Source: Pseudidiomarina sediminum DSM 21906 (GTDB lineage Bacteria; Pseudomonadota; Gammaproteobacteria; Enterobacterales; Alteromonadaceae). From it: a DNA stretch of 64,000 bases. The notes beneath the pieces were generated by a model. The model saw only the letters and a list, made by a program, of their open reading frames with translations. It was not told the origin of the DNA and ran no database searches. The stretch is taken from contig NZ_KE383983.1 of NCBI RefSeq assembly GCF_000423165.1, positions 517,965-581,964 on the forward strand. Reading direction: 5' to 3'. The translations under genes were made by a program, and so were the position numbers. Below, piece by piece: positions 1 to 64,000 of this stretch; the stretch's first letter is position 1, and every line of letters begins with the position of its first letter.

Positions 1-324
1 CAAGTCGACCCTGGGCAGGTGACCTCGACCGATCTTGCCAAAGCAACACAAGATCCCTTGCTCGCAAAAGTACGCTCGATGCTCCGTCGTGACTACAATT
101 TTTCGCGGAACCCGAGTCGTAGTTTTGGCGTGAAAGCCGTGTACTCGACAGAACAGTTACGTTACCCGCAAGGCGATGGCAGTTGGAGTCATGCCAAGCC
201 GGGCAGCGGCAGTATGCGCATGGACTGCAGTACAGGATTCGGCGCGGCGATGCCGGTCACCTGCACCTTTGCTATGCATGCTGTGGCACTGTTGCTAGAA
301 AAGTTAGAACGAAGCAAGGACTGA
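1..324 (+). CDS. tcdA: TcdA (CsdL), tRNA t6A dehydratase, C-terminal fragment
   Basis: This is the 3' end of a gene that enters from the left edge; the reading frame is open from base 1 to the TGA at 322-324, about 107 codons. TcdA is an E1-like, ATP-dependent enzyme that cyclises N6-threonylcarbamoyladenosine at position 37 of ANN-decoding tRNAs. The visible part matches my memory of the C-terminal end of E. coli TcdA: a QDPLLAKVRSMLRRDY segment, a YSTEQLRYPQ strand, then the RMDCSTGFGAAMPVTCTFA stretch near the end. The ATP-binding and catalytic parts lie outside the window. csdE, whose product works with CsdA and TcdA in E. coli, lies nearby on the other strand, which supports the call. 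Confidence 0.85.
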   Translation, partial: QVDPGQVTSTDLAKATQDPLLAKVRSMLRRDYNFSRNPSRSFGVKAVYSTEQLRYPQGDGSWSHAKPGSGSMRMDCSTGFGAAMPVTCTFAMHAVALLLEKLERSKD

Positions 325-326
325 GA

Positions 327-827
327 ATGAAGCTTTTTATGTTCTATATCGGCGGTTCAGCGCCGAAAGCGAATATTGAAGTACATGATATTCGTTTTGT
401 TGCCGGGGAAAATGTCGAGGCGTGTTACCCAGCACTGCGCCGTGATTGGTACGGCACCTTAAAAGGGTTGCACTTGGACAGCTATGTGCAGGTGCATCAT
501 GTGGATGGTTATCGTATTGAACTTAAACGTGAGCCAAGCTCGCAGCCCCAGCGGTTATGGTTTGTCAATTTCGGTGGTTATTATCCGAACCGTTTGGCCG
601 AATTCCATGATTTCACCTTAGTGGTGGCCAAGAGCGCTGATGAGGCCAAGCGCGTGGGCTATCAACGTTTGCTGACGGACAGTATCGAGCCGCACAAAGA
701 CGACCTTTATGATGTCGATAATTGCCTGAACGTGGAGCTCCTTGATGGCTGGCATGTTCACCTTGAAAAAGACGGCATTGAACAGCCGTTGGTGCCGGAT
801 TGGTCCGGTTATGAAGTGATTGCTTAG
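327..827 (+). CDS. DUF1543 domain protein
   Basis: A 166-residue soluble protein of unknown function. I chose the ATG at 327 because it follows a purine-rich AAGGACTGAGA and gives the N-terminus MKLFMFYIGG; a longer frame upstream would overlap tcdA. The early pattern (a beta strand, then GGSAPKANIEVHDIRFVAGE) is that of the DUF1543 family as I remember it. These proteins often show two similar halves, and here the second half has a comparable block (FVNFGGYYPNRLAEFHDFTL). There is no signal peptide or membrane segment. It lies two bases after tcdA and is probably cotranscribed with it. Its stop codon overlaps the convergent csdE stop. Confidence 0.75.
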   Translation: MKLFMFYIGGSAPKANIEVHDIRFVAGENVEACYPALRRDWYGTLKGLHLDSYVQVHHVDGYRIELKREPSSQPQRLWFVNFGGYYPNRLAEFHDFTLVVAKSADEAKRVGYQRLLTDSIEPHKDDLYDVDNCLNVELLDGWHVHLEKDGIEQPLVPDWSGYEVIA

Positions 828-1228
828 CTTGCCTGCTGTTGAATCCGCGCCACTACGTTGCGCAAACCATTGCGGCGCGAGACACTGACCAACTCATTGA
901 GTTGTAGCGCCGCAAAATAGGCATCAAGATCAAAGTGTTTCACTTGCTCTGCCGTGGCACCGTTCAATGCGTGGTAGAGCAGCGCCAATAAGCCCTTAAT
1001 GACCCGTGACGGACTATCAAGCATCAGTTGATAGCCTTTGCTGCTACCACTTACCTTTAACCACACTTGTGCTTCACAGCCTTTCACTTCGTCGTCAGCG
1101 TGTCGCAAGGCTTGGCTGAATTCAGGTAAGTACTTGGCCTGTTCGATAATAAACTTAAGTCGCTGCGGGTACGCTCGCGCTTGCTGCTGTAGCTTTTGAA
1201 GATCGCTTTCGTTCAATTTCCCGTACAC
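824..1228 (-). CDS. csdE: CsdE, SufE-family sulfur acceptor
   Basis: A 134-residue SufE-family protein. Proteins of this type accept persulfide sulfur from a group II cysteine desulfurase (CsdA or SufS) on a conserved cysteine; here that residue sits in the motif DDEVKGCEAQVWL, near residue 50. The C-terminal half has the SufE/CsdE helix pattern, including SRRNGLRNVVARI. CsdE is preferred over SufE because tcdA (csdL) lies a few hundred bases away, as in the csdA-csdE-csdL set of E. coli. No csdA is present in the window. The gene converges on the DUF1543 gene and their stop codons overlap (824-827). Confidence 0.82.
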   Translation of the reverse strand: MYGKLNESDLQKLQQQARAYPQRLKFIIEQAKYLPEFSQALRHADDEVKGCEAQVWLKVSGSSKGYQLMLDSPSRVIKGLLALLYHALNGATAEQVKHFDLDAYFAALQLNELVSVSRRNGLRNVVARIQQQAS

Positions 1229-1360
1229 AACAACTCCAGTGAAAAAGTGCTCAATGCGCTGAAAAGAGGGTTGAATAGTACCATTTCTGCCCCGATCAAT
1301 GTTAATCTTGAGAGCGAAAAATTAAACCTAAAACATCACTAACGTAACGGGAACGATAAC

Positions 1361-2110
1361 ATGAAGATATTAGTGGCGGTGAAACGCGTCATTGATTACA
1401 ACGTGAAGGTGCGTGTCAAAGCTGACCAATCTGACGTTGATCTGGCGAACGTAAAAATGGCGCTGAATCCGTTCTGTGAAATTGCAGTAGAAGAAGCGGT
1501 ACGTCTGAAAGAACAGGGTATCGCAGACGAAGTTGTGGTCGTTTCTATCGGCCCTAAAGCTGTCCAAGAACAATTACGCACCGCGTTAGCCTTAGGCGCG
1601 GATCGTGCGATTCAAGTTGAAACTGAAGAGTTACCTGACTCGCTTGCGGTCGCCAAGTTACTCAAAGGTGTGGTGGAAAAAGAGCAACCACAACTGGTTA
1701 TTTTGGGTAAACAAGCGATTGACTCGGATAACAACCAGACCGGTCAAATGCTTGGCGCTTTGACAGGCATGCCACAAGGTACCTTTGCATCGAAAGTCGA
1801 TATGGCTGACGGTAGTGTTAATGTGACACGTGAAGTCGACGGCGGCTTGCAAACTGTGAAACTTAACTTACCGGCGATTGTGACTACCGATTTGCGATTG
1901 AATGAACCGCGTTACGCGTCATTGCCGAATATCATGAAAGCCAAGCGTAAACCTCTTGATGTGACCACCCCTGATGAACTTGGTGTGGCAGTCACACGCA
2001 CGGTGAAATTGTTGAAAGTCGAAGCCCCTGCTGAGCGTAGCGCTGGTGTGAAAGTTGCAGACGTCGCGGAGCTGGTCGAGAAATTGAAGAATGAGGCAAA
2101 AGTCCTATGA
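1361..2110 (+). CDS. etfB: Electron transfer flavoprotein, beta subunit
   Basis: A 249-residue EtfB. Together with EtfA it forms the soluble heterodimer that takes electrons from acyl-CoA and related dehydrogenases and passes them to ETF-quinone oxidoreductase. The N-terminus [20 protein letters not shown] is characteristic. The AMP-binding region is visible as [20 protein letters not shown], followed by the recognition-loop region ending in [20 protein letters not shown]. The length is standard for the family. The ATG follows a CGGGAACGATAAC stretch with only a weak ribosome site. Its TGA overlaps the etfA start (ATGA), so the two are translationally coupled. No dehydrogenase gene is adjacent. 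Confidence 0.95.
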
Positions 2111-3036
2111 GTATTTTAGTCATTGCCGAACACGATAATAAAGAACTAAGCCCAGCAACGCTTAAAACCCTAGCTGCGGCGCAAGCGATCGGTGGCGATA
2201 TCGATGTGCTGGTGGCTGGCGAAGGATGTCAGGCAGTTGCTGAAGCCGCAGCAAAAGCTGCTGGCGTAAGTAAAGTTCGCGTCGCGGATAATGCTGCCTA
2301 CGGTCATTTTCTTGCGGAAAACTTAGGTAGTTTGGTGGCCGAATTAGGCAAAGCGTACAGCCATATTTTGGCGGCGGCGACCACCACGGGCAAAAACTTT
2401 ATGCCGCGCACTGCGGCTTTGCTGGATGTCGCGCAAATCTCGGATATTATTGCCGTTGAGAGTGCTGACACCTTTAAGCGTCCAATTTATGCCGGTAACG
2501 CGATCGCCACCGTGCAATCGGAAGACGCAATTAAAGTGATCACCGTACGTGCAACCGCCTTTGATGCCGTTGCTGCCGACGGCGGAAATGCTAGCATTGA
2601 AGCCGTAGAACAAGTGATTAGCAATGATGTTGCAGCCTTTGTTGGTGAAGAGCTGGCACAATCTGAACGTCCAGATTTAACTGCGGCACGCGTGGTTATT
2701 TCCGGCGGTCGTGGTATGCAGAACGGTGAAAACTTCCAGTTATTGGAAAAAGTTGCCGATAAGCTGGGTGCTGCGGTTGGCGCTTCGCGCGCTGCGGTCG
2801 ATGCTGGCTTTGTACCGAACGATATGCAAGTCGGTCAAACAGGCAAAATTGTTGCGCCCGAGCTCTACATTGCCGTTGGTATTAGTGGTGCGATTCAGCA
2901 CTTGGCCGGCATGAAAGACTCGAAAGTCATTGTTGCCATCAACAAAGACGAAGAAGCACCGATTTTCCAAGTCGCTGACTATGGCTTGGTCGCTGATTTG
3001 TTTGACGTTTTGCCAGAGTTGGAACAACAACTCTAA
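2107..3036 (+). CDS. etfA: Electron transfer flavoprotein, alpha subunit
   Basis: A 309-residue EtfA, the FAD-binding partner of EtfB. The N-terminal domain has the usual ETF fold ([20 protein letters not shown]). The C-terminal FAD-binding domain shows the signature elements in order: [47 protein letters not shown] and the [17 protein letters not shown] strand. The start overlaps the etfB stop by four bases. A strong intrinsic terminator follows at 3059-3089, so etfBA looks like a complete two-gene operon. Confidence 0.95.
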
Positions 3037-3058
3037 GTTAACGACGTTACCTTTGCGA

Positions 3059-3089
3059 AAGCCCGCGCAGAATGTGCGGGCTTTTTTGT
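3059..3089 (+). terminator. Rho-independent terminator after etfBA
   Basis: The inverted repeat AAGCCCGC (3059-3066) and GCGGGCTT (3076-3083) is followed directly by a run of T. This is a textbook intrinsic terminator, 23 bases after the etfA stop. Confidence 0.9.
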
Positions 3090-3153
3090 TTCTAATGGGT
3101 GCAAAATTTGTAAATTTGACTATGGTTAGTGCTCCGATAACAGGAGAACAATC

Positions 3154-4065
3154 ATGAGAAATCTATTATTCGTCCTTGTGTTAGGGATAGTTTTGGCAAC
3201 CTCCAGCGCGGTCTGTTCTGCGCAAAGTTTGACCGATACAATCACTGTTGAGGGCGAACTTACCTATGCTGAGCATAGTTTCTTGGGGGCAGCGGCATTG
3301 ACTGAAAACGCCCACTTTATTGCAACCTTCGAAGTGGATCGTTTCGCCCCGGCCAGTAATTTTGACCCGACACAATTGGAATTTCCGGCAAGCGTATTAA
3401 GCCTTGAGGTGACGCTGTTTGAGGACCAAGGTATCGCACTTGATACAGGTGCGGTGCCGACAAGTTGTGAGGTGATTGTCGGTGCACCGCAGACCATGTC
3501 GAAGGCATTCGCTGATGGTGCACAAACGTTCGCTGCAGTCTACAGAATGCAGGGCGGCGACATGAACGGTCGCACGCAATTTTGCGGGGTGGGTATTGAG
3601 CAAATGATGATGCAGTTGTTTGCTGCTGGTATAGGTTTCCCGGTACCTCTGGCAGGTGCTACCGATGCCGATTTCACGGCGACATTTGAGGTTGCCTCTG
3701 AGCGGGGCTCACAGATGGTTTGGGCTGCGGGTATTGCACGCAACATAACTGTAGAAAGCCTTGATAGCGATCAAGATGGCGTTGCCGATTGGGATGATAA
3801 CTGTGCCTCGTCTGACCTCAGTGAAACCGTGGTATTTGCTGACGACCATGATTCTGGCGTCACCAATCAGACGGATGCGAATGGCTGTACGATTATGGAT
3901 CATTACGCTGCGTGTGAGACTGAGCAAACCACAAGCTTTTTAAGTTATCAGGGCCCAAGTTACTGTGAGTCTCAAGTGGCGTATCAGATGTATGGCATGC
4001 AGTTGATTAACTATGCTGAAGTGCGGCAATTACGGACTACTTTACTGGCAGCTTCACGCGACTAA
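3154..4065 (+). CDS. Calcium-motif secreted paralog 1 of 7
   Basis: First of seven tandem paralogs; I do not recognise a named family. It has 303 residues with a Sec signal peptide (hydrophobic LLFVLVLGIVLA, likely cleavage after CSA). A beta-rich body of about 175 residues follows, with a cysteine pair (TSCEVIVGAP and TQFCGVG) shared only with copy 2. Around residues 205-218 comes an EF-hand-like or thrombospondin-type-3-like motif, DSDQDGVADWDDNC. The C-terminal module has NGCTIMDHYAAC and SYCESQVAYQMY and ends in a helix with VRQLRTTL. Four cysteines in motif and module suggest two disulfides. The ATG follows AGGAGAACAATC. The export and calcium-binding roles are inferred from motifs; the true function is unknown. 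Confidence 0.8.
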   Translation: MRNLLFVLVLGIVLATSSAVCSAQSLTDTITVEGELTYAEHSFLGAAALTENAHFIATFEVDRFAPASNFDPTQLEFPASVLSLEVTLFEDQGIALDTGAVPTSCEVIVGAPQTMSKAFADGAQTFAAVYRMQGGDMNGRTQFCGVGIEQMMMQLFAAGIGFPVPLAGATDADFTATFEVASERGSQMVWAAGIARNITVESLDSDQDGVADWDDNCASSDLSETVVFADDHDSGVTNQTDANGCTIMDHYAACETEQTTSFLSYQGPSYCESQVAYQMYGMQLINYAEVRQLRTTLLAASRD

Positions 4066-4154
4066 CCTGTGCATTTTGTTTAATCTTTGTTTTTATAGTG
4101 CAAATGACATATTGAGTAATTGTCATCAAAAACTACCCTAGTCACTGTTATAGT

Positions 4155-4191
4155 GAGGCGTTGCGGAGCTTCCCGCTCGCCTCCTCTTTTT
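4155..4191 (+). terminator. Terminator between copies 1 and 2
   Basis: A nested hairpin: outer arms GAGGCG (4155-4160) and CGCCTC (4178-4183), inner arms GCGG (4163-4166) and CCGC (4173-4176), then CTCTTTTT. It lies only about 15 bases ahead of the ribosome site of copy 2. It could therefore sit in that gene's leader rather than only end copy 1. Confidence 0.7.
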
Positions 4192-4214
4192 GTATTCAGA
4201 TTTGAGGGTGGGGT

Positions 4215-5264
4215 ATGTCTTATTCAAAACAATTCATCGTGAGCGCAATGATTGCGGGCGCACTTAGCAGCTCTCCAGTGTTATTCGCACAAGAGATGAG
4301 CGAGACCGCATTGAATGTTGAAATTGAGGGGGTGATGACGGACTACTATGGGATGGCGACACCGCTCGATGAGACAGACTATACACTACCCTTAGACTTT
4401 ATTATTCGCGTACGGCAAGAGATTGATGAATATACTCTTTTGGGCTCAAGTGGCCCAACCACAAGCTTTGGTGATGTCGATTTAACGCTCGAAATCGAGC
4501 TACTTGATGCCAATGGTGAGGTGTTTTACTCGGATAGCCAAACGACGGTGTATCCGCAGTCAAATGAATGTATTTGGGGGGCACCAATAACCACCGTTGA
4601 AGATGTGCCGATCTGGGTTGATGCGCAAAACTCTGCGTACAATGATGCGCTGCGATTGTGCGTGCAAACTAAAGACTTTTCGTCGATTTATAAGCTGTTT
4701 GAGCTTTATGTTGGCGTCTTCGAACCTTGGTCTTACGGGCCGACGAGTGACGTAGAAGAGAATTTGGTTGCGAACGGTCCAGAGCGTTCAGTTTATCAAC
4801 TCAACGCTGAGGGATACCCTGAGTTTGTGCTTGGTGAAAATGTACAAGTCGTAGAATTTATCAATGCGCAACATGATCTTACCGATATTGGCGACCCCTA
4901 TGCTGAGCCCGATGAAAGTTTGTATGTCGACTTTATCTTCACGGGTTATACAACGCGGATTCAAGCGCTGATCAATGACGCCGATGATGATGGTATTGCC
5001 GACGAAGTGGATCAGTGCGATGCCTCATTATTAGATGAAACGGTAAGCTTTGATGGCGTTGATTCTGGCGTGACCAACGTGGTCGATGCGAACGGTTGCT
5101 CCGTGATGGATCACTACGCCGCTTGTGAAGCGGAACAGCAAGGCTCGGGATTCTTGGGGTATAGCGGTGCAAGCTATTGTGAGCAGCAAGTGGCCTATCA
5201 ACTCTATCGCGACGGACTCATTGATTACGCAGATGTGCGCGCCTTGCGAAATGCGTTGAACTAA
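4215..5264 (+). CDS. Calcium-motif secreted paralog 2 of 7
   Basis: A 349-residue paralog, the longest in the array. It has a signal peptide (MSYSKQFIVSAMIAGALSSS, likely cleavage after LFA) and a beta-rich body. A cysteine pair (SNECIWGAPI and RLCVQTKDF) is shared with copy 1, which marks these two as one subgroup. The calcium-type motif DADDDGIADEVDQC is at about residues 255-268. The C-terminal module carries NGCSVMDHYAACEAEQ, SGASYCEQQVAYQLY and LIDYADVRALRNAL. The C-terminus closely resembles copies 4 and 5. The ATG is preceded by GAGGGTGGGG. Terminators on both sides suggest its own transcript. Function unknown; probably exported. Confidence 0.8.
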   Translation: MSYSKQFIVSAMIAGALSSSPVLFAQEMSETALNVEIEGVMTDYYGMATPLDETDYTLPLDFIIRVRQEIDEYTLLGSSGPTTSFGDVDLTLEIELLDANGEVFYSDSQTTVYPQSNECIWGAPITTVEDVPIWVDAQNSAYNDALRLCVQTKDFSSIYKLFELYVGVFEPWSYGPTSDVEENLVANGPERSVYQLNAEGYPEFVLGENVQVVEFINAQHDLTDIGDPYAEPDESLYVDFIFTGYTTRIQALINDADDDGIADEVDQCDASLLDETVSFDGVDSGVTNVVDANGCSVMDHYAACEAEQQGSGFLGYSGASYCEQQVAYQLYRDGLIDYADVRALRNALN

Positions 5265-5294
5265 TGTGATAAAAGTGCATAAAAAGTAGACGTT

Positions 5295-5320
5295 AAGCCC
5301 GCATGTTGCGGGCTTTTTTC
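5295..5320 (+). terminator. Terminator after copy 2
   Basis: Arms AAGCCCGCA (5295-5303) and TGCGGGCTT (5307-5315) with a three-base loop, followed by a T run. Confidence 0.9.
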
Positions 5321-5484
5321 TGTGCTCAAAAAAACAACAGATTCTCTACCTTATTCCCATTGTTGAGCTCTTCATCACCTCCTATTTTTTAGTTCATCTG
5401 CGACGGCAGATAGCTATTGGAGACAATTAACTTTGGTCAGTTGCGGTCAGCAGTTTCGACCTTAACTCCCTTTGGAGAGTTGTG

Positions 5485-6393
5485 ATGAAAAAACATGCAC
5501 ACCGTTCATTATACGCCACTGCAATGGCGTCTTTCTTTTTGATTCCGACGACGCACGCCGAAGTGCAAAGTTACGTGTTCAACGGGACGTTAACCGATTT
5601 TTACTCGACGTTTTTTTCTGAAGCCACCAACGCTGGCATTGATACCTTTGTGCTTGAGGTTGATGTAGAAACGACAGCGTTATTGGTTTACCAAGATCCG
5701 ACAACTAAAAGTTACACCAACGTTGTGGCTCGATTTGAGACAACGTCCGGCGGTGGCGGGGGATGGATTTGGACGTTCCCAACCCCTAACTTTGACGAGG
5801 GCTCGATAAATGCTGTGACCTACAACAAAGCCGGCGATATGGATAGTCTTACTATTGAGCTTGATTTTATGCAATCTGGTTATCGCTATGTCGAATACGT
5901 TACGATTACGCAACAAGCACAACCGTTTTTGTGGCTTGGTGAGGGCTTTCCGTTGGTGTTAAGCGGTGACTATCAAGCGAACGTGTTTTATGACCTTGTT
6001 GCCTATGATGGTGAAAACCTCAGTTGGCAAGTCACCGGCGAAGGTTATACCACCTCTGTGGTTGGAACCTTTTCTGATAGTGACTTTGATGGTGTCGAGG
6101 ACGCCCTTGATCAATGTCCAAATTCAAACCTGGATGATACGGTCAGCTTCGGTGAGTTCGATTCGGGCGTGCCGAATGGTGTTGATGCGGATGGCTGTAG
6201 TCTGATGGATTATTATGCTGCCTGTGAAGCCGAACAGAGCGAGCCTACAGGCTTTTTCCAGCCTACCTATAGCGGAACCAGCTATTGTGAGCAGCAGGTG
6301 GGGTACCAGGCTTATCGCGATGGCTTGATTGATTACACTCAGTTGCGGACCTTACGGACAACGCTGTACCAGTATCACCGTAGTGGTGGCTAA
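5485..6393 (+). CDS. Calcium-motif secreted paralog 3 of 7
   Basis: A 302-residue paralog. I chose the ATG at 5485 (MKKHAHRSLYATAMASF) because TTGGAGAG lies at proper spacing; the GTG three bases earlier is less likely. The signal peptide probably ends at THA. The body (YVFNGTLTDFYSTFF and onward) is unlike copies 1, 2, 4 and 5 but aligns well with copy 6, including an ARFE strand and a C-terminal QYHRS tail. The calcium-type motif DSDFDGVEDALDQC is near residue 198. The module has DGCSLMDYYAACEAEQ and SYCEQQVGYQAYRDGLIDY. A glycine-rich GGGGGW stretch interrupts the body. Terminators flank it. Function unknown. Confidence 0.8.
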   Translation: MKKHAHRSLYATAMASFFLIPTTHAEVQSYVFNGTLTDFYSTFFSEATNAGIDTFVLEVDVETTALLVYQDPTTKSYTNVVARFETTSGGGGGWIWTFPTPNFDEGSINAVTYNKAGDMDSLTIELDFMQSGYRYVEYVTITQQAQPFLWLGEGFPLVLSGDYQANVFYDLVAYDGENLSWQVTGEGYTTSVVGTFSDSDFDGVEDALDQCPNSNLDDTVSFGEFDSGVPNGVDADGCSLMDYYAACEAEQSEPTGFFQPTYSGTSYCEQQVGYQAYRDGLIDYTQLRTLRTTLYQYHRSGG

Positions 6394-6416
6394 GCGCCGT
6401 CTGTAATCACTGACAG

Positions 6417-6441
6417 AAAAGCCCGCAGGAAGCGGGCTTTT
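6417..6441 (+). terminator. Terminator after copy 3
   Basis: Perfect arms AAAAGCCCGC (6417-6426) and GCGGGCTTTT (6432-6441) around a five-base loop. The A and T tails make it potentially active in both directions. Confidence 0.88.
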
Positions 6442-6532
6442 CTATGCTGAATGTCGTATTGGTGCAAAGGGAAAGTGGTTTTATAGTTTATGTGAAGTAA
6501 ATGCTAATAATTTTTAAACCACGGAGCCCCCA

Positions 6533-7525
6533 ATGAAACATTCCTTTTTAGTTGCTGGCGCAGCCCTGTCTATGCTTGCCCCGATAAGTTCCAGCCATGC
6601 TGAAGAACGCGTGCTAGAAGTCACCGGTGTGGTTGATATATTGATGGTGCCTTACGAAGTTCCCGAACAAGGTGAGTTAACCTTTACCGCGCTCATTACC
6701 GAAGACACTGCAGTGCCTGTTATTGACGAAGACACACCATTTGGTGACTACGGCTATTACGACGCGGTGAAGCAGGTCAGTATTGAAGTTGTAGACAATA
6801 CTGAACAGCTAGTTTTTTCCGATACTTTTGTTTTTCCTCTTACGTCGATTGATGATGAGGAGTATGGACCAAACGAAGGTGCTATTTCACTCTTTATGCC
6901 GGATGCTGTGACCAGCGATTGGATTCAGCCAAATGCGACCTGGTATGGCGCAAAAGTTAACGATAGTCAGACGAGTATCTCACTAAGAGTCGTCGCTTTA
7001 GGTCTGTCGCCTTTGCTGTCGCTCATTAACGATGGTGGTGACCCTTACATGCCGGAGATTGATTATCAACAGGATTATCCTCTGTTTGCTTCACTTATAC
7101 CATTTCCAACCTTAAAAGAAGGCTCACTTGTTTATCCGTTTACTTATGCTGTTTCGGATGAACTTAGTGAAAACGAAGAGCCTGAATTCTCTATAGGCGT
7201 TTATGGTATTGCTACCAACCTGCGTTACCTTGACGTCGATGCAGACGGCGATGGCGTGGTCGACAGTGAGGACGCCTGTGCCGTATCGCTACTTGACGAG
7301 CAGGTAACCTTAAAGGGTCAATTATTGGCGGTTGAGAACGTGGTGGATGGCAATGGTTGTTCGGTGATGGATCATTATGCAGCCTGTGAGGCTACGCAAG
7401 GCGAGGGCGGTTTCTTGGCCTATAGCGGTGCAAGCTACTGTGAACAGCAGGTGGCCTATCAGCTGTATCGCGAAGGTTTGATTGATTATAGCGACGTGCG
7501 CGCGCTGCGTAATGCACTGCGTTAA
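6533..7525 (+). CDS. Calcium-motif secreted paralog 4 of 7
   Basis: A 330-residue paralog with a clear signal peptide (LVAGAALSMLAPISSSHA) and a mature start of EERVLEVTGVV, almost the same as copy 5. The body aligns with copy 5 over its whole length (strands such as LVYPFTYA and YGIATNLRYL). The calcium-type motif DADGDGVVDSEDAC is near residue 237. The C-terminal module reads NGCSVMDHYAACEATQ, SGASYCEQQVAYQLY, then GLIDYSDVRALRNALR. Its last 210 bases are far more like copy 5 than the rest of the gene is. The ATG follows ACGGAGCCCCCA. Function unknown; export and calcium binding inferred. Confidence 0.8.
   Translation: MKHSFLVAGAALSMLAPISSSHAEERVLEVTGVVDILMVPYEVPEQGELTFTALITEDTAVPVIDEDTPFGDYGYYDAVKQVSIEVVDNTEQLVFSDTFVFPLTSIDDEEYGPNEGAISLFMPDAVTSDWIQPNATWYGAKVNDSQTSISLRVVALGLSPLLSLINDGGDPYMPEIDYQQDYPLFASLIPFPTLKEGSLVYPFTYAVSDELSENEEPEFSIGVYGIATNLRYLDVDADGDGVVDSEDACAVSLLDEQVTLKGQLLAVENVVDGNGCSVMDHYAACEATQGEGGFLAYSGASYCEQQVAYQLYREGLIDYSDVRALRNALR
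7316..7525 (+). repeat. 3'-end duplicate, member A (copy 4)
   Basis: The last 210 bases of copy 4 align without gaps to 8500-8709 of copy 5. By hand I count roughly 28 differences, most of them near the two ends; the middle is almost identical. It encodes the conserved cysteine module. Confidence 0.75.
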
Positions 7526-7552
7526 AAGCTCTTGCGATATTCCATTATTTTT

Positions 7553-7586
7553 AAAAGGTAGCTTCCGCGAGGGAGTTACCTTTTTT
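7553..7586 (+). terminator. Terminator after copy 4
   Basis: Arms AAAAGGTA (7553-7560) and TACCTTTT (7577-7584) enclose a further partly paired segment. A T run follows. Confidence 0.8.
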
Positions 7587-7722
7587 GTGGACGTGTTGTT
7601 CTGAATAAGCGTTTGGTTCAGAGTTTGAGCCCCTATGAGCATCGGTATATTGTTCGAAATTACGCCGGCATTCTATATTTTATCTGTCACTTTTTAACAA
7701 AATAAATTTAAGTTGGTGCACA

Positions 7723-8709
7723 ATGAAATATCTAACGATGCGACTCGGTATAGCTGTATTTGCTTTGGCATCTTGCTTTTCAGTTCATGCCGAAGAGCGA
7801 GTCCTAGAAATCACTGGTGTGGTCGAAGATTTACCCAGCCCTTACGGAGCTGTTGCTCCTGCAGAGATGCTTAGGTTCAAGGCTTACGTTTTTGAAAGAA
7901 CCGAAGCCTCTCAGCGTGCTAATTTGATTCCTTTTATCGATCTATCTTACGGCTACTCGGTCACTCGAATGAGTATTGAAGTACTGGATGGTGAAGATGA
8001 AATCGTTTTTACGGATGCGATAGATTTTGAGTTTCCTCGTAACACCAGTGAGGCAGAAGCAATCCCGGGAACTGATTACACCTATTCACAGTTTTCAAAG
8101 CTTCCTCATGATCCCTTCTGGTCCCATCAACATGCAAGTTGGTCTGGCACCAGTGGCTCATTGCCCGAGAAAGCTCGTCTCGTTGAGTTAGGCTTAAGCT
8201 TTTTGACGAGAATGATCGCCGAGGATGACTATTATCAACCTAGTGTTGGCTACGACGAAGATGCTTTGGTTTTTGTCGAAGATAGCCTCTTTCCTACCTT
8301 CATTGAAGGCGCTCTGGTGTACCCATTTCGTTATTACCTAGCGAATGATTTTGGCGGCGATTTGAGTGAGTTTGATACCGGTGTTTTTGGTTACGCAACG
8401 CAATTACGTTACGTCGTATTGGATGTTGACGGTGATGGAGTTCTCGATGCTGATGACCAATGTCTTGCGTCACTTGCAGCTGATTTCGTTACCTTGAATG
8501 GCCAACTGTTGACGGTTGAGAACGTGGTGGATGGCAACGGTTGTTCGGTGATGGATCATTACGCTGCCTGTGAGACCGAGCAAGGCGAGGGCGGTTTCTT
8601 GGCCTATAGCGGTGCCAGCTACTGTGAACAGCAGGTGGCCTACCAGCTGTATCGCGCAGGTTTGATTGATTACGCCGATGTGCGAGAACTGCGCACGGCT
8701 TTACGTTAG
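7723..8709 (+). CDS. Calcium-motif secreted paralog 5 of 7
   Basis: A 328-residue paralog, closest to copy 4. The signal peptide (LGIAVFALASCFSVHA) leads into EERVLEITGVVEDL. The body ends in FGYATQLRYV. The calcium-type motif DVDGDGVLDADDQC is near residue 234. The module has NGCSVMDHYAACETEQ and SGASYCEQQVAYQLYRAGL and ends in VRELRTALR. The ribosome site ahead of the ATG is weak (TTGGTGCACA). Only 39 bases and no terminator separate it from copy 6, so these two are probably one transcript, unlike the other members. Function unknown. Confidence 0.8.
   Translation: MKYLTMRLGIAVFALASCFSVHAEERVLEITGVVEDLPSPYGAVAPAEMLRFKAYVFERTEASQRANLIPFIDLSYGYSVTRMSIEVLDGEDEIVFTDAIDFEFPRNTSEAEAIPGTDYTYSQFSKLPHDPFWSHQHASWSGTSGSLPEKARLVELGLSFLTRMIAEDDYYQPSVGYDEDALVFVEDSLFPTFIEGALVYPFRYYLANDFGGDLSEFDTGVFGYATQLRYVVLDVDGDGVLDADDQCLASLAADFVTLNGQLLTVENVVDGNGCSVMDHYAACETEQGEGGFLAYSGASYCEQQVAYQLYRAGLIDYADVRELRTALR
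8500..8709 (+). repeat. 3'-end duplicate, member B (copy 5)
   Basis: Partner of 7316-7525, the conserved 3' end of copy 5. The high similarity here against a more diverged 5' part suggests recent gene conversion or stronger constraint on the module. Confidence 0.75.
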
Positions 8710-8748
8710 TGGCGAGAGAGCCGCATCACAGTCTTGCAAGGAGACGTT

Positions 8749-9663
8749 ATGAAAACACGGTTTAAATTAGCAGCCACTGCGTTGCTTGGCGTAGTTATCG
8801 GAAGTGGTTGTTCAGAGGTGCACGAATATATTATCGAGGGTGATGTGCTCCAGTTCGAAGCGAGCTTCTATGATGCTGAACAGAACCAACGGGTGGAACA
8901 CTTTCAAATCGAAGCCGAGCTTGAGTTTTGGGACGATGACGAGCCTTATATCGATACCTTTGATACCCAAGCCTATGAGGCTGTATTAGCGCGCTTCGAA
9001 GGTACTTTCTCAGGTGAGGCGCTTTCGTTTATCAGCGCTTACCCTCGTGATTTTCCTGGTGCTAACTACAACCGCTCAGTGTTCAGTAAAGCGAACGGTA
9101 CCGATGAAGTCACCTTTCAAGTTGAATATCAGGTGAATGACCGTACGGTAACCTTCGGTTATACCATGACACAAGCGATGGCCCCTTTGGTCAATTTGAC
9201 GCGGGCTTATCCACAGCTGTTCGCCGGGGAGTATCGCGCTAATGCGCGTTATTTCAGTTCAGTTGTGGACAGCCAGCAACAGGTTTTGTCGGAAGTCTCG
9301 ATGCAGGGTTTTGTAAATCGAATCTCAGCGTTGCTCGGTGATGCTGACGGCGATGGTGTCGATGATGGTATCGATGCTTGTCTTGATTCGCAGCAAGGTG
9401 GTGAAGTTGCTTTAGGGGCGTTTAACTCCGGTGTTGATAATGTGATGGGGAGCGATGGTTGCTCATTGATGGACCGTTACATGGCCTGCCAAGCGGATGA
9501 ATATGATGCTGGCGCTCCTTGGCTTAGTTACAGCGGGCCAAGCTATTGCGAACAACGCGTGGCGTATGATGCCTATCGTGAGGGCATGATTGATTACACC
9601 GAAGTACGACTGTTGCGAACAATGGTAACGCAGTATCACCGTAGCCAGAATAACTTCACTTAA
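8749..9663 (+). CDS. Calcium-motif secreted paralog 6 of 7, possible lipoprotein
   Basis: A 304-residue paralog. The ATG at 8749 is preferred because AAGGAGACGTT precedes it directly; a TTG 15 bases upstream is within that ribosome site. The N-terminus MKTRFKLAATALLGVVIGSG is followed by Cys, so it may be a lipoprotein signal, but the residue at minus 3 is Gly, which is atypical for a lipobox. The body aligns with copy 3, and both end in a QYHRS tail. The calcium-type motif DADGDGVDDGIDAC is near residue 198. The module is DGCSLMDRYMACQADE plus SYCEQRVAYDAYREGMIDY. It is probably cotranscribed with copy 5. Function unknown. Confidence 0.78.
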   Translation: MKTRFKLAATALLGVVIGSGCSEVHEYIIEGDVLQFEASFYDAEQNQRVEHFQIEAELEFWDDDEPYIDTFDTQAYEAVLARFEGTFSGEALSFISAYPRDFPGANYNRSVFSKANGTDEVTFQVEYQVNDRTVTFGYTMTQAMAPLVNLTRAYPQLFAGEYRANARYFSSVVDSQQQVLSEVSMQGFVNRISALLGDADGDGVDDGIDACLDSQQGGEVALGAFNSGVDNVMGSDGCSLMDRYMACQADEYDAGAPWLSYSGPSYCEQRVAYDAYREGMIDYTEVRLLRTMVTQYHRSQNNFT

Positions 9664-9680
9664 TCTCAAGTGGATACTGT

Positions 9681-9706
9681 AAAAAGGAGGTTTACCTCCT
9701 TTTTTG
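9681..9706 (+). terminator. Terminator after copy 6
   Basis: AAAAAGGAGG (9681-9690), loop TTTA, CCTCC (9695-9699), then a T run. A compact hairpin 18 bases after the stop codon. Confidence 0.85.
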
Positions 9707-9781
9707 TTGTGTATTGTTGGACTTTCTCCTATCTTAGCAATGTAAAGAAGCCAACATTATTGGACATAAGGGAGAACGGAC

Positions 9782-10741
9782 ATGTGCGCTACTAAAGGAA
9801 TGAAATCACTTATTGCTGCAGGATGTTTGCTCGCGACCTCAGGTGGGCTCGCGCAAGCGGAAGAGTCGCAGGTTTTTATTGAGGGTGAGTTGGTGTTTGC
9901 CAGTTTACCGATGCTGAATGATTATCAAGGCCCCTTAGCTGAGCCATTGTTATTTTCGGCGGTGGTTACCGAAGATAGTAGTCAGGCGCAGCCCATCATG
10001 TTGTTCAACTTAAGCGAAGAGTATACCGAATCAACCCGAGCGCTGCAGATGGAAATTCGCACCGCAGCAGGTGAGGTGTTGTACTCGGAAACCACCGACG
10101 ATACTGTGCTTGCAACGGCTAACTTTGTTGAGCGTTACGCTGCTTTTGCCTATGGACAACAAGCGCAAAATACTGGCTACCCCAGTGGCACGGCCTTTTG
10201 GGCTCTGATCGCTGGTGGCACAGAGCAGTTTGTTGATCGCGAACTCTCACTTGGTGCGGATGTTGTTTCGCGAGGTGTCGGTATGGGCGGTAGCGCAGGT
10301 ATTGCGCAGTTGTTCGCAACCACCGAGGAATATCCGGTGTTAGCCGAAGGAAGCTATAGTTACGCGTTTTTGTATTATGACGAAACCTTTAATAACATTG
10401 CGGGCAATGGCTACCAAGGCGTTGTTCAAGGGTATGCGACACGTATTTCTTTTGGCGTGACCGATAGCGATGGTGATGGTGTCGAAGATAGTATGGATCA
10501 ATGTCCAGCATCAGATAGCTCGACAACCGTAGTGTTCAATGGTGTGGATTCTGGCGTCGCTAACCCAGTGGATGCAAGCGGTTGTAGCCTGCGCGATCAA
10601 TTTGTAGCATGTGAAACCCGAAGTAATTGTACGATGAAACTGATTCGTGACTTCCGTCGTCTCGGCCTTGTTTCTGTGCATGAAGCCAATGCGCTGCGCC
10701 AAGCAAGCCAAGTCGGATTCCATTCAAACCGTCCGCGCTAA
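9782..10741 (+). CDS. Calcium-motif secreted paralog 7 of 7, divergent C-terminus
   Basis: A 319-residue paralog, preceded by AAGGGAGAACGGAC. The signal peptide (KSLIAAGCLLATSGGLAQA) leads to EESQVFIEGELVF. The body ends in YATRISFGV. The calcium-type motif DSDGDGVEDSMDQC is near residue 228. After NGVDSGVANPVDASGCSLRD the module departs from the other six: the SYCEQQVAY element is missing and the end reads TRSNCTMKLIRDFRRLGLVS. This ending looks more like a cysteine C-terminal module I recall from many TSP3-type proteins in other phyla (a GC, an AAC and a later Cys before an amphipathic helix). Function unknown. Confidence 0.78.
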   Translation: MCATKGMKSLIAAGCLLATSGGLAQAEESQVFIEGELVFASLPMLNDYQGPLAEPLLFSAVVTEDSSQAQPIMLFNLSEEYTESTRALQMEIRTAAGEVLYSETTDDTVLATANFVERYAAFAYGQQAQNTGYPSGTAFWALIAGGTEQFVDRELSLGADVVSRGVGMGGSAGIAQLFATTEEYPVLAEGSYSYAFLYYDETFNNIAGNGYQGVVQGYATRISFGVTDSDGDGVEDSMDQCPASDSSTTVVFNGVDSGVANPVDASGCSLRDQFVACETRSNCTMKLIRDFRRLGLVSVHEANALRQASQVGFHSNRPR

Positions 10742-10781
10742 AACAAACGGCTATAACAGCTGTGCTAGTCAATCTGTTGGT

Positions 10782-10812
10782 AACTCGGTGGGTGCAGTGT
10801 GCTCGCCGAGTT
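10782..10812 (+). terminator. Hairpin after copy 7, possible terminator
   Basis: AACTCGGTG (10782-10790) pairs with CGCCGAGTT (10804-10812) with one mismatch. A short T-rich stretch (TATTTTTCG) follows about eight bases later. Weak as an intrinsic terminator, but it is the only candidate in this 160-base gap. Confidence 0.4.
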
Positions 10813-10904
10813 TGCGTGTATTTTTCGTTACCGAGCACTTGCATATTTGTAACTCATCGGACATGATTGACGTTATAACATCCTAATTGGATTAGGTGGC
10901 TAAC

Positions 10905-12749
10905 ATGAAAAGAAGAACAACTATGCTAAAAAAATTACCTCTCGCTACTGCGGTAGCGCTAGCATTCGCAGGAAGTGCAGGGGCTCAGGCCGCTGAGTTC
11001 GAAGTAGGCGATTTCCGCGTAAAATTCGATTCAATCATCTCATATGGTGCAGCTTGGCGGATGGAAGACCGCGATATGCGCTTGATCCATCCTGGTAATA
11101 TGGAAGGCGGTATGGGTCAGTCAGGTGTTGCCGATGACGGTAACCTGAACTATGACAAAGGCGACATGGTTTCATCGGTGATTAAAGGCGTTCATGATCT
11201 CAGTATTGATGGTGGCGACTACGGTGCTTTCGTACGTTTCAAATATTGGTACGACGATGTCATCAAAAATCAAGAAGTTGCGCATGGTCACCCAGCAACT
11301 AACTACTACCCTGATGTTACCCTCGATAACGATGGTCTTGATGACTATTCAACGGGCTCAGGTTTTGAATTGTTAGATGCCTTCGTTTATGCCTATTTTG
11401 ATTTAGGCGATATGCCGGCGAACCTGCGTGTGGGTCGTCAGGTATTGAGCTGGGGTGAAAGTACGTTCTTCTTCAACGGTATTAATGCGATCAACCCGAT
11501 TGACGTGAACGCTGTGCGCCGTCCAGGGGTTGAGATTAAAGAAGCACTTTTACCTGTGGGTATGGTGAACTTGAACTTAGGTTTAACCGACGAGACCAGC
11601 CTTGATTTGTTCTATCAGTATGAGTGGGATAATACCAAGTTGGATGGTTGTGGTACTTTCTTCTCAACCGTTGATATTCTAGGTGGACCTGGCTGTAATA
11701 AAGTTACCTTAAACCCAACACTTGTGGCAGGCGATCCGTCGAGCAGTCTAAGTGACCGTGACTCGATTTTATACGGAACCTACCTTGACCGTGCTCCGAA
11801 TATCGAGCCAGAAGACGGCGGTCAGTATGGTGCTGCGTTACGTCACTACAGCTCTGACTTAGATGTGGAGTTTGGCTTCTACTACATGAATATCCATAGC
11901 CAAACGCCAATCATCTCCGCGTACAACTGGGTCGAGCATCCAACCCCAAGTTTCAGTCACCCTGATGGTATTCCAATTGCTGGTCCGAACTACGTGTTGC
12001 AGTATGCTGAAGACCAAGAAATCATGGGTGCTAGCTTTAGTACCAACTTCGGTTTGTGGTCAGTCGGTGGTGAGTACAGCTTCCGTCCTGACTTACCGGT
12101 GCAAATCAACACCACTGAAATCTTGACCGCTGGTTTACGCGCTGGTGTTCCGAGCACTTTCTCGAACCGCATTGAGCGTGATGAGAACGGTACTATCACC
12201 AACTTAGGTGAATTACAGCGTGGTTATGACGAGGTTGATGTAAGTCAGTTTCAGTTAACCGGTATTCGTTTTATTGATAATGTGATGGGCGCAAGTCGTT
12301 TGACCTTCATTGGTGAAATCGCGTTGAACAAAGCCCATTCATTGGCAGGTCTTGATGAGCAGCGCTACGGCCGTAACCCTGTTTACGGTAAATGTTTGAC
12401 GGTTGCCGATCAGCAAATGATGGGGAACCCATCACCGGCAGGCGATATCAACTGTGAAGGTTTTGTCACAGGTTCATCTTGGGGTTATCGCACACGTTTC
12501 GTCGCTGAGTACAACAACGTGTTCTCAGGTTGGAACTTGTCGCCGACGCTAGCCTTTGGTCATGATGTCAATGGTACGTCGCCGAACAGTAACTTCTTAG
12601 AAGGCCGCAAAACCATCGGCCTAAGCCTTGATGCGAACTACCTATCGTCATACAAAATTGGCGTGGGGTATAACATCAATACGGGTGGCGACTATGAAGC
12701 TGCGAGTGACCGAGACTTTGCCTCAATCAGCTTCAGCTATAGTTTCTAA
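10905..12749 (+). CDS. DUF1302 family outer-membrane protein
   Basis: A 614-residue protein. The ATG at 10905 follows AGGTGG at good spacing; an in-frame ATG at 10923 is an alternative. A signal peptide (LATAVALAFAGSAGAQA, cleavage near AEA) is followed by FEVGDFRVKFDSIISYGAAW and MEDRDMRLI, the start typical of DUF1302 proteins. The body alternates in the way of a beta barrel, and the last residue is Phe after SFSYS, a usual outer-membrane C-terminus. Family members are often found with DUF1329 proteins and lipid or sterol genes in Pseudomonas; no DUF1329 gene is here. The substrate is unknown. A small inverted repeat (CCTAAT, ATTAGG) lies across the ribosome site. Confidence 0.82.
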   Translation: MKRRTTMLKKLPLATAVALAFAGSAGAQAAEFEVGDFRVKFDSIISYGAAWRMEDRDMRLIHPGNMEGGMGQSGVADDGNLNYDKGDMVSSVIKGVHDLSIDGGDYGAFVRFKYWYDDVIKNQEVAHGHPATNYYPDVTLDNDGLDDYSTGSGFELLDAFVYAYFDLGDMPANLRVGRQVLSWGESTFFFNGINAINPIDVNAVRRPGVEIKEALLPVGMVNLNLGLTDETSLDLFYQYEWDNTKLDGCGTFFSTVDILGGPGCNKVTLNPTLVAGDPSSSLSDRDSILYGTYLDRAPNIEPEDGGQYGAALRHYSSDLDVEFGFYYMNIHSQTPIISAYNWVEHPTPSFSHPDGIPIAGPNYVLQYAEDQEIMGASFSTNFGLWSVGGEYSFRPDLPVQINTTEILTAGLRAGVPSTFSNRIERDENGTITNLGELQRGYDEVDVSQFQLTGIRFIDNVMGASRLTFIGEIALNKAHSLAGLDEQRYGRNPVYGKCLTVADQQMMGNPSPAGDINCEGFVTGSSWGYRTRFVAEYNNVFSGWNLSPTLAFGHDVNGTSPNSNFLEGRKTIGLSLDANYLSSYKIGVGYNINTGGDYEAASDRDFASISFSYSF

Positions 12750-12766
12750 TGGCTGCAATAGTTTAG

Positions 12767-12792
12767 AAAAACCCGCTTCGGCGGGTTTTTTT
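12767..12792 (+). terminator. Terminator after DUF1302 gene
   Basis: AAAACCCGC, a short loop and GCGGGTTTTTTT. A strong intrinsic terminator that ends at 12792. Confidence 0.92.
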
Positions 12793-12872
12793 ATGCCGTT
12801 TATCGAACACGACTTGCGCAAGGGCTGCGCAACTCGTATTGATAGAGTATTGCTGCGAACAAGGGGAATAGA

Positions 12873-14900
12873 ATGAAAAATTATATTGTAGGTGCCGTCA
12901 TCGCCAGCTCGCTGCAGCTGACCACTAGCGCTGCGTTTGCATCTGAACAGAACACACTGCAATTGGAAGATGTATTTGAGCTGGAATATGCGAGCTCACC
13001 GAGCATTCATCCTTCGGGCGACTACACCGTATTTGTCCGGAACTATATGGATATTATGACGGACCGTAAGTATGGCGCACTTTGGCAAGTAGACCATGCT
13101 GGCGACATGCGACCTCTACTTGGTGGTGATGCCAATGATCATTCAGCGGTCTGGTCTCCCGATGGGAGCAAACTCGCTTTTGTGTCAAACCGTAGCGGCC
13201 GTCAGCAGATCCATCTGTATTGGACCGATACCGGTAAACATGCACCAGTGACACGACTCACCGGCGCACCGAGCAACCTCGCTTGGTCCCCAGACGGTCA
13301 ATGGCTTGCGTTTACGATGTTTACACCAGCGCCTAAAGCCCCACCGGTGAGCTTACCGAAGGCGCCAAAAGGGGCGAAGTGGGCTGAGGCTCCAAAATAC
13401 ATCGATAAAGACAACTATCGTTTTGATGGTTCAGGTTACGCCGCCGATGGTTATCAACAGATTTATGTGATGCCCGCCAGTGGTGGCACTCCGCGTCAAG
13501 TCACCTCGGGTGAACACCACCACGGTGGTACTTTGGCGTGGCGTGATGACAGTCAGCACATTATTTTCTCTGCGAACTTGCATGATGAGGCGTTTTTCGA
13601 GCCGCAGAACTCGGAGCTGTATCAAGTTGCCTTGGCTACCGGTGAGTTAACCCAGTTGACCGACCGCGATGGCCCTGACCGTTCACCGGTCATCAGCCCT
13701 GACGGCCAGAAAGTCGCTTGGGTTGGGTACGATGATAAAAAAATGAGTTATCAGCTTAACCAGCTGTACGTGATGGATCTCAAGGAACGCAAACCACAGT
13801 TGTTAACTGCCGACCTCGATTACAGTGTGGGCAGCGTGCAATGGCGTGACGATAGCCAAGCGCTTTACTTTGCGTATGACCGTCATGGCAAAGGCCATAT
13901 CGTGATGCAAGGGTTAGATGGTAAGCGTGCACAATTGACCGACGCGATGGGCGGTTTGAGTTACAGCCGTCCGTACAGTGGTGGCGCTTTTGACGTGAAT
14001 GGCAAGCAACTGGTGTTTACTAAGGCTGATGCCGAGCGCCCTGCGGACTTGGTGTTACAACATGGCAAGATGCAGCGTCAATTGACTGCCTTGAATGATG
14101 ACTTACTCGCCACCAAACATCTGGGCCGAGTGGAAGAAATTTGGTATGACTCTCAGCATGGTGATTATCAAATTCAAGGGTGGTTGGTGTACCCACCTAA
14201 TTTTGATCCTGAGCAAAAATATCCATTGATTCTGGAAATCCACGGTGGTCCACATACCGCTTATGCGGAGAGTTTTTCGGCAGAGGTACAATTGATGGCT
14301 GCAGCTGGAAACGTGGTGTTGTATACCAACCCACGCGGTAGTACCAGTTATGGTGAAGACTTTGCCCAAGAGATTCATCACAACTATCCGAGTCAGGACT
14401 ATGATGATTTGATGGATGGTGTCGACGCTGTTATTGCGAAAGGCTTTATCGATGAAGATCGTTTGTATGTCACTGGCGGCAGTGGTGGTGGGGTGTTGAC
14501 CGCTTGGATTGTTGGCCATACCGACCGTTTTCGTGCGGCTGTCGTAGCGAAGCCGGTGATCAATTGGTACAGCTTTGTACTCACTGCAGATATGTACAAC
14601 TACTTTGGTGCTTATTGGTTCCCAGGTTTACCTTGGGAGCATCTTGACCATTACATGAAGTACTCGCCGATCAGTTATGTCGGCAATGTAACGACACCGA
14701 CCATGTTGTTGACTGGCGATGCGGATTATCGCACGCCAATCTCTGAGTCTGAGCAGTATTACCAAGCCCTCAAGCTGGCCGGCGTAGAGACCGCGATGGT
14801 GCGTGTTCCCGACGCACCGCACGGGATCTATAGTCGTCCATCAAACCTAATGGCAAAAGTGGCCTATATACTGTACTGGTTTGAAAAGTACAGCGATTAA
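12873..14900 (+). CDS. S9 family peptidase (prolyl oligopeptidase type), exported
   Basis: A 675-residue serine peptidase with a signal peptide (LQLTTSAAFA) and so probably periplasmic. The N-terminal part (about residues 30-420) is a WD40-like beta propeller with repeated SPDG motifs (AVWSPDGSKLAFVSNRSG, LAWSPDGQWLAFT). The C-terminal alpha/beta hydrolase domain holds the triad in order: Ser in YVTGGSGGGVLTAW (about 536), Asp in LLTGDADYRTPISE (about 614) and His in VPDAPHGIYSR (about 649). An HGGPHTAY oxyanion-type motif is present. It likely cleaves dipeptides or short peptides, for instance as a DPP- or acylaminoacyl-type enzyme. The ATG follows AAGGGGAATAGA. The stop overlaps the convergent GT25 gene. 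Confidence 0.9.
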   Translation: MKNYIVGAVIASSLQLTTSAAFASEQNTLQLEDVFELEYASSPSIHPSGDYTVFVRNYMDIMTDRKYGALWQVDHAGDMRPLLGGDANDHSAVWSPDGSKLAFVSNRSGRQQIHLYWTDTGKHAPVTRLTGAPSNLAWSPDGQWLAFTMFTPAPKAPPVSLPKAPKGAKWAEAPKYIDKDNYRFDGSGYAADGYQQIYVMPASGGTPRQVTSGEHHHGGTLAWRDDSQHIIFSANLHDEAFFEPQNSELYQVALATGELTQLTDRDGPDRSPVISPDGQKVAWVGYDDKKMSYQLNQLYVMDLKERKPQLLTADLDYSVGSVQWRDDSQALYFAYDRHGKGHIVMQGLDGKRAQLTDAMGGLSYSRPYSGGAFDVNGKQLVFTKADAERPADLVLQHGKMQRQLTALNDDLLATKHLGRVEEIWYDSQHGDYQIQGWLVYPPNFDPEQKYPLILEIHGGPHTAYAESFSAEVQLMAAAGNVVLYTNPRGSTSYGEDFAQEIHHNYPSQDYDDLMDGVDAVIAKGFIDEDRLYVTGGSGGGVLTAWIVGHTDRFRAAVVAKPVINWYSFVLTADMYNYFGAYWFPGLPWEHLDHYMKYSPISYVGNVTTPTMLLTGDADYRTPISESEQYYQALKLAGVETAMVRVPDAPHGIYSRPSNLMAKVAYILYWFEKYSD

Positions 14901-15652
14901 CGTGATTGCGGGTGCGTATTCCGACGTGCCCGCATACTATCGAGCTGAAGTTTGATCTTATTCTTGAGGCGTTGGAAAGGGCGGTTCAAGGTCTCATGGC
15001 GCCCAGCAATCCGAAAAATATCACTTTCATGCGTGTGACTGTGGTCGACGGTGTAGGGAGTTAAGCCCCGAATCCGTAATCCCAGCTCATCTTGCCATTG
15101 AAGATCGACATCAACCGGACGAAATACTTGTCGACGTTGCGCTAATATCTTTGTCGCGCCTTGCTTGCTTACGGCTTGTGCGCATGCACCTAAGGGGGGC
15201 TTGCGATAGCTGACCCAGCGAAATGAACTAAACTCACCTAATACTTGGGTGCGTTGTTGCTTGTGTGGCGCCGCCAGTTTGATCACATCCCAAGGTTCGG
15301 CAATGCTAGCGATGCACGGTGGTACAATGGCAAAATTGTCGCTGAACACAACGTCATCTTCGAGCACAATCGCAAAATCAAGATCGTGATCGATAATCGC
15401 TTGCCACGCTTTTAAATGGGATAAGTAGCAGCCAACTTCACTGGCTGAAAGAGGCGAGTGATAATCTTTGCGCGCACGCTCATGATCAATCAACTGCTGC
15501 AACTGTTGCTGCGATAACTGCCGTCCATCAACAGCATCAATACGCTGATACTGAAGACCCAAAGCATTCAAGCGTTGGCTTACCGCGCGCCAGCGATGTG
15601 GGGCACGTTGCAAGTTAATCACGAAGATAGCCCACTTAGGATTGTGGTCCAT
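14897..15652 (-). CDS. Glycosyltransferase family 25 (LPS/glycan)
   Basis: A 251-residue cytoplasmic transferase. The start (WAIFVINLQRAPHRWRAVSQ) and the next element with the RIDAVDGRQLS motif are typical of GT25 enzymes such as those of the LpsA/Lex family. The conserved GCYLSHLKAWQAIIDH and the metal-binding FAIVLEDDVVF follow. GT25 enzymes commonly add galactose or glucose to lipooligosaccharide; the sugar here is unknown. It is divergent from the Stealth gene (181 bases between starts) and converges on the S9 peptidase with a four-base overlap at the shared TTAA. It has no flanking LPS core genes. Confidence 0.88.
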   Translation of the reverse strand: MDHNPKWAIFVINLQRAPHRWRAVSQRLNALGLQYQRIDAVDGRQLSQQQLQQLIDHERARKDYHSPLSASEVGCYLSHLKAWQAIIDHDLDFAIVLEDDVVFSDNFAIVPPCIASIAEPWDVIKLAAPHKQQRTQVLGEFSSFRWVSYRKPPLGACAQAVSKQGATKILAQRRQVFRPVDVDLQWQDELGLRIRGLTPYTVDHSHTHESDIFRIAGRHETLNRPFQRLKNKIKLQLDSMRARRNTHPQSR

Positions 15653-15833
15653 GTACGTCTTTTCCTCCCATGAACATAGTGCATGATGCGCAGCGGCTAT
15701 TGTAGGAAGTCCCCCCAGCTTCCCAAGCGCCTTTTCATGATCTTTTCATTGCAAACCTGTCACGATTTCCGTTTGGGCGTCATCTTTGTGCTGCAGAAGT
15801 TCCCATAGTCAACTGAGTTGAGGAGAAGCGAGC

Positions 15834-16832
15834 GTGGCAGGCGCTGACAAACAGCAGACGATCGATGCGGTAATTACGTGGGTGGATGGCAACGAGCAAG
15901 CGCATCGTGACAAGTTAAATGCATACTTAGAAAGCTTGGGGCAGCGTCCGGCTGCAGCGCACCCAACCCGCTTTCGCGAATGTGGTGAGCTTGCCTATTG
16001 TCTAACGTCGCTCCTTAAGTTCGCGCCGTTTTTGCGCAAGATATTTATTGTGACAGACAACCAGTACCCGTGTGTGCTTAAGCAGCTAGTTGATAAAGAA
16101 CTTGCCCAGCGTATTGAAGTGATTGACCATCGCGTGATTTTTCGTGGTTATGAGCAGGTGTTGCCGACCTTCAACAGCTTAACGATCGAAACCATGTTGT
16201 GGCGGATCCCAGATCTGGCGGAACATTTTATCTACTTTAACGACGATGTGATGCTGTTACAGCCTGTCGCTGCCGAGGATTTCTTTGTCGATGGTAAGCC
16301 GGTGTTGCGCGCGGTGAAGCAAAAGCAAAGCAGGTATCGCTGGAGCAAACGATTACGAAATTGGTTTGCGGGTCCGCCTGAGAAGCATAACCCGGGTTTT
16401 AAATACTCACAGGAGCGGGCCGCACAGCGGCTGGGGTTTGCTCGCGACTTCTATCGCTTAGATCATACGCCACATCCTCTGCGACGCTCGACCTTTGCGA
16501 CCTTATTTGCAGAGCATCCGCGGTGGTTTATCGAAAATATTCAGCATAAATTACGTCATCGTGCGCAGTTTTCACCGGTGGCCTTGGCGTATCACTGGCA
16601 AGTTTTGCAGCAACAAGCGGTTTTGGCTGGGCTGAATGACGGGATGAACGTGAAACCACGGCGTTACCCGCTGGCGCGACTAGAGCGCAAACTTAATCGG
16701 ACTGAAGGCACCAAGTTTGCTTGCGTGCAAAGCCTTGATCTAGCCTCTCCTGAGCAGTGTGCGCTTATTATCGGATGGTTGCGTCAGCGTATTGGTGGCC
16801 TCTCGACCTCAGCGGTCCGCCGAGATGTTTAA
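15834..16832 (+). CDS. Stealth-family capsular polysaccharide phosphotransferase
   Basis: A 332-residue protein. The GTG start at 15834 is supported by TGAGGAGAAG. The conserved Stealth regions are visible in order: CR1 (IDAVITWVDGNEQAHRDKL), CR2 (FRECGELAYCLTSLLKFAPF, then IFIVTDNQYP and FIYFNDDVML), and a CR3-like region (RLDHTPHPLRRSTFATLFAE). Stealth proteins are hexose-1-phosphate transferases that build phosphodiester-linked capsules or exopolysaccharides. Here the gene is isolated from a capsule cluster but beside two glycosyltransferases. Its last 24 bases overlap the convergent GT4 gene. Confidence 0.87.
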   Translation: MAGADKQQTIDAVITWVDGNEQAHRDKLNAYLESLGQRPAAAHPTRFRECGELAYCLTSLLKFAPFLRKIFIVTDNQYPCVLKQLVDKELAQRIEVIDHRVIFRGYEQVLPTFNSLTIETMLWRIPDLAEHFIYFNDDVMLLQPVAAEDFFVDGKPVLRAVKQKQSRYRWSKRLRNWFAGPPEKHNPGFKYSQERAAQRLGFARDFYRLDHTPHPLRRSTFATLFAEHPRWFIENIQHKLRHRAQFSPVALAYHWQVLQQQAVLAGLNDGMNVKPRRYPLARLERKLNRTEGTKFACVQSLDLASPEQCALIIGWLRQRIGGLSTSAVRRDV

Positions 16833-17921
16833 AAAGAGTTCTTCGTAGCGCTGATGCATCAGCTCTTTGCTGTGTTCCGCGAAGGCTTGTGTGCGCGCGC
16901 GCTGTCCCATGGCCTCAGCTGTGGCGTCATCACTCATGACACTTTTCAGCTGAGCAGCTAACGCTTCAGCATTGGCGTGTTCATGCAGGAGTCCAGTATC
17001 TTGATGAGCGATGACCTCCTGCACTCCAGGAACGGCACTGCCAATAACGGCACAACCTGCGGCCATAGCTTCTAACAGTGTGAGTGGCATCCCTTCATAA
17101 TGGGTGCACTGGACAAAGTACTTGGTCTCACTGAGTAAGCGCGGAACTTCTGAAGAGAATCCCATAAAATCGACTAAATCATCCACCCCAAGTTCATGGC
17201 TCAATCGTTGCAGTGATTGCGTTAGTTTCGCCTTACCTTTGCCGACCAGCTTTAGGGGGAGCTCTAGACCTTGCTCACGGAGTATGGCGATGGCGCGAAT
17301 GAGCGTCGCATGATCTTTTTGCTTGGCGATGCGAGACACCATGATGAGCTCGTTTTTACGGGTCGCCCAAGGTCGTGGTTCTGCTTGAAATGGACCCAAA
17401 TGAATCCCGTTTGGAATGGCAATACACTTTTCTTCCGGGAAGCCTTTTTCTAGCAAGGCTTGGCGTACCCCTTCAGAACAGCCGACCAAAACTTTGGTGT
17501 AGCGCGTGAGCCAATGGGCTTGTTTTAAGCGCCACCAGGTATAACGTTCGCGGGTATTGTGTTCGACATGAACCAGTGTTGGCACGCGCGCGAGAAGTCC
17601 CGCATAGCGCCCCCATAGGTGTTCGCTAAAGCCGTGGGCAACAAGCACGTCAGGTTGATAGCGCTCGCAAACACGCATGAGCTCATAAATTGTGGTCAGA
17701 TGCGTGATATTATTGACCTCGACCAGCGGTAAGCCCTCATCATAAAGCTGTTGGATGCGTTGGCGGTCCGCATGAGATTTTTTGCGGAGCACGAGCAGTG
17801 CATCACAGGTATCTGAATCCAGCGCTGCACGGACGAGTCCGAGCGCGACTTGGGTTGCGCCACCGGAGAAGCCGCCGGTAACAAAATGCAGAACTTTGAG
17901 CTTTTTCATAGATGATGTCAT
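16809..17921 (-). CDS. Glycosyltransferase family 4
   Basis: A 370-residue GT-B transferase. The N-terminal domain shows KVLHFVTGGFSGGATQVALG, the glycine-rich acceptor-side loop. The C-terminal nucleotide-sugar domain contains MVSRIAKQKDHATLIRAIAI and the EX7E-type motif region YEGMPLTLLEAMAAGCAVIG. The family acts on glycans, lipopolysaccharide or exopolysaccharide; the donor cannot be told from sequence. A second in-frame ATG four codons in (MKKLKV) could be the real start, since neither has a strong ribosome site. It is divergent from ung and converges on the Stealth gene with an overlap. Confidence 0.88.
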   Translation of the reverse strand: MTSSMKKLKVLHFVTGGFSGGATQVALGLVRAALDSDTCDALLVLRKKSHADRQRIQQLYDEGLPLVEVNNITHLTTIYELMRVCERYQPDVLVAHGFSEHLWGRYAGLLARVPTLVHVEHNTRERYTWWRLKQAHWLTRYTKVLVGCSEGVRQALLEKGFPEEKCIAIPNGIHLGPFQAEPRPWATRKNELIMVSRIAKQKDHATLIRAIAILREQGLELPLKLVGKGKAKLTQSLQRLSHELGVDDLVDFMGFSSEVPRLLSETKYFVQCTHYEGMPLTLLEAMAAGCAVIGSAVPGVQEVIAHQDTGLLHEHANAEALAAQLKSVMSDDATAEAMGQRARTQAFAEHSKELMHQRYEELFLNISADR

Positions 17922-17986
17922 GGTCGTCGTACAATTTTGGGTTCTACTCGGACATTCTACCGAGTGTTAAAAATTAGGGAATAGCA

Positions 17987-18655
17987 ATGATAGCATTGGA
18001 GACCTTACAACTTGACCAAGGGTGGCGAAACTTTTTTACGCAGCCACATCAGCAGCAGTGCTTGCAGAGCGTGTTAACTCGGGTGCAACAAGCGCGTGAC
18101 AATGGCGTCACTATCTACCCGCCGGCTGCTGAGGTGTTCCGTGCTTTTGAGCTAACTCCCTTGGCGAAAGTGCGGGTGGTGATTCTTGGTCAAGACCCTT
18201 ATCACGGTCCGGGTCAAGCCCACGGCTTGAGCTTTTCGGTACCGGAGGGCGTCAAATTTCCGCCGTCACTGCGCAATATCTTTAAAGCCATCTCCCATGA
18301 TGAGCCGGATTATCATATTCCGCTACATGGTGATCTTAGTCATTGGGCGCGACAAGGAGTGTTGTTGTTGAATACCGTACTCACGGTAGAGCAGGGCAAA
18401 GCGCATGCGCACGCTGGTTGGGGCTGGGAAACCTTTACTGATGCGGTGATTGAGCATATCAATGCGACGCGCGAAGGCGTAGTGTTTCTGTTGTGGGGGG
18501 CACATGCGCAGAAGAAGCAGGAGTTGATTGATCCAACACGTCACCACGTGCTGACCTCTGTGCACCCGTCACCGCTATCGGCGCACCGTGGCTTTTTTGA
18601 ATGCGGTCACTTTCGCCGTGTCAACGCGCTGCTGACACCGCCAATTGAATGGTGA
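17987..18655 (+). CDS. ung: Uracil-DNA glycosylase
   Basis: A 222-residue family-1 UDG that removes uracil from DNA to start base-excision repair. The water-activating loop [20 protein letters not shown] holds the catalytic Asp. The DNA-intercalation and His loop [13 protein letters not shown] is near the C-terminus. The uracil-specificity Asn is in [17 protein letters not shown]. The length is standard. The ATG at 17987 is preceded by AGGGAATAGCA. It is a single-gene unit, divergent from the GT4 gene, and faces the DUF3545 gene across a perfect 11-base stem-loop. Confidence 0.96.
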
Positions 18656-18666
18656 TCAGCTTGAAT

Positions 18667-18702
18667 GCTATTCGCGGCCGCAGGGAGCTTACCGCGAATA
18701 GC
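18667..18702. terminator. Stem-loop between convergent ung and DUF3545
   Basis: Perfect arms GCTATTCGCGG (18667-18677) and CCGCGAATAGC (18692-18702) with a 14-base loop. It lies between two convergent stop codons. There is no T run on either side, so it may stabilise 3' ends or act with Rho instead of being a classic intrinsic terminator. Confidence 0.55.
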
Positions 18703-18717
18703 AAGCAAACCTGTGGT

Positions 18718-18888
18718 TTAGAAGTCGAGTTCGTCGAGCTCGAGATCTAAACCGTAATCCATATCTTGTAATTCTTCTTTGAGTCTGTATTTTTCTTTAA
18801 GCGCTTCAATTTCTCGCCACTTGCGTTTACTGCGACGTGACTTGCTTTGCTTCGTTTCAACACTACCTAGCTCTTGTGAATGACCCAT
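18718..18888 (-). CDS. DUF3545 family small protein
   Basis: A 56-residue protein easily missed because of its size. The reverse strand has GGAGG six bases ahead of the ATG at 18888, an excellent ribosome site. The product starts MGHSQELGSVETKQ, has a very basic stretch (KSRRSKRKWREIEALKEKY) and ends in an acidic tail with repeated Asp, Glu and Leu. This charge pattern matches DUF3545, a small family I know from Vibrio and Alteromonadales. Function unknown. The basic helix followed by an acidic end could suit binding to nucleic acid or ribosome, but that is speculation. It is divergent from suhB. Confidence 0.8.
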   Translation of the reverse strand: MGHSQELGSVETKQSKSRRSKRKWREIEALKEKYRLKEELQDMDYGLDLELDELDF

Positions 18889-19015
18889 GGGATCCTCCTA
18901 GCTTATTGTTGTTTTTTAGACTTAGCGCAACACTTAAATAACACTTGGTGAAATAAAAGACAAGCCTTGTGTGATTTTTGTGCGTGCCTCTGGTCGTCTG
19001 TAAAAGCAACATATC

Positions 19016-19044
19016 TTGCCTTCCTAACACTAACCCCGTATAAT
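19016..19044 (+). promoter_or_regulatory. suhB promoter
   Basis: TTGCCT (19016-19021), a 17-base spacer and a perfect TATAAT (19039-19044), followed by a GC-rich discriminator (CCGCGGCC). A convincing sigma-70 promoter about 45 bases ahead of the suhB ATG. Confidence 0.75.
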
Positions 19045-19087
19045 CCGCGGCCACAAAATTGTTCTTTCACAGCACAGGTAATTTGGT

Positions 19088-19888
19088 ATGCATCCCATGT
19101 TAAACATCGCGGTGCGCGCTGCGCGTGCGGCCGGCAAAATTTTAACCAAAAATTTTGGCATCGAAGCTGATTTAAATATCCAATCAAAAAGTCAGCATGA
19201 TTTTGTTTCTGAGCTTGATAAAGCGGCAGAGCAAGCGATTATTAAGACCATTCAAAAGTCTTATCCAGACCACAGCTTTTTGGCCGAAGAAAGTGGCTCA
19301 CATGAAGGTGCGGCGCCAGAGCATCAGTGGATTATTGATCCGCTGGACGGCACCACCAATTACCTGCGCGGTATTCCTCACTTTGCGATTTCGATCGCTT
19401 ATCTCTACAAAGGTTCTGTGCAAGCGGCAGTGGTTTATGACCCATTGCGTGAAGAGCTATTCTCAGCCAGCAAAGGCGCTGGCGCCCAACTGAACGGCAA
19501 GCGTATTCGTGTGAAAGCACAACGCGACTTGCACGGCGCGTTATTGGCAACCGGTTTCCCATTCAAGCGTAAAGATTTGCTTGAGAGCTACCAAAATGTT
19601 TTCGCCGCACTGTTTGAGCAAACTGCAGACATGCGTCGTGCAGGTTCAGCTGCGCTCGACCTTGCTTATGTTGCGGCAGGTCGCGTTGATGGTTTTTGGG
19701 AGTTTAGCCTACAACCATGGGATATCGCAGCAGGCAGCCTGATCGTGCGTGAAGCAGGTGGTTTGGTTGCGGATTTTGCCGGTGGCCATAGCTTTATGCA
19801 AACGGGACACACCGTTGCAGGTAACCCGAAAGTGGTCCAGCACTTGCTTACCAAAGCGCGTCCGCACCTACCTGCAAGCATGAAGTAA
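19088..19888 (+). CDS. suhB: Inositol-1-monophosphatase SuhB
   Basis: A 266-residue Mg-dependent phosphatase of the IMPase family. SuhB hydrolyses inositol phosphates in vitro and also binds the transcription antitermination complex on rRNA operons. Metal and catalytic motifs are in order: LAEESG, WIIDPLDGTTNYLRGIPHFA and LQPWDIAAGSLIVREAGG. The length matches the E. coli protein. The ATG at 19088 is one of two close candidates (MHPMLNIAVRAARAAGK); a ribosome site is weak, as TAATTTGGT. It has its own sigma-70 promoter. trmJ follows nine bases later and may be cotranscribed. Confidence 0.93.
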   Translation: MHPMLNIAVRAARAAGKILTKNFGIEADLNIQSKSQHDFVSELDKAAEQAIIKTIQKSYPDHSFLAEESGSHEGAAPEHQWIIDPLDGTTNYLRGIPHFAISIAYLYKGSVQAAVVYDPLREELFSASKGAGAQLNGKRIRVKAQRDLHGALLATGFPFKRKDLLESYQNVFAALFEQTADMRRAGSAALDLAYVAAGRVDGFWEFSLQPWDIAAGSLIVREAGGLVADFAGGHSFMQTGHTVAGNPKVVQHLLTKARPHLPASMK

Positions 19889-19897
19889 CAGGAGCCA

Positions 19898-20632
19898 ATG
19901 ATGTTAGAGAATATTCGGATTGTGCTGGTGAATACGTCGCATACGGGCAACATTGGCTCTGTTGCGCGTGCGATGAAAACCATGGGGCTGTCGCAGCTCA
20001 CCTTGGTGGATCCTGTGCAACCACCGGACAGTCATGCATCAGCTCTCGCGGCGGGTGCGACGGATATTCTCCATCAGGCGGTGACGGTTGGCACCTTAAG
20101 CGAAGCCATCGAAGGTTGTGGCTTGGTGATCGGAACCAGTGCTCGGAACCGTACGTTAGACTGGCCTTTGCTTGGTCCACGTGAAGCGGCGGGGCAGTTG
20201 TTGCGTGAAAGTGAAAATTACCAGGTTGCGTTGGTGTTTGGTCGCGAAAGTAGTGGTCTGACGAACGAGGAATTACAGCAATGTACGCATCATGTGCACA
20301 TTCCTTCGAATCCTGACTACAGCTCCTTGAATTTGGCCATGGCCGTCCAAACCTTAGCTTATGAAGTGCGGATGCAATGGTTGGAAGCACAAGAGACAGC
20401 TCCGGCAGGGCAGGGCGAAGCGGAAGCGTTAAGCTATCCGCTCACTGAAGATTTGGAGCGCTTCTATGTGCATTTGGAGCAAACGCTGACGGATACCGGT
20501 TTTATTATCAAGCAGCATCCTGGTCAGGTGATGGCGAAGTTACGGCGGTTGTTTACCCGCGCGCGTCCAGAAACAAACGAGTTGAATATTCTGCGCGGCA
20601 TCTTGGCATCCGTGGATAAGAGTATTTCGTGA
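19898..20632 (+). CDS. trmJ: tRNA (cytidine/uridine-2'-O-)-methyltransferase TrmJ
   Basis: A 244-residue SPOUT-class methyltransferase that modifies the 2'-OH of residue 32 in tRNAs. The N-terminus ([20 protein letters not shown]) and [11 protein letters not shown] are typical. The knot region with [14 protein letters not shown] and [19 protein letters not shown] forms the AdoMet site. The C-terminal extension is the usual TrmJ one. Two ATG codons stand in tandem at 19898 and 19901 after AGGAGCC. As in E. coli, the gene lies directly upstream of iscR, here separated by 244 bases with an unusual inverted repeat. Confidence 0.93.
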
Positions 20633-20653
20633 TTCAGGCGCTGCGGCGCTGAT

Positions 20654-20800
20654 CGTTTATCGTTATTCGTTATTCGTTATTCGTTGTTGGTTAATGGTTA
20701 CGACAACATTGTTTCGTCAAAAACTAGAGCAAGTTAGAAACCCAATTATTTTATTTTGTTCTGGTTTTTTCGAATAACGGATAACGAATAACGATAAACG
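20654..20800. repeat. 30-bp inverted repeat pair between trmJ and iscR
   Basis: The left arm at 20654-20683 starts CGTTTATCGTTATTCGTTAT and is made of tandem CGTTATT-type heptamers. The right arm at 20771-20800 is its reverse complement with one mismatch. The 87 bases between are AT-rich. It could fold into a long cruciform or RNA hairpin. It may be a small mobile or REP-like element; I see no second copy in the window. Confidence 0.75.
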
Positions 20801-20815
20801 TACAACGAATCCATA

Positions 20816-20840
20816 ATACTTGACTAAATTAGTCGGGAAT
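20816..20840 (+). promoter_or_regulatory. IscR type-1 operator upstream of iscR
   Basis: The 25-base site opens with ATACTTGACTAAATTAGTC and closes with GGGAAT. It matches the published E. coli IscR type-1 consensus (ATASYYGACTRWWWYAGTCR followed by RSTAT) at 24 of 25 positions by my comparison. It lies 37 bases before the iscR ATG. This fits feedback repression of the operon by holo-IscR. Confidence 0.88.
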
Positions 20841-20876
20841 GCGAAAATTACGGCATCAACTCGGAGGAACCCAGCT

Positions 20877-21365
20877 ATGCGCTTAACCTCAAAAGGACGT
20901 TACGCCGTAACAGCAATGTTAGACGTTGCACTTCATACAGAACAAGGCCCTGTGCCGTTAGCAGATATTTCTGAGCGACAAGGCATTTCGCTAAGTTACT
21001 TAGAGCAACTGTTTGCGCGTTTGCGAAAGCAAGGGCTTGTCAGTAGTGTGCGCGGCCCCGGCGGTGGTTATCGACTCGGCATTACACCAGATGAGATTTC
21101 GATCAGCGCGGTCATTCGTGCGGTAGATGAAAGCATTGATGCAACGCGTTGTGGTGGCCAAGGAGACTGTCAAGGCGGTCATCGCTGTTTGACCCATTCA
21201 TTATGGTCAAATCTCAGCGAAAGAATTGAAGACTTTTTAGCAAATATTAGCTTGGCGGAGCTGGTGAAGCAGCAAGATATCAGTACCATCGCCGAACGCC
21301 AAAATGCTCAGGTCGCTGAACAGAAAAAGCGCGAGCAACAAATTGCACTGAGGTGCCAAGTTTAG
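20877..21365 (+). CDS. iscR: Fe-S cluster regulator IscR
   Basis: A 162-residue Rrf2-family regulator. The ATG at 20877 ([20 protein letters not shown]) is right because GGAGGAA precedes it and because the IscR operator lies upstream; a TTG at 20820 would start inside the operator. The winged helix is at the N-terminus. The three cluster-binding cysteines, Cys92, Cys98 and Cys104, lie in [14 protein letters not shown], with a conserved His shortly after (LTHSLW). With a [2Fe-2S] cluster it represses the isc operon; without it, it activates suf-type genes. First gene of the isc operon. Confidence 0.96.
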
Positions 21366-21395
21366 TTCGCTTGGCAGAGGAAGGAGTAGCACTGA

Positions 21396-22610
21396 ATGAA
21401 ATTACCGATTTATTTTGATTATGCAGCAACCACACCTGTCGACCCTCGTGTTGCAGAAAAGATGATGCAATACCTGACGCCAGATGGGCAGTTTGGTAAC
21501 CCTGCGTCACGTTCGCACCGCTTTGGCTGGCAAGCCGAAGAAGCGGTTGATATTGCGCGTAATCAGATTGCCGAACTCGTCAACGCTGACCCTCGTGAGA
21601 TTGTGTTTACGTCGGGTGCGACAGAGTCTGACAACCTAGCGATTAAAGGTGCGGCCGAGTTCTATCAGAAAAAAGGTAAGCACATTATTACGGTTAAAAC
21701 CGAGCACAAGGCTGTCCTCGATACCTGTCGCCAACTTGAGCGTGAAGGGTTTGAAGTCACCTATTTAGACGTGCAAGAAGACGGTTTGATTGATCTTGAC
21801 GTGTTCAAGCAAGCGTTGCGTGAAGACACTGTAGTGGTGAGCGTGATGCACGTAAATAATGAAATCGGTGTGATTCAAGACATTGAGACCATCGGTAACT
21901 TATGTCGTGAAAATAAGACCATTTTCCACGTCGATGCAGCGCAAAGCGCAGGTAAAATTGACATCGACTTGCAAACTTTGCCGGTTGATCTCATGAGTTT
22001 CTCAGGTCACAAAATGTACGGTCCTAAAGGTATCGGCGCCTTGTACGTACGTCGTCGCCCGCGGGTGCGCTTGAACGCTCAGATGCATGGCGGTGGCCAT
22101 GAGCGCGGTATGCGTTCTGGTACGCTTGCGACCCACCAAATTGCAGGCATGGGTGAAGCTGCACGTATCGCTAAAGCTGAAATGGCTGCAGAGCGTGAGC
22201 GTTTCACTGCGCTGCGTGACCGTCTATGGAACGGCATTAAAGATATCGAAGAGGTGTACATTAACGGCAACCTCGAACACGGTGTACCGCATATTTTCAA
22301 CGTTAGCTTTAACTTTGTTGAAGGCGAAAGCCTCATTATGGCGTTGAAAGATCTCGCGGTATCTTCGGGCTCAGCCTGTACTTCGGCGAGTCTTGAACCG
22401 TCGTATGTATTACGCGCTTTAGGACGTAACGATGAATTGGCACATAGTTCGATTCGCTTCAGCTTTGGTCGCTTTACTACCGAAGAAGAAATCGACTATG
22501 CAGTACAGCAAATTCAACAATCTATTGGTCGCTTGCGCGACATGTCACCCCTTTGGGAAATGTTCAAAGATGGCGTTGATTTAGAAAGCGTCGAGTGGGT
22601 GGCTCACTAA
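21396..22610 (+). CDS. iscS: Cysteine desulfurase IscS
   Basis: A 404-residue PLP enzyme that takes sulfur from cysteine and gives it to IscU and other acceptors (TusA, ThiI). The PLP lysine Lys206 is in [14 protein letters not shown], and the persulfide Cys328 in [15 protein letters not shown]; both positions equal those of E. coli IscS. The ATG follows AAGGAGTAGCACTGA. The C-terminus carries the usual [18 protein letters not shown] tail that touches IscU. It is 30 bases after iscR and 14 before iscU. Confidence 0.97.
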
Positions 22611-22624
22611 GAGAGGTAAGAGTT

Positions 22625-23008
22625 ATGGCATATAGTGATAAAGTAATCGACCATTATGAAAACCCGCGCAACGTCGGGGCCTTTGATAAAAACGATCCTT
22701 CGATCGCAACCGGTATGGTTGGTGCACCAGCTTGTGGTGACGTAATGAAGCTGCAACTGAAAATCAACGATGCTGGTGTGATTGAAGACGCGAAATTCAA
22801 AACCTATGGTTGTGGCTCTGCAATTGCTTCTAGCTCACTGGTCACCGAGTGGGTCAAAGGCAAAAGCATCGAGGAAGCTGCACAGTTGAAAAACACGCAA
22901 ATTGCAGAAGAGTTGGCGTTGCCACCAGTGAAGATTCACTGCTCGATTCTTGCAGAAGACGCGATCAAAGCTGCTTTGGAAGACTACAAGAAAAAGCACG
23001 CAGGTTAA
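22625..23008 (+). CDS. iscU: Fe-S scaffold protein IscU
   Basis: A 127-residue scaffold on which [2Fe-2S] clusters are built. I placed the start at the ATG at 22625 (MAYSDKVIDHYENPRNVG) after AGAGGTAAGAGTT; a start further upstream would overlap iscS. The three ligand cysteines are seen in GAPACGDVMKLQ (Cys37), TYGCGSAIASSS and VKIHCSILAEDAI. The chaperone-recognition motif LPPVK, bound by HscA, is intact just before the last cysteine. Confidence 0.97.
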   Translation: MAYSDKVIDHYENPRNVGAFDKNDPSIATGMVGAPACGDVMKLQLKINDAGVIEDAKFKTYGCGSAIASSSLVTEWVKGKSIEEAAQLKNTQIAEELALPPVKIHCSILAEDAIKAALEDYKKKHAG

Positions 23009-23036
23009 CCCTAACGACGTAGATAAAGGTTAAGTG

Positions 23037-23360
23037 ATGGCAATTACCATGACTGAAACTGCGGCACAACGTGCTCGCTCGTTTCTGGAACAACGTGGCA
23101 AAGGCGTAGGCATCCGCTTAGGGGTGAAAACCACCGGCTGTTCAGGGCTCGCCTATGTCATGGAATTTGTTGACGAAGTGGACGATACCGATACCATCTT
23201 CGAAGACAAAGGTGTGAAAATTATCATCGACGGTAAGAGTCTGATACACCTTGACGGGACCGAGCTTGATTTCGTCAAAGAAGGTTTGAATGAAGGCTTT
23301 GAATTCAACAACCCCAATGCCAAAGGCGAGTGTGGTTGTGGTGAGAGCTTCAACGTTTAA
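23037..23360 (+). CDS. iscA: Fe-S assembly protein IscA
   Basis: A 107-residue A-type carrier. The ATG at 23037 ([20 protein letters not shown]) is preferred to the GTG just before it. The conserved cysteines lie in [15 protein letters not shown] and the C-terminal [11 protein letters not shown]. It passes clusters to apo-proteins under aerobic growth and supports [4Fe-4S] assembly. Its TAA overlaps the hscB start. Confidence 0.96.
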
Positions 23361-23869
23361 TGATGAATCATTTCGAATTATTCGGTCTTGCCGAAGCCTA
23401 CAGTATCGATTTGGCTGAGTTGCAGCAACGCTATCGCAAGCTGCAACAAGCCTTACATCCCGACCGTTTTGCCAATGCCAGCGAACGCGATAAGTTGCTG
23501 GCTGTGCAGCGCACCTCACAACTCAATGACGCTTATCAAACGCTGCGCAATCCACTTACGCGAGCTGAGTATATACTGTCGTTGCGTGGCGTCGACATGC
23601 AACACGAACAGAAAACGTTGCAAGATCCTGAATTTTTGATGGCTCAAATGGAATGGCGCGAACGTCTCGAAACGCTCGCTGGCGACGACTTTGCCGCCAT
23701 GGATGCTGCCTACAAAGAGCTTGATGAACAAACACAAGCCTTGCAGCAAGCCCTCGAAAGCGATTTACAAGCAGGGGCTGATGAGCCTGCTGCAGACACA
23801 GTGCGCAAGCTAAAGTTCATGCAAAAGCTACGGCGCGAACTTGAAGAAATAGAAGATAACGCCCTGTAA
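23360..23869 (+). CDS. hscB: Co-chaperone HscB
   Basis: A 169-residue J-domain protein that brings IscU to HscA. The J domain covers about residues 1-75, with the HPD motif in LQQALHPDRFANASERDKL. The C-terminal three-helix domain that binds IscU follows. A second ATG stands directly after the first, so the start may be one codon later. It overlaps the iscA stop and precedes hscA by 15 bases. Confidence 0.95.
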   Translation: MMNHFELFGLAEAYSIDLAELQQRYRKLQQALHPDRFANASERDKLLAVQRTSQLNDAYQTLRNPLTRAEYILSLRGVDMQHEQKTLQDPEFLMAQMEWRERLETLAGDDFAAMDAAYKELDEQTQALQQALESDLQAGADEPAADTVRKLKFMQKLRRELEEIEDNAL

Positions 23870-23884
23870 AAAAGAGGTTTTTAA

Positions 23885-25768
23885 ATGGCATTGTTGCAGA
23901 TTGCAGAACCTGGACAAAGTACTGCCCCTCACCAACATCGTTTGGCTGCTGGTATCGATTTAGGTACCACCAACTCCCTTGTTGCTACAGTGCGGAGTGG
24001 CGAAACGCGGGTCTTAGCAGATGAGCAAGGCCGAATTTTATTGCCTTCAGTGGTGCACTATAGCGCCACCGAAGCACCGGTCGTTGGTTATGCTGCGATG
24101 GCACATCAGCGTGAAGCGACGAGTATCGCGGAAGATACTATTGTCTCGGTCAAACGCTTTATCGGCCGCACCGTAGCTGATGTACAGCAGAATTTTGCGA
24201 ATATCCCTTATCGTATGAGCGAAACCGATAACGGCGTTCCTGTGTTTCACACGGCGGCGGGCGAGAAGAATGCCATAGAGGTTTCTGCTGATATTCTAAG
24301 CGCACTGCGTGCTCGCGCGGAAGCAAGCTTAGCCGGCGAGCTTACCGGTGTGGTGATTACCGTCCCAGCCTATTTTGATGATGCGCAACGCCAGAGTACA
24401 AAAGATGCCGCGCAATTAGCGGGATTGAATGTTTTACGTCTGTTGAATGAGCCCACTGCAGCAGCCGTGGCTTATGGTTTGGATTCTGGACGGGAAGGCT
24501 TGATCGCTGTGTACGACCTCGGTGGTGGTACCTTTGATATTTCAATTTTGCGTTTGCAAGGTGGTGTGTTTGAAGTGTTAGCGACCGGTGGCGACAGTGC
24601 CCTTGGTGGAGATGACTTCGATCAAGCCTTAGTTGCCCACTTTAAACAGCAGTGGCAGCTACCAAGCGCGGTATCAGCGCGCCTCGAACGGCGTCTGATT
24701 AATGCTGCGAAGCAGGCCAAAGAAGCACTGACTGACGTCGATAGCGTCACGGTAGAAATGCCTGCCGGTGATGAGCTGACAGCCGATGTTGCCATGACCT
24801 TATCGCGCGATACCTTAGATGCGCTAATTGAACCATTTATTCGCCGCACATTGGTGAATTGCCGCCGGGCACTGAAAGATGCTGAAGTTAGCGTCGACGA
24901 AGTGGTCGAGGTAGTGATGGTGGGTGGTTCCACGCGCGTGCCACGTGTGCGCAGCGCTGTAGGAGAGTTTTTCCAGCGCGAGCCGTTAACCTCAATTGAT
25001 CCAGACCAAGTGGTTGCGATTGGCGCCGCGATTCAGGCAGATATCCTTGCAGGGAATAAACCTGACTCGGAAATGTTGTTGTTGGATGTGATCCCGCTCT
25101 CGCTTGGCTTGGAAACCATGGGCGGTTTGGTCGAGAAAGTGATCCCGCGGAACACCACCATTCCAGTTGCCAAAGCGCAAGAGTTTACCACCTTCAAAGA
25201 TGGTCAAACGGCGATGATGGTGCATGTTGTGCAAGGTGAGCGTGAGCTGGTTGACGACTGCCGTTCATTAGCGCGCTTTGTGTTGACGGATATTCCACCG
25301 ATGGCAGCGGGTGCGGCGCATATTCGCGTAACCTTCCAAGTCGACGCGGATGGTTTGTTAAGTGTCACAGCGATGGAAAAATCAAGCGGTGTCACCGCCT
25401 CGATTCAAGTGAAACCTTCGTATGGCTTGAATGAGGACGATATCACTCAAATGATTCAGTCGTCGATGAGTAATGCCAAAGAAGACATGGCAGCGCGCAT
25501 GTTGCGTGAGCAACAGGTCGAAGCCGACCGAGTGTTGGAAGCACTGAGTAGCGCGCTTGCAGTTGACGGTGAGCTGTTAGACGACGCTGAGCGGGCGCAG
25601 CTAGATAGCGCGATGGCGCAGTTGCAAGAGAGCCGTGCCGGCACCAGTACTGAGGCGATAGAAGCGGCCATTAAAGCGGTCGATAAAGCCAGTGATGCGT
25701 TTGCCGCACGTCGTATGGACGCAAGTATTCGGAAAGCCCTGTCGGGCAGTAACGTTAACGAGTTATAA
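23885..25768 (+). CDS. hscA: Hsp70-type chaperone HscA
   Basis: A 627-residue specialised Hsp70 that binds the LPPVK motif of IscU and promotes cluster release. The ATPase domain shows [35 protein letters not shown] and [13 protein letters not shown]. The substrate-binding domain follows, with [20 protein letters not shown] and the lid helices to the end. The length is close to that of E. coli HscA. It sits between hscB and fdx, as expected. Confidence 0.97.
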
Positions 25769-25825
25769 AGATGCTGGCAGCGCAGGCTGCCACATCATCT
25801 GGATTGATTGGAGCGAGGACCCAGC

Positions 25826-26164
25826 ATGCCAAAAATCGTATTCCTTCCGCACGATGAACTTTGTCCTGAAGGTGCAGCTGTTGAGGCTGCGGATGGCGAG
25901 AGCGTATTAGATGTTGCCTTGCGCAACGGCATTGGCATTGAGCATGCCTGTGAAAAAGTTTGCGCATGTACCACCTGCCACGTCTATGTGCGTGAAGGCT
26001 ATGACTCTCTTGACGAGATCAACGATAACGAAGACGACATGCTTGATAAAGCTTGGGGTCTTGACCCTGATTCGCGCCTGGGTTGCCAAGCGCGCGTTAA
26101 AGGCGAAGATTTGGTGGTCGAAATTCCGAAGTACACCATCAATATGGTGAAAGAAAATCACTAA
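25826..26164 (+). CDS. fdx: [2Fe-2S] ferredoxin of the isc system
   Basis: A 112-residue adrenodoxin-type ferredoxin that gives electrons for cluster assembly. The start at the ATG at 25826 (MPKIVFLPHDELCPEG) follows GGAGCGAGGACCC. Cluster ligands are in HACEKVCACTTCHVYV and SRLGCQARV. It is the last isc gene here: the IscX gene that follows fdx in E. coli is absent, and a convergent gene ends just one base after the fdx stop. Confidence 0.95.
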   Translation: MPKIVFLPHDELCPEGAAVEAADGESVLDVALRNGIGIEHACEKVCACTTCHVYVREGYDSLDEINDNEDDMLDKAWGLDPDSRLGCQARVKGEDLVVEIPKYTINMVKENH

Positions 26165-26165
26165 G

Positions 26166-26711
26166 TTAGAACGGGTAATGCCAGTTCAAGCTAAAGAAGT
26201 CCAAACCATCGTTGGGACGATCAAGATCCGCTTGTGAATAATGGGTGTATACCACACTCACACGTGCTTTCGAGTTCGTCCCATACTGCCAACTCAAGCC
26301 AATCCTATCTTCAAACTGAAAGTGAATCGATAAGTCCCGATTGCTGATCGTTGAATCATCAAGCAAAGCAACGCCGATGCCGGCCTCAAGGTATAGCGGA
26401 CGTTGTTCACCGGCCAAATGCCACTGGAAAATCGGCAACAAGGTGAGGGCGTTGAGCTTATCATCGTGGTTATCAGAGTCTCGCCACTGATTCAGGGCGC
26501 CTTCAAGATAGATACTCGGACTACCGATTAAATCCAGTACGTTATTTGGTAAGAGTTGTTGCTCGAGCGCATTGGAGCGCAGCCCGACTCGCATGCCCCA
26601 AAGCTGGTCAGCCGAGTAGGCGCCTGCGACATGAAACTCTGCCGCAGAGGCTACCGCAGGCGTACAAAGTAATGCTGCTGCCAGAGCAGAAATAGAAAAA
26701 CGCTTCGACAA
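26166..26711 (-). CDS. PagL-like lipid A 3-O-deacylase
   Basis: A 181-residue outer-membrane protein of the PagL / acyloxyacyl hydrolase family, which removes the 3-O acyl chain of lipid A. It begins with TTG at 26711, supported by GAGGAGCTC upstream. The signal peptide ends near ASAAEF. It should fold as an eight-stranded barrel and ends in NWHYPF. The catalytic His-x-Ser is seen as TYSQ-like context: His157 and Ser159 in VVYTHYSQADLDRPNDG. Where P. aeruginosa PagL has the third catalytic residue Glu, 14 residues after the His, this protein has Asp171. The promoter carries an AcrR-like operator. Confidence 0.72.
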   Translation of the reverse strand: MSKRFSISALAAALLCTPAVASAAEFHVAGAYSADQLWGMRVGLRSNALEQQLLPNNVLDLIGSPSIYLEGALNQWRDSDNHDDKLNALTLLPIFQWHLAGEQRPLYLEAGIGVALLDDSTISNRDLSIHFQFEDRIGLSWQYGTNSKARVSVVYTHYSQADLDRPNDGLDFFSLNWHYPF

Positions 26712-26757
26712 GGTAAGAGCTCCTCGAGGTCATAATGGTGCGTCAAAAGGAGCTTAA

Positions 26758-26787
26758 ATTATACATACATTCATGAATGTATGTAAT
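26758..26787 (-). promoter_or_regulatory. pagL-like promoter with AcrR-type palindrome
   Basis: On the minus strand, ATTACA (26782-26787), an 18-base spacer and a perfect TATAAT (26758-26763) form a sigma-70 promoter. The 24-base perfect palindrome at 26762-26785, half-site TACATACATTCA, covers the spacer and touches both elements. It differs from the E. coli AcrR operator (half-sites TACATACATT and AATGTATGTA) only in the central two bases, from my memory of that site. This suggests repression by a TetR/AcrR-family regulator. Confidence 0.72.
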
Positions 26788-26825
26788 GAAATAATTGTTA
26801 TTTTTGTATTTGCTAAAGTAAGCGG

Positions 26826-27356
26826 TTATTCCAATTTTTCAGCGAAGGTACGCTTAAATTTGGCAAGTTTTGGGTGGACGACGGCCTGACAGTAAGCGTT
26901 TTGTGGATTCCGTTCGACATAGTTCTCATGGTAGTCCTCGGCGGGCCAAAAGACCTCAAGTGGCTGCACTTCAGTGACAATCGGCGCGTCCCAAGTTTGC
27001 TCGGCACGCATTTCTGCAATAATGGCTTCAGCTGCCTCACGCTGCGCTTCATCATGATAAAAAATTGCCGAACGGTATTGGGTGCCAACGTCGTTCCCTT
27101 GGCGGTTGAGTTGGGTTGGATCATGCAGCGCGAAAAAGATCTCTAAAATTTCGCGGACTGAAATTGACAGCGGCTCGAAGGTTAACTGCACCACTTCAGC
27201 GTGGCCGGTGGTTCCCGTGCAAACTTGTTCGTAGGTGGGCGACTCAAGGCTCCCGCCGGTGTACCCTGATTGAGCTTTAACAATACCACGCACTTGTTTG
27301 TACGCACCTTCGATACACCAGAAACAACCTCCGGCGAGGGTAATTTGTTGGGTCAT
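26826..27356 (-). CDS. msrA: Peptide methionine-S-sulfoxide reductase MsrA
   Basis: A 176-residue enzyme that repairs oxidised methionine. The catalytic Cys is in ITLAGGCFWCIEGAYKQV near the N-terminus. The conserved HAEVVQL and YHDEAQ elements follow, and a likely resolving Cys is in NPQNAYCQAVVHPKL. Length is standard for the short MsrA form without a fused MsrB. It is upstream of the pagL-like gene on the same strand but separated from it by its promoter. It is divergent from ndk. Confidence 0.95.
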   Translation of the reverse strand: MTQQITLAGGCFWCIEGAYKQVRGIVKAQSGYTGGSLESPTYEQVCTGTTGHAEVVQLTFEPLSISVREILEIFFALHDPTQLNRQGNDVGTQYRSAIFYHDEAQREAAEAIIAEMRAEQTWDAPIVTEVQPLEVFWPAEDYHENYVERNPQNAYCQAVVHPKLAKFKRTFAEKLE

Positions 27357-27473
27357 GCTTTACTCCTTACAGACGTTTAGACATCTATATCATGGTTCAG
27401 TGATGCTGAGAAGCGTTAATCGCTGTTTTTCTAATGTCATAGGGCGGAGGTAGCGTGACGGATCATGAGCGTG

Positions 27474-27479
27474 TATAAT
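27474..27479 (+). promoter_or_regulatory. ndk promoter, -10 element
   Basis: A perfect TATAAT at 27474-27479, with a GC-rich CCGCGCG after it and about 40 bases to the ndk ATG. The -35 side is poor (TAGCGT at 17-base spacing). The sequence GTATAATCCGCG is shared with the suhB promoter. Confidence 0.5.
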
Positions 27480-27520
27480 CCGCGCGACTTTATTTTAGAC
27501 AGCCTTTATTGGAGATCAAC

Positions 27521-27952
27521 ATGGCTTTAGAACGTACTTTATCAATCATCAAGCCTGACGCAGTTGCAAAAAACGTCATCGGCGCTATCTACAACCGTTT
27601 CGAAAGCACTGGCTTGCGCATTGTTGCAGCTAAAATGATGCACTTGAGCAAAGAGCAAGCGGAAGGTTTCTACGCTGAGCACAGCGAGCGTCCTTTCTTT
27701 GGTGCTTTGGTTGAGTTCATGACTTCAGGTCCAATCGTAGTGAGCGTATTGGAAGGTGATGACGCGGTAAAACGTCACCGTGAAATCATGGGTGCAACGA
27801 ACCCGACTGAAGCGCTTGCTGGTACGTTACGTGCAGACTACGCTGAAACTATCGACGAAAACGCAGTTCACGGTTCTGACGCTCCTGAGTCAGCGGCACG
27901 TGAAATCGCTTACTTCTTCGCTGACGAAGAAATCTGCGCGCGCACTCGCTAA
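27521..27952 (+). CDS. ndk: Nucleoside diphosphate kinase
   Basis: A 143-residue enzyme that balances NTP pools by a phospho-His intermediate. The ATG at 27521 ([20 protein letters not shown]) follows GGAGATCAAC. The active-site His lies in [20 protein letters not shown]. Length equals the family standard. In many gammaproteobacteria ndk is upstream of rlmN, as here. Confidence 0.97.
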
Positions 27953-27961
27953 GTTTGATTG

Positions 27962-27987
27962 CAGGGCTGGGTTACATCCCAGCCCTG
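27962..27987 (+). terminator. Stem-loop after ndk
   Basis: Perfect 10-base arms CAGGGCTGGG and CCCAGCCCTG with a TTACAT loop, nine bases after the ndk stop. There is no clear T run, so it may only pause transcription or protect the ndk message. Confidence 0.6.
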
Positions 27988-27988
27988 T

Positions 27989-28037
27989 GATATTAGCTAT
28001 ACGCAGGCTATGCTAGACTCTGTTTATAGCTAATATC
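27989..28037. repeat. 13-bp inverted repeat upstream of rlmN
   Basis: Perfect arms GATATTAGCTATA (27989-28001) and TATAGCTAATATC (28025-28037), 23 bases apart. It lies between the ndk stem-loop and rlmN. A TATGCT hexamer that could be a -10 element lies in the loop, so it may be an operator or a leader structure. Confidence 0.6.
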
Positions 28038-28104
28038 GAGCGTATCCCCCTCGAATTACCGCTTATTTTCATCATTTGATTCACTAACGCTTTTGGTTGC
28101 ATTC

Positions 28105-29238
28105 ATGAACGCCGTCGACAAAAAAGTAAATTTGCTTGATTTAAATCGCCAAGGTTTGCGCGAGTTCTTCCAAGAACTTGGCGAAAAACCGTTCCGTGCC
28201 GACCAGGTGATGAAGTGGTTGTATCACTTTTGTGTCGATGATTTTGATGAAATGACCAACTTGAATAAGGCGTTGCGTGAAAAATTGAAGCAAGTCGCCG
28301 AAGTTCGTGCACCGGAAGTGCGTTTGCAGCAACAATCCAGCGACGGCACCATCAAGTTTGCCATGACCCTATTTGACGGCCAGGACGTCGAGACGGTTTG
28401 GATTCCTGACAACGACCGCGCCACTTTGTGTGTGAGTTCGCAGGTCGGGTGTGCACTGGAATGTACTTTCTGTTCGACCGCCCAGCAGGGCTTCAACCGT
28501 AATCTTCGCGTCGCTGAAATTATCGGTCAGGTTTGGCGCGTAAATCAATTGTTGGGTGCCTTTGGTAAAACCGGCATTAAAGCGGTCACTAACGTCGTCA
28601 TGATGGGCATGGGCGAGCCGCTCTTGAACCTCACCAATGTGGTGCCGGCTATGGAGTTGATGCTTGACGATAATGCGTTTGGTTTGTCGAAACGCCGCGT
28701 CACTTTAAGTACTTCAGGGGTGGTTCCTGCACTTTATAAACTCAAAGAGCAAATCGACGTCGCCTTGGCGATTTCATTGCATGCCCCGAACAACGAACTG
28801 CGCAATGAAATCGTGCCGATTAATAAAAAGTATGACATCGCGGAGTTTTTGGCTGCGAGCCGTCACTATATTGATGGCTCAAAGGCGAATAAAAATATTA
28901 CCATTGAGTATGTTATGCTGGACCACGTAAATGATTCGATGGATCAAGCAAAAGAATTGGCGCAAACCTTGAAAGGTACGCCGTGTAAGATTAACTTGAT
29001 TCCTTTTAACCCATTCCCTGGCAATGACTATGGTCGCTCAAGTAATTCGCGGATTGACCGTTTTGCCAAGGTGTTAATGGAGCACGGCTACATTGTAACT
29101 GTGCGCAAGACACGTGGTGACGATATCGATGCCGCGTGTGGTCAATTGGTCGGTGATGTCATTGACCGAACGAAACGCATCTTGAAGAAGCAACAAGCGC
29201 AACGTGGCGGCGCGGGGATTGACGTCAAACTTTCGTAA
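28105..29238 (+). CDS. rlmN: Dual-specificity RNA methyltransferase RlmN
   Basis: A 377-residue radical-SAM enzyme that makes 2-methyladenosine at A2503 of 23S rRNA and A37 of some tRNAs. The start at 28105 ([18 protein letters not shown]) has no strong ribosome site. The CX3CX2C cluster motif is in [19 protein letters not shown]. The two methyl-transfer cysteines lie at the expected places, the second in [10 protein letters not shown] near the C-terminus. First gene of the run ending at der. Confidence 0.96.
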
Positions 29239-29308
29239 AGTCCCGCGGTGAACATAGGCAGGCGAGGTGTCGTCAAGATAGCATAGCCACAACCGAAGAG
29301 GGTCGGAC

Positions 29309-30097
29309 ATGCGATTTCTTATAACAGCACTTGGCGTTGGCATGAGCCTACTTCTACTGACTGGCTGCGTAAGTCAGCGAACAATAGATGGAAAGGAAAC
29401 GCCGGCGCCTGAATTTAATGCCGAAGAAGCTGCGGCAACGCGCTTAGCTTTGGGGCTCCAATATTTACAGCTGGGCAACTTTGAGCAAGCACGTGTCAAC
29501 TTGGAACGTGCGCGTGACTACACGCCCAACAATCCCTCCGTGCAAACTGGTATGGCGTTGTATTACCAGCAGGTCAAAGACTTTCCAAGCGCCGAACGTT
29601 ATTACCGCAAGGCCATTGCGGGGCAGCCGAACAATGGTGACACGCACAATAATCTCGGTGTTTTATTATGTTCATTGGGGCGTTATCAAGAGGCCGATGC
29701 GAGTTTTAATACCGCCCTCAGTTTACCCGACTACATCAAAGTGGCTGCCACCTATGAGAATGCAGCACGCTGCGCAGCCCAAGCAGGTGACTTTGAGAAA
29801 TCTGACGGCTACTTTCGGCGCGCCATCAACCATAGCTCCCGAAATAGCACTATTCTTGAGAGTTACGCTGCGGTATTGTTAGAACAACAGCGTTACCAAG
29901 AAGCGCAACGCATTCTCGAGCGCCGTTCGCAGTTACCGCAGTTATCACCGCAGTACTTGTGGCTCGAGACCGAACTCGCACGCCAGTTAAAGGACCGTGC
30001 AAAACAACAGACTTTTGGCGAATTATTGATTTCACGCTTTCCCGATTCACGACAGGCACACGACTATCGTGCGCGTAAAGCAGCCCCCAACTCATAA
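29309..30097 (+). CDS. pilW: Type IV pilus biogenesis lipoprotein PilW/PilF
   Basis: A 262-residue outer-membrane lipoprotein that helps the PilQ secretin assemble. The lipobox LLLLTGC is at residues 15-21. The rest is made of TPR repeats: GLQYLQLGNFEQARVNLERA, ALYYQQVKDFPSAERYYRKA and NNLGVLLCSLGRYQEADASF. The position between rlmN and rodZ is typical of gammaproteobacteria. No other type IV pilus gene is close. The ATG is preceded by GAAGAGGGTCGGAC. Confidence 0.92.
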   Translation: MRFLITALGVGMSLLLLTGCVSQRTIDGKETPAPEFNAEEAAATRLALGLQYLQLGNFEQARVNLERARDYTPNNPSVQTGMALYYQQVKDFPSAERYYRKAIAGQPNNGDTHNNLGVLLCSLGRYQEADASFNTALSLPDYIKVAATYENAARCAAQAGDFEKSDGYFRRAINHSSRNSTILESYAAVLLEQQRYQEAQRILERRSQLPQLSPQYLWLETELARQLKDRAKQQTFGELLISRFPDSRQAHDYRARKAAPNS

Positions 30098-30108
30098 TGA
30101 AGTAAGCC

Positions 30109-31155
30109 ATGACCTCAAATAACGATTTATTCAATGAAGAAGTAGCTCACGACGAAACCACAGCAAGCCCACAGGGGACCACACCTGGTCAGTTGTTGGC
30201 ACAAGCACGAGAGCAAAAGGGGCTCTCGCAGCAGCAGGTTGCTGATAGTTTGCATTTGCGTCTTGCGGTGGTGCAGTTTATTGAAGCTGACGATTATGCG
30301 CAGTTGGCGTCAGCGACCTTTGTTCGTGGTTATTTACGGTCAATGGCGAAAGCTCTAGGTGTTGATGAAAAACAGGTTTTTGATGCTTATCAGCAACTCG
30401 GTTATGAGCAGCCGGGGACAGATAACGTGACCATGCATAGCTTTTCGCGTCGCAAAGTAAAAGAGCGTAACGAAAGCCGTCTGAAGTGGGTCAGTTACGT
30501 GATTATTCTTGCGGTGCTAGTGTTAGTGCTGGTGTGGTGGTGGCAAGAAAGTGAATTTAGCCTTAAAACCATTACCGGTAGTGACGATGCACCTACCCAG
30601 CAACAAGCTGAGCAGTTGCGTGAATCGACCTCAAATCTTACCCAAGTGGTACGCCCAACGGTCAATCAAACTGCAGCAGAAACCACTGATGCGCCGTTGA
30701 CCGAAGCGCAGGCGCAAGCAGCTGGTGCAACCACCAGTACGATGGACGCGTTACCGACCGAGGATGACGTGCAAGCACCACAAGACAGCGCAGCAACGCC
30801 TACTGACGCAAATCCAAGCAGTGCTGACGCCGAAGCGGCTACGAGTGATGATGCTGAAGAAGTGCCAGCAGAGCCAACCTCAGTACCTGCGAGCGAAACA
30901 GCAGCGGCCGCGCCGACCTCTGAGCAACTGGTACTTGAGTTTAGCCAAGCATGCTGGGTTAAAGTGACCGATGCCACCGGCGAAGCCATTGCGATTGGGG
31001 TTAAAGCCGAAGGTTATCGCATGCCGTTGGCGGGACAGCCGCCCTTTGATTTAATTTTATGTCGTCCAGAAGCGGTGACTTTGACGTATAATGGCGACAA
31101 TGTAAGTCTTGATAACTATGTGCGTGATCGCAGTGTTGCGCTCACGCTTGATTAA
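30109..31155 (+). CDS. rodZ: Cytoskeleton protein RodZ
   Basis: A 348-residue cell-shape protein that links MreB to the wall machinery. The N-terminal Xre-type HTH covers about residues 25-95 (LLAQAREQKGLSQQQVADSL). A transmembrane helix, VSYVIILAVLVLVLVWWWQ, follows a basic stretch at about 125-150. A long Ala-, Thr-, Glu- and Pro-rich periplasmic linker comes next, then the C-terminal DUF4115 domain (LVLEFSQACWVKVTDATGE). It follows pilW by 11 bases. Confidence 0.94.
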   Translation: MTSNNDLFNEEVAHDETTASPQGTTPGQLLAQAREQKGLSQQQVADSLHLRLAVVQFIEADDYAQLASATFVRGYLRSMAKALGVDEKQVFDAYQQLGYEQPGTDNVTMHSFSRRKVKERNESRLKWVSYVIILAVLVLVLVWWWQESEFSLKTITGSDDAPTQQQAEQLRESTSNLTQVVRPTVNQTAAETTDAPLTEAQAQAAGATTSTMDALPTEDDVQAPQDSAATPTDANPSSADAEAATSDDAEEVPAEPTSVPASETAAAAPTSEQLVLEFSQACWVKVTDATGEAIAIGVKAEGYRMPLAGQPPFDLILCRPEAVTLTYNGDNVSLDNYVRDRSVALTLD

Positions 31156-31173
31156 GTTGTGTGAAGTAAATTT

Positions 31174-32286
31174 ATGATGCATGAAAACCCTATAAAACGT
31201 CGTCCTTCGCGCCGCATCTATGTCGGCAATGTTCCTATTGGTGATGGTGCACCGATTGCGGTGCAATCAATGACCAACACCGAAACCACGGATGTGGCGG
31301 CGACGGTCAAGCAGATTCATGCGATTGCGGCTGCGGGCGGCGATATCGTACGTGTGTCTGTACCGACCATGGACGCCGCAGAAGCGTTTAAACTGATCAA
31401 GCAGCAAAGCCCGGTGCCGTTAGTTGCGGATATCCATTTTGATTACCGGATCGCGCTGAAAGTGGCCGAATATGGCGTTGATTGTTTGCGTATCAACCCC
31501 GGTAACATTGGCAACGAGCAACGCATTCGCGCCGTGGTTGATGCGGCACGTGACCGTGGTATTCCGATTCGAATTGGGGTGAACGGTGGCTCGCTTGAAC
31601 GTGAAATTCAAGAAAAATATGGTGAGCCGACACCGGCCGCATTGGTCGAGTCGGCGATGCGTCATGTTGATATTTTGGACCGTTTAGATTTCCAAGACTT
31701 CAAAGTGAGTGTGAAAGCTTCCGATGTGTTTTTAGCCGTGGAGTCGTATCGTTTACTGGCCAAGCAAATTGAGCAACCGCTCCACCTTGGTATTACCGAA
31801 GCAGGTGGCTTACGGAGTGGGGCGGTGAAGTCATCAATTGGCTTAGGAATGCTTCTCGCTGAGGGCATTGGCGACACTTTACGTATTTCTCTCGCCGCTG
31901 ATCCCGTTGAAGAAATCAAAGTTGGCTTTGATATTTTAAAATCACTGCGTATTCGCAGCCGTGGCATTAACTTTATCGCGTGTCCAAGTTGCTCCCGCCA
32001 AGAGTTTGATGTGATTGGTACCGTGAACGCTCTCGAGCAGCGTCTTGAAGACATTGTCACCCCGATGGATGTGTCTATTATCGGTTGTGTGGTGAATGGT
32101 CCTGGCGAAGCGATGGTCGCTGAAGTGGGGCTAGCTGGGGCGAAGAATAAGAGTGGTTTTTACCTGCAAGGCGAACGGCAAAAAGAGCGGTTGGACAACA
32201 ACGATCTGGTCGATCAGTTGGAACGCCATATCCGTGCCCGCGTAAAACAGCTCGAAGCTGAACAGATTCCTGTGAAGCAAGCGTAA
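31174..32286 (+). CDS. ispG: 4-hydroxy-3-methylbut-2-enyl diphosphate synthase IspG
   Basis: A 370-residue [4Fe-4S] enzyme of the MEP isoprenoid pathway. It converts methylerythritol cyclodiphosphate to HMBPP. The TIM-barrel part starts with [20 protein letters not shown]. The cluster cysteines are in [14 protein letters not shown] and [14 protein letters not shown] second ATG directly follows the first. It needs Fe-S supply, and the isc operon lies 5 kb upstream. The C-terminus runs up to the hisS promoter. Confidence 0.97.
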
Positions 32287-32300
32287 AGCTGCGGTATACT
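32272..32300 (+). promoter_or_regulatory. Putative hisS promoter
   Basis: TATACT (32295-32300) with a weak -35, GTGAAG (32272-32277), at 17 bases. A GC-rich discriminator (ACCCGCC) follows. It overlaps the end of ispG, so hisS may also be read through from upstream. Confidence 0.42.
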
Positions 32301-32341
32301 ACCCGCCATTTTTTGAAATTAACCAAACGGTAAGTGCAATC

Positions 32342-33604
32342 GTGGCAAAAACTATTCAAGCAATTCGTGGAATGAACGACATTTTGCCGGACCAAAGTCC
32401 GGCGTGGCAATATGTCGAGGGCGTGCTGCGTGAAGTGGCGGCAGCCTATACCTACCAAGAAATCCGGATGCCGATGCTGGAAAGTACGGACCTTTTTAAA
32501 CGCTCGATTGGTGAAGTGACCGACATCGTTGAAAAAGAAATGTACACCTTTGATGATCGCAATGGCGACAGTCTGACCTTGCGTCCTGAAGGCACTGCCA
32601 GTTGTGTGCGGGCGGGTAATGAACACGGCTTGCTCTATAACCAAATTCAGCGTTTGTGGTACATGGGGCCAATGTTCCGTCACGAGCGTCCGCAAAAAGG
32701 TCGCTATCGTCAGTTTCATCAGTTCGGTGTTGAAGCGTTCGGTATGGAAGGGCCTGATAGCGATGCTGAAGTGATTTTATTGTCGGCGCGCTTATGGCAA
32801 GCCTTTGGTATTAGCGAGCAAGTTGAACTGCAGTTGAACTCGCTGGCGTCGAATGAAGCACGCGCGCGTTATCGCGATGCATTGCGTGAGTTTTTACGCG
32901 CGCATGAAAGTGAGCTCGACGAAGATTCAAAGCGCCGTTTAGACACCAACGTGTTGCGGGTATTGGATAGCAAATCGCCGGAAACCCAAGCGGTGCTTGC
33001 TAATGCGCCGAAGCTGTCTGAGTATTGGGACGATGCCTCACGTGAGCATTTCGAAGGGCTGTGTAAGCGCCTCGATGCCGCCGGTGTGAAGTATGTTTTG
33101 AATGAGCGCTTGGTGCGTGGTCTTGATTACTACAACCGCACAGTATTTGAGTGGGTGACCACTGAGCTGGGGGCGCAAGGCACCGTGTGTGCGGGCGGAC
33201 GTTACGATGGTTTGGTGGAACAGTTGGGTGGCAAAGCGACACCCGCGGTTGGTTTTGCCATGGGGATCGAGCGCTTAGTGTTATTGCTCGCGTCGCAAAA
33301 CAAAATTCCCGCACATAATGCCGTTGATGTCTACGCCATCGCATTGACTGAAGCTGCGGAACTAAACGCGCCGGCCGTTGCCGAAAAGCTTCGGAGTCAG
33401 TCGCAAGGACTGAAAGTACAGTTACACTGTGGCCAGCAAAATATGAAGAAAAAACTGGCCCGTGCCGATAAATCAGGTGCTGAATTTGCGCTGATTATCC
33501 GCGACAACGATTTTGAACTAAAGCATTTGCGTGACCGTGAGCAAGAGGATGTGATTGCATCTTCATTAGATGCAGTGGTTGCACATCTTACTCAGAACTC
33601 ATAG
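32342..33604 (+). CDS. hisS: Histidyl-tRNA synthetase
   Basis: A 420-residue class II synthetase. The start is GTG at 32342 ([20 protein letters not shown]). Motif 2 is seen around [13 protein letters not shown] and [20 protein letters not shown]. The His-specific motif is [16 protein letters not shown]. Motif 3 is in [15 protein letters not shown]. The C-terminal anticodon-binding domain ends the protein. It lies between ispG and yfgM, the usual order. Confidence 0.97.
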
Positions 33605-33633
33605 CGAATAGAGTATTTATCCAAGAGGTCGTC

Positions 33634-34257
33634 ATGGAAACAGAAGAACAACAAGTCGAACAAATTAAAGCGTTTTGGAAAGAACATGGCAAAGGCATCG
33701 TCGCAGGACTGGTGATCGGTTTTGCCTTGTTCTATGGCTGGCGCTATTACGATGCACAAACCATGGCTAAGCAAGAAGGCCAATCGGAAGGTTACGAGCA
33801 AGTGGTGGCACAACTGGAAGCAGGCGACAGTGCAGCTTTCGATAACGCCAAGCAATTTATGGGTGACGCGCAAGGCAGCAACTACGCAACCTTGGCGGCA
33901 TTTGAATTAGCGCGTAAAGCGACCGAAGGCGGTGACTTACAGGCGGCAATTGAAGCCTTGGAAAGTGCGAAAGCGAATGCAAAAGGTACCTTGCAGCATG
34001 TCGCAAGCTTACGCCTAGCCCGTTTGTACCTTGCGCAAGAAGATTACGCTGCGGCGCTAGCTCAACTCGATGCGTTGGCTGCTGTAGAAGGCTTTAAAGG
34101 TAAGGCTGCTGAATTACGCGGTGACGTGTTGCTAGCGCAAGGCGATGCTGAAGGCGCGCGTAAAGCATACGAAGACGCTGTAGCCACTGCTGCTGAAGCA
34201 GGTGCACCGACCATGTTGGTTGAAAGCAAACTGAATAGTATTCCGGCGGCATCATGA
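33634..34257 (+). CDS. yfgM: YfgM, SecYEG-associated periplasmic chaperone
   Basis: A 207-residue membrane-anchored TPR protein. A short cytoplasmic N-terminus (METEEQQVEQIKAFWKEHGK) leads into a transmembrane helix, GIVAGLVIGFALFYGW, at about residues 21-36. TPR-like repeats follow (FELARKATEGGDLQAAIEAL, RLYLAQEDYAAALAQL). In E. coli YfgM binds SecYEG and PpiD and helps newly exported proteins. It is translationally coupled to bamB by an ATGA overlap. Confidence 0.9.
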   Translation: METEEQQVEQIKAFWKEHGKGIVAGLVIGFALFYGWRYYDAQTMAKQEGQSEGYEQVVAQLEAGDSAAFDNAKQFMGDAQGSNYATLAAFELARKATEGGDLQAAIEALESAKANAKGTLQHVASLRLARLYLAQEDYAAALAQLDALAAVEGFKGKAAELRGDVLLAQGDAEGARKAYEDAVATAAEAGAPTMLVESKLNSIPAAS

Positions 34258-35450
34258 AAAAATTAATGTACTTGCAACGCGGCCTTATTGCTGCCGCGGC
34301 AATCAGTCTCGCAGGCTGCTCGGTATTTGGTGACGACGAAATCACCTATAAAGAGCTGCAACCGTTCACCCCAAGCGCAAATGCCAGTGTGAGCTGGAGC
34401 GCAAGTGCAGGGAACGGTGTGGGTGAATTTTTCTCGCGCCTTAACCCCGTGGTCGTAGATAACCTTGTGGTGGTGGCCGATCGTGAAGGCAAATTGATGG
34501 CTTTCGATCGCGAGACGCAGAAGCGGGTTTGGCAAAAAGATTTGCAAACTGACTATGCTGTTAAAGGTGAGGGTTGGTTTGCTGGTCATGAGTCATTGCG
34601 CATTAGTGGTGGCTTAAGTGCTTACCAAGGACGCATCGCACTCGGTACCGAGAATGGTGACGTGTTCGTGCTGAACGCCAATGACGGTAGCTTGCTGTGG
34701 CACGCGCAGGTTAATGCTGAAGTCATTGCTGATCCGGCGATGGATGCAAGCTTTGTCGTTGCTGCGGCGAGTAATGGTGAGTTAATTGGTCTCGATGCTG
34801 ACAGCGGTGAAGAGCAGTGGCGTATTGTTACCGACGTGCCAGCATTGAGCTTGCGCGGCACCAGTGCTCCTGCGATTGCATCAGGTGGCGCTATTTTTGG
34901 TACCGCCAACGGTAAGTTGACCGTGGTGGTATTGGAAAACGGTCAGCAAGTTTGGGAAGCGCGTTTAGCCATTCCAAAAGGTGCGACTGAATTGCAGCGT
35001 TTGGTTGATGTTGATGCGGCGCCTATCGTTCGCGGTGATTTGATCTACACCATCGCATACAACGGTCAGCTTGCTGCGGTTGAAGTACGTAGCGGTCGTA
35101 TCGCTTGGCAACGTGAATATTCGTCATACCACAACATCAGTATGTTTGGTCGCACTATCTATGCGACGGACAGCGATGATCGTGTGTACGCGATTGATGC
35201 CAATGGCGGTATCGAGCAATGGGTGAATACCGATTTTGAAGGTCGTGGTTTGACTGCTCCAGTCTATTATCAAGGCCACATTGTGGTGGGTGACCGATTC
35301 GGCTTCTTGCATTTTATTGATGCGAAAAGTGGCGAAATCAGCGCCCGCTTAGAATTAGAAAGTGACGTTTATGTTGCCCCTGTCGTGGCAGATGACGCGC
35401 TTTATGTACAAACACGCGACGGTCGTTTACGCGCGGTAAGGATTAACTAA
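34254..35450 (+). CDS. bamB: Outer-membrane assembly lipoprotein BamB
   Basis: A 398-residue subunit of the BAM complex that inserts barrel proteins in the outer membrane. The lipobox AISLAGC is near residue 22. The mature part is an eight-bladed PQQ-like propeller, with repeats such as [27 protein letters not shown] and [11 protein letters not shown]. It overlaps yfgM and is two bases ahead of der, the standard order. Confidence 0.95.
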
Positions 35451-35452
35451 AG

Positions 35453-36907
35453 ATGTTACCTGTTGTGGCCCTGGTTGGCCGCCCGAATGTGGGCAAATCT
35501 ACCCTGTTTAATCGGCTCACCCGGACTCGGGACGCACTGGTAGCAGACTTTCCTGGCTTAACCCGTGACCGTAAATACGGTCAAGCGGACTATGATGGCT
35601 ATCACTTCATCGTGATTGACACCGCTGGTGTTCATGGTGATGAACAAGGCATCGATGCGGAGATGGCGTCACAATCACTGCGCGCCATTGATGAAGCTGA
35701 TGTTGTGCTGTTTATGGTTGATGCGCGCGACGGTATTACCAGCGCAGACCAGGCAATCGCGCAACATTTGCGTAGTATCGGCAAAAAAGCCTATGTGGTC
35801 GCCAATAAAATTGATGGGATTGATGCCGACGCCGCACAGGCCGACTTTTATGAGTTAGGGTTAGGTGAGGTGTACGGTATTGCTGCGGCACATGGCCGTG
35901 GCGTCGAGAGTCTTTTGCAGCGTTGTTTTGACCCGCTGTTGGAAGATTATCCTGACATGTCACCAACGCCGGTCGAAGCGACGGATGAAGAGGGCGAAGA
36001 CGAGCTCCATCATAGCGAAATTGATTATGATGCCTTGCCATTGAAGCTCGCCATCGTCGGCCGACCTAACGTTGGTAAGTCGACGCTAACCAACCGTATT
36101 CTTGGCGAAGAGCGGGTGGTGGTCTATGACATGCCTGGTACCACCCGTGATTCGGTATTTATCCCGATGGAACGCGATGGACGTGACTATATCCTCATCG
36201 ATACCGCAGGTGTGCGTCGACGTGGACGTATTGACGAAACCGTCGAGAAGTTCTCGGTGATTAAAACGCTGCAAGCCATCGAAGAAGCAAACGTTGTGAT
36301 TTGTGTGATTGATGCGCGTGAAACCATTTCAGACCAAGACTTAAACCTTATTGGTTTTGCTTTGAATGCAGGGCGTTCGATCGTTATCGCTGTGAACAAG
36401 TGGGACGGTCTGTCAAATGACCACCGTGAAGAGATCAAACGCGAACTTGATCGTCGTTTGGGCTTCGTCGACTTTGCGCGCGTGCATTTTATCTCTGCCT
36501 TGCATGGCAGCGGTGTGGGGAATCTATTTGAGTCTGTACTCGAAGCTTACGCTAGTGCAACGCAACGGATTGGCACCTCGAAGTTAACGCGTATCATGGA
36601 AATGGCGATTGATGAACATCAGCCACCATTGGTGCGTGGTCGTCGGGTGAAACTGAAGTATGCGCACGCTGGTGGCTATAATCCGCCGCGAGTCATTATC
36701 CATGGGAATCAGGTCAATGACTTGCCGGGTGCTTATCAACGTTATTTGACGAACTACTTCCGCAAGTCGTTGGGAGTGATGGGAACGCCGATTAAAATTG
36801 AGTTCCGCGAATCGAGTAACCCTTATGCTGGGCGCAAAAATACCTTAACCTTGTCGCAGCAACGCAAGCGAAAACGTTTGATGAAGTTTATTAAGAAGAA
36901 GAAGTAA
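35453..36907 (+). CDS. der: Ribosome biogenesis GTPase Der (EngA)
   Basis: A 484-residue double-GTPase needed for 50S maturation. The first G domain has [23 protein letters not shown] and NKID. After an acidic linker ([15 protein letters not shown]) the second has [26 protein letters not shown] and NKWD. A KH-like domain and a basic tail ([16 protein letters not shown]) end it. It lacks a strong ribosome site and is probably translated after bamB. A bidirectional terminator follows. Confidence 0.97.
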
Positions 36908-36917
36908 TCCCACACGC

Positions 36918-36950
36918 CATCGCCCGACGTGTTCGGGCGATGTGCTTTTT
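36918..36950. terminator. Terminator between convergent der and hslR
   Basis: Perfect arms CATCGCCCGA (36918-36927) and TCGGGCGATG (36933-36942) with a CGTGT loop, followed by TGCTTTTT for der transcripts. It touches the hslR stop codon. Confidence 0.85.
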
Positions 36951-37326
36951 AGCGTTTCATTTTCAACAACTCACGCCGTTCTTTTTTATCAGGCTTATGA
37001 TCCGGATGGGGGTTATACAGCGCATTCATTTTGCGTAGTTCGGCTTCGCGCGCACGCTGTGCAATCGACTCTGGCGTTTCTCGGTAAAGCTTTTGTGCTT
37101 CAGGCGCGCCACGGCGTTGCTCACTCAGTTCACAGACTTCGATTTCCATCGCTTCGTAGCCGCGGGCAAGTTTGATGCGTTGGCCAATGGTGATGGTTTT
37201 GGCCGGTTTCGCGCGCTGTCCGTCAACATGGACTTTGCCCGATTGCACCATTTGTCGCGCGAGCGAACGCGTCTTATAAAAACGCGCTGCCCAAAGCCAT
37301 TTGTCCAAACGTACGCTGTCCATCAC
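36949..37326 (-). CDS. hslR: Heat shock protein 15, ribosome-associated
   Basis: A 125-residue S4-domain protein that recycles free 50S subunits with stalled nascent chains. The RNA-binding S4 core is at the N-terminus: VRLDKWLWAARFYKTRSLAR and QMVQSGKVHVDGQRAKPA. A basic, Lys- and Arg-rich tail ends it. Its ATG overlaps the hslO stop by four bases, so it is cotranscribed with hslO. Confidence 0.93.
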   Translation of the reverse strand: MMDSVRLDKWLWAARFYKTRSLARQMVQSGKVHVDGQRAKPAKTITIGQRIKLARGYEAMEIEVCELSEQRRGAPEAQKLYRETPESIAQRAREAELRKMNALYNPHPDHKPDKKERRELLKMKR

Positions 37327-38159
37327 TCACCCAACAAATCACTTTCGCTGAAGCGATACTCAGTGAGGCAGTAATCGCAGGTCATAACGATTTCGCCATC
37401 TTGTTGCAGAATGTCACGCAGTTCATCTGGGTGCACACTGGCAAGGCTATCGAGCGTACGCTCGCGGGAACAACCGCAATGGTACGAGACCTGTTGAACT
37501 TCATAGAGTTCCAGCGACTCTTGGTGGTACAGACGATGCAAAACTTCTGCGCCAGAGAGGGCAAACAGCTCATTGGCGGTAATGGTCGCAGTCAGTGTCT
37601 CAAGATGTTCAAACGCACTGCGGTCATGGCCAGCAGCAGGCATCACCTGTAATAACATGCCAGCGGCATACTCGCCGTCGGCGTGTAACCATAGACGCGT
37701 GTGCAATTGTTCCGATTGCATGAAGTAGTTTTCGACAACTTCAGCTAAACTGTTAGCGTCTGCGTTGACAACGCCTTGGTAACGCTCGCCTTCGGTTGGC
37801 GTTAAGGTAATGATGAGGATAGCTTTGCCGAACAACTGGCGAAAGTCATTCATATCGTCAGCGATGTCGCTACGTAGATGGGCAATGCCGCGCAGGTCTT
37901 GTTGGTGGCTCCCATTCACGGCGATAAAATTAATTGGGCCATCACCTTGAACTTGTAGGTTGATGTGCCCCTCAAACTTCAACGTTGCACTGAGCAAGGC
38001 GGTGGTTGCCATCAGCTCACCGAGTAAACGTTGCACTGGCGCAGGGTAATCATGGCCTTGCAGCAGGCGTTGGTAGCTTTGACTAAGTTGTACGAGTTCA
38101 CCGCGTACATCTTGGTCAGAAAAGGTATAGCGGAACAGTTGATCAGTTGGGTAGTTCAT
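37323..38159 (-). CDS. hslO: Redox-regulated chaperone Hsp33
   Basis: A 278-residue holdase activated by oxidation. The N-terminal core is followed by the redox switch, whose four zinc-binding cysteines appear as SYHCGCSRERTLDSL and VMTCDYCLTEYRF (CXC then CXXC, 30 or so residues apart). It is the first gene of hslO-hslR and is divergent from gspC. The length is near that of E. coli Hsp33 (292). Confidence 0.95.
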   Translation of the reverse strand: MNYPTDQLFRYTFSDQDVRGELVQLSQSYQRLLQGHDYPAPVQRLLGELMATTALLSATLKFEGHINLQVQGDGPINFIAVNGSHQQDLRGIAHLRSDIADDMNDFRQLFGKAILIITLTPTEGERYQGVVNADANSLAEVVENYFMQSEQLHTRLWLHADGEYAAGMLLQVMPAAGHDRSAFEHLETLTATITANELFALSGAEVLHRLYHQESLELYEVQQVSYHCGCSRERTLDSLASVHPDELRDILQQDGEIVMTCDYCLTEYRFSESDLLGE

Positions 38160-38292
38160 AGCACTTCATCATGGTGTAATATTTTGTACGCATTATACCA
38201 TAATCCCCCAATTTGATCTGTTCACATTGCAGCTAAGGGGTTAGAATGACTTCTAACTCTGAGTTGTCACAAAATTATAACGAATTCAAAAA

Positions 38293-39231
38293 ATGCAGAT
38301 TCAGAATCCACAATTAAAGCGTGTAGTTACCTTTGCTAGCGAGCCGCGCATTGTGCGTGCTGCCTTGTGGTTGCTTACCGCACTTCTACTTATTGCCGCG
38401 GTTTGGCTATTTGCCAAGCTAACGTGGCAAGTCATGGCACCTAAAGTTCAACCTGAACGTGGCCCGCTTGCGGTCAGTGTCTCATCCTCTTCTTCTGGTG
38501 CTGTTTCAACAATGAAGCGGTTAGCCCAGTTTGACCTGTTTGGGGCGGCAGTTACCCCAGAGCAGGGCGCGCAAAATGCCCCGAAAACGCGTTTGAATGT
38601 GCGTTTGTTGGGTGTATCCGCCAGTAATATTCAAGAGCGTTCGGCAGCGATTATTGAAAAAGACCGTCGCCAAGAAGTCTATGTGATCGGTGACTCCATC
38701 ACTGGTTCGCGGGTGACCATTGAAGAGATTTACGCAGATCGCGTGATTTTGAACAATAATGGTGTGTTAGAGACGCTTGAATTAGAAGGCATTGGTGAAT
38801 TGAGTGACGGCCTTAGCCTGACGCTCGAAAATCAACAGCGCGCTGCGCAAAGCCAGCCAGTGCGTGCACGCCAGAATGACGACGATGATGATGATGACCG
38901 CGGTGCGCGTCGAGAACGAGCGCGCGAAGCATTTCAGCAGGCTCGTGCAAATGGCGCTGATGGCCTCATGAATTATGTACGGATCAGTCCTTCAATGGCC
39001 GATGGTGGTTTGCAAGGGTACCGCTTAAGTCCGGGGAAATTTCCTGAGGTGTTTGCGGACGCGGGCTTTAAATCAGGTGACATTGCCGTAGCGTTGAACG
39101 GCCAAGATCTTACCGACGTCGCCAGTGCCCAAGTGGCGATTGAAGAATTAAAAACAGCGCAACGGATTATCATTACCGTGTTGCGCGATGAGAACTATAT
39201 TGATTTGGAACTCGCAGTTCCAAGTAACTAA
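38293..39231 (+). CDS. gspC: Type II secretion protein GspC (system 1)
   Basis: A 312-residue inner-membrane protein that couples the secretin to the platform. A transmembrane helix (LWLLTALLLIAAVWLFAKLT) is at about residues 27-46. The HR domain follows (FDLFGAA, then LNVRLLGVSASNIQERSAAI). A linker has seven consecutive Asp (38878-38898) before RGARRERAREAF. A C-terminal PDZ domain (YRLSPGKFPEVFADAGFKSG, DIAVALNGQDLTD) ends it. First gene of a complete gspC-N operon. A GTTAGAA/TTCTAAC inverted repeat at 38240-38257 lies in its upstream region. Confidence 0.93.
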   Translation: MQIQNPQLKRVVTFASEPRIVRAALWLLTALLLIAAVWLFAKLTWQVMAPKVQPERGPLAVSVSSSSSGAVSTMKRLAQFDLFGAAVTPEQGAQNAPKTRLNVRLLGVSASNIQERSAAIIEKDRRQEVYVIGDSITGSRVTIEEIYADRVILNNNGVLETLELEGIGELSDGLSLTLENQQRAAQSQPVRARQNDDDDDDDRGARRERAREAFQQARANGADGLMNYVRISPSMADGGLQGYRLSPGKFPEVFADAGFKSGDIAVALNGQDLTDVASAQVAIEELKTAQRIIITVLRDENYIDLELAVPSN

Positions 39232-39259
39232 TTGAACGAATAGAACAATAGGACCAACC

Positions 39260-41377
39260 ATGCGTATTTTGACCACCGCATCGATTTGGATCGCGAGCAT
39301 GAGCACCGCTTGTGCCCTAGGTGTTAGCGCTGAAGCGTTTGCACAACAAGCGAATCAGTCGCAACAGCAAGAAGCTCCAGCAGAGTATGCAGCGAGTTTT
39401 AAAAACACCGAAATTACTGAGTTTATTCAAGTCGTTGGCCGTAATCTTGGCAAAACCATGATTATTGATCCCGATGTCCGTGGCACCATTAATGTGCGCA
39501 GCTACGACGTGATGAACGAAGAGCAATATTGGCAGTTCTTCTTAAACGTCCTCGATGTGTATGGTTTTGCTACCATTACCATGGAATCGGGGGTGGTGAA
39601 GGTATTACGCGACAAAGATGCGCGTAACGGTGCGATTCCTGTGGTGGATGATAACTCCTTAGGTGGTGACACCCTGATCACCCGTGTTGTGCCTGTGATT
39701 AACGTTAGTGTACGTGAGTTAGCGCCGTTATTGCGCTTGATTGCGGACAGCAGTGGAGGCGGTAACCTGGTCAGTTACGATCCTTCCAACGTGATTATGA
39801 TCACGGGGCGCAGCGAAACCGTACAACGCTTAACTGAGGTGATTGAGCGCGTTGACCGCGCCGGTAACCAAGATGTTGACGTGGTGAAGTTGCAGTACGC
39901 CTCGGCTGCTGAAATTGTGCGTATTGCGTCGGCGTTGTATGAGAAAAACAATGAAGGCACGCCACCGTTATTGATTCCAAAAATTGTTGCTGACGAGCGT
40001 ACCAATGCGGTCATCGTTAGTGGAGAGCCGCGCGCCCGTGAGCGCGTGGTCGAATTGATCCACCGTCTCGATCAAGACTTGCAGACCGAAGGCAATACGC
40101 GTGTGTATTACCTTAAGTACGCCAAGGCTACGGAGCTTGTGGATGTGCTGCAAGGTGTCAGCGATAGCATGCAAGCTGAGCTGCAAAGCGCAATGAATGG
40201 TCAGGTGGCCACCCAAGGTCGTATGCCGCGCAACTTTGGCCGTAACTCAGGCCAGCAAGAAATTAGTATTTCGGCACACGAAGGTAGTAACTCGTTGGTG
40301 ATCACCGCGCAGCCCGATTTGCTCTCGAACCTAGAAAGCGTCATTCGTCAGTTGGATATTCGTCGTGCACAGGTGCATGTTGAGGCCATCATTGTCGAGA
40401 TCTTTGAAGGCGACGGGGTAGATTTAGGTCTGCAGTGGATTTCTGAAGACGGCGGCATGATTCAGTACCAAAACGGCCGTCAGGTGCCGATTGGTCCATT
40501 GGCGGCAGCCGCGTATCAAGCGCGGGAGCGCGAAGGCTCGAAAACTACCAAGATAGTTGATGGTGTTGTTGTAGAAGAAGAACAACCGGATCAACCAGGC
40601 GATGTAAGTTTACTGGCGCAATTGCTCGGTAACGTCAACGGCATGATGGTCGGCGTGGTGAAAAACGACTGGGGCGCAATTTTGCAAGCCGTGTCAACGC
40701 AAACCAATTCGAACATCTTGGCGACGCCAAGCATTATGACCGTCGACAACGAAGAAGCCTCGTTCTTGGTCGGTCAGTCAGTACCGACCATCACCGGTTC
40801 AACGGCGGGTGATAATAACTCGAATCCGTTCCAGACCGTACAGCGCGAAGACATTGGGATTAAATTGAACGTGACACCGCAAATTAACGAAGGCGATGCG
40901 GTGCAGTTGGTGATTGAGCAAGAAGTCTCAAGCCTTAGCGGCGCAACTGCGGTTGATATCACCATCAACAAACGTACCCTGAAAACCACCGTTATGGCTG
41001 ACGATGGCGACACTATTGTGTTAGGTGGTCTGATTGACGAAGACGTGCAAGAGAGCGAATCGAAGATTCCATTGCTTGGCGACATTCCTCTCCTCGGCGC
41101 CTTGTTCCGGAGCACTTCAACCACGCGTCAAAAGCGTAATTTGATGGTGTTCTTGCGCCCGACGATTGTCCGTGATTCAAGTACCGCCACGGGCATCAGT
41201 AGCCGCAAGTACAATTACATGCGTGCCGAGCAGCTGAAGCGTCAAGAGCGCGGTATTACCTTAATGCCAAATACCGATACGCCGGTGTTGGGCGAGTTTA
41301 AAGACAGCGAATTGGCTATTCCGCCAGAGTTACAGCAGTACCTCGATGCGCGGGAGGGAGGCAACGGCAATGACTGA
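39260..41377 (+). CDS. gspD: Type II secretin GspD (system 1)
   Basis: A 705-residue outer-membrane secretin with a cleaved signal peptide (near EAFAQQA), not a lipoprotein. N0 ([20 protein letters not shown]) and the repeated N1-N3 domains come first; the secretin core starts near residue 375. The gate region is seen as [20 protein letters not shown] and [20 protein letters not shown], and the end of the core as [21 protein letters not shown] short S-domain-like tail follows. Its stop overlaps the gspE start. It is about as long as Vibrio EpsD. Confidence 0.95.
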
Positions 41378-42839
41378 TGTTGCCGAGCTTGCGGCCCGTG
41401 TAGCACCACGCCGATTGCCCTTTGGCTTTGCCAAGCGGCACGGGGTGGTGGTCGCCGATGCTGGCCATGAAGACAGTGCGGAGCTTGTGGTGCATTGCCG
41501 CGAAACCGTTGCGCCTGCGGTATTGCTCGAAGTGCGTCGGGCATTAGGGCAGCCATTTACGCTAACTCAGCATGATGCTGAGGCCTTCGACGCAATTCTT
41601 ACGCAGGCCTATCAACGGGACTCGTCAGAAGCGAAACAGTTGATGGAAGATATCGGCAATGAGACCAACCTGTTCTCCTTGGCCGATGAGCTGCCGCAAA
41701 CCGAAGACTTGCTTGAGAGTGAAGACGACGCGCCAATTATTAAGCTGATCAACGCCATGTTGTCAGAAGCCATTAAAGAAGGCGCTTCTGATATTCATAT
41801 TGAGACCTTCGAGAAAGATTTATTGATCCGCTTCCGTATTGACGGCGTGTTGCGAGAGGTGATCCGGCCTAACCGTAAATTAAGTTCGCTGTTAGTGTCG
41901 CGGATTAAGGTTATGGCGCAGCTCGATATCGCTGAAAAACGTGTCCCACAGGACGGTCGTATTAGTTTGCTGATTGCCGGCCGGGCGGTGGATGTGCGGG
42001 TTTCGACCATGCCATCAAATCATGGTGAGCGGGTGGTATTGCGTTTGTTGGACAAAAACAACGCGCGTTTGAACCTTGAACAGCTCGGAATGACCGATGG
42101 CAACCGTAAGATTTTTGCGGAACTGATCAAAAAGCCTCACGGCATCATCTTGGTTACCGGCCCAACAGGCTCGGGTAAATCAACCACGTTGTACGCTGGT
42201 TTGATGGATATCAACTCCAAAGATCGCAATATTTTGACGGTTGAAGACCCAATTGAATACGCCATTGAAGGGATTGGCCAGATGCAGGTGAACCCGCGGG
42301 TCGACATGACTTTTGCCCGTGGCTTACGTGCCATTTTGCGACAAGACCCTGACGTGGTGATGGTCGGTGAGATCCGTGACGTTGAAACCGCTCAAATCGC
42401 CGTGCAAGCTTCATTAACCGGTCACTTAGTACTGTCAACTTTGCACACCAACACTGCCGCCGGTGCCATTACCCGACTTGAAGACATGGGGGTTGAACCC
42501 TTCTTGTTAAGCTCTTCGTTGTTGGCGGTGTTATCACAACGTTTGGTACGAACCTTATGTGACGATTGTAAGGTGCCGGTCAGTGAGACGGATCAAGAGT
42601 GCCGCGCCGTTGGTTGTGAGAAGTGTAATTACACAGGTTATCGCGGTCGTACCGGTATCCATGAACTATTGGTGGTGGACGAGCAAGTTCGTGACTTCAT
42701 TCACAACGGTCATGGTGAGCAATCGATCGAAAAGTATGTGCGAAAGCATACGCCAAGTATTCGCCAGGATGGTCTTGAGAAAGTCGCGCTGGGAATTACC
42801 ACACGTGAAGAAGTGTTACGTGTCACGCGCGAGGAGTAA
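41370..42839 (+). CDS. gspE: Type II secretion ATPase GspE (system 1)
   Basis: A 489-residue cytoplasmic ATPase. I chose the ATG at 41370 ([20 protein letters not shown]) behind GGGAGGCAACGGCA; it overlaps the gspD end. The N-terminal GspL-binding domain is followed by the Walker A motif [17 protein letters not shown] near residue 262, the Asp box, Walker B ([12 protein letters not shown]) and the His box ([12 protein letters not shown]). The zinc-binding cysteines lie in LCDDCK and [16 protein letters not shown]. Confidence 0.95.
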
Positions 42840-42841
42840 CT

Positions 42842-44086
42842 ATGGGTGCTTTTGCTTACCAAGCCCTAGACGCTAAAGGACGAAAGAAAAACGGCGTACT
42901 TGAAGCCGATACCGAACGACAAGCTCGGCAACTCCTGCGCGATCAAGGCTTATTACCAGTTCAGGTTGATGTTGCTGAGCAAAGCTCGCGTGCACAAAGC
43001 GGCGCACAAACAGGCTTTCAAGGTTGGCTGGCCCGGCGTAAAATTCGCAAAATTAGCGCTTCAGATCTCGCCTTGATTACCCGTCAGTTAGCCACCTTGG
43101 TGGCTGCGGCGATGCCTATTGAGCAGGCCTTATTGGCGGTGGCCGAGCAAACCGATAAGCCGCGTTTGAAAAACCTGGTGATGGCCGTACGTTCACGGGT
43201 GGTTGAGGGCTATTCACTTGCTGTCGCTATGGCGGATTACCCACATATTTTTGATAAGCTGTTTACCGCAATGGTGGCGGCGGGTGAGCGCTCCGGGCAC
43301 TTGGATGAAGTGTTGAACCGCTTGGCCGACTATACCGAGCAGCGCAACCAACTCAAAGGCCAATTAACCCAAGCCTTGGTGTATCCGGCCGTGCTGACCT
43401 TTGTGGCGGTGAGCGTCATTATTTTCTTATTGGTGTCAGTGGTGCCGCAAATTGTTGAACAGTTTGGCAACATTGGCCAAGACCTACCTTTTATTACGCG
43501 CGCGCTGTTGGCCGTAAGTGAGTTCTTGCAAACCTTCGGGCCCTTTATTTTAGTGGCTGTCTTGGTGGCGCTGGTGGTCGCAGGCCAATTGCTTCGCGAT
43601 GATAAGCGGCGCGATAAATTTCATGCCTGGCAATTGAAACTACCGGTGATTGGTAATGTCATTAAAGGCGTCAATACGGCCCGTTTTTCACGTACCTTGA
43701 GCATCTTAACTGCATCTGCGGTGCCTTTGTTAGAAGGCTTGCAGATCACCGGGCGGGTATTGAGTAACCGCGCAATGCAGCATGCGGTCAATGACGCAGC
43801 TGATCGTGTGCGTGAAGGCTCATCCTTGCGTGCTGCGCTGGCGCAGACAAAACTTTTTCCACCGATGATGCTGCACATGATTGCGGCCGGTGAAAAGTCA
43901 GGGGAATTGGAACAAATGCTCGGTCGTGCGGCTGATAACCAAGATCGCGACTTTGAAACGACGATGAACATCGCCTTAAAAATATTTGAGCCTGCGTTGA
44001 TTGTGGTAATGGCGGGGGTGGTCTTAATGATTGTTATGGCCATCATTCAGCCAATACTGCAGCTCAACCAAGCTGTCGGATTGTAA
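42842..44086 (+). CDS. gspF: Type II secretion platform protein GspF (system 1)
   Basis: A 414-residue inner-membrane platform protein. It has two T2SSF domains with a transmembrane helix after the first (VLTFVAVSVIIFLLVSVVPQ) and others further on, including the final VVMAGVVLMIVMAIIQPILQ. The start (MGAFAYQALDAKGRKKNGVL) is characteristic. It lies two bases after gspE. Confidence 0.95.
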   Translation: MGAFAYQALDAKGRKKNGVLEADTERQARQLLRDQGLLPVQVDVAEQSSRAQSGAQTGFQGWLARRKIRKISASDLALITRQLATLVAAAMPIEQALLAVAEQTDKPRLKNLVMAVRSRVVEGYSLAVAMADYPHIFDKLFTAMVAAGERSGHLDEVLNRLADYTEQRNQLKGQLTQALVYPAVLTFVAVSVIIFLLVSVVPQIVEQFGNIGQDLPFITRALLAVSEFLQTFGPFILVAVLVALVVAGQLLRDDKRRDKFHAWQLKLPVIGNVIKGVNTARFSRTLSILTASAVPLLEGLQITGRVLSNRAMQHAVNDAADRVREGSSLRAALAQTKLFPPMMLHMIAAGEKSGELEQMLGRAADNQDRDFETTMNIALKIFEPALIVVMAGVVLMIVMAIIQPILQLNQAVGL

Positions 44087-44098
44087 TCTGGAGGAAGT

Positions 44099-44521
44099 AT
44101 GAATAAAGCAAAAGGTTTTTCACTGATTGAAGTGATGGTGGTGATTGTAATCATTGGTTTGTTAGCCACGCTGATCTTACCGAACGTGTTGGGCTCGGCG
44201 GATCAAGCGAACCGTCAAAAAGTGAAAGCAGATATTGTGGCGTTGGAAAATGCGTTGTCGCAATACAAGTTGGACAACGGCGTGTTCCCAACTACCGAGC
44301 AGGGACTCGAAGCTTTGTTGGAAGAGCCAATGAGTGAACCGCGGCCGCGTAACTATCGCCGTGGCGGCTATATCCAGCGCTTACCGCTTGACCCTTACGG
44401 CTCAGAGTATGTGCTGTTGAGCCCGGGTGAGTTTGGTGATGTCGATATTTTCTCGCTCGGTGAAGATCGCCAAGCAGGTACTGACGACGATATTGGTAAC
44501 TGGAACCTTGAAGGCAACTAA
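44099..44521 (+). CDS. gspG: Major pseudopilin GspG (system 1)
   Basis: A 140-residue pseudopilin. The prepilin site is KG-FSLIEVMVVIVIIGLLA, with Glu5 present. The C-terminal calcium-site loop is seen in LLSPGEFGDVDIFSLGEDRQ with an acidic AGTDDDIGNW end. AGGAGG-like purines (TGGAGGAAGT) precede the ATG. The last 14 bases overlap the start of gspH. Confidence 0.96.
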   Translation: MNKAKGFSLIEVMVVIVIIGLLATLILPNVLGSADQANRQKVKADIVALENALSQYKLDNGVFPTTEQGLEALLEEPMSEPRPRNYRRGGYIQRLPLDPYGSEYVLLSPGEFGDVDIFSLGEDRQAGTDDDIGNWNLEGN

Positions 44522-45065
44522 GGGGTTTACCCTTGTCGAAGTCATGGTCACCCTCGTCATCATTGCATTGATGGCGATGGCGGTGACCTATGTGGTTCCT
44601 GATCGTGATGACGAAACCTTGAATAAGACCGCGGATACTTTTGTGCAGCGCGTTCGCTACGCACAAGAATATGCGCTGCTACAACATGCCATCTTAGGGC
44701 TAGAGATTACCGAGCAAGGGTATCAGTTCTTGCAATGGCAAGACCAACAGTGGCTACCGCTCGATTATCGTGGGCTACGCGCGCAGGAATGGCCGTATGG
44801 CATCTTATTCGAGCTAGAAAGCGAAACCGAAGGCTTGTTAGGCCAAGACGAAGACGCCATTGATGCGTTTTTCGCCCCTGATGAGGACGCTGAACGTGAC
44901 GACGAAGAGCAAGCTGAGCCACAACTATGGATTTTAGGCAGCGGTGATATTTCGGTTTTTACCCTGCAACTAACGTCGATGAATGGCGATCCGCAAGACA
45001 TCCGCGTGATTGAAAGTCAGGACGGTTACACCGTCACCATCGCAGATGAGTTAGAGCAACGATGA
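44508..45065 (+). CDS. gspH: Minor pseudopilin GspH (system 1)
   Basis: A 185-residue pseudopilin by my start choice. The prepilin site KG-FTLVEVMVTLVIIALMA needs a short leader. The only start that gives one is TTG at 44508 (MKATKG), inside the end of gspG; a longer frame upstream would place a pointless leader. A low-complexity acidic insert (DEDAIDAFFAPDEDAERDDE) is in the globular part. It overlaps gspI by four bases. Confidence 0.85.
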   Translation: MKATKGFTLVEVMVTLVIIALMAMAVTYVVPDRDDETLNKTADTFVQRVRYAQEYALLQHAILGLEITEQGYQFLQWQDQQWLPLDYRGLRAQEWPYGILFELESETEGLLGQDEDAIDAFFAPDEDAERDDEEQAEPQLWILGSGDISVFTLQLTSMNGDPQDIRVIESQDGYTVTIADELEQR

Positions 45066-45427
45066 ATTTGAGCCGTGGGTTTACCCTAGTTGAAGTGATG
45101 GCCGCACTGGCGATTTTTGCCATGGCGGCGTTAGCTGCTGTTGCAGCAGCGACCAACCACTTGAACGATTTGGCTTACATGGAAGAGCGTACCTTAGCAC
45201 GTTATGCGGCGGCGAATGCGCTCGCGCGCGTTAGCCTAGCTGAAGACCCGCGCGAACTTGCAAGTGGCACCGAGACGGTAGGTGGACGCGAGTGGTACTG
45301 GCAAACTGCTTTTACCGAAACCGTGACCACTGACGTGTATTACGTCGAAGTGACGGTTCGCCCCGATGAAAACAGTCCGGACTCCAGCTATGTGCTAGGG
45401 CGTTACCTAGAGGTGCGCGATGAGTAA
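45062..45427 (+). CDS. gspI: Minor pseudopilin GspI (system 1)
   Basis: A 121-residue pseudopilin, a member of the tip complex with GspJ and GspK. The prepilin site is SRG-FTLVEVMAALAIFAMAA. The WYWQTAF strand and the end YVLGRYLEVRDE are typical. It overlaps gspH by four bases and gspJ by eight. Confidence 0.93.
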   Translation: MNLSRGFTLVEVMAALAIFAMAALAAVAAATNHLNDLAYMEERTLARYAAANALARVSLAEDPRELASGTETVGGREWYWQTAFTETVTTDVYYVEVTVRPDENSPDSSYVLGRYLEVRDE

Positions 45428-46034
45428 ACGCGCCCCTTACGCCCGAACAGTGAAAGGTTTTACCTTAGTTGAAGTGTTGGTCGCCGTAGTGGTGTTCGCC
45501 ATTATCGGTCTTGCGAGTGCAGCAGTGGTGAATACCATGATGCGTACTAGTGAGCAAAGTGAGGCGGCGCGACAACGGTTAGAGCAGTTGCAGCGCGGTA
45601 TGTTTACTATTGAGCAAGATCTGCGGCAAGCGCTATCACGTCGAACCCCTGCGGGTGATTACTATGTGCGGGCGGGTTGGTTTAACCCCGGCAATTTGTT
45701 GTTGCGCAGTGAACTGCAACCTGTTCGTTATCGGGTGAATGAAGAGCAGCAATTGATCCGTGAGCATTATACCTACGTGGACATGAGTGCTTCAGTAGAG
45801 CCGACGGTGCGCGTCATTCTGACAGGGGTCACCAGTTTTGAGGTGGCACCATTGGTGACGGGCTCCGGTGAGTTCGCCGGTGGAGCGATGCAAAGTTTAC
45901 AACCGCAACAGCAAGCCGGTGATGAAGGTGCGATGCCGATTCCTGATGGGGTTGAGGTAACCATCGAAACGGAGCAGTGGGGCACTATTGTGCGGGTGTT
46001 TGTGTTGAATGGAGGTGATTTTAGTGCGCCGTAA
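45420..46034 (+). CDS. gspJ: Minor pseudopilin GspJ (system 1)
   Basis: A 204-residue pseudopilin of the tip complex. The prepilin site is VKG-FTLVEVLVAVVVFAIIG. The GspJ hallmark MFTIEQDLRQALSRR is in the first third. The end region (EVTIETEQWGTIVRVFVL) is typical. It overlaps gspI and runs into the gspK start, with the GspK ribosome site inside its coding end. Confidence 0.93.
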   Translation: MSKRAPYARTVKGFTLVEVLVAVVVFAIIGLASAAVVNTMMRTSEQSEAARQRLEQLQRGMFTIEQDLRQALSRRTPAGDYYVRAGWFNPGNLLLRSELQPVRYRVNEEQQLIREHYTYVDMSASVEPTVRVILTGVTSFEVAPLVTGSGEFAGGAMQSLQPQQQAGDEGAMPIPDGVEVTIETEQWGTIVRVFVLNGGDFSAP

Positions 46035-47097
46035 CCATTCCCAACAACGCCCCCAACGTCAACAAGGTGTGGCGTTAATCATGGTGCTATTGGTGGTCGC
46101 TCTGGTGGCTGTCGTTGCCGTGCAACTTAGCCAACGTTTACAAATGAATGTTTTGCGTACCATGAATTATCAGCAGAGCGAACAAGCTTACTGGTACTGG
46201 CTCAGTGCTGAAGAAATCGCCCGGCAGTTGTTGCAAATGCAAGTGCAAGACAGCGATGGGGTGATCCACCAGGGGCAAGTTTGGTCGGAGCAAACCGAGG
46301 AAGAGCGGGTTTATCCGATTGAAGGTGGCGGTTTGGTTCGGGTCGGTATTACCGATTTACAAGGTTGCTTTAATTTGAATGCCTTAAAGGCCGAGCAGCT
46401 TAGCCTAGAAGAGTTTTGGCGACGTAAAACGCAATTTCGTATGCTGATTGCGGCGGCGGTACCCGACTTAGATAACTATCAATTGGATAGCATTGTAGAA
46501 AGCACAGCCGATTGGCTCGACGGCGATGAACAAATGAATAGTGGCTACGGCGCCGAACGCGCTGACTATGAAAGCTTGCCGATGCCTTACCAAGCAGCGA
46601 ATGACTTTTTTGTGCACGAAAGTGAGTTACGTTTGGTGCGCAACGTTACCCAGCCGGTGTATCAAGCGCTGAAACCTTTCGTGTGCGTGGTGCCGAACAG
46701 CGATAAGCTGGAGGTCAATATCAATACGCTCACACTGGAGCATGGGCCATTGTTACACGCCTTGATGTTAGGTGCGATTACACCTGATGCGGCGTTACAA
46801 GCGATCAGTCAGCGTCCTGACGATGGCTATGACAGCATTGATGATGCACTGCGTAACTCAATTTTAGCGCAGGCAAGTGGGCAACAAATGCGGCCAAACT
46901 TTGGTGGCGTGCCGCTGCCACAAGGCGTTACCGTTGAAGCGCTTGGTGGTATGTTTGACGATTTGGTCGTCAAGAGTAATTATTTTCAATTAGACACTCA
47001 CGTAAAGTACGACGAGATGATGTTGCGTGGGCAGAGTAAATTATACGTATCTGAAGACGAAACTGTCGTCTTGATGCGGGGGGTAGGAGAACCGTAA
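46024..47097 (+). CDS. gspK: Minor pseudopilin GspK (system 1)
   Basis: A 357-residue tip pseudopilin. GGAGG at 46011-46015 sits eight bases before a GTG at 46024, which I take as the start (MRRNHSQQRPQRQQG); an ATG at 46009 would be too close to that site. The prepilin site is QG-VALIMVLLVVALVAVV, without Glu5, as usual for GspK. The large alpha domain carries LQGCFNLNALK and STADWLDGDEQMNSGYG, then VNINTLTLEHGPLLHALM. Confidence 0.92.
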   Translation: MRRNHSQQRPQRQQGVALIMVLLVVALVAVVAVQLSQRLQMNVLRTMNYQQSEQAYWYWLSAEEIARQLLQMQVQDSDGVIHQGQVWSEQTEEERVYPIEGGGLVRVGITDLQGCFNLNALKAEQLSLEEFWRRKTQFRMLIAAAVPDLDNYQLDSIVESTADWLDGDEQMNSGYGAERADYESLPMPYQAANDFFVHESELRLVRNVTQPVYQALKPFVCVVPNSDKLEVNINTLTLEHGPLLHALMLGAITPDAALQAISQRPDDGYDSIDDALRNSILAQASGQQMRPNFGGVPLPQGVTVEALGGMFDDLVVKSNYFQLDTHVKYDEMMLRGQSKLYVSEDETVVLMRGVGEP

Positions 47098-48236
47098 TGG
47101 AGCAGCTCTATATTCACTTGGCCGAGCCAAGTCAGTGGCTGATATGGCATCCTGGGCAACAGGAAATTATTGCCAGCGGTGTTTTAGCAACACATCAAGA
47201 ACTCACGCAATTAAGTGAGCAGGCACAGCGTTGTGAGGTCACCGTTTTGGTTCCCGGCCAAGACGTGTTGTTAACGGAAGTGCGTTTACCGGCAGGGTCG
47301 CAACGGTTATTACCACAGCTGGTGCCAAACGCGTTGGAAGATGAACTTGCGAGCGACATTGAAAGCTTACATTTTGCCTGGCCAAGTCATGCGAAACCAG
47401 CTGGGGTGGACACACCGATGCCGGTTGCGGTGGTTAGCAAAGCGCGTATGCAACAGTGGCTTGATGCCCTGAATGAAGCCGGTATTGAGTGTGATCGGCT
47501 GGTACCCGATTATTTCGCGTTACCCGTACAAGAGGGCGGCGCCAAATTGCAGTTGGGCGCAGCGACGCTGGTGCGCGAAAGCGAGTGGCACGCCTACACG
47601 CTTGACGCGCCTGCGGTGATTGCGACCGACGTCGCAGATGTTACCGAACAGTTTGAAGTTCCACTGCAGGTTGTGCGTTTGGGGCTGGCGCATAAAGGTA
47701 TTAATTTGCGTCAGGGCGAGTATCGCGCACAACGGAAACGACGGACGCAGAGCTACACCTTGCCGTGGCGACCTGTTGCAGTTGCTGCAAGCCTCGCGTT
47801 TATTGCGGTTATCGCGCAGCAAGTACTCACCTACACGCAGTTGGGCAACGAGAATCAAGCGTTGCAAGAGGCCATTGAGGGTACGTACAAAGAAGCCTTT
47901 CCGGACACCACGCGCATTGTGAATGTGCGGAGTCAGCTCCGACAAAAGCTTGCCAGTGTTGGACAAAGCAGTGACACCGACAGTCCCAGCAGCACCTTGG
48001 GACTATCGATATTGGCCGAGCTCGAACCTGCCTTTCGAGGCACCCCGGATATCGGACTTGAGTTGTTACGCTACAATGCTTCGGTGGTGTCGTTGCAGGT
48101 CAACGCGCCAAGTTTTGAAAGTCTGCAAAAGTTCCAAACCTTGGCGACCAATGCTGGCTTGACCGTGAATCAAGGGCAAGTGACCAACCGAAACGGGGTG
48201 GTTAGCGGTAACCTTGAAGTGCGGAAGGAGGGGTAA
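47097..48236 (+). CDS. gspL: Type II secretion protein GspL (system 1)
   Basis: A 379-residue inner-membrane protein that recruits GspE. The cytoplasmic actin-like domain (MEQLYIHLAEPSQWLIWHPG) takes the first 210 residues or so. A transmembrane helix (WRPVAVAASLAFIAVIAQQV) is near residue 225, followed by a ferredoxin-like periplasmic domain. Its ATG overlaps the gspK stop. Confidence 0.93.
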   Translation: MEQLYIHLAEPSQWLIWHPGQQEIIASGVLATHQELTQLSEQAQRCEVTVLVPGQDVLLTEVRLPAGSQRLLPQLVPNALEDELASDIESLHFAWPSHAKPAGVDTPMPVAVVSKARMQQWLDALNEAGIECDRLVPDYFALPVQEGGAKLQLGAATLVRESEWHAYTLDAPAVIATDVADVTEQFEVPLQVVRLGLAHKGINLRQGEYRAQRKRRTQSYTLPWRPVAVAASLAFIAVIAQQVLTYTQLGNENQALQEAIEGTYKEAFPDTTRIVNVRSQLRQKLASVGQSSDTDSPSSTLGLSILAELEPAFRGTPDIGLELLRYNASVVSLQVNAPSFESLQKFQTLATNAGLTVNQGQVTNRNGVVSGNLEVRKEG

Positions 48237-48239
48237 CCC

Positions 48240-48746
48240 ATGTTAGAACAAATGAAACAGCGCTGGCAGCAACTGAACCGTCGCGAACACGTGTTGGTGA
48301 TGATCGCTGGCGTTGCCTTAGCCGTGAGCATTCTGTATTTTGCCCTTTGGAACCCGTTGCAAAACGGGATCGAGCAACGGCAATTACAACGTGACGCGCA
48401 AGTCGAAACCTTGCAGTGGGTGCGGGAGAATACCGGTCGTTACCAAGCCTTGGTAAAGCAAGGCCAAACAGGTACATCAACTGGCGCTGCGAAAACTCAT
48501 CAGCTGGGCGATATTCCGCGATTAGTCACCTTACACGCAACGAAGCTAAGTTTGGATGTTGGTGCGATGAACCCAGAAGGTGAAGCTTTGGTGGTGGTAC
48601 TCAGTGACGTACCCTTTAACCAAGTGCTAGCACTGATCGATGCTTTGCAGCAGCAAGAGTCGTTGGTAGTGCAGCAATTAGATGTCACCAAGGCGAGCAA
48701 GCCTGGTTATGTGCATGTACGTCGCTTGAAAGTTGGGCTCTCATGA
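48240..48746 (+). CDS. gspM: Type II secretion protein GspM (system 1)
   Basis: A 168-residue bitopic inner-membrane protein that pairs with GspL. It starts MLEQMKQRWQQLNRREHVLV, has one transmembrane helix (VLVMIAGVALAVSILYFALW) near residues 18-37, then a coiled segment and a small ferredoxin-like domain. AGGAGGGG precedes the ATG. It overlaps gspN. Confidence 0.92.
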   Translation: MLEQMKQRWQQLNRREHVLVMIAGVALAVSILYFALWNPLQNGIEQRQLQRDAQVETLQWVRENTGRYQALVKQGQTGTSTGAAKTHQLGDIPRLVTLHATKLSLDVGAMNPEGEALVVVLSDVPFNQVLALIDALQQQESLVVQQLDVTKASKPGYVHVRRLKVGLS

Positions 48747-49519
48747 AGTTACGTTGGCTTTGGTGGTTAGTGCCGCTCTACTTCATCGGTCTTGTGGTAT
48801 ACGCACCAGCAAGTCTGTTGCAGTGGCTGCTACCGGCAGGAAGTGGTATTTCGCTAAGTAATCTAACGGGCACCTTATGGCAAGGGCAGGGGAGTGTCAC
48901 TGTGGTGTTAGCACCACAACGTAGCTTGCAGCTTGAGCAGGTAAGTTGGCGCTTACATCCGAGTGCCTTACTACGAGGGCAGGCTGCGTTAGATGTAACT
49001 ATTCCAGCCCACAACGTGCTCAGTGGTCACTTGACGACCGGCTTAACCGTCGGCGGCACGGCGGAGCTCAACGGACGACTAAGCGGTCAACTCGATACCG
49101 CCATTCGCACCTTTAATCTCCCGGTACCCTTGACGATGGCAGGCGATTGGCAACTCGTTATCGATAATTACCATGTCGATGATCTCAACCAAGGCCGTTG
49201 GTGTAATCAATTGGCTGGCAAGCTGACGACTACCGCCACGCAAACGCGGGTGAACCAGCGTTGGCTTGATTTAGGTGATTACGCTACCGCGTTGTCATGT
49301 ACGGCAAATCAGGAAATTTCTGCTACGCTCAATGCTGACAATTCACTTGGACTTTCTTTCAATGGCTTGGTGGCAGGAACCTTTCAGGCACCAGAAGTAA
49401 AACTGCAAGGTAAGCTGCAGCCGCATGTTAGGACTCCTCGTGAAGTAACAGATGTGTTAATATTCCTCGGAGAGCCCGACAGTCGTGGGGCTTATCCTTT
49501 TAGCTTGACCCTCAAATAG
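48743..49519 (+). CDS. gspN: Type II secretion protein GspN (system 1)
   Basis: A 258-residue protein with an N-terminal membrane helix (WLWWLVPLYFIGLVVYAPAS) and a beta-rich periplasmic part: LSNLTGTLWQGQGSVTVVLA and VSWRLHPSALLRGQA are typical GspN strands. It is found in only some type II operons and its role is not settled. Last gene of the first gsp operon; the mscS gene begins 11 bases later. Confidence 0.88.
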   Translation: MKLRWLWWLVPLYFIGLVVYAPASLLQWLLPAGSGISLSNLTGTLWQGQGSVTVVLAPQRSLQLEQVSWRLHPSALLRGQAALDVTIPAHNVLSGHLTTGLTVGGTAELNGRLSGQLDTAIRTFNLPVPLTMAGDWQLVIDNYHVDDLNQGRWCNQLAGKLTTTATQTRVNQRWLDLGDYATALSCTANQEISATLNADNSLGLSFNGLVAGTFQAPEVKLQGKLQPHVRTPREVTDVLIFLGEPDSRGAYPFSLTLK

Positions 49520-49530
49520 GAGTATTTTTA

Positions 49531-50358
49531 ATGGAACAAATCATGGCATGGGTGGGTGAGAACCAGGATCTTATCCTAAGCTACGTCATCAAATTCATTG
49601 TCGCCCTTCTGATCCTACTTGTGGGTAAGATGGTCGCCAATAGCGTGGCAAAATTACTTGGCAAGGGCATGAGTCGTCGCGGTGTTGACGGTGCGGTCAT
49701 TAGCTTTTTAAGCGCCATCGTTAAAAGTGTTATTTTCATTGCGGCAGTGCTAATGGCATTGTCACAGGTTGGCGTACAAACCACCTCGTTTATCGCCATT
49801 CTTGGTGCTGCAGGTTTAGCCATCGGTCTTTCATTGCAAGGCTCTTTGGCAAACATGGCATCAGGCGTCTTGATCATCTTGTTCCGTCCGTTCCGCGCTG
49901 GCGAATATGTCGAAGCGGGTGGCGTGTCAGGTACCGTTCAGGAAGTAAATATTTTCCAAACGATCTTGAAAACGCCGGACAATAAGGTTGTATTTGTACC
50001 TAACGCACAAGTTACCGGTCAGCCAATCACCAACTACAGCCGCGAAAGCACGCGCCGTGTTGATTTGCTTATTGGCGTTTCCTATGACGCTGACTTACAC
50101 AAGACCAAAGAAGTGTTAGAAAGTGTGTTGCAGGCGGAGTCGCGTTTATTAAAAGAGCCAGCTTGGAATGTCCAAGTGCATGCGTTGAATAATTCATCGG
50201 TCGATTTTATTGTGCGTCCATGGGTGAACAGCGCTGATTATTGGGCGGTGTATTGGGATTTAATGCGTGAAATTAAGATTGCGCTTGATAAAAATGACAT
50301 TGGTATTCCGTACCCACAAATGGATGTTCATTTGTTTAAGCAGGCTTCACAGGATTAA
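49531..50358 (+). CDS. mscS: Small-conductance mechanosensitive channel MscS
   Basis: A 275-residue channel that opens on membrane tension to release solutes. Three transmembrane helices occupy about the first 115 residues. The pore helix TM3 is clear: ILGAAGLAIGLSLQGSLANM, with the usual Gly/Ala packing, then ASGVLIILFRPFRAGEYVEA. The beta and alpha/beta cytoplasmic domains follow (FVPNAQVTGQPITNYS). The length is that of E. coli MscS (286). It closely follows gspN and may share its transcript. Confidence 0.94.
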   Translation: MEQIMAWVGENQDLILSYVIKFIVALLILLVGKMVANSVAKLLGKGMSRRGVDGAVISFLSAIVKSVIFIAAVLMALSQVGVQTTSFIAILGAAGLAIGLSLQGSLANMASGVLIILFRPFRAGEYVEAGGVSGTVQEVNIFQTILKTPDNKVVFVPNAQVTGQPITNYSRESTRRVDLLIGVSYDADLHKTKEVLESVLQAESRLLKEPAWNVQVHALNNSSVDFIVRPWVNSADYWAVYWDLMREIKIALDKNDIGIPYPQMDVHLFKQASQD

Positions 50359-50436
50359 AACAAAGTGCTAATCTTTGCTCTGTCTCGGAAAAAGATTTCC
50401 GTGATTGGCCAATCTAAGCACATAGAGGTGTAAATT

Positions 50437-50760
50437 ATGTTAAAACAAACTGCATTAGCAGCAGCAATCAGCTTAATCTTAAGCCCTGTTGCACTTGCGC
50501 AGTCAGGCGCTGGTAGCGCTGAAGGCGACGCTGATGGTGGTGGTTACATCACTAAAGGTACTGTTGCCGCTGCGGGTGTTGTAGCGCTAACGCTTGTTGC
50601 TACTTTAGACAACGATGATTCAGATTCAACGCCGCCGCCAGAGCCTGAGCCGGAGCCAGAACCTGAGCCAGAGCCGGAGCCAGAACCAGAACCACCGGTA
50701 ACGACTACAACGGCACCAGTGGTAACTACGACTGCGCCGGTTACTACAACAACCATGTAA
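50437..50760 (+). CDS. yjbE: YjbE/GfcA-like small exported protein
   Basis: A 107-residue low-complexity protein with a signal peptide (LAAAISLILSPVALAQ). A Gly/Ser/Ala-rich stretch (SGAGSAEGDADGGGYI) is followed by a hydrophobic segment (GTVAAAGVVALTLVATL). Then come nine Pro-Glu pairs (50638-50691) and a Thr-rich tail with TTTTAPVVTTTAPVTTTT. This order (signal, Gly/Ser, hydrophobic patch, poly-Thr) is that of YjbE and GfcA as I remember them; the Pro-Glu repeat is an addition. Homology is inferred from layout and from the yjbFGH-type genes after it. AGAGGTG precedes the ATG. A strong terminator follows. Confidence 0.72.
   Translation: MLKQTALAAAISLILSPVALAQSGAGSAEGDADGGGYITKGTVAAAGVVALTLVATLDNDDSDSTPPPEPEPEPEPEPEPEPEPEPPVTTTTAPVVTTTAPVTTTTM
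50638..50691 (+). repeat. Pro-Glu hexamer repeat in yjbE-like gene
   Basis: Nine in-frame CCN-GAR units encode a Pro-Glu run. Codon choice varies between units, so slippage is limited but possible. A periplasm-spanning stiff rod, as in TonB-like proteins, is a reasonable comparison. Confidence 0.8.
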
Positions 50761-50776
50761 TTGTTGTTGAAAACTT

Positions 50777-50813
50777 AAAAATACCGCAGGTGCGCACTGC
50801 GGTATTTTTTTTT
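50777..50813 (+). terminator. Terminator between yjbE-like and yjbF-like genes
   Basis: Perfect 12-base arms AAAAATACCGCA (50777-50788) and TGCGGTATTTTT (50798-50809) with a nine-base loop and more T. It would stop most transcripts after the first gene, so the next three genes depend on readthrough or another promoter. Confidence 0.88.
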
Positions 50814-50851
50814 AAAGCACTGAAATTTTGTCAATTGAAAAGCGAACTCCT

Positions 50852-51541
50852 ATGGCAACTCTGTTTCGAATGGGTCTTGTAGTGACGTTTAGCGCGTTGC
50901 TTTTAAGCGGTTGTAGTGCGCGTGTAAAGAACGTCGCTGATACAGCAAAAACTGCGTTGTTTGGTCATCAAGATGTGGTTCTAACAACCGAGCAAGTGAA
51001 TGACTACCCTTACGCTGCAGCCTACATAAAAACCGACCACTTCCCACAAGCTGTCGCTGTACTAGACCGTGTCAGTGATCAGCAGCGGGTGTATCGTACC
51101 GGTGCTGAAGAGAGTATTACCGTGCGTTTGGGGCGTATCTTAACCAGCTCTGGCGTACCAGGCATGCCACTGTATACCTCCAATTGGCAAAGCGATCCTT
51201 TAGCCTGTCATGTGCAACAACAGCATATGGGCACCCGTCAACTCTGTCCGCGCCATTGGCAGCGTGATGTTGAGGTGGGCAACTACGGTGAGAATGACGT
51301 GACACGTCAAACCGTACAGTCGTCATTTATGGTCGGTGAGAAGCAGAGCTACCAACACCCAGATGGCACCGATTTAACAGTGACCACAATTATCGAGCGT
51401 GGCAGCGTTGCTGACCATAGCTTTGAAAACCAATTCTATACCGTTGCTGGGCGGGTGGTGTATGCGCGGCAATGGGTTTCGCCAAAGATCGGCTATGCGA
51501 TTTGGCGGGAAATGAAACCTTTTAGCGGAGACTTGAACTAA
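50852..51541 (+). CDS. yjbF: YjbF/GfcB family exopolysaccharide lipoprotein
   Basis: A 229-residue outer-membrane lipoprotein by the ATG at 50852 (MATLFRMGLVVTFSALLLSG). The lipobox SGC is near residue 21. The mature part matches YjbF/GfcB proteins: LTTEQVNDYPYAAAYIKTDH, AEESITVRLGRILTSSGVPG and VSPKIGYAIWREMKPFSG. Role: export or surface assembly of an exopolysaccharide or group 4 capsule; the mechanism is not established. Its stop overlaps the next start (TAATG). Confidence 0.85.
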   Translation: MATLFRMGLVVTFSALLLSGCSARVKNVADTAKTALFGHQDVVLTTEQVNDYPYAAAYIKTDHFPQAVAVLDRVSDQQRVYRTGAEESITVRLGRILTSSGVPGMPLYTSNWQSDPLACHVQQQHMGTRQLCPRHWQRDVEVGNYGENDVTRQTVQSSFMVGEKQSYQHPDGTDLTVTTIIERGSVADHSFENQFYTVAGRVVYARQWVSPKIGYAIWREMKPFSGDLN

Positions 51542-52380
51542 TGTTGAAACGCTTCAGCCTTACGCTTAGTTTTTTTGCTCTAAGCGTCGGTAGCGCTTAC
51601 GCTACTTCGCCTCCTAAGCCTGCGACCCAAATTATCAACGGTGACAGTGTTTATGCGTTTGAGACCGCGCCGCGCTTACTCTCGGTGTATCAGAACTTAG
51701 ACTTGAGCCCAGCGGACTATTGGCCGTCAAGTCGTCTGGTCAGTGAACGTCAAAATCAAAAAGTTGCTGAGCGCAAGCGCTTTATGATCGAGCGCCTGCA
51801 CGAGCTGGCGCGCTCGGCACAAGTTGAAGGTGACGATGACTTGGTTGCCAAGGCCAAGAGTTTTGCTGAACAAATTCAGCAATGGCCGCTCATTGGTGCC
51901 GAGTGGATAGGCGTGACCAAAATTAATGATAGCTTACAGGTGCAAAGTGGCGTAAATGTTGACCGCCCAAGTTTGTATAGTAGCTTTAACGACGCCGCGA
52001 GTAATTTACAAGCGAACCCAATTCTTGGTGCTGCACAGTATCAACTCTTGCCTCCTAAGGACCTTGGCGACTGGCAGGTGAAAGTGATTACTCCGCAAGG
52101 CATCCAAACCGTGGCCTTTACGCAACAAGATACGGTGCGTGATGTGTTAAAGCAGACCGGTGCGTTTCAGCACGAATACGACCTCGCTGAAGTAACACTG
52201 ATTTCTTTGACCGGCTTAAGTAGAACGTCAAAGGTTGCTTACTACAACGATGCGAAAGACATGCCGCCCGTACACGGGATTATTTTGGTAGGCCTCGATC
52301 TGAGTAGCATGAATGACGACTGGCAATTGGTGAACCGTCAGCTTGCCACCCTGCTTAGCTATTGGAACCCACAATCATGA
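51541..52380 (+). CDS. yjbG: YjbG/GfcC family capsule biosynthesis protein
   Basis: A 279-residue periplasmic protein with a signal peptide (LTLSFFALSVGSAYA). GfcC-type proteins have two ubiquitin-like beta-grasp domains and a C-terminal amphipathic helix, similar to Wza domains. Here the helix-rich middle (ERKRFMIERLHELARSAQ) and the beta-grasp piece LPPKDLGDWQVKVITPQGIQ agree with that. The end, LLSYWNPQS, resembles the GfcC tail. It is coupled to the genes on both sides by overlaps. Confidence 0.83.
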   Translation: MLKRFSLTLSFFALSVGSAYATSPPKPATQIINGDSVYAFETAPRLLSVYQNLDLSPADYWPSSRLVSERQNQKVAERKRFMIERLHELARSAQVEGDDDLVAKAKSFAEQIQQWPLIGAEWIGVTKINDSLQVQSGVNVDRPSLYSSFNDAASNLQANPILGAAQYQLLPPKDLGDWQVKVITPQGIQTVAFTQQDTVRDVLKQTGAFQHEYDLAEVTLISLTGLSRTSKVAYYNDAKDMPPVHGIILVGLDLSSMNDDWQLVNRQLATLLSYWNPQS

Positions 52381-54536
52381 CCTGTGTATCTCCTATGAAA
52401 ACATCCATCAGCGCGTTAGCTGTAGCAATTAGCGCTTTGATTGCGAGTCCGCAAGCTGCGGCCGACGATAATGCCAGTCAATCGGATTTTGGTGGTGTTG
52501 GTTTAATGCAGATGCCGAACGCGCGCTTTGCCGACTACGGCACGCTTTCGGGGCTCTATTACGACAATGAAGAATACCGTCGTCTCGCGGTCAGCTTACA
52601 ACTCTTTCCATGGTTAGAAACCACGATCCGCTACAACGATATCCGTCCTATTCTTTACAGTGCTAACCCGGATTTTAGTGGTGATCAAACCGGCAAAGAT
52701 AAAGGTCTTGATGTCAAACTACGCTTATTGGAAGAGAGTTATTGGTTACCACAAGTGGCTGTCGGTTGGCGCGACTTAGCTGGTACTGGTATTTTTGCCA
52801 GCGAATACTTGGTTGCCAGCAAGCGCTTTGGGCCGTTAGACGTCACGCTGGGGTTAGGCTGGGGCTACATGGGGCGTCGCGATAATATCAGCAACCCGTT
52901 CTGCGAGGTGTCCGATACCTTTTGCGACCGCGAAGGCGGATACAGTGGCCGTGGTGGCCGCTTTGAAGTCGACAAATGGTTCCGTGGTGAAACCTCTCTT
53001 TTTGGTGGTCTGCAATACCAAACGCCATTCGACCCTTTGGTGCTAAAAGCTGAATATGACGGTAATGACTACTCGAATGAACGCTACCTTGGTCAGCTTG
53101 AGGTGGATTCCGCGTGGAACTTTGGTGCGGACTATAAAGTTTCAGACAACTGGACCTTAAAGCTTAGCTATGAGCGCGGCAATACCTTCATGTTCGGTTT
53201 CTCAGGTGAAGTAGATTTGAATGGTTTAGGCCAGGTGAAAACCGCCAACCGCCGGGTGCCAACACCAAATACTAAGTCCTCACTTGAGCGCGCAGAAGGG
53301 CCTGAGGATACCAGCACTATGCGGGCGATGCGCAGCGATTTGTATCGCTTGGCCGGCCTTGCAGTGAGTGAAATGCAAAACGATCGTACCGACTATCAAA
53401 GTGATGACGTCGATACCTTGCGCGTCTATGCCCACCAGTTGTATTACCGCGATTCGGAGCAGGGCATTCGCCAAGCGGCACGCATAGCTGATCAACGTTT
53501 ATCGGACAACTATAAGTTCTTGGAAATTGTGGAGCAACACGATCAGATCCAAGTGAATACTACGGTCGTGGATCTTGAGAAAGCGCGCACCGCCATTCAG
53601 CGACGTGACATCGATAGCACCCTTGAGGATGCGTTCACTCGCACGAATACGGCGCTGGAACAACGCGAACAGACCGGCTTCTTTGAAGCGCAATACCAGC
53701 GCTCAATGCCGCGCTTGAGTGTACGTCCATTCTTGGATCAAAGCTTTGGTAACCCAGAAAATTTCTACATGTACCAAGCTGGTCTCGACTTAAACGCGTC
53801 AATGTGGTTGACCGAGGGCACTTTTGTCCACGGCACCTTGAGCGGCAACATCATCACCAACTTTGATGACTTCAATTTTTTAGTGGATGGTTACGCCTCT
53901 CCGCTGCCACGCGTACGTACCTATATTCGTGAGTATGTAACCCACAGTGATATTTGGGTCGAGAACTTACAGCTGTCACACATCAACCAGTTAGCACCGA
54001 ACGTTTATACCTCAGTGTATGGTGGTTATTTAGAGCGGATGTTTGGTGGTGTGGGTACCGAGTTGTTGTACCGCGAGCTCGACAGCAATTGGGCCGTGGG
54101 GGTTGATCTGAACTGGGTCAAACAGCGGGACTATGACAGCCACATGGGCTTCTTGGACTATGACACCTTTACCGGGCATGTTACTGGGTATTATCAACCA
54201 AGTTTCTTACCGCGCACATTAATTAAGGCCGCATGGGGTAAATTCCTTGCACAAGATAACGGCTTGCAGTTAAATGTTGAGCATAAGTTTAAAAGTGGTG
54301 TCATCGTTGGCGCGTATGCGTCAAAAACCAATGTTTCGTCAGAGGAATATGGTGAAGGTAGCTTCAGTAAAGGGTTTTACATTAGCTTCCCGATTGACCT
54401 GCTGCAGATTGAGCATAGTCCGAACCGTGGTTACATCGGTTGGACGCCGCTGACACGAGACGGTGGGCAAATGTTGAATCGTGGTGTGCAATTGTTCCAT
54501 GCAACGGACTTGCGTAGTCCGTTTTATAAAGAATAA
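52377..54536 (+). CDS. yjbH: YjbH/GfcD family outer-membrane protein
   Basis: A 719-residue predicted outer-membrane beta-barrel lipoprotein-family member. I take the ATG at 52377, which overlaps the previous stop (ATGA); another ATG at 52395 (MKTSISALAVAISALIASPQ) gives a tidier signal peptide. The YjbH hallmark GGVGLMQMPNARFADYGTLS is near the N-terminus of the mature part. The remainder is rich in aromatic strand pairs (YDNEEYRRLAVSLQLFPWLE). In E. coli the operon yjbEFGH affects extracellular polysaccharide. Twelve bases separate it from the second type II operon. Confidence 0.85.
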   Translation: MTCVSPMKTSISALAVAISALIASPQAAADDNASQSDFGGVGLMQMPNARFADYGTLSGLYYDNEEYRRLAVSLQLFPWLETTIRYNDIRPILYSANPDFSGDQTGKDKGLDVKLRLLEESYWLPQVAVGWRDLAGTGIFASEYLVASKRFGPLDVTLGLGWGYMGRRDNISNPFCEVSDTFCDREGGYSGRGGRFEVDKWFRGETSLFGGLQYQTPFDPLVLKAEYDGNDYSNERYLGQLEVDSAWNFGADYKVSDNWTLKLSYERGNTFMFGFSGEVDLNGLGQVKTANRRVPTPNTKSSLERAEGPEDTSTMRAMRSDLYRLAGLAVSEMQNDRTDYQSDDVDTLRVYAHQLYYRDSEQGIRQAARIADQRLSDNYKFLEIVEQHDQIQVNTTVVDLEKARTAIQRRDIDSTLEDAFTRTNTALEQREQTGFFEAQYQRSMPRLSVRPFLDQSFGNPENFYMYQAGLDLNASMWLTEGTFVHGTLSGNIITNFDDFNFLVDGYASPLPRVRTYIREYVTHSDIWVENLQLSHINQLAPNVYTSVYGGYLERMFGGVGTELLYRELDSNWAVGVDLNWVKQRDYDSHMGFLDYDTFTGHVTGYYQPSFLPRTLIKAAWGKFLAQDNGLQLNVEHKFKSGVIVGAYASKTNVSSEEYGEGSFSKGFYISFPIDLLQIEHSPNRGYIGWTPLTRDGGQMLNRGVQLFHATDLRSPFYKE

Positions 54537-54548
54537 CGGAGTAAAGGT

Positions 54549-54959
54549 ATGAAATTCGCAGCAAAGCGGATGCACAAGGGTTTTACCCTGATTGAGTTAT
54601 TGATTGTAATGGTTATTTTGGGTTTGCTCGCCAGTATTGTCGGGCCGGCAATGTTTGGGAAAGTTGATGAATCGCGTATTAAAACGGCCCAAGCGCAAAT
54701 GAAAGTACTGGAGACTTCGTTAAACACCTATCGTTTAGATATGGGGAAATTCCCAGAAAGCCTCGATTTACTGTTAAGCAGTGATGAAGCCAATTGGCAA
54801 GGGCCTTATTTTCCGCAGGACGTGCCGGCAGACCCGTGGGGTAATGACTATGTGTATCGCGTGCCGGGCGAGAATGGCGCGCCTTACACCTTGCTGTCTT
54901 ATGGTGCCGATGGCCGCGAAGGCGGTGAAGATAATAACGCAGACATTATCTATAAATGA
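54549..54959 (+). CDS. gspG: Major pseudopilin GspG (system 2)
   Basis: A 136-residue pseudopilin, first gene of a second type II secretion operon. The prepilin site is KG-FTLIELLIVMVILGLLA. The C-terminal calcium loop is typical of GspG: YFPQDVPADPWGNDYVYRVP, then LLSYGADGREGGEDNNADI. It is clearly different from the GspG at 44099. ACGGAGTAAAGGT precedes the ATG. Its stop overlaps the next gene by four bases. Confidence 0.94.
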   Translation: MKFAAKRMHKGFTLIELLIVMVILGLLASIVGPAMFGKVDESRIKTAQAQMKVLETSLNTYRLDMGKFPESLDLLLSSDEANWQGPYFPQDVPADPWGNDYVYRVPGENGAPYTLLSYGADGREGGEDNNADIIYK

Positions 54960-56647
54960 GTGTAACTAACGTTTCGCAACTCTTTACAGAGCGCTTTCGT
55001 GTCAGTGAAGACGACATGGCCAAAGCGCTCCAGTTCCAGACCCGTAACGGCGGTCAGTTGGAACAGATTTTAGTGCGTATGGGCGCATTGAGCTCAGAGT
55101 TCTTGCCTGCCTATTACGCCGAAGTTTATGAGCTTGAGCAGTTGGATGAAGAAGCTTTGCAACAGCTGCTCGACAATGATGCCCATTGGCAGCAATTGCA
55201 AGAACAGCTCGACCGTGGTTTGGTGGATGCCTGTCTTGAACATGCTTGTGTTCCCGTACACATCGAAGACGCCCAGTTGCGTTGCGCCTGTACCAACCCA
55301 AGCCAAGCAACCTTACTTGAATTTGTCGCCAAGCAACAACATCCAGCTGTGGATTTGGTGTTGGTCGGTGAAGACAGCTTCAATCAGTTGCAGAGTCGTT
55401 TGCAGCAAGAGTCGGAAAATACGGCGACCAGTGCCGGATTAACCATGCTTGAAGAAGACCGTTTGCGTGAGATGGCATCGGAAGCGCCGACGGTAAACTT
55501 GCTCAATAACTTAATGGCGAAAGCCTTGCGCCGTCGTGCTTCAGATATGCATATCGAGCCATGGAAAGGCAAAGGGCGAGTGCGCTATCGCATTGATGGC
55601 GTGCTACATGAAGCTGATTTTATTCCCATGCACATGGTACTGCCGGTAGTGACCCGCTTGAAGTTGCTATCGAGTATGGATATTGCTGAAAAACGTCGCC
55701 CACAAGATGGCAAAATTGAATTACGCATTGACGGTTTAAACGTCGATGTGCGGGTGTCGGCCTTGCCGGTTGGTGAAGGCGAGAGTGTGGTGATGCGTTT
55801 CTTACTGCAGGACAACCTTGCGTATGACGTGAAAACTTTAGGCATTGAGCCCGACGTTGAAGCGGAACTGCTGCGTGATATTCAAGCAACCTCGGGCGTT
55901 ATTTTGCTGACCGGTCCAACCGGTTCTGGTAAAACCACCAGTTTGTACTCATTCCTGTCACGCCGCAATGAGCCGGATGTGAAGATCATTACCATTGAAG
56001 ACCCGGTTGAGTACCAGCTCGATGGTATTAACCAAGTACACGTCCAGAGCGAGATTGGTTTTACCTTTGCCAACGCGCTGCGGTCCGTAGTGCGACAAGA
56101 CCCTGACATTATCATGGTTGGTGAGATCCGTGATGCCGAAACCGCAGGCATTGCCTTGCAATCGGCGCTCACGGGGCACCTCGTGTTCAGTACCTTGCAC
56201 ACCAACGATGCGGCAAGTGCGTACACGCGTTTGCTTGATCTTGGCGTTGAAGAGTTTTTATTGGCCGCAGCCATCAAAGTCATCGTTGGTCAGCGTTTAG
56301 CACGTAAATTGTGCCCGCATTGTAAGCAGCCTGATGCCGAAGCTCATGAAGCCTTTGCGAAAATGAAAATGGACTGGTTGCTGGAACGTTTTGACGTTAC
56401 CCCACAACTGCAGCGTGCGGTCGGTTGTGAGCATTGTGCCCATACCGGCTATGCGGGCCGTGTTGCCCTCATTGAATACATGCGTTGTGACGAGCAATTG
56501 ACCGAGTTACTTGGCCAGTCTGAATTTCTTACCAAAGCACGCCGCTTGAATCGCGAACGGGGTTATCGCAACTTGCTCGAAGACGGCGTCTTGAAAGCCT
56601 TGCGTGGCGAAACCACCTTGGCCGAAGTAGTGAGGGTTGCAGGCTAA
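54956..56647 (+). CDS. gspE: Type II secretion ATPase GspE (system 2)
   Basis: A 563-residue ATPase, about 75 residues longer than the system 1 protein because of a full N-terminal T2SSE_N domain (FTERFRVSEDDMAKALQFQT). In length and layout it resembles Xanthomonas XpsE. The Walker A motif is [18 protein letters not shown] near residue 318; Walker B is DPDIIMVGEIRDAETAG and the His box TGHLVFSTLHTND. A tetracysteine zinc motif is seen as LCPHCK and VGCEHCAHTGYAGR. It overlaps gspG and gspF. Confidence 0.94.
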   Translation: MSVTNVSQLFTERFRVSEDDMAKALQFQTRNGGQLEQILVRMGALSSEFLPAYYAEVYELEQLDEEALQQLLDNDAHWQQLQEQLDRGLVDACLEHACVPVHIEDAQLRCACTNPSQATLLEFVAKQQHPAVDLVLVGEDSFNQLQSRLQQESENTATSAGLTMLEEDRLREMASEAPTVNLLNNLMAKALRRRASDMHIEPWKGKGRVRYRIDGVLHEADFIPMHMVLPVVTRLKLLSSMDIAEKRRPQDGKIELRIDGLNVDVRVSALPVGEGESVVMRFLLQDNLAYDVKTLGIEPDVEAELLRDIQATSGVILLTGPTGSGKTTSLYSFLSRRNEPDVKIITIEDPVEYQLDGINQVHVQSEIGFTFANALRSVVRQDPDIIMVGEIRDAETAGIALQSALTGHLVFSTLHTNDAASAYTRLLDLGVEEFLLAAAIKVIVGQRLARKLCPHCKQPDAEAHEAFAKMKMDWLLERFDVTPQLQRAVGCEHCAHTGYAGRVALIEYMRCDEQLTELLGQSEFLTKARRLNRERGYRNLLEDGVLKALRGETTLAEVVRVAG

Positions 56648-57846
56648 TGGCTTGGTTTACCTACGTTGCTTATAACCCTAGCGGGGTCGAACAGAAAGGC
56701 CGTATTGATGCGGTCGATCTGGAAACCGCACGGGCGCGCTTAGAAAAGCAACAGCTGCTTATTGCCGATCTGAAAGAAGCGTCGACCGGCTTAAATGCCA
56801 ATGTGTTTGGTGATGCTGGCTTGAACCTCAGCGATGTTGAGTTCTTTACCGCCGAGCTGAGTTTGCTGCTGACCTCTGGTCTGCGGGTCGACAAGGGCCT
56901 TGAAATTCTTTTACACAACGTTGAAAAACCAGCGTTACGTGAACTCCTCAAGGATGTGCTACAGGAGCTCAAGCAGGGGCATAAGTTGTCCGATAGCTTA
57001 GCCAAATTCCCGGTATTTAGCTCGTTGTACATTGGTCTAGTGCAAATCGCCGAAGAAACTGGCGAGTTGGAAAGTACCTTTCAACGATTGGCCGAAGAGC
57101 TGCATTACCAGATGGAGCTGCGCGAGAAAATTAAGCAAGCTCTCGTATATCCGGCAGTGATTTTGACCGTGTGTATCGCTGCCATCGTGTTTATTTTTAA
57201 TTTTGTGGTGCCAAACCTCACGACCTTGTTCCAAGATCAAGAAAACCTACCTGGCTACACCGTAGCGTTGCTCGCAGTGAGTGATTTCTTTACGGATTAC
57301 CAACTATGGCTTGGATTAGGTATCGTAGTTGGCGCTATTGCCCTCTGGAAATACCGTGACCAACCGGCGATACAGCGGCTTGGCAGTTGGTGTCGCGAAC
57401 ACCTGCCAGTGGTCGCTGGTGCGAACTTACTGGTGGAGCGTATTCGTTTTAATGCCGCCTTGCATATTATGTTGAATTCGGGCGTCGCCATTGACCGCAG
57501 TATGAAGTTAGCAAGTAAAACCTTGCGTACTACTTCGTTGCAAGCAGAGGTGGCGCGTGCCGCAGAACGCATGAATCGCGGCGAAAGTTTAGCGGAGTGT
57601 TTGGGTGAGTCGCGTTTGTATCCACCGTACTTTGCAGCCTTGCTGAGTATTGGTGAAGAAAGTGGTGAGCTGGCGCGGGTGTTTGGCGAGATTGCTGATC
57701 GCTCGCGACGTACCTTCTACAGTTGGGTCACGCGCTTCACAAGCTTGCTTGAGCCGGCGTTGATTTTGTTTATGGGAGCTGTGGTGGGCTCGGTGGTTGT
57801 GGTCATGATGTTGAGTATCTCGGCCGTCACAGACATGCAGATATGA
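56647..57846 (+). CDS. gspF: Type II secretion platform protein GspF (system 2)
   Basis: A 399-residue inner-membrane platform protein with two T2SSF domains. The first ends in a helix YPAVILTVCIAAIVFIFNFV, and the C-terminal helix is ALILFMGAVVGSVVVVMML. The N-terminus (MAWFTYVAYNPSGVEQKGRI) is typical. It overlaps gspE by one base (TAATG) and the next pseudopilin by four. Confidence 0.93.
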   Translation: MAWFTYVAYNPSGVEQKGRIDAVDLETARARLEKQQLLIADLKEASTGLNANVFGDAGLNLSDVEFFTAELSLLLTSGLRVDKGLEILLHNVEKPALRELLKDVLQELKQGHKLSDSLAKFPVFSSLYIGLVQIAEETGELESTFQRLAEELHYQMELREKIKQALVYPAVILTVCIAAIVFIFNFVVPNLTTLFQDQENLPGYTVALLAVSDFFTDYQLWLGLGIVVGAIALWKYRDQPAIQRLGSWCREHLPVVAGANLLVERIRFNAALHIMLNSGVAIDRSMKLASKTLRTTSLQAEVARAAERMNRGESLAECLGESRLYPPYFAALLSIGEESGELARVFGEIADRSRRTFYSWVTRFTSLLEPALILFMGAVVGSVVVVMMLSISAVTDMQI

Positions 57847-58280
57847 CGCCAAGAATTCGAGGTTTCACCCTCATTGAGTTACTGGTGGTGATGGCCATTA
57901 TTGCTATCGCTGCAACTCTGATTGGCCCTGTTGCCATCAACCAATATGAGCGCAGCAAGCAAACAGCAGAGCGTGAGCAACTGCTACGCATGCTTGATCA
58001 GTACAGTTTCCTTTCTTACAGCCGCAACCAAGACTATTGGGTGCGCACCGAAGCACAAACCCTGCGTGTCTTTGACCAGAGCAATGCTGAGCAAGCAGTG
58101 TACAGCCACGACTTTGAGTACCTGCACTTCGATGTTCGGGAGTGGCGTGTGAACCGCCACGGTTTTTGGTTTCCAGCGGAGTTCTTCTGGCGTGAAGGTG
58201 AACGCGAACGTACCTCTACATTGAATATGCCGCTGGTTGAGGAAACATTGGCGGAGGTGCCCCATGCAGGCGCGCGCTAA
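57843..58280 (+). CDS. gspH: Minor pseudopilin, GspH-type (system 2)
   Basis: A 145-residue pseudopilin. The prepilin site is RG-FTLIELLVVMAIIAIAA. The globular part is small and not easily assigned; GspH is given by its position between gspF and gspI. It overlaps both neighbours. Confidence 0.8.
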   Translation: MTPRIRGFTLIELLVVMAIIAIAATLIGPVAINQYERSKQTAEREQLLRMLDQYSFLSYSRNQDYWVRTEAQTLRVFDQSNAEQAVYSHDFEYLHFDVREWRVNRHGFWFPAEFFWREGERERTSTLNMPLVEETLAEVPHAGAR

Positions 58281-58704
58281 CGGCTTCACCCTGATTGAAA
58301 TTTTGGTCGCCTTGACCATTTTGTTTGCCGCTGTGGTCACCGGCATGCTTGCGTTTCAGAACAACATGCAAAACTCAGTCAAAGCGGCAGAGGTCATGCA
58401 TGTGTTGTCGCAAGTCGAAGCGGCACGGAGTTCGATTCGTTTTACCTTGCAGCATGGCGAGGAGACCCGCGGTACAGATCTTTACACCCAAGATGTGAAG
58501 ATTGACTGGCAAGCCGAGCAAGTCGCCTATTTGCCGCCAGCGCCTTATTTTGACGAAGGGCTAGGGGCTGCCAATACCTTCGCACCACGTTATCAATTGT
58601 ATGCAATCACTTTGCGCATGAGCTATGGCTCAACGGCGCGTGAGTTTCATTATGAGGAGCTGGTATGGGACGAGCAAATGCGTCAAGCCGCGGCTTCACC
58701 TTAA
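58264..58704 (+). CDS. gspI: Minor pseudopilin, GspI-type (system 2)
   Basis: A 146-residue pseudopilin. GGAGGTG just ahead supports the ATG at 58264 (MQARANG-FTLIEILVALTI), which leaves a seven-residue leader. It is longer than the system 1 GspI. Assignment as GspI rests on order. It overlaps the genes on both sides. Confidence 0.8.
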   Translation: MQARANGFTLIEILVALTILFAAVVTGMLAFQNNMQNSVKAAEVMHVLSQVEAARSSIRFTLQHGEETRGTDLYTQDVKIDWQAEQVAYLPPAPYFDEGLGAANTFAPRYQLYAITLRMSYGSTAREFHYEELVWDEQMRQAAASP

Positions 58705-59354
58705 TTGAAACATTGGTTGCCATGGTGCTGCTGAGCTTACTGATGATCAGCGGCACCCTCGCATATGACTATTTCATGCAAAACTGGCAGCGCAATAAAG
58801 GGCTTTCAGATAGCACCCTTGAGCGCCATCACTTGTTAAGTCTGGTGCAAAAAGTCACGCAGAACACGTACGCAAAAGCAGTACAAGAAGGTGATGGTGA
58901 CTATGGCTTCTATTTTCTAGGCCGCGAAAATGGCTTTACCGCAGTGTCGCGGATCAGCGTGCAAAATCCTTCTGCAAGTGCCGTCTACCGAATCTTTCGT
59001 GAGCCCGATGGGCAGGGAAATTATCAACTGGTCTACGAAGAAGCCGTGTTGCAAAGCAGCGCTCTGGTGGATGCGAGCCAAGAGTTGCCGTTTAACTTTC
59101 GGCGGGTGCTGTACAGCAATGTGAGCGCAATTGACTTTAATTATTACGGCTATGCCTCTTTGACCGAGCGTAACATGACCGTCGCCGCCGATATGGGAGA
59201 TACCTACAGCCTTGAGTGGTTTAATGACTACGATGGTATGCAGCGCTTTTTACACCCGCAGGCGATACAAGTGGATATGAATGGTTTTTATTGGTTCATT
59301 GAAGTGCCGGATGCGGTGGAAGAAGCTTTATCGAGGTACATTCGCGATGTCTAA
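58665..59354 (+). CDS. gspJ: Minor pseudopilin, GspJ-type (system 2)
   Basis: A 229-residue pseudopilin. The prepilin site is SRG-FTLIETLVAMVLLSLLM. A larger beta-rich globular domain, with YGFYFLGRENGFTAVSRISV, fits GspJ. GAGGAGC lies ahead of the ATG inside the previous gene. It overlaps gspK. Confidence 0.82.
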   Translation: MGRANASSRGFTLIETLVAMVLLSLLMISGTLAYDYFMQNWQRNKGLSDSTLERHHLLSLVQKVTQNTYAKAVQEGDGDYGFYFLGRENGFTAVSRISVQNPSASAVYRIFREPDGQGNYQLVYEEAVLQSSALVDASQELPFNFRRVLYSNVSAIDFNYYGYASLTERNMTVAADMGDTYSLEWFNDYDGMQRFLHPQAIQVDMNGFYWFIEVPDAVEEALSRYIRDV

Positions 59355-60207
59355 TCTGAATTTTCAACGTCAGCAAGGAATGGCATTGTTTCAGGTGTTG
59401 CTGATGGTGGCCATTATTAGCGTACTGCTGATCATCATGAGTCAGCAAACGCAAAGCTCAGTGGCACGCGCCCAAGCCATGCAGCAGCAAGTTGAGAGCC
59501 AACTGGCATTAGAATCGTCCGCAGCATACGTGGATAGCTTATTGCTGAGTAACGAGTGGTTATCTGCCCGCGGTGATGACAGTCACCCATTACATCATAT
59601 TAATTTTTATGGCGGCAAAACTGCGATCGCCTTGCCTGAACGCCCAGCTTACGCGGCATTAAACTACCAGGTCAGTTTGCAACTGCAAAACGAAGCGAGC
59701 TTATTCGACATCAATTACCGCCCCAATGACGTCCACCAATTACTGTTGCAGCAAGGTGTCGAGCGAGCCGAGGCCGACGCGATGATCCGCGAGCTTAAAG
59801 ATTATTTGCAACAGCCTGGTGCGATGCTGATCCAGCAACTTGGCGATCTCTTACAGCTTTCATTATGGGATGTCGCGACCCTTGAGCGTATTGCGCCTTT
59901 TGTTTCGGTAAACGCTCCTACCTTCAACCCTGTCTGGGCCCCCGATGAGCTGCTGCCCGTATTGCTTAGCCAAGGGCAAGCTGATACTATCCGCTCATTA
60001 CGAAAAACTAACGAAATTTCTGCAGGCCTGCTACAAGAATTCGCTGCTGAAGGCGATGTCCTCGACAGTGGTATCTTTCCAGGGGGAAGTCAGCGCGTGC
60101 GCTTAACCTCAGAAGTGACGGGTTTGCAGCTTTATCGTGAAGTAGATTATCGCCCACGGCACCCAAGTCCGCTGCGGCGACACGCCAAGCAGTTTCGACA
60201 AGAATAA
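59347..60207 (+). CDS. gspK: Minor pseudopilin, GspK-type (system 2)
   Basis: A 286-residue tip pseudopilin by the ATG at 59347 (MSNLNFQRQQG). The prepilin site is QG-MALFQVLLMVAIISVLL; residue 5 is Gln, not Glu, as expected of GspK. The alpha domain carries EASLFDINYRPNDVHQLLLQ and a saposin-like PGAMLIQQLGDLLQL stretch. It is shorter than the system 1 GspK by about 70 residues. Confidence 0.85.
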   Translation: MSNLNFQRQQGMALFQVLLMVAIISVLLIIMSQQTQSSVARAQAMQQQVESQLALESSAAYVDSLLLSNEWLSARGDDSHPLHHINFYGGKTAIALPERPAYAALNYQVSLQLQNEASLFDINYRPNDVHQLLLQQGVERAEADAMIRELKDYLQQPGAMLIQQLGDLLQLSLWDVATLERIAPFVSVNAPTFNPVWAPDELLPVLLSQGQADTIRSLRKTNEISAGLLQEFAAEGDVLDSGIFPGGSQRVRLTSEVTGLQLYREVDYRPRHPSPLRRHAKQFRQE

Positions 60208-60219
60208 TGATAACCAACA

Positions 60220-61338
60220 ATGCCAGAAACAACGACGACAGCTAAGGCTTCATCCTCGACCCAGCGCCTCAAGAGCGGCTTGGCGCAGCTCGTATGGCGT
60301 GTCAATGAACGCCTCGAGTGGTTCAAAGGGAGTGCGGAGCAGCCTGAAACCGCCCCAAAGCGTCGTTGCGCCTGTGTCGTACTCGCGCGCGGACTCTATC
60401 AAGAGAACTGGCAGAGCTTTAACATTCGCTCGTATAAAGCACTGCGCAAAATCCTTAAGCAAAAAGCGCAACCGCGCCAATTGTTTTACATTGGTCCTTG
60501 GCAGGATAGCCAACGTCAGGTCTTAACCATTACCTTAAGTGAGCAAGCCCAGCCGTTGTTGCTCAAGGCGTGGCTAGTTTTCCCTGAGTCGTTGGTAGTA
60601 AGTGCTGCCGTGTCGCCTGGTTTGTACGAAGTAAATAGTTCGCAACAAAGCTACTTCCTCTTTAAGACCGAGCAACGCTGGCAAACCTTGCTACGCTCGA
60701 AGCTGGTCAACGACGCCACCAAAGCTAAATTGGCGCTTGGCTGCAGTGAGCAAACTGCGGCACAGCCATTGTCCCAGGGGCAAGTGTCGGCGTTATGTGC
60801 GCGCGGCGTTGCGCAAGTCGGTAGTTTGTATTGGCAGCAAGCATTGCAGCAACCCCAGAGTGGCCAACAACGACAACTGCCATGGCAGCAGCTGGGCGTA
60901 AGCTTAGCGGTCGTCGCTGCCTTGTACCTTGCCCTAAGTAGTGGCTATTTGCTGCTTAAGCAAACGTGGGTGACCCAACGCTTAGCCGAAGTAACACCGC
61001 AGGTCTCAGAATTGCTCACCGCACAGAATCAATTTCAGCAAGCCACCAGTAGTCTCGATGAGCTGCAACGTAGTTTTGTGGATGATGAGCGCATTAATAA
61101 TTTTTGGCGCATGGTCGCAGCCTTGCCTGATGACAGTGTCTCGCTGACGTATATGACATTAACGGACAGTAAACTGGTGATCGGCGGTACCGCTATTGAT
61201 GCGCTGCAACTCCTGAAAGACTTGCATGCCTTGCCCCAGGTAGAAAAAGCTGAGTTTGCCTCACCAGTGCGCGACAATCGCGGAGTGCAACAGTTTCGTA
61301 TTGATGTCGTGCTGAAAGCTGGAGGAGCAACCTCATGA
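60220..61338 (+). CDS. gspL: GspL-like inner-membrane protein (system 2)
   Basis: A 372-residue protein, near the length of XpsL (373 from memory). A cytoplasmic part of about 225 residues does not show a clear actin-like fold by eye. A transmembrane helix (LGVSLAVVAALYLALSSGYL) is near residues 228-247, then a periplasmic PilN-like part (DELQRSFVDDERINNFWRMV, DSVSLTYMTLTDSKLVIGG). GspL is assigned by position and topology. ATGCCAG start at 60220 has little ribosome site. Confidence 0.78.
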   Translation: MPETTTTAKASSSTQRLKSGLAQLVWRVNERLEWFKGSAEQPETAPKRRCACVVLARGLYQENWQSFNIRSYKALRKILKQKAQPRQLFYIGPWQDSQRQVLTITLSEQAQPLLLKAWLVFPESLVVSAAVSPGLYEVNSSQQSYFLFKTEQRWQTLLRSKLVNDATKAKLALGCSEQTAAQPLSQGQVSALCARGVAQVGSLYWQQALQQPQSGQQRQLPWQQLGVSLAVVAALYLALSSGYLLLKQTWVTQRLAEVTPQVSELLTAQNQFQQATSSLDELQRSFVDDERINNFWRMVAALPDDSVSLTYMTLTDSKLVIGGTAIDALQLLKDLHALPQVEKAEFASPVRDNRGVQQFRIDVVLKAGGATS

Positions 61339-61901
61339 CGAGCTCTCAGCGTAATTTATTGTTAATTGCCGCAGTACTTGCTGCGTTGCAATTTATCGTG
61401 AAGCCGTTGCTGGCCTGGCAAGAGGACGTAAATCTAACCCTAACGCTTGAGCAGGGACGTTTAGAGCGCTCAGAACAATTGCTCGTGAATGCTGAGCGTG
61501 TGCGCCAAGCCGCAAATGACGCACAAGCAGCCCAACAAACCATGTTGGCGCAGTTCCCGGTGGCCACCGAGGCGACGTTAACGCAAATTCAGTTGCAAGG
61601 CGCCATCGAAGCAGTCTTTCGCAAGCATGGCCTACGTATAGAAGAGTTTAGTTGGCTAACGGGGTTACAGCCGAAAAACGCAAGCCTGTCGCAATTGCGT
61701 AGTAAGCTGGTGGTTTCTGGTGCCATGACGAACATTGCACAGGCACATTTTGAACTCATGCAAAGCATGCCGACCATCGCTCAAGAAGATATTGAATTGC
61801 GTCAATTAAATCGCCGTGGCAGTCGTGGTGGCGTGCGCTTAACCGTGATGCTCAACGTTGCTGTGCAAAACAGTGATAGTCTAGAGGGAGCCTCATCGTG
61901 A
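61335..61901 (+). CDS. gspM: GspM-like inner-membrane protein (system 2)
   Basis: A 188-residue bitopic protein with an N-terminal helix (LLLIAAVLAALQFIVKPLLA), a coiled-coil stretch (EQGRLERSEQLLVNAERVRQ) and a PilO/GspM-like ferredoxin fold (FRKHGLRIEEFSW). GGAGGAGCAACC precedes the ATG. It overlaps gspL and the next gene by four bases each. Confidence 0.78.
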   Translation: MTSSQRNLLLIAAVLAALQFIVKPLLAWQEDVNLTLTLEQGRLERSEQLLVNAERVRQAANDAQAAQQTMLAQFPVATEATLTQIQLQGAIEAVFRKHGLRIEEFSWLTGLQPKNASLSQLRSKLVVSGAMTNIAQAHFELMQSMPTIAQEDIELRQLNRRGSRGGVRLTVMLNVAVQNSDSLEGASS

Positions 61902-62407
61902 AGTTTTGGACGCAACTCGCCCCGATGGTCAAAGTTGCCATTATCTTGACGGTATTGCTGTGCGTGTATGATTTCAGCCAGCGGGTCATGATTACGACGG
62001 ACGTTAATACACGTAATGTCAATGACTTTGATGCCAGTCGCTATCAAGTTCCAACACTGAGCCAAGCGAGTGAAGTAACCGCATGGCTCGAAGCTCGTGC
62101 GCAAGCGCAAGAACAACAGCAAGTTGAAGAAACAGCGCCAGAAGAAGCGAAGACACCTCTCATTGAAGGCGGCGTCAACCTTGGTGAAATGCGCGTGCGT
62201 GTGCGTGGCATTTATAGCCCCGCACAAAGCTCAGAACAAATTGCTTTGCTTGAAGCACAACACCTGACCGAACGCTCACTGGAATTAACCGAAGTGACCC
62301 AAGGCTATGTGCTGGAAAATTACGAAGTGACCAAGATTAACGTTGGTAGTGTCACCTTCACTGGTGCTGATGGCAGCACCGTAGTGATTCCGGTGTTTGA
62401 CTATTAA
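61898..62407 (+). CDS. gspC: GspC-like (XpsN-type) protein (system 2)
   Basis: A 169-residue protein with one N-terminal helix (VKVAIILTVLLCVYDF), a Gln/Glu-rich linker (QAQEQQQVEETAPEEAKTPL) and an HR-like domain (MRVRVRGIYSPAQSSEQIAL, then VTFTGADGSTVVIPVF). It has no PDZ domain, unlike the GspC of system 1. It sits just before the secretin, where Xanthomonas has XpsN. PilP of type IV pili is similar in shape. Confidence 0.76.
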   Translation: MKFWTQLAPMVKVAIILTVLLCVYDFSQRVMITTDVNTRNVNDFDASRYQVPTLSQASEVTAWLEARAQAQEQQQVEETAPEEAKTPLIEGGVNLGEMRVRVRGIYSPAQSSEQIALLEAQHLTERSLELTEVTQGYVLENYEVTKINVGSVTFTGADGSTVVIPVFDY

Positions 62408-62430
62408 CGACGACAGCAGACGAGGAAGAT

Positions 62431-64000
62431 ATGAGTCGAAGCCAATTACAATTTGCCCTAACGCTGCTTGCCGCAGCCAGTCTGTTGGGTTGTACGCAAA
62501 CGCCTGAACCGATGAAGGTCAACCCTGATCGGATGCAAACCGATGCTGCAGCCACCAATAATAACGACGTTGATGATGAGCCGACGCTCGCATCTGATGG
62601 TTTCCAGCGTTTGAACTCATTGGATTATGAGAACTACTTGAAGCGCAGCGATAGTGACCCTGCCTTGGAGTTCTCAACCAAAGACAAGCATGCACTCAAT
62701 GCCAATGCTTTACCGATGCGCAACTTCATCGAAACCGTGTTCGGCAAAGCCCTGCAGACCAATTATGTTATTGCTGTTGAAGGTGAATTACGTAGCTCCG
62801 TCACACTGAACCTGACCAACGAAGTTAGTTCACGTGAATTGTTCACTTTATCGCGTCAACTGCTGAACGATAATGGTCTTGATGTATCGCTGCGCGATCA
62901 AACCTTTTACATCTTCCCACGCTCAGAAGCGCGTAATGATGTCGTGATCGGTTTTGGTCGTCGTTATCGCGATATTCCTGATACAGCTCAAAAAATCTTG
63001 CAAGTGATTCCGTTAAATTACGGTTTGAAGCCATCGCTTGAACGTACCTTGCGTGATTTGTCGACGGTGAAGCTGTCTGCCGACATGACCCAAAATGCGT
63101 TTTTTGCTGAAGGAACGCGCGCTGAAATTGCGCGTTTGCTGGATCTCATTCAACTCTTGGATGTCCCGGCCAATCGCGGTCGTAATATTGCGATGGTGGA
63201 GCTTACTTATCTGGCGCCAGAAGATTACATCGAGCAATTAAGCCAATTGATGGACGCTGAAGGCGTTAGTGTGGGGCGTCAAGCCGGATTAGGCGTGGCG
63301 GTGCTTACGGTGCCTGTTAGTCAGCTTGGTGCGGTAGCGATGTTCGCTTCCAACGAAGAAGTGCTGGACCGCGCGCGTTACTGGACGGCACAAATTGACC
63401 AACCGAGTAAAGGACCTGAAAAAGGTTATTACATTTATCATCCGCGTTATGCGCGTGCTTCTGACTTGGGTGAGTCGATTGGTAATTTGATCGGAGCAGG
63501 TCGTCGCGGTAGTGCTAGCACGGCGCGTGATACCCAGTCTGCTCAGGCCCCACAGCCGAAGGACCCTCGATTAGCTGCGGCAACGGGTACCACCGGACAA
63601 CAAAGTCAAGGGAGCTCTTCAAGCAACGGTGATATTGCGATGACCGTGGATGAGCGTTCCAACTCGATCATTTTTTACAGCACGGGCGGTGATTATAAAG
63701 CACTATTGCCAGTCATTCGTCGTTTGGATGTTATGCCAAAACAAATTGTGCTCGATGCAACCATTGCCGAAGTGACGATGTCAGATGAGTTTGCACAAGG
63801 TTTCGAGTTTGCGTTTCGCAACGGTAAGTTAAGCGGCGGCACCTATCAAGCGTTAGGTGTAGACAAGCTTGGTGGCTTTTCTTTGAACTGGGTGGATGGT
63901 TTTGACCGTTTTATTGCACGCTTGCAGCAAACGTCAAATCTAGTGAATGTGATTTCAAACCCAACCTTAGTGGTGCGCGATGGCGTTTCAGCATCGATTA
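62431..64000 (+). CDS. gspD: Lipoprotein secretin GspD (system 2), cut by window end
   Basis: An open frame from the ATG at 62431 (after GAGGAAGAT) to the window end, 523 codons so far with no stop. The N-terminus MSRSQLQFALTLLAAASLLG followed by Cys is a good lipobox, so this secretin is a lipoprotein, unlike GspD of system 1. N0-type (LPMRNFIETVFGKALQTNYV) and N1-N3 repeats come next, then a low-complexity linker (PKDPRLAAATGTTGQQSQGS), and the secretin core has just begun (KQIVLDATIAEVTMSDEFAQ). XpsD of Xanthomonas is also a lipoprotein and also the last gene of its operon. Confidence 0.88.
   Translation, partial: MSRSQLQFALTLLAAASLLGCTQTPEPMKVNPDRMQTDAAATNNNDVDDEPTLASDGFQRLNSLDYENYLKRSDSDPALEFSTKDKHALNANALPMRNFIETVFGKALQTNYVIAVEGELRSSVTLNLTNEVSSRELFTLSRQLLNDNGLDVSLRDQTFYIFPRSEARNDVVIGFGRRYRDIPDTAQKILQVIPLNYGLKPSLERTLRDLSTVKLSADMTQNAFFAEGTRAEIARLLDLIQLLDVPANRGRNIAMVELTYLAPEDYIEQLSQLMDAEGVSVGRQAGLGVAVLTVPVSQLGAVAMFASNEEVLDRARYWTAQIDQPSKGPEKGYYIYHPRYARASDLGESIGNLIGAGRRGSASTARDTQSAQAPQPKDPRLAAATGTTGQQSQGSSSSNGDIAMTVDERSNSIIFYSTGGDYKALLPVIRRLDVMPKQIVLDATIAEVTMSDEFAQGFEFAFRNGKLSGGTYQALGVDKLGGFSLNWVDGFDRFIARLQQTSNLVNVISNPTLVVRDGVSASI

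Follow-up and report, generated by a model that had tools for sequence, protein, structure and literature searches.

What common purpose could be served by seven neighbouring genes whose products share one end and little else? In the window (the whole stretch of 64,000 nucleotides from Pseudidiomarina sediminum that was analysed), such an array encodes proteins with divergent beta-rich bodies and a common C-terminal module of about 100 residues. Among tags that put many different proteins on the bacterial surface, the best known are short peptides processed by a membrane protease. The sequences suggest that the module could be a docking tag for exported proteins, with an Slr4-type S-layer or the co-encoded type II system as its most likely partner. 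This reading, which we favour tentatively as possible rather than probable, is based on the concerted evolution of the modules and their co-occurrence with one Slr4/secretin type.

Organization of the array

All seven ORFs were confirmed at 3154-10741 on the same (+) strand, and each product has an export-type start (signal-peptide-like by eye). The genes and their borders are as follows.

2107..3036, + strand: etfA, which bounds the slot on the left in 26/26 congeneric genomes
3154..4065, + strand: array gene 1, 303 aa; module from 3763; start resembling a signal peptide; cysteine pair in the body
4215..5264, + strand: array gene 2, 349 aa; module from 4977; body clusters with P. piscicola and P. 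atlantica genes
5482..6393, + strand: array gene 3, 303 aa; GTG start; module from 6076; AlphaFold2 model
6533..7525, + strand: array gene 4, 330 aa; module from 7238
7723..8709, + strand: array gene 5, 328 aa; module from 8422
8749..9663, + strand: array gene 6, 304 aa from ATG, or 309 aa from TTG at 8734; module from 9340
9782..10741, + strand: array gene 7, 319 aa, the last of the array; short module at 10463-10738
10896..12749, + strand: DUF1302 gene (PF06980), which bounds the slot on the right in 26/26 congeneric genomes

The genome clusters with those of named Pseudidiomarina. The slot between etfA and the DUF1302 gene is kept in all 26 congeneric genomes and holds from 0 to 7 array copies. 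An earlier note had described seven same-strand paralogues with a common module, which is confirmed far beyond chance by a module profile that has 24 matches in the organism's own genome and scores the seven modules at 116-169 bits, these seven rows having themselves trained the profile. Terminator-like sites lie 3' of etfA, gene 2 and gene 6, and the site of gene 2 is repeated after gene 3. A single operon for all seven genes was considered; terminator-like sites from the scan were not above chance (10 versus 9.5 expected).

Composition and affinities of the module

The module is built from one loop resembling a thrombospondin type 3 (TSP3) repeat, a hairpin and three helices, with four cysteines. 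The motif set proposed in the earlier note holds in large part: DxDxDG..D..D.C, GCS or GCT, AC and LR are present in 7/7 modules, but SYCE is found in 6/7 and gene 7 lacks the SYCEQQVAY stretch. AlphaFold2 gives a pLDDT of 88.4 for the whole protein of gene 3 and of 84.1 for the module, and the module model has helices at 75-86 and 92-102. A Foldseek search gave no PDB match at E <= 0.001 for the whole model or the module model, and therefore no known fold is claimed. Compared with solved structures, the module profile matched one chain of the OmpA family, over the TSP3 stretch only (profile positions 1-17).

The likeness to TSP3 repeats is fair as a resemblance but falls short of family membership. 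The module shares the DxDxDGxxDxxDxC loop with TSP_3 and the bacterial TSP3 repeat (PF02412, PF18884), yet it has a single loop followed by the hairpin and three helices, which to our knowledge TSP3 repeats themselves lack. None of the seven reaches the PF02412 gathering cut-off of 25 bits (the best is 18.2 bits, for gene 7), while TSP_3 is matched by four of the seven window genes at E <= 1 and by 26 of 35 family members at E <= 0.5 (best E 2.8e-4). None of the seven exceeds the curated cut-off of any NCBIfam model, the best E among the 35 members being 0.0052. Dockerin is absent from the eight Pfam families matched by the 35 members at E <= 0.5, and there is only one calcium-type loop. We infer that the module binds calcium and forms disulfides.

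CTERM sorting tags combine a short motif with a membrane helix and a basic tail, and a membrane protease processes them. PEP-CTERM is a C-terminal piece common to many unlike exported proteins per genome. The same is described for GlyGly-CTERM (PMC3237569) and MYXO-CTERM (PMC11980579). The window module likewise recurs at the C-terminus of many unlike, apparently exported proteins of one genome but differs from these tags in being a folded domain without a membrane helix; the modules end in helices that have no hydrophobic stretch by eye, for example GLIDYADVRALRNAL. Identity with GlyGly-CTERM, MYXO-CTERM or PEP-CTERM was rejected, as no C-terminal hydrophobic helix with basic tail was found by eye; the library search that covered these signals was the NCBIfam scan. 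A tag of the sortase or rhombosortase type was rejected for want of a membrane helix, and a sortase-like partner is not supported, since neither a C-terminal membrane helix nor a basic tail is seen in the sequences.

Relation to a wider family

As far as Pfam and NCBIfam go, the module indeed belongs to no named family, but profile comparison makes it the form, specific to this clade, of an unnamed and more widespread TSP3 + NHGxxVSC module. The link requires two steps, from the window module to single-gene congeners (99.4%, E 9.9e-22) and from these to the loci L112 and L108 (97.1%, E 6.6e-11), whereas direct comparison of the window module with the wider one joins the TSP3 end only (67%), all of these comparisons resting on alignments of 2 to 7 rows. 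By eye, the NHGxYVSCVAHA module of other genera of the family (e.g. L112, L108, L115) has the same order of TSP3 loop, GCS, cysteines and helical C-terminus, with NHGxYVSC in the place of the window's GPSYCExQV, on proteins whose bodies are unlike those of the window.

The wider module occurs in 6 of 147 family genomes with one match each, that of the query included (four strong, two weak). One wider-type module used as query matched 0 of 299 phylum genomes, a set that held no positive control. The window-type profile matched 7 of 295 order genomes, its own included; the other six match positions 1-36 of the 90 in the profile, which is the TSP3 end. A profile of the C-terminal half gave matches in 102 of 398 phylum genomes at E <= 1, and those outside the organism's own genome were partial (best E 0.0013). 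Two of these matches, L085 and L087, were inspected and look unrelated.

Separate histories of bodies and modules

As judged from their trees, the bodies and the modules have different histories, a result that is new here. The module tree requires 12 changes of species label (shuffled mean 28.4) and the body tree 30 (shuffled 28.6), and P. piscicola and P. terrestris are mixed on both. The module data reject eight of nine tested groupings of body orthologs (two of them nested), the remaining one not being rejected (p 0.30), and the body data reject both module-defined groups that were tried. The module of gene 7 follows orthology and lies outside the homogenised set. Of the subgroups of bodies proposed earlier, the body tree bears out 4+5 and 3+6 but does not unite genes 1 and 2, even though each has an extra cysteine pair in its body. 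In P. aquimaris one module form is found at four separate places, and tandem position alone is therefore insufficient as an explanation.

Within five arrays, 39 of 40 DNA repeats lie wholly inside the module, which makes up 27% of the array DNA. This confinement indicates concerted evolution, partly by way of gene conversion. Two tracts in the window are examples.

7304..7488, + strand: module tract of gene 4, 90.8% DNA identity to 8488-8672 of gene 5; bodies without a match at E <= 1e-5
5076..5254, + strand: module tract of gene 2, 78.7% DNA identity to 7337-7515 of gene 4; bodies with 26% aa identity

At another locus, L050, positions 6687-7003 and 8951-9268 are 87.5% identical over about 320 bp in genes with bodies 26% identical, and the tracts extend 49-50 bp beyond the stop codons. 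When pooled by species and segment, the fraction of fourfold sites that are identical between modules of one species is only 0.26-0.54, and recent conversion thus does not account for most pairs.

Type II systems and the Slr4 S-layer

The presence of two type II systems, noted earlier, is borne out, the second set running past the end of the window to a secretin.

38293..about 47097, + strand: general type II set (gspC, D, E, F, one gene with a pilin methylation motif, J and K), candidate exporter
54956..62407, + strand: second type II-like set (an ATPase, a platform protein, a single gene carrying a pilin methylation motif, and others by eye), candidate partner system

To the right of the window lie the secretin and an Slr4 S-layer gene (PF19526), and the second set looks like a dedicated S-layer system. 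Full-type modules are found in exactly 6 of 26 congeneric genomes, which are those with a single-copy type A Slr4 (6/6), and in none of the four with a multi-copy type B Slr4. Neither the A nor the B genomes form a clade on the two-gene locus tree (etfA + DUF1302) by which relationships in the genus were judged. The end of the secretin beside Slr4 splits into the same A and B types, a comparison of one secretin over its last 200 residues (106 for one genome). Because there are only two well-supported independent pairs and coinciding traits were coded alike, no significance can be claimed for the link between module and Slr4. In each of seven congeneric genomes in which no Slr4 was detected, a single gene has a related NHG-type module; the NHG form therefore cannot depend on Slr4.

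Possible roles of the module

In the docking reading, the seven genes would give rise to exported proteins, probably secreted by a type II system, whose different bodies do different jobs and whose common module docks all of them on one extracytoplasmic partner, making them S-layer-associated surface proteins. Selection for fit to the partner, with gene conversion supplying copies, would keep modules alike within a genome. For the earlier proposal of a sorting, anchoring or partner-binding tag, the concerted evolution of the modules and their occurrence together with one Slr4/secretin type are indirect support. A more specific version, which we regard as doubtful, is that the module is a folded domain by which many type II-exported clients plug into a particular Slr4 lattice of this Gram-negative S-layer; gene conversion would copy it among clients so that all follow the lattice, and clients would be lost when the cassette is swapped for another type. 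Diverse proteins are held non-covalently on the S-layer in Lactobacillus, according to PMC7090030; the likeness is one of proposed role only, as that system is Gram-positive and uses other domains. No client family of Slr4 S-layers was found in the accessible part of PMC7821379, none of the papers searched joins Pseudidiomarina with 'thrombospondin type 3' or with S-layer, and papers found for concerted evolution affecting the C-terminal domains of secreted tandem families are, judging from titles and the opening lines of abstracts, not about such a tag.

Three other explanations were weighed. Gene conversion alone would make the 3' repeats of tandem genes recombine, the module being conserved only for folding and having no species-specific partner. 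Near-identical tracts joining genes with unlike bodies, as at L050 past the stop codons, are in keeping with this, and some pairs are clear copies. Most pairs are not recent, however, as the fourfold sites indicate, the P. aquimaris form is common to unlinked loci, and the link with Slr4 type is left unexplained; conversion as sole cause was kept as a rival that we consider unlikely. It is slightly less likely that the module is itself the export signal, read by a type II system (perhaps the set encoded together with Slr4), with species differences tracking the components of that system. The A/B split of the secretin end and the two type II-like sets in the window would suit such a signal, but the general gsp system is also present, the split was seen in only the end of one secretin, and type II cargo rarely has one linear C-terminal signal in common. 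Alternatively, the module could join family members to each other in a heteromeric fibre or matrix at the surface, which would require all those of one cell to match. Many paralogues per genome with matched modules would fit, yet P. insulisalsae retains a single full gene in the slot plus another elsewhere, the seven congeneric genomes with a single NHG-type copy lack the several members that a heteromer requires, and the gene 7 module stands outside the homogenised set; we regard co-assembly as quite improbable.

With a folded tag whose copies evolve together, while the proteins that carry it retain separate ancestries, nature has set up an experiment in partner co-evolution. Through the switch between types A and B, the Slr4/type II cassette provides matched relatives (P. 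terrestris with G003; P. aquimaris with G007 and G018), in which one can test directly which proteins Gram-negative S-layers display and by what means. About 51-57 kb separate the slot and the Slr4 cassette in nine genomes, and linkage could therefore help both to change jointly. Against linkage, dispersed copies are also missing and the borders of the slot follow another tree.

Array genes and their C-terminal module

The seven open reading frames of the array are on the + strand at 3154-10741 of the window and encode products of 303-349 aa with starts that, by eye, resemble signal peptides. Their last ~100 residues, referred to here as the module, can be aligned among all seven and run from a DxDxDGxxDxxDxC loop through a hairpin to GCS, AC, SYCE and LR elements, while the beta-rich body that precedes the module is divergent. 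An earlier note ascribed one plan to all seven genes, and the loop and the GCS, AC and LR elements are indeed found in gene 7 as well, although the SYCEQQVAY stretch is absent from it. Four cysteines are invariant across the seven proteins; the module cysteines presumably form disulfides, and calcium is presumably bound at the loop. The view that the module has no named family stood up against Pfam and NCBIfam, as TSP_3 (Pfam) gave a subthreshold match in four of the seven proteins (best 18.2 bits versus a cut-off of 25) and a scan of the seven with NCBIfam returned no model above cut-off. Gene 6 has a cysteine close to the likely cleavage site (GSGC, by eye; window 8749-8830) and may encode a lipoprotein. 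Promoter-like consensus sites are rarer in window 2900-13000 than in shuffled sequence (4 versus a mean of 13.4, sd 3.2).

The AlphaFold2 model of the whole gene 3 protein, made with 35 family rows, has a mean pLDDT of 88.4. The predicted body consists of strands (residues 28-196) and is followed by the module, in which the calcium-type loop lacks regular structure and precedes a hairpin at 220-231; the three helices span 241-252, 268-279 and 285-300. The order of elements is the same in a model of the module only (gene 5, 30 rows; pLDDT 84.1), and neither model matched a solved structure at E <= 0.001.

Copy number and the etfA/DUF1302 slot

The array occupies a slot that is flanked by etfA and a DUF1302 gene in all 26 genomes of the genus. 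The module profile matched 13 of these genomes, with 24 matches in the 2.62-Mb genome of P. sediminum (7 in the array, 15 at 632-671 kb of contig C1 and 2 on contig C5), 9 in P. atlantica, 8 in P. piscicola, 6 each in P. terrestris and P. aquimaris, 3 in P. insulisalsae (one a remnant) and one in each of seven further genomes.

Content of the slot in the genus (gap sizes computed from border-gene coordinates)
P. sediminum: 7862 bp; 7 genes
P. atlantica: 7963 bp; 7 genes
P. piscicola: 8077 bp; 7 genes
P. terrestris: 6023 bp; 5 genes
P. aquimaris: 4641 bp; 4 genes, the last without loop
P. insulisalsae: 1687 bp; 1 gene and a decayed second copy
Seven genomes: 1251-1380 bp; one gene of related type each
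Two genomes (G007, locus L120; G018, locus L121): one gene-7-type gene, no loop
Two genomes (G013, locus L122; G001, locus L123): toxin-antitoxin-like pair, by eye a Phd/YefM-type antitoxin and a PIN-type toxin
Nine genomes: about 130-281 bp; too short to hold a family gene

Since copy content varies between borders that are constant in all 26 genomes, the gap and gene counts indicate an old slot in which copies have been gained and lost. At about 1400-1560 of locus L133 (genome G002) only the module end of a decayed second array copy is left, a sign that genes have been lost from the slot. The gene-7-type proteins of L120, L121 and L055:10493-11341 have no calcium loop or hairpin and keep the last helices.

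Histories of bodies and modules

Phylogenetic comparison indicates that bodies and modules have separate histories, albeit not universally. The family sample comprised 63 open reading frames from P. sediminum, the five other named species and seven single genes. The module tree has 54 rows after exclusion of all seven single genes, a 131-aa fragment and a gene that lacks the loop, and the body tree has 53, as one gene with a very short body was also removed. Deep in the body tree many branches are long and uncertain, but the change counts do not depend on any single one. The six species labels need 12 changes on the module tree (minimum 5; shuffled mean 28.4; 0/200 shuffles as low) and 30 on the body tree (shuffled mean 28.6; 189/200 shuffles as low). 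The sorting of modules comes from P. sediminum (2 changes), P. atlantica (3) and P. aquimaris (1), the branch uniting the P. sediminum modules being weak (75/94). P. piscicola and P. terrestris need 6 changes each, with no or hardly any gain over shuffled labels, because the modules of both intermingle.

The P. aquimaris modules are spread over four separate places, and all six fall into a single clade (100/99), whereas a clade of the corresponding bodies is rejected (p 1.2e-4). Four P. atlantica genes likewise have modules that group and bodies for which a clade is rejected (p 0.004). Module data rejected eight of nine groupings of body orthologs (p 8e-11 to 0.023), all nine having been chosen from the body tree and two being nested. 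The ninth grouping, a gene found outside the slot in P. piscicola, P. insulisalsae and P. terrestris, is not rejected (p 0.30). Between P. piscicola L037_4351 and P. atlantica L039_5165, identity is 77% in the body and 55% in the module; the values for P. atlantica L039_6296 and L039_4026 are 26% and 86%. Discordance is not universal: outside the nine groupings there are two pairs of similar bodies from P. piscicola and P. terrestris, and on the module tree one pair keeps its modules together (85/92) while those of the other lie in one group of three (85/85). The four copies of gene 7 group across species on both trees like ordinary orthologs.

The Slr4 cassette and the array

The features near the right end of the window that bear on a possible partner for the module are as follows.

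54956-62407: second type II-like set, which runs on into a secretin and then the Slr4 gene right of the window
L136:2254-3906 (= contig C1:582753-584405 of the P. sediminum genome, G000), just right of the window: Slr4 gene, 550 aa, export-type start

The 550-aa protein matches PF19526 (S-layer protein Slr4) with an E-value of 1e-23 (84.6 bits, cut-off 25). Its gene lies right after the type II-like set, which looks dedicated to it, and so matches the position described for Slr4 of Pseudoalteromonas tunicata, whose gene immediately follows a type II cluster (PMC7821379). YjbF- and YjbH-type exopolysaccharide genes are located between the two type II sets (window 50828-54536).

Slr4 is present in 10 of the 26 genomes. 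Six have a single copy (type A; 54-87% mutual identity, a single clade with 100/100 support in the Slr4 phylogeny), and these are exactly the six with modules of the form seen in the window. The other four (type B) have three or four copies each, one of which is interrupted by a stop codon in genome G003, and none has a module match; against the type A proteins of P. sediminum and P. atlantica, type B copies show 28-44% identity. The 16 genomes with no Slr4 match include seven with a related single gene and nine with none.

On a tree of etfA and DUF1302, which represents the two genes bordering the slot and not the whole genome, type B genome G003 pairs with P. terrestris (91/90) within the P. 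piscicola group (97/99), G007 and G018 (also type B) are beside P. aquimaris (87/88), and G008 is without placement. Monophyly on these genes is rejected for both type B (p 1.3e-35) and type A (p 1.8e-9). The C-terminal 200 residues of the secretin are split by type (100/99), which suggests that the Slr4 cassette was exchanged as one block, at least in part; the flippase-type gene adjoining the cassette, however, places G008 among type A genomes (7 rows). The type label changes three times on the locus tree, giving two well-supported independent pairs (four counting all branches). Array and Slr4 type were coded alike because they coincide, so the pairs match by construction and no significance attaches to the match. 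Cassette and slot are about 51-57 kb apart in nine of the ten Slr4 genomes and on separate contigs in P. aquimaris. Linkage might let the two change jointly, but module copies at other places are also missing in type B genomes and the slot borders follow another tree.

Possible roles of the module

The favoured reading, held tentatively, is that the module may be a docking tag for a common partner outside the cell, with the S-layer as first candidate and its associated type II system as second. Such a partner would fit the many different bodies that carry one tag, the likeness of the tags within a genome even between unlinked loci, and the lack of the entire set in genomes with the other type of surface cassette. 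Against a strict S-layer reading, related single genes occur in genomes without detected Slr4. The family members might instead assemble with each other through the module, which appears quite improbable.

Alternatively, gene conversion could by itself explain the likeness of modules, without any partner, which is considered unlikely.

At the DNA level, comparing each of five arrays with itself at E <= 1e-5 gave 40 repeat pairs. In 39 the repeat lies 3' of the loop-motif start in both genes, although that part makes up 27% of array DNA; the remaining pair is a gene duplication in P. piscicola. Tracts start 54-205 bp past the loop-motif start with one exception (6 bp), so the shared DNA is mainly that of the hairpin and helices and not the calcium loop. 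Some pairs are recent copies, such as P. atlantica 4026/6296 (module dS 0.70, codons near-identical). Within-species module pairs are the same at 0.26-0.54 of fourfold sites, by species and segment (gene 7 types left out), compared with 0.32-0.36 for modules between species and 0.29-0.33 for bodies, and between species these sites are nearly saturated even in etfA and DUF1302 (0.31-0.55 same). These values suggest that conversion is sporadic and that selection probably also holds the module amino acids alike.

Wider relatives of the module

In place of the GPSYCExQVAYxLYR of the window, the seven single slot genes of other congeners have NHGxxVSCVSHLAKxLR or similar. By profile comparison their module joins the window module (99.4%) and, separately, the C-terminal module of proteins with export-type starts from other genera of the family (97.1%). 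This wider module was seen in 6 of 147 family genomes, among them the one that supplied the query module (4 strong, 2 weak), and the window module matches it directly over the TSP3 end only. The profile links through the single-gene congeners suggest that the window module is one clade's version of a more widespread C-terminal module, which apparently has no name. In genome G696, from another genus of the family, a TSP3-rich protein (locus L107; open frame of 1396 aa) ends in a related module, and two further open frames of that genome, 1134 and 1082 aa long, align to the query over the same part as this protein does.
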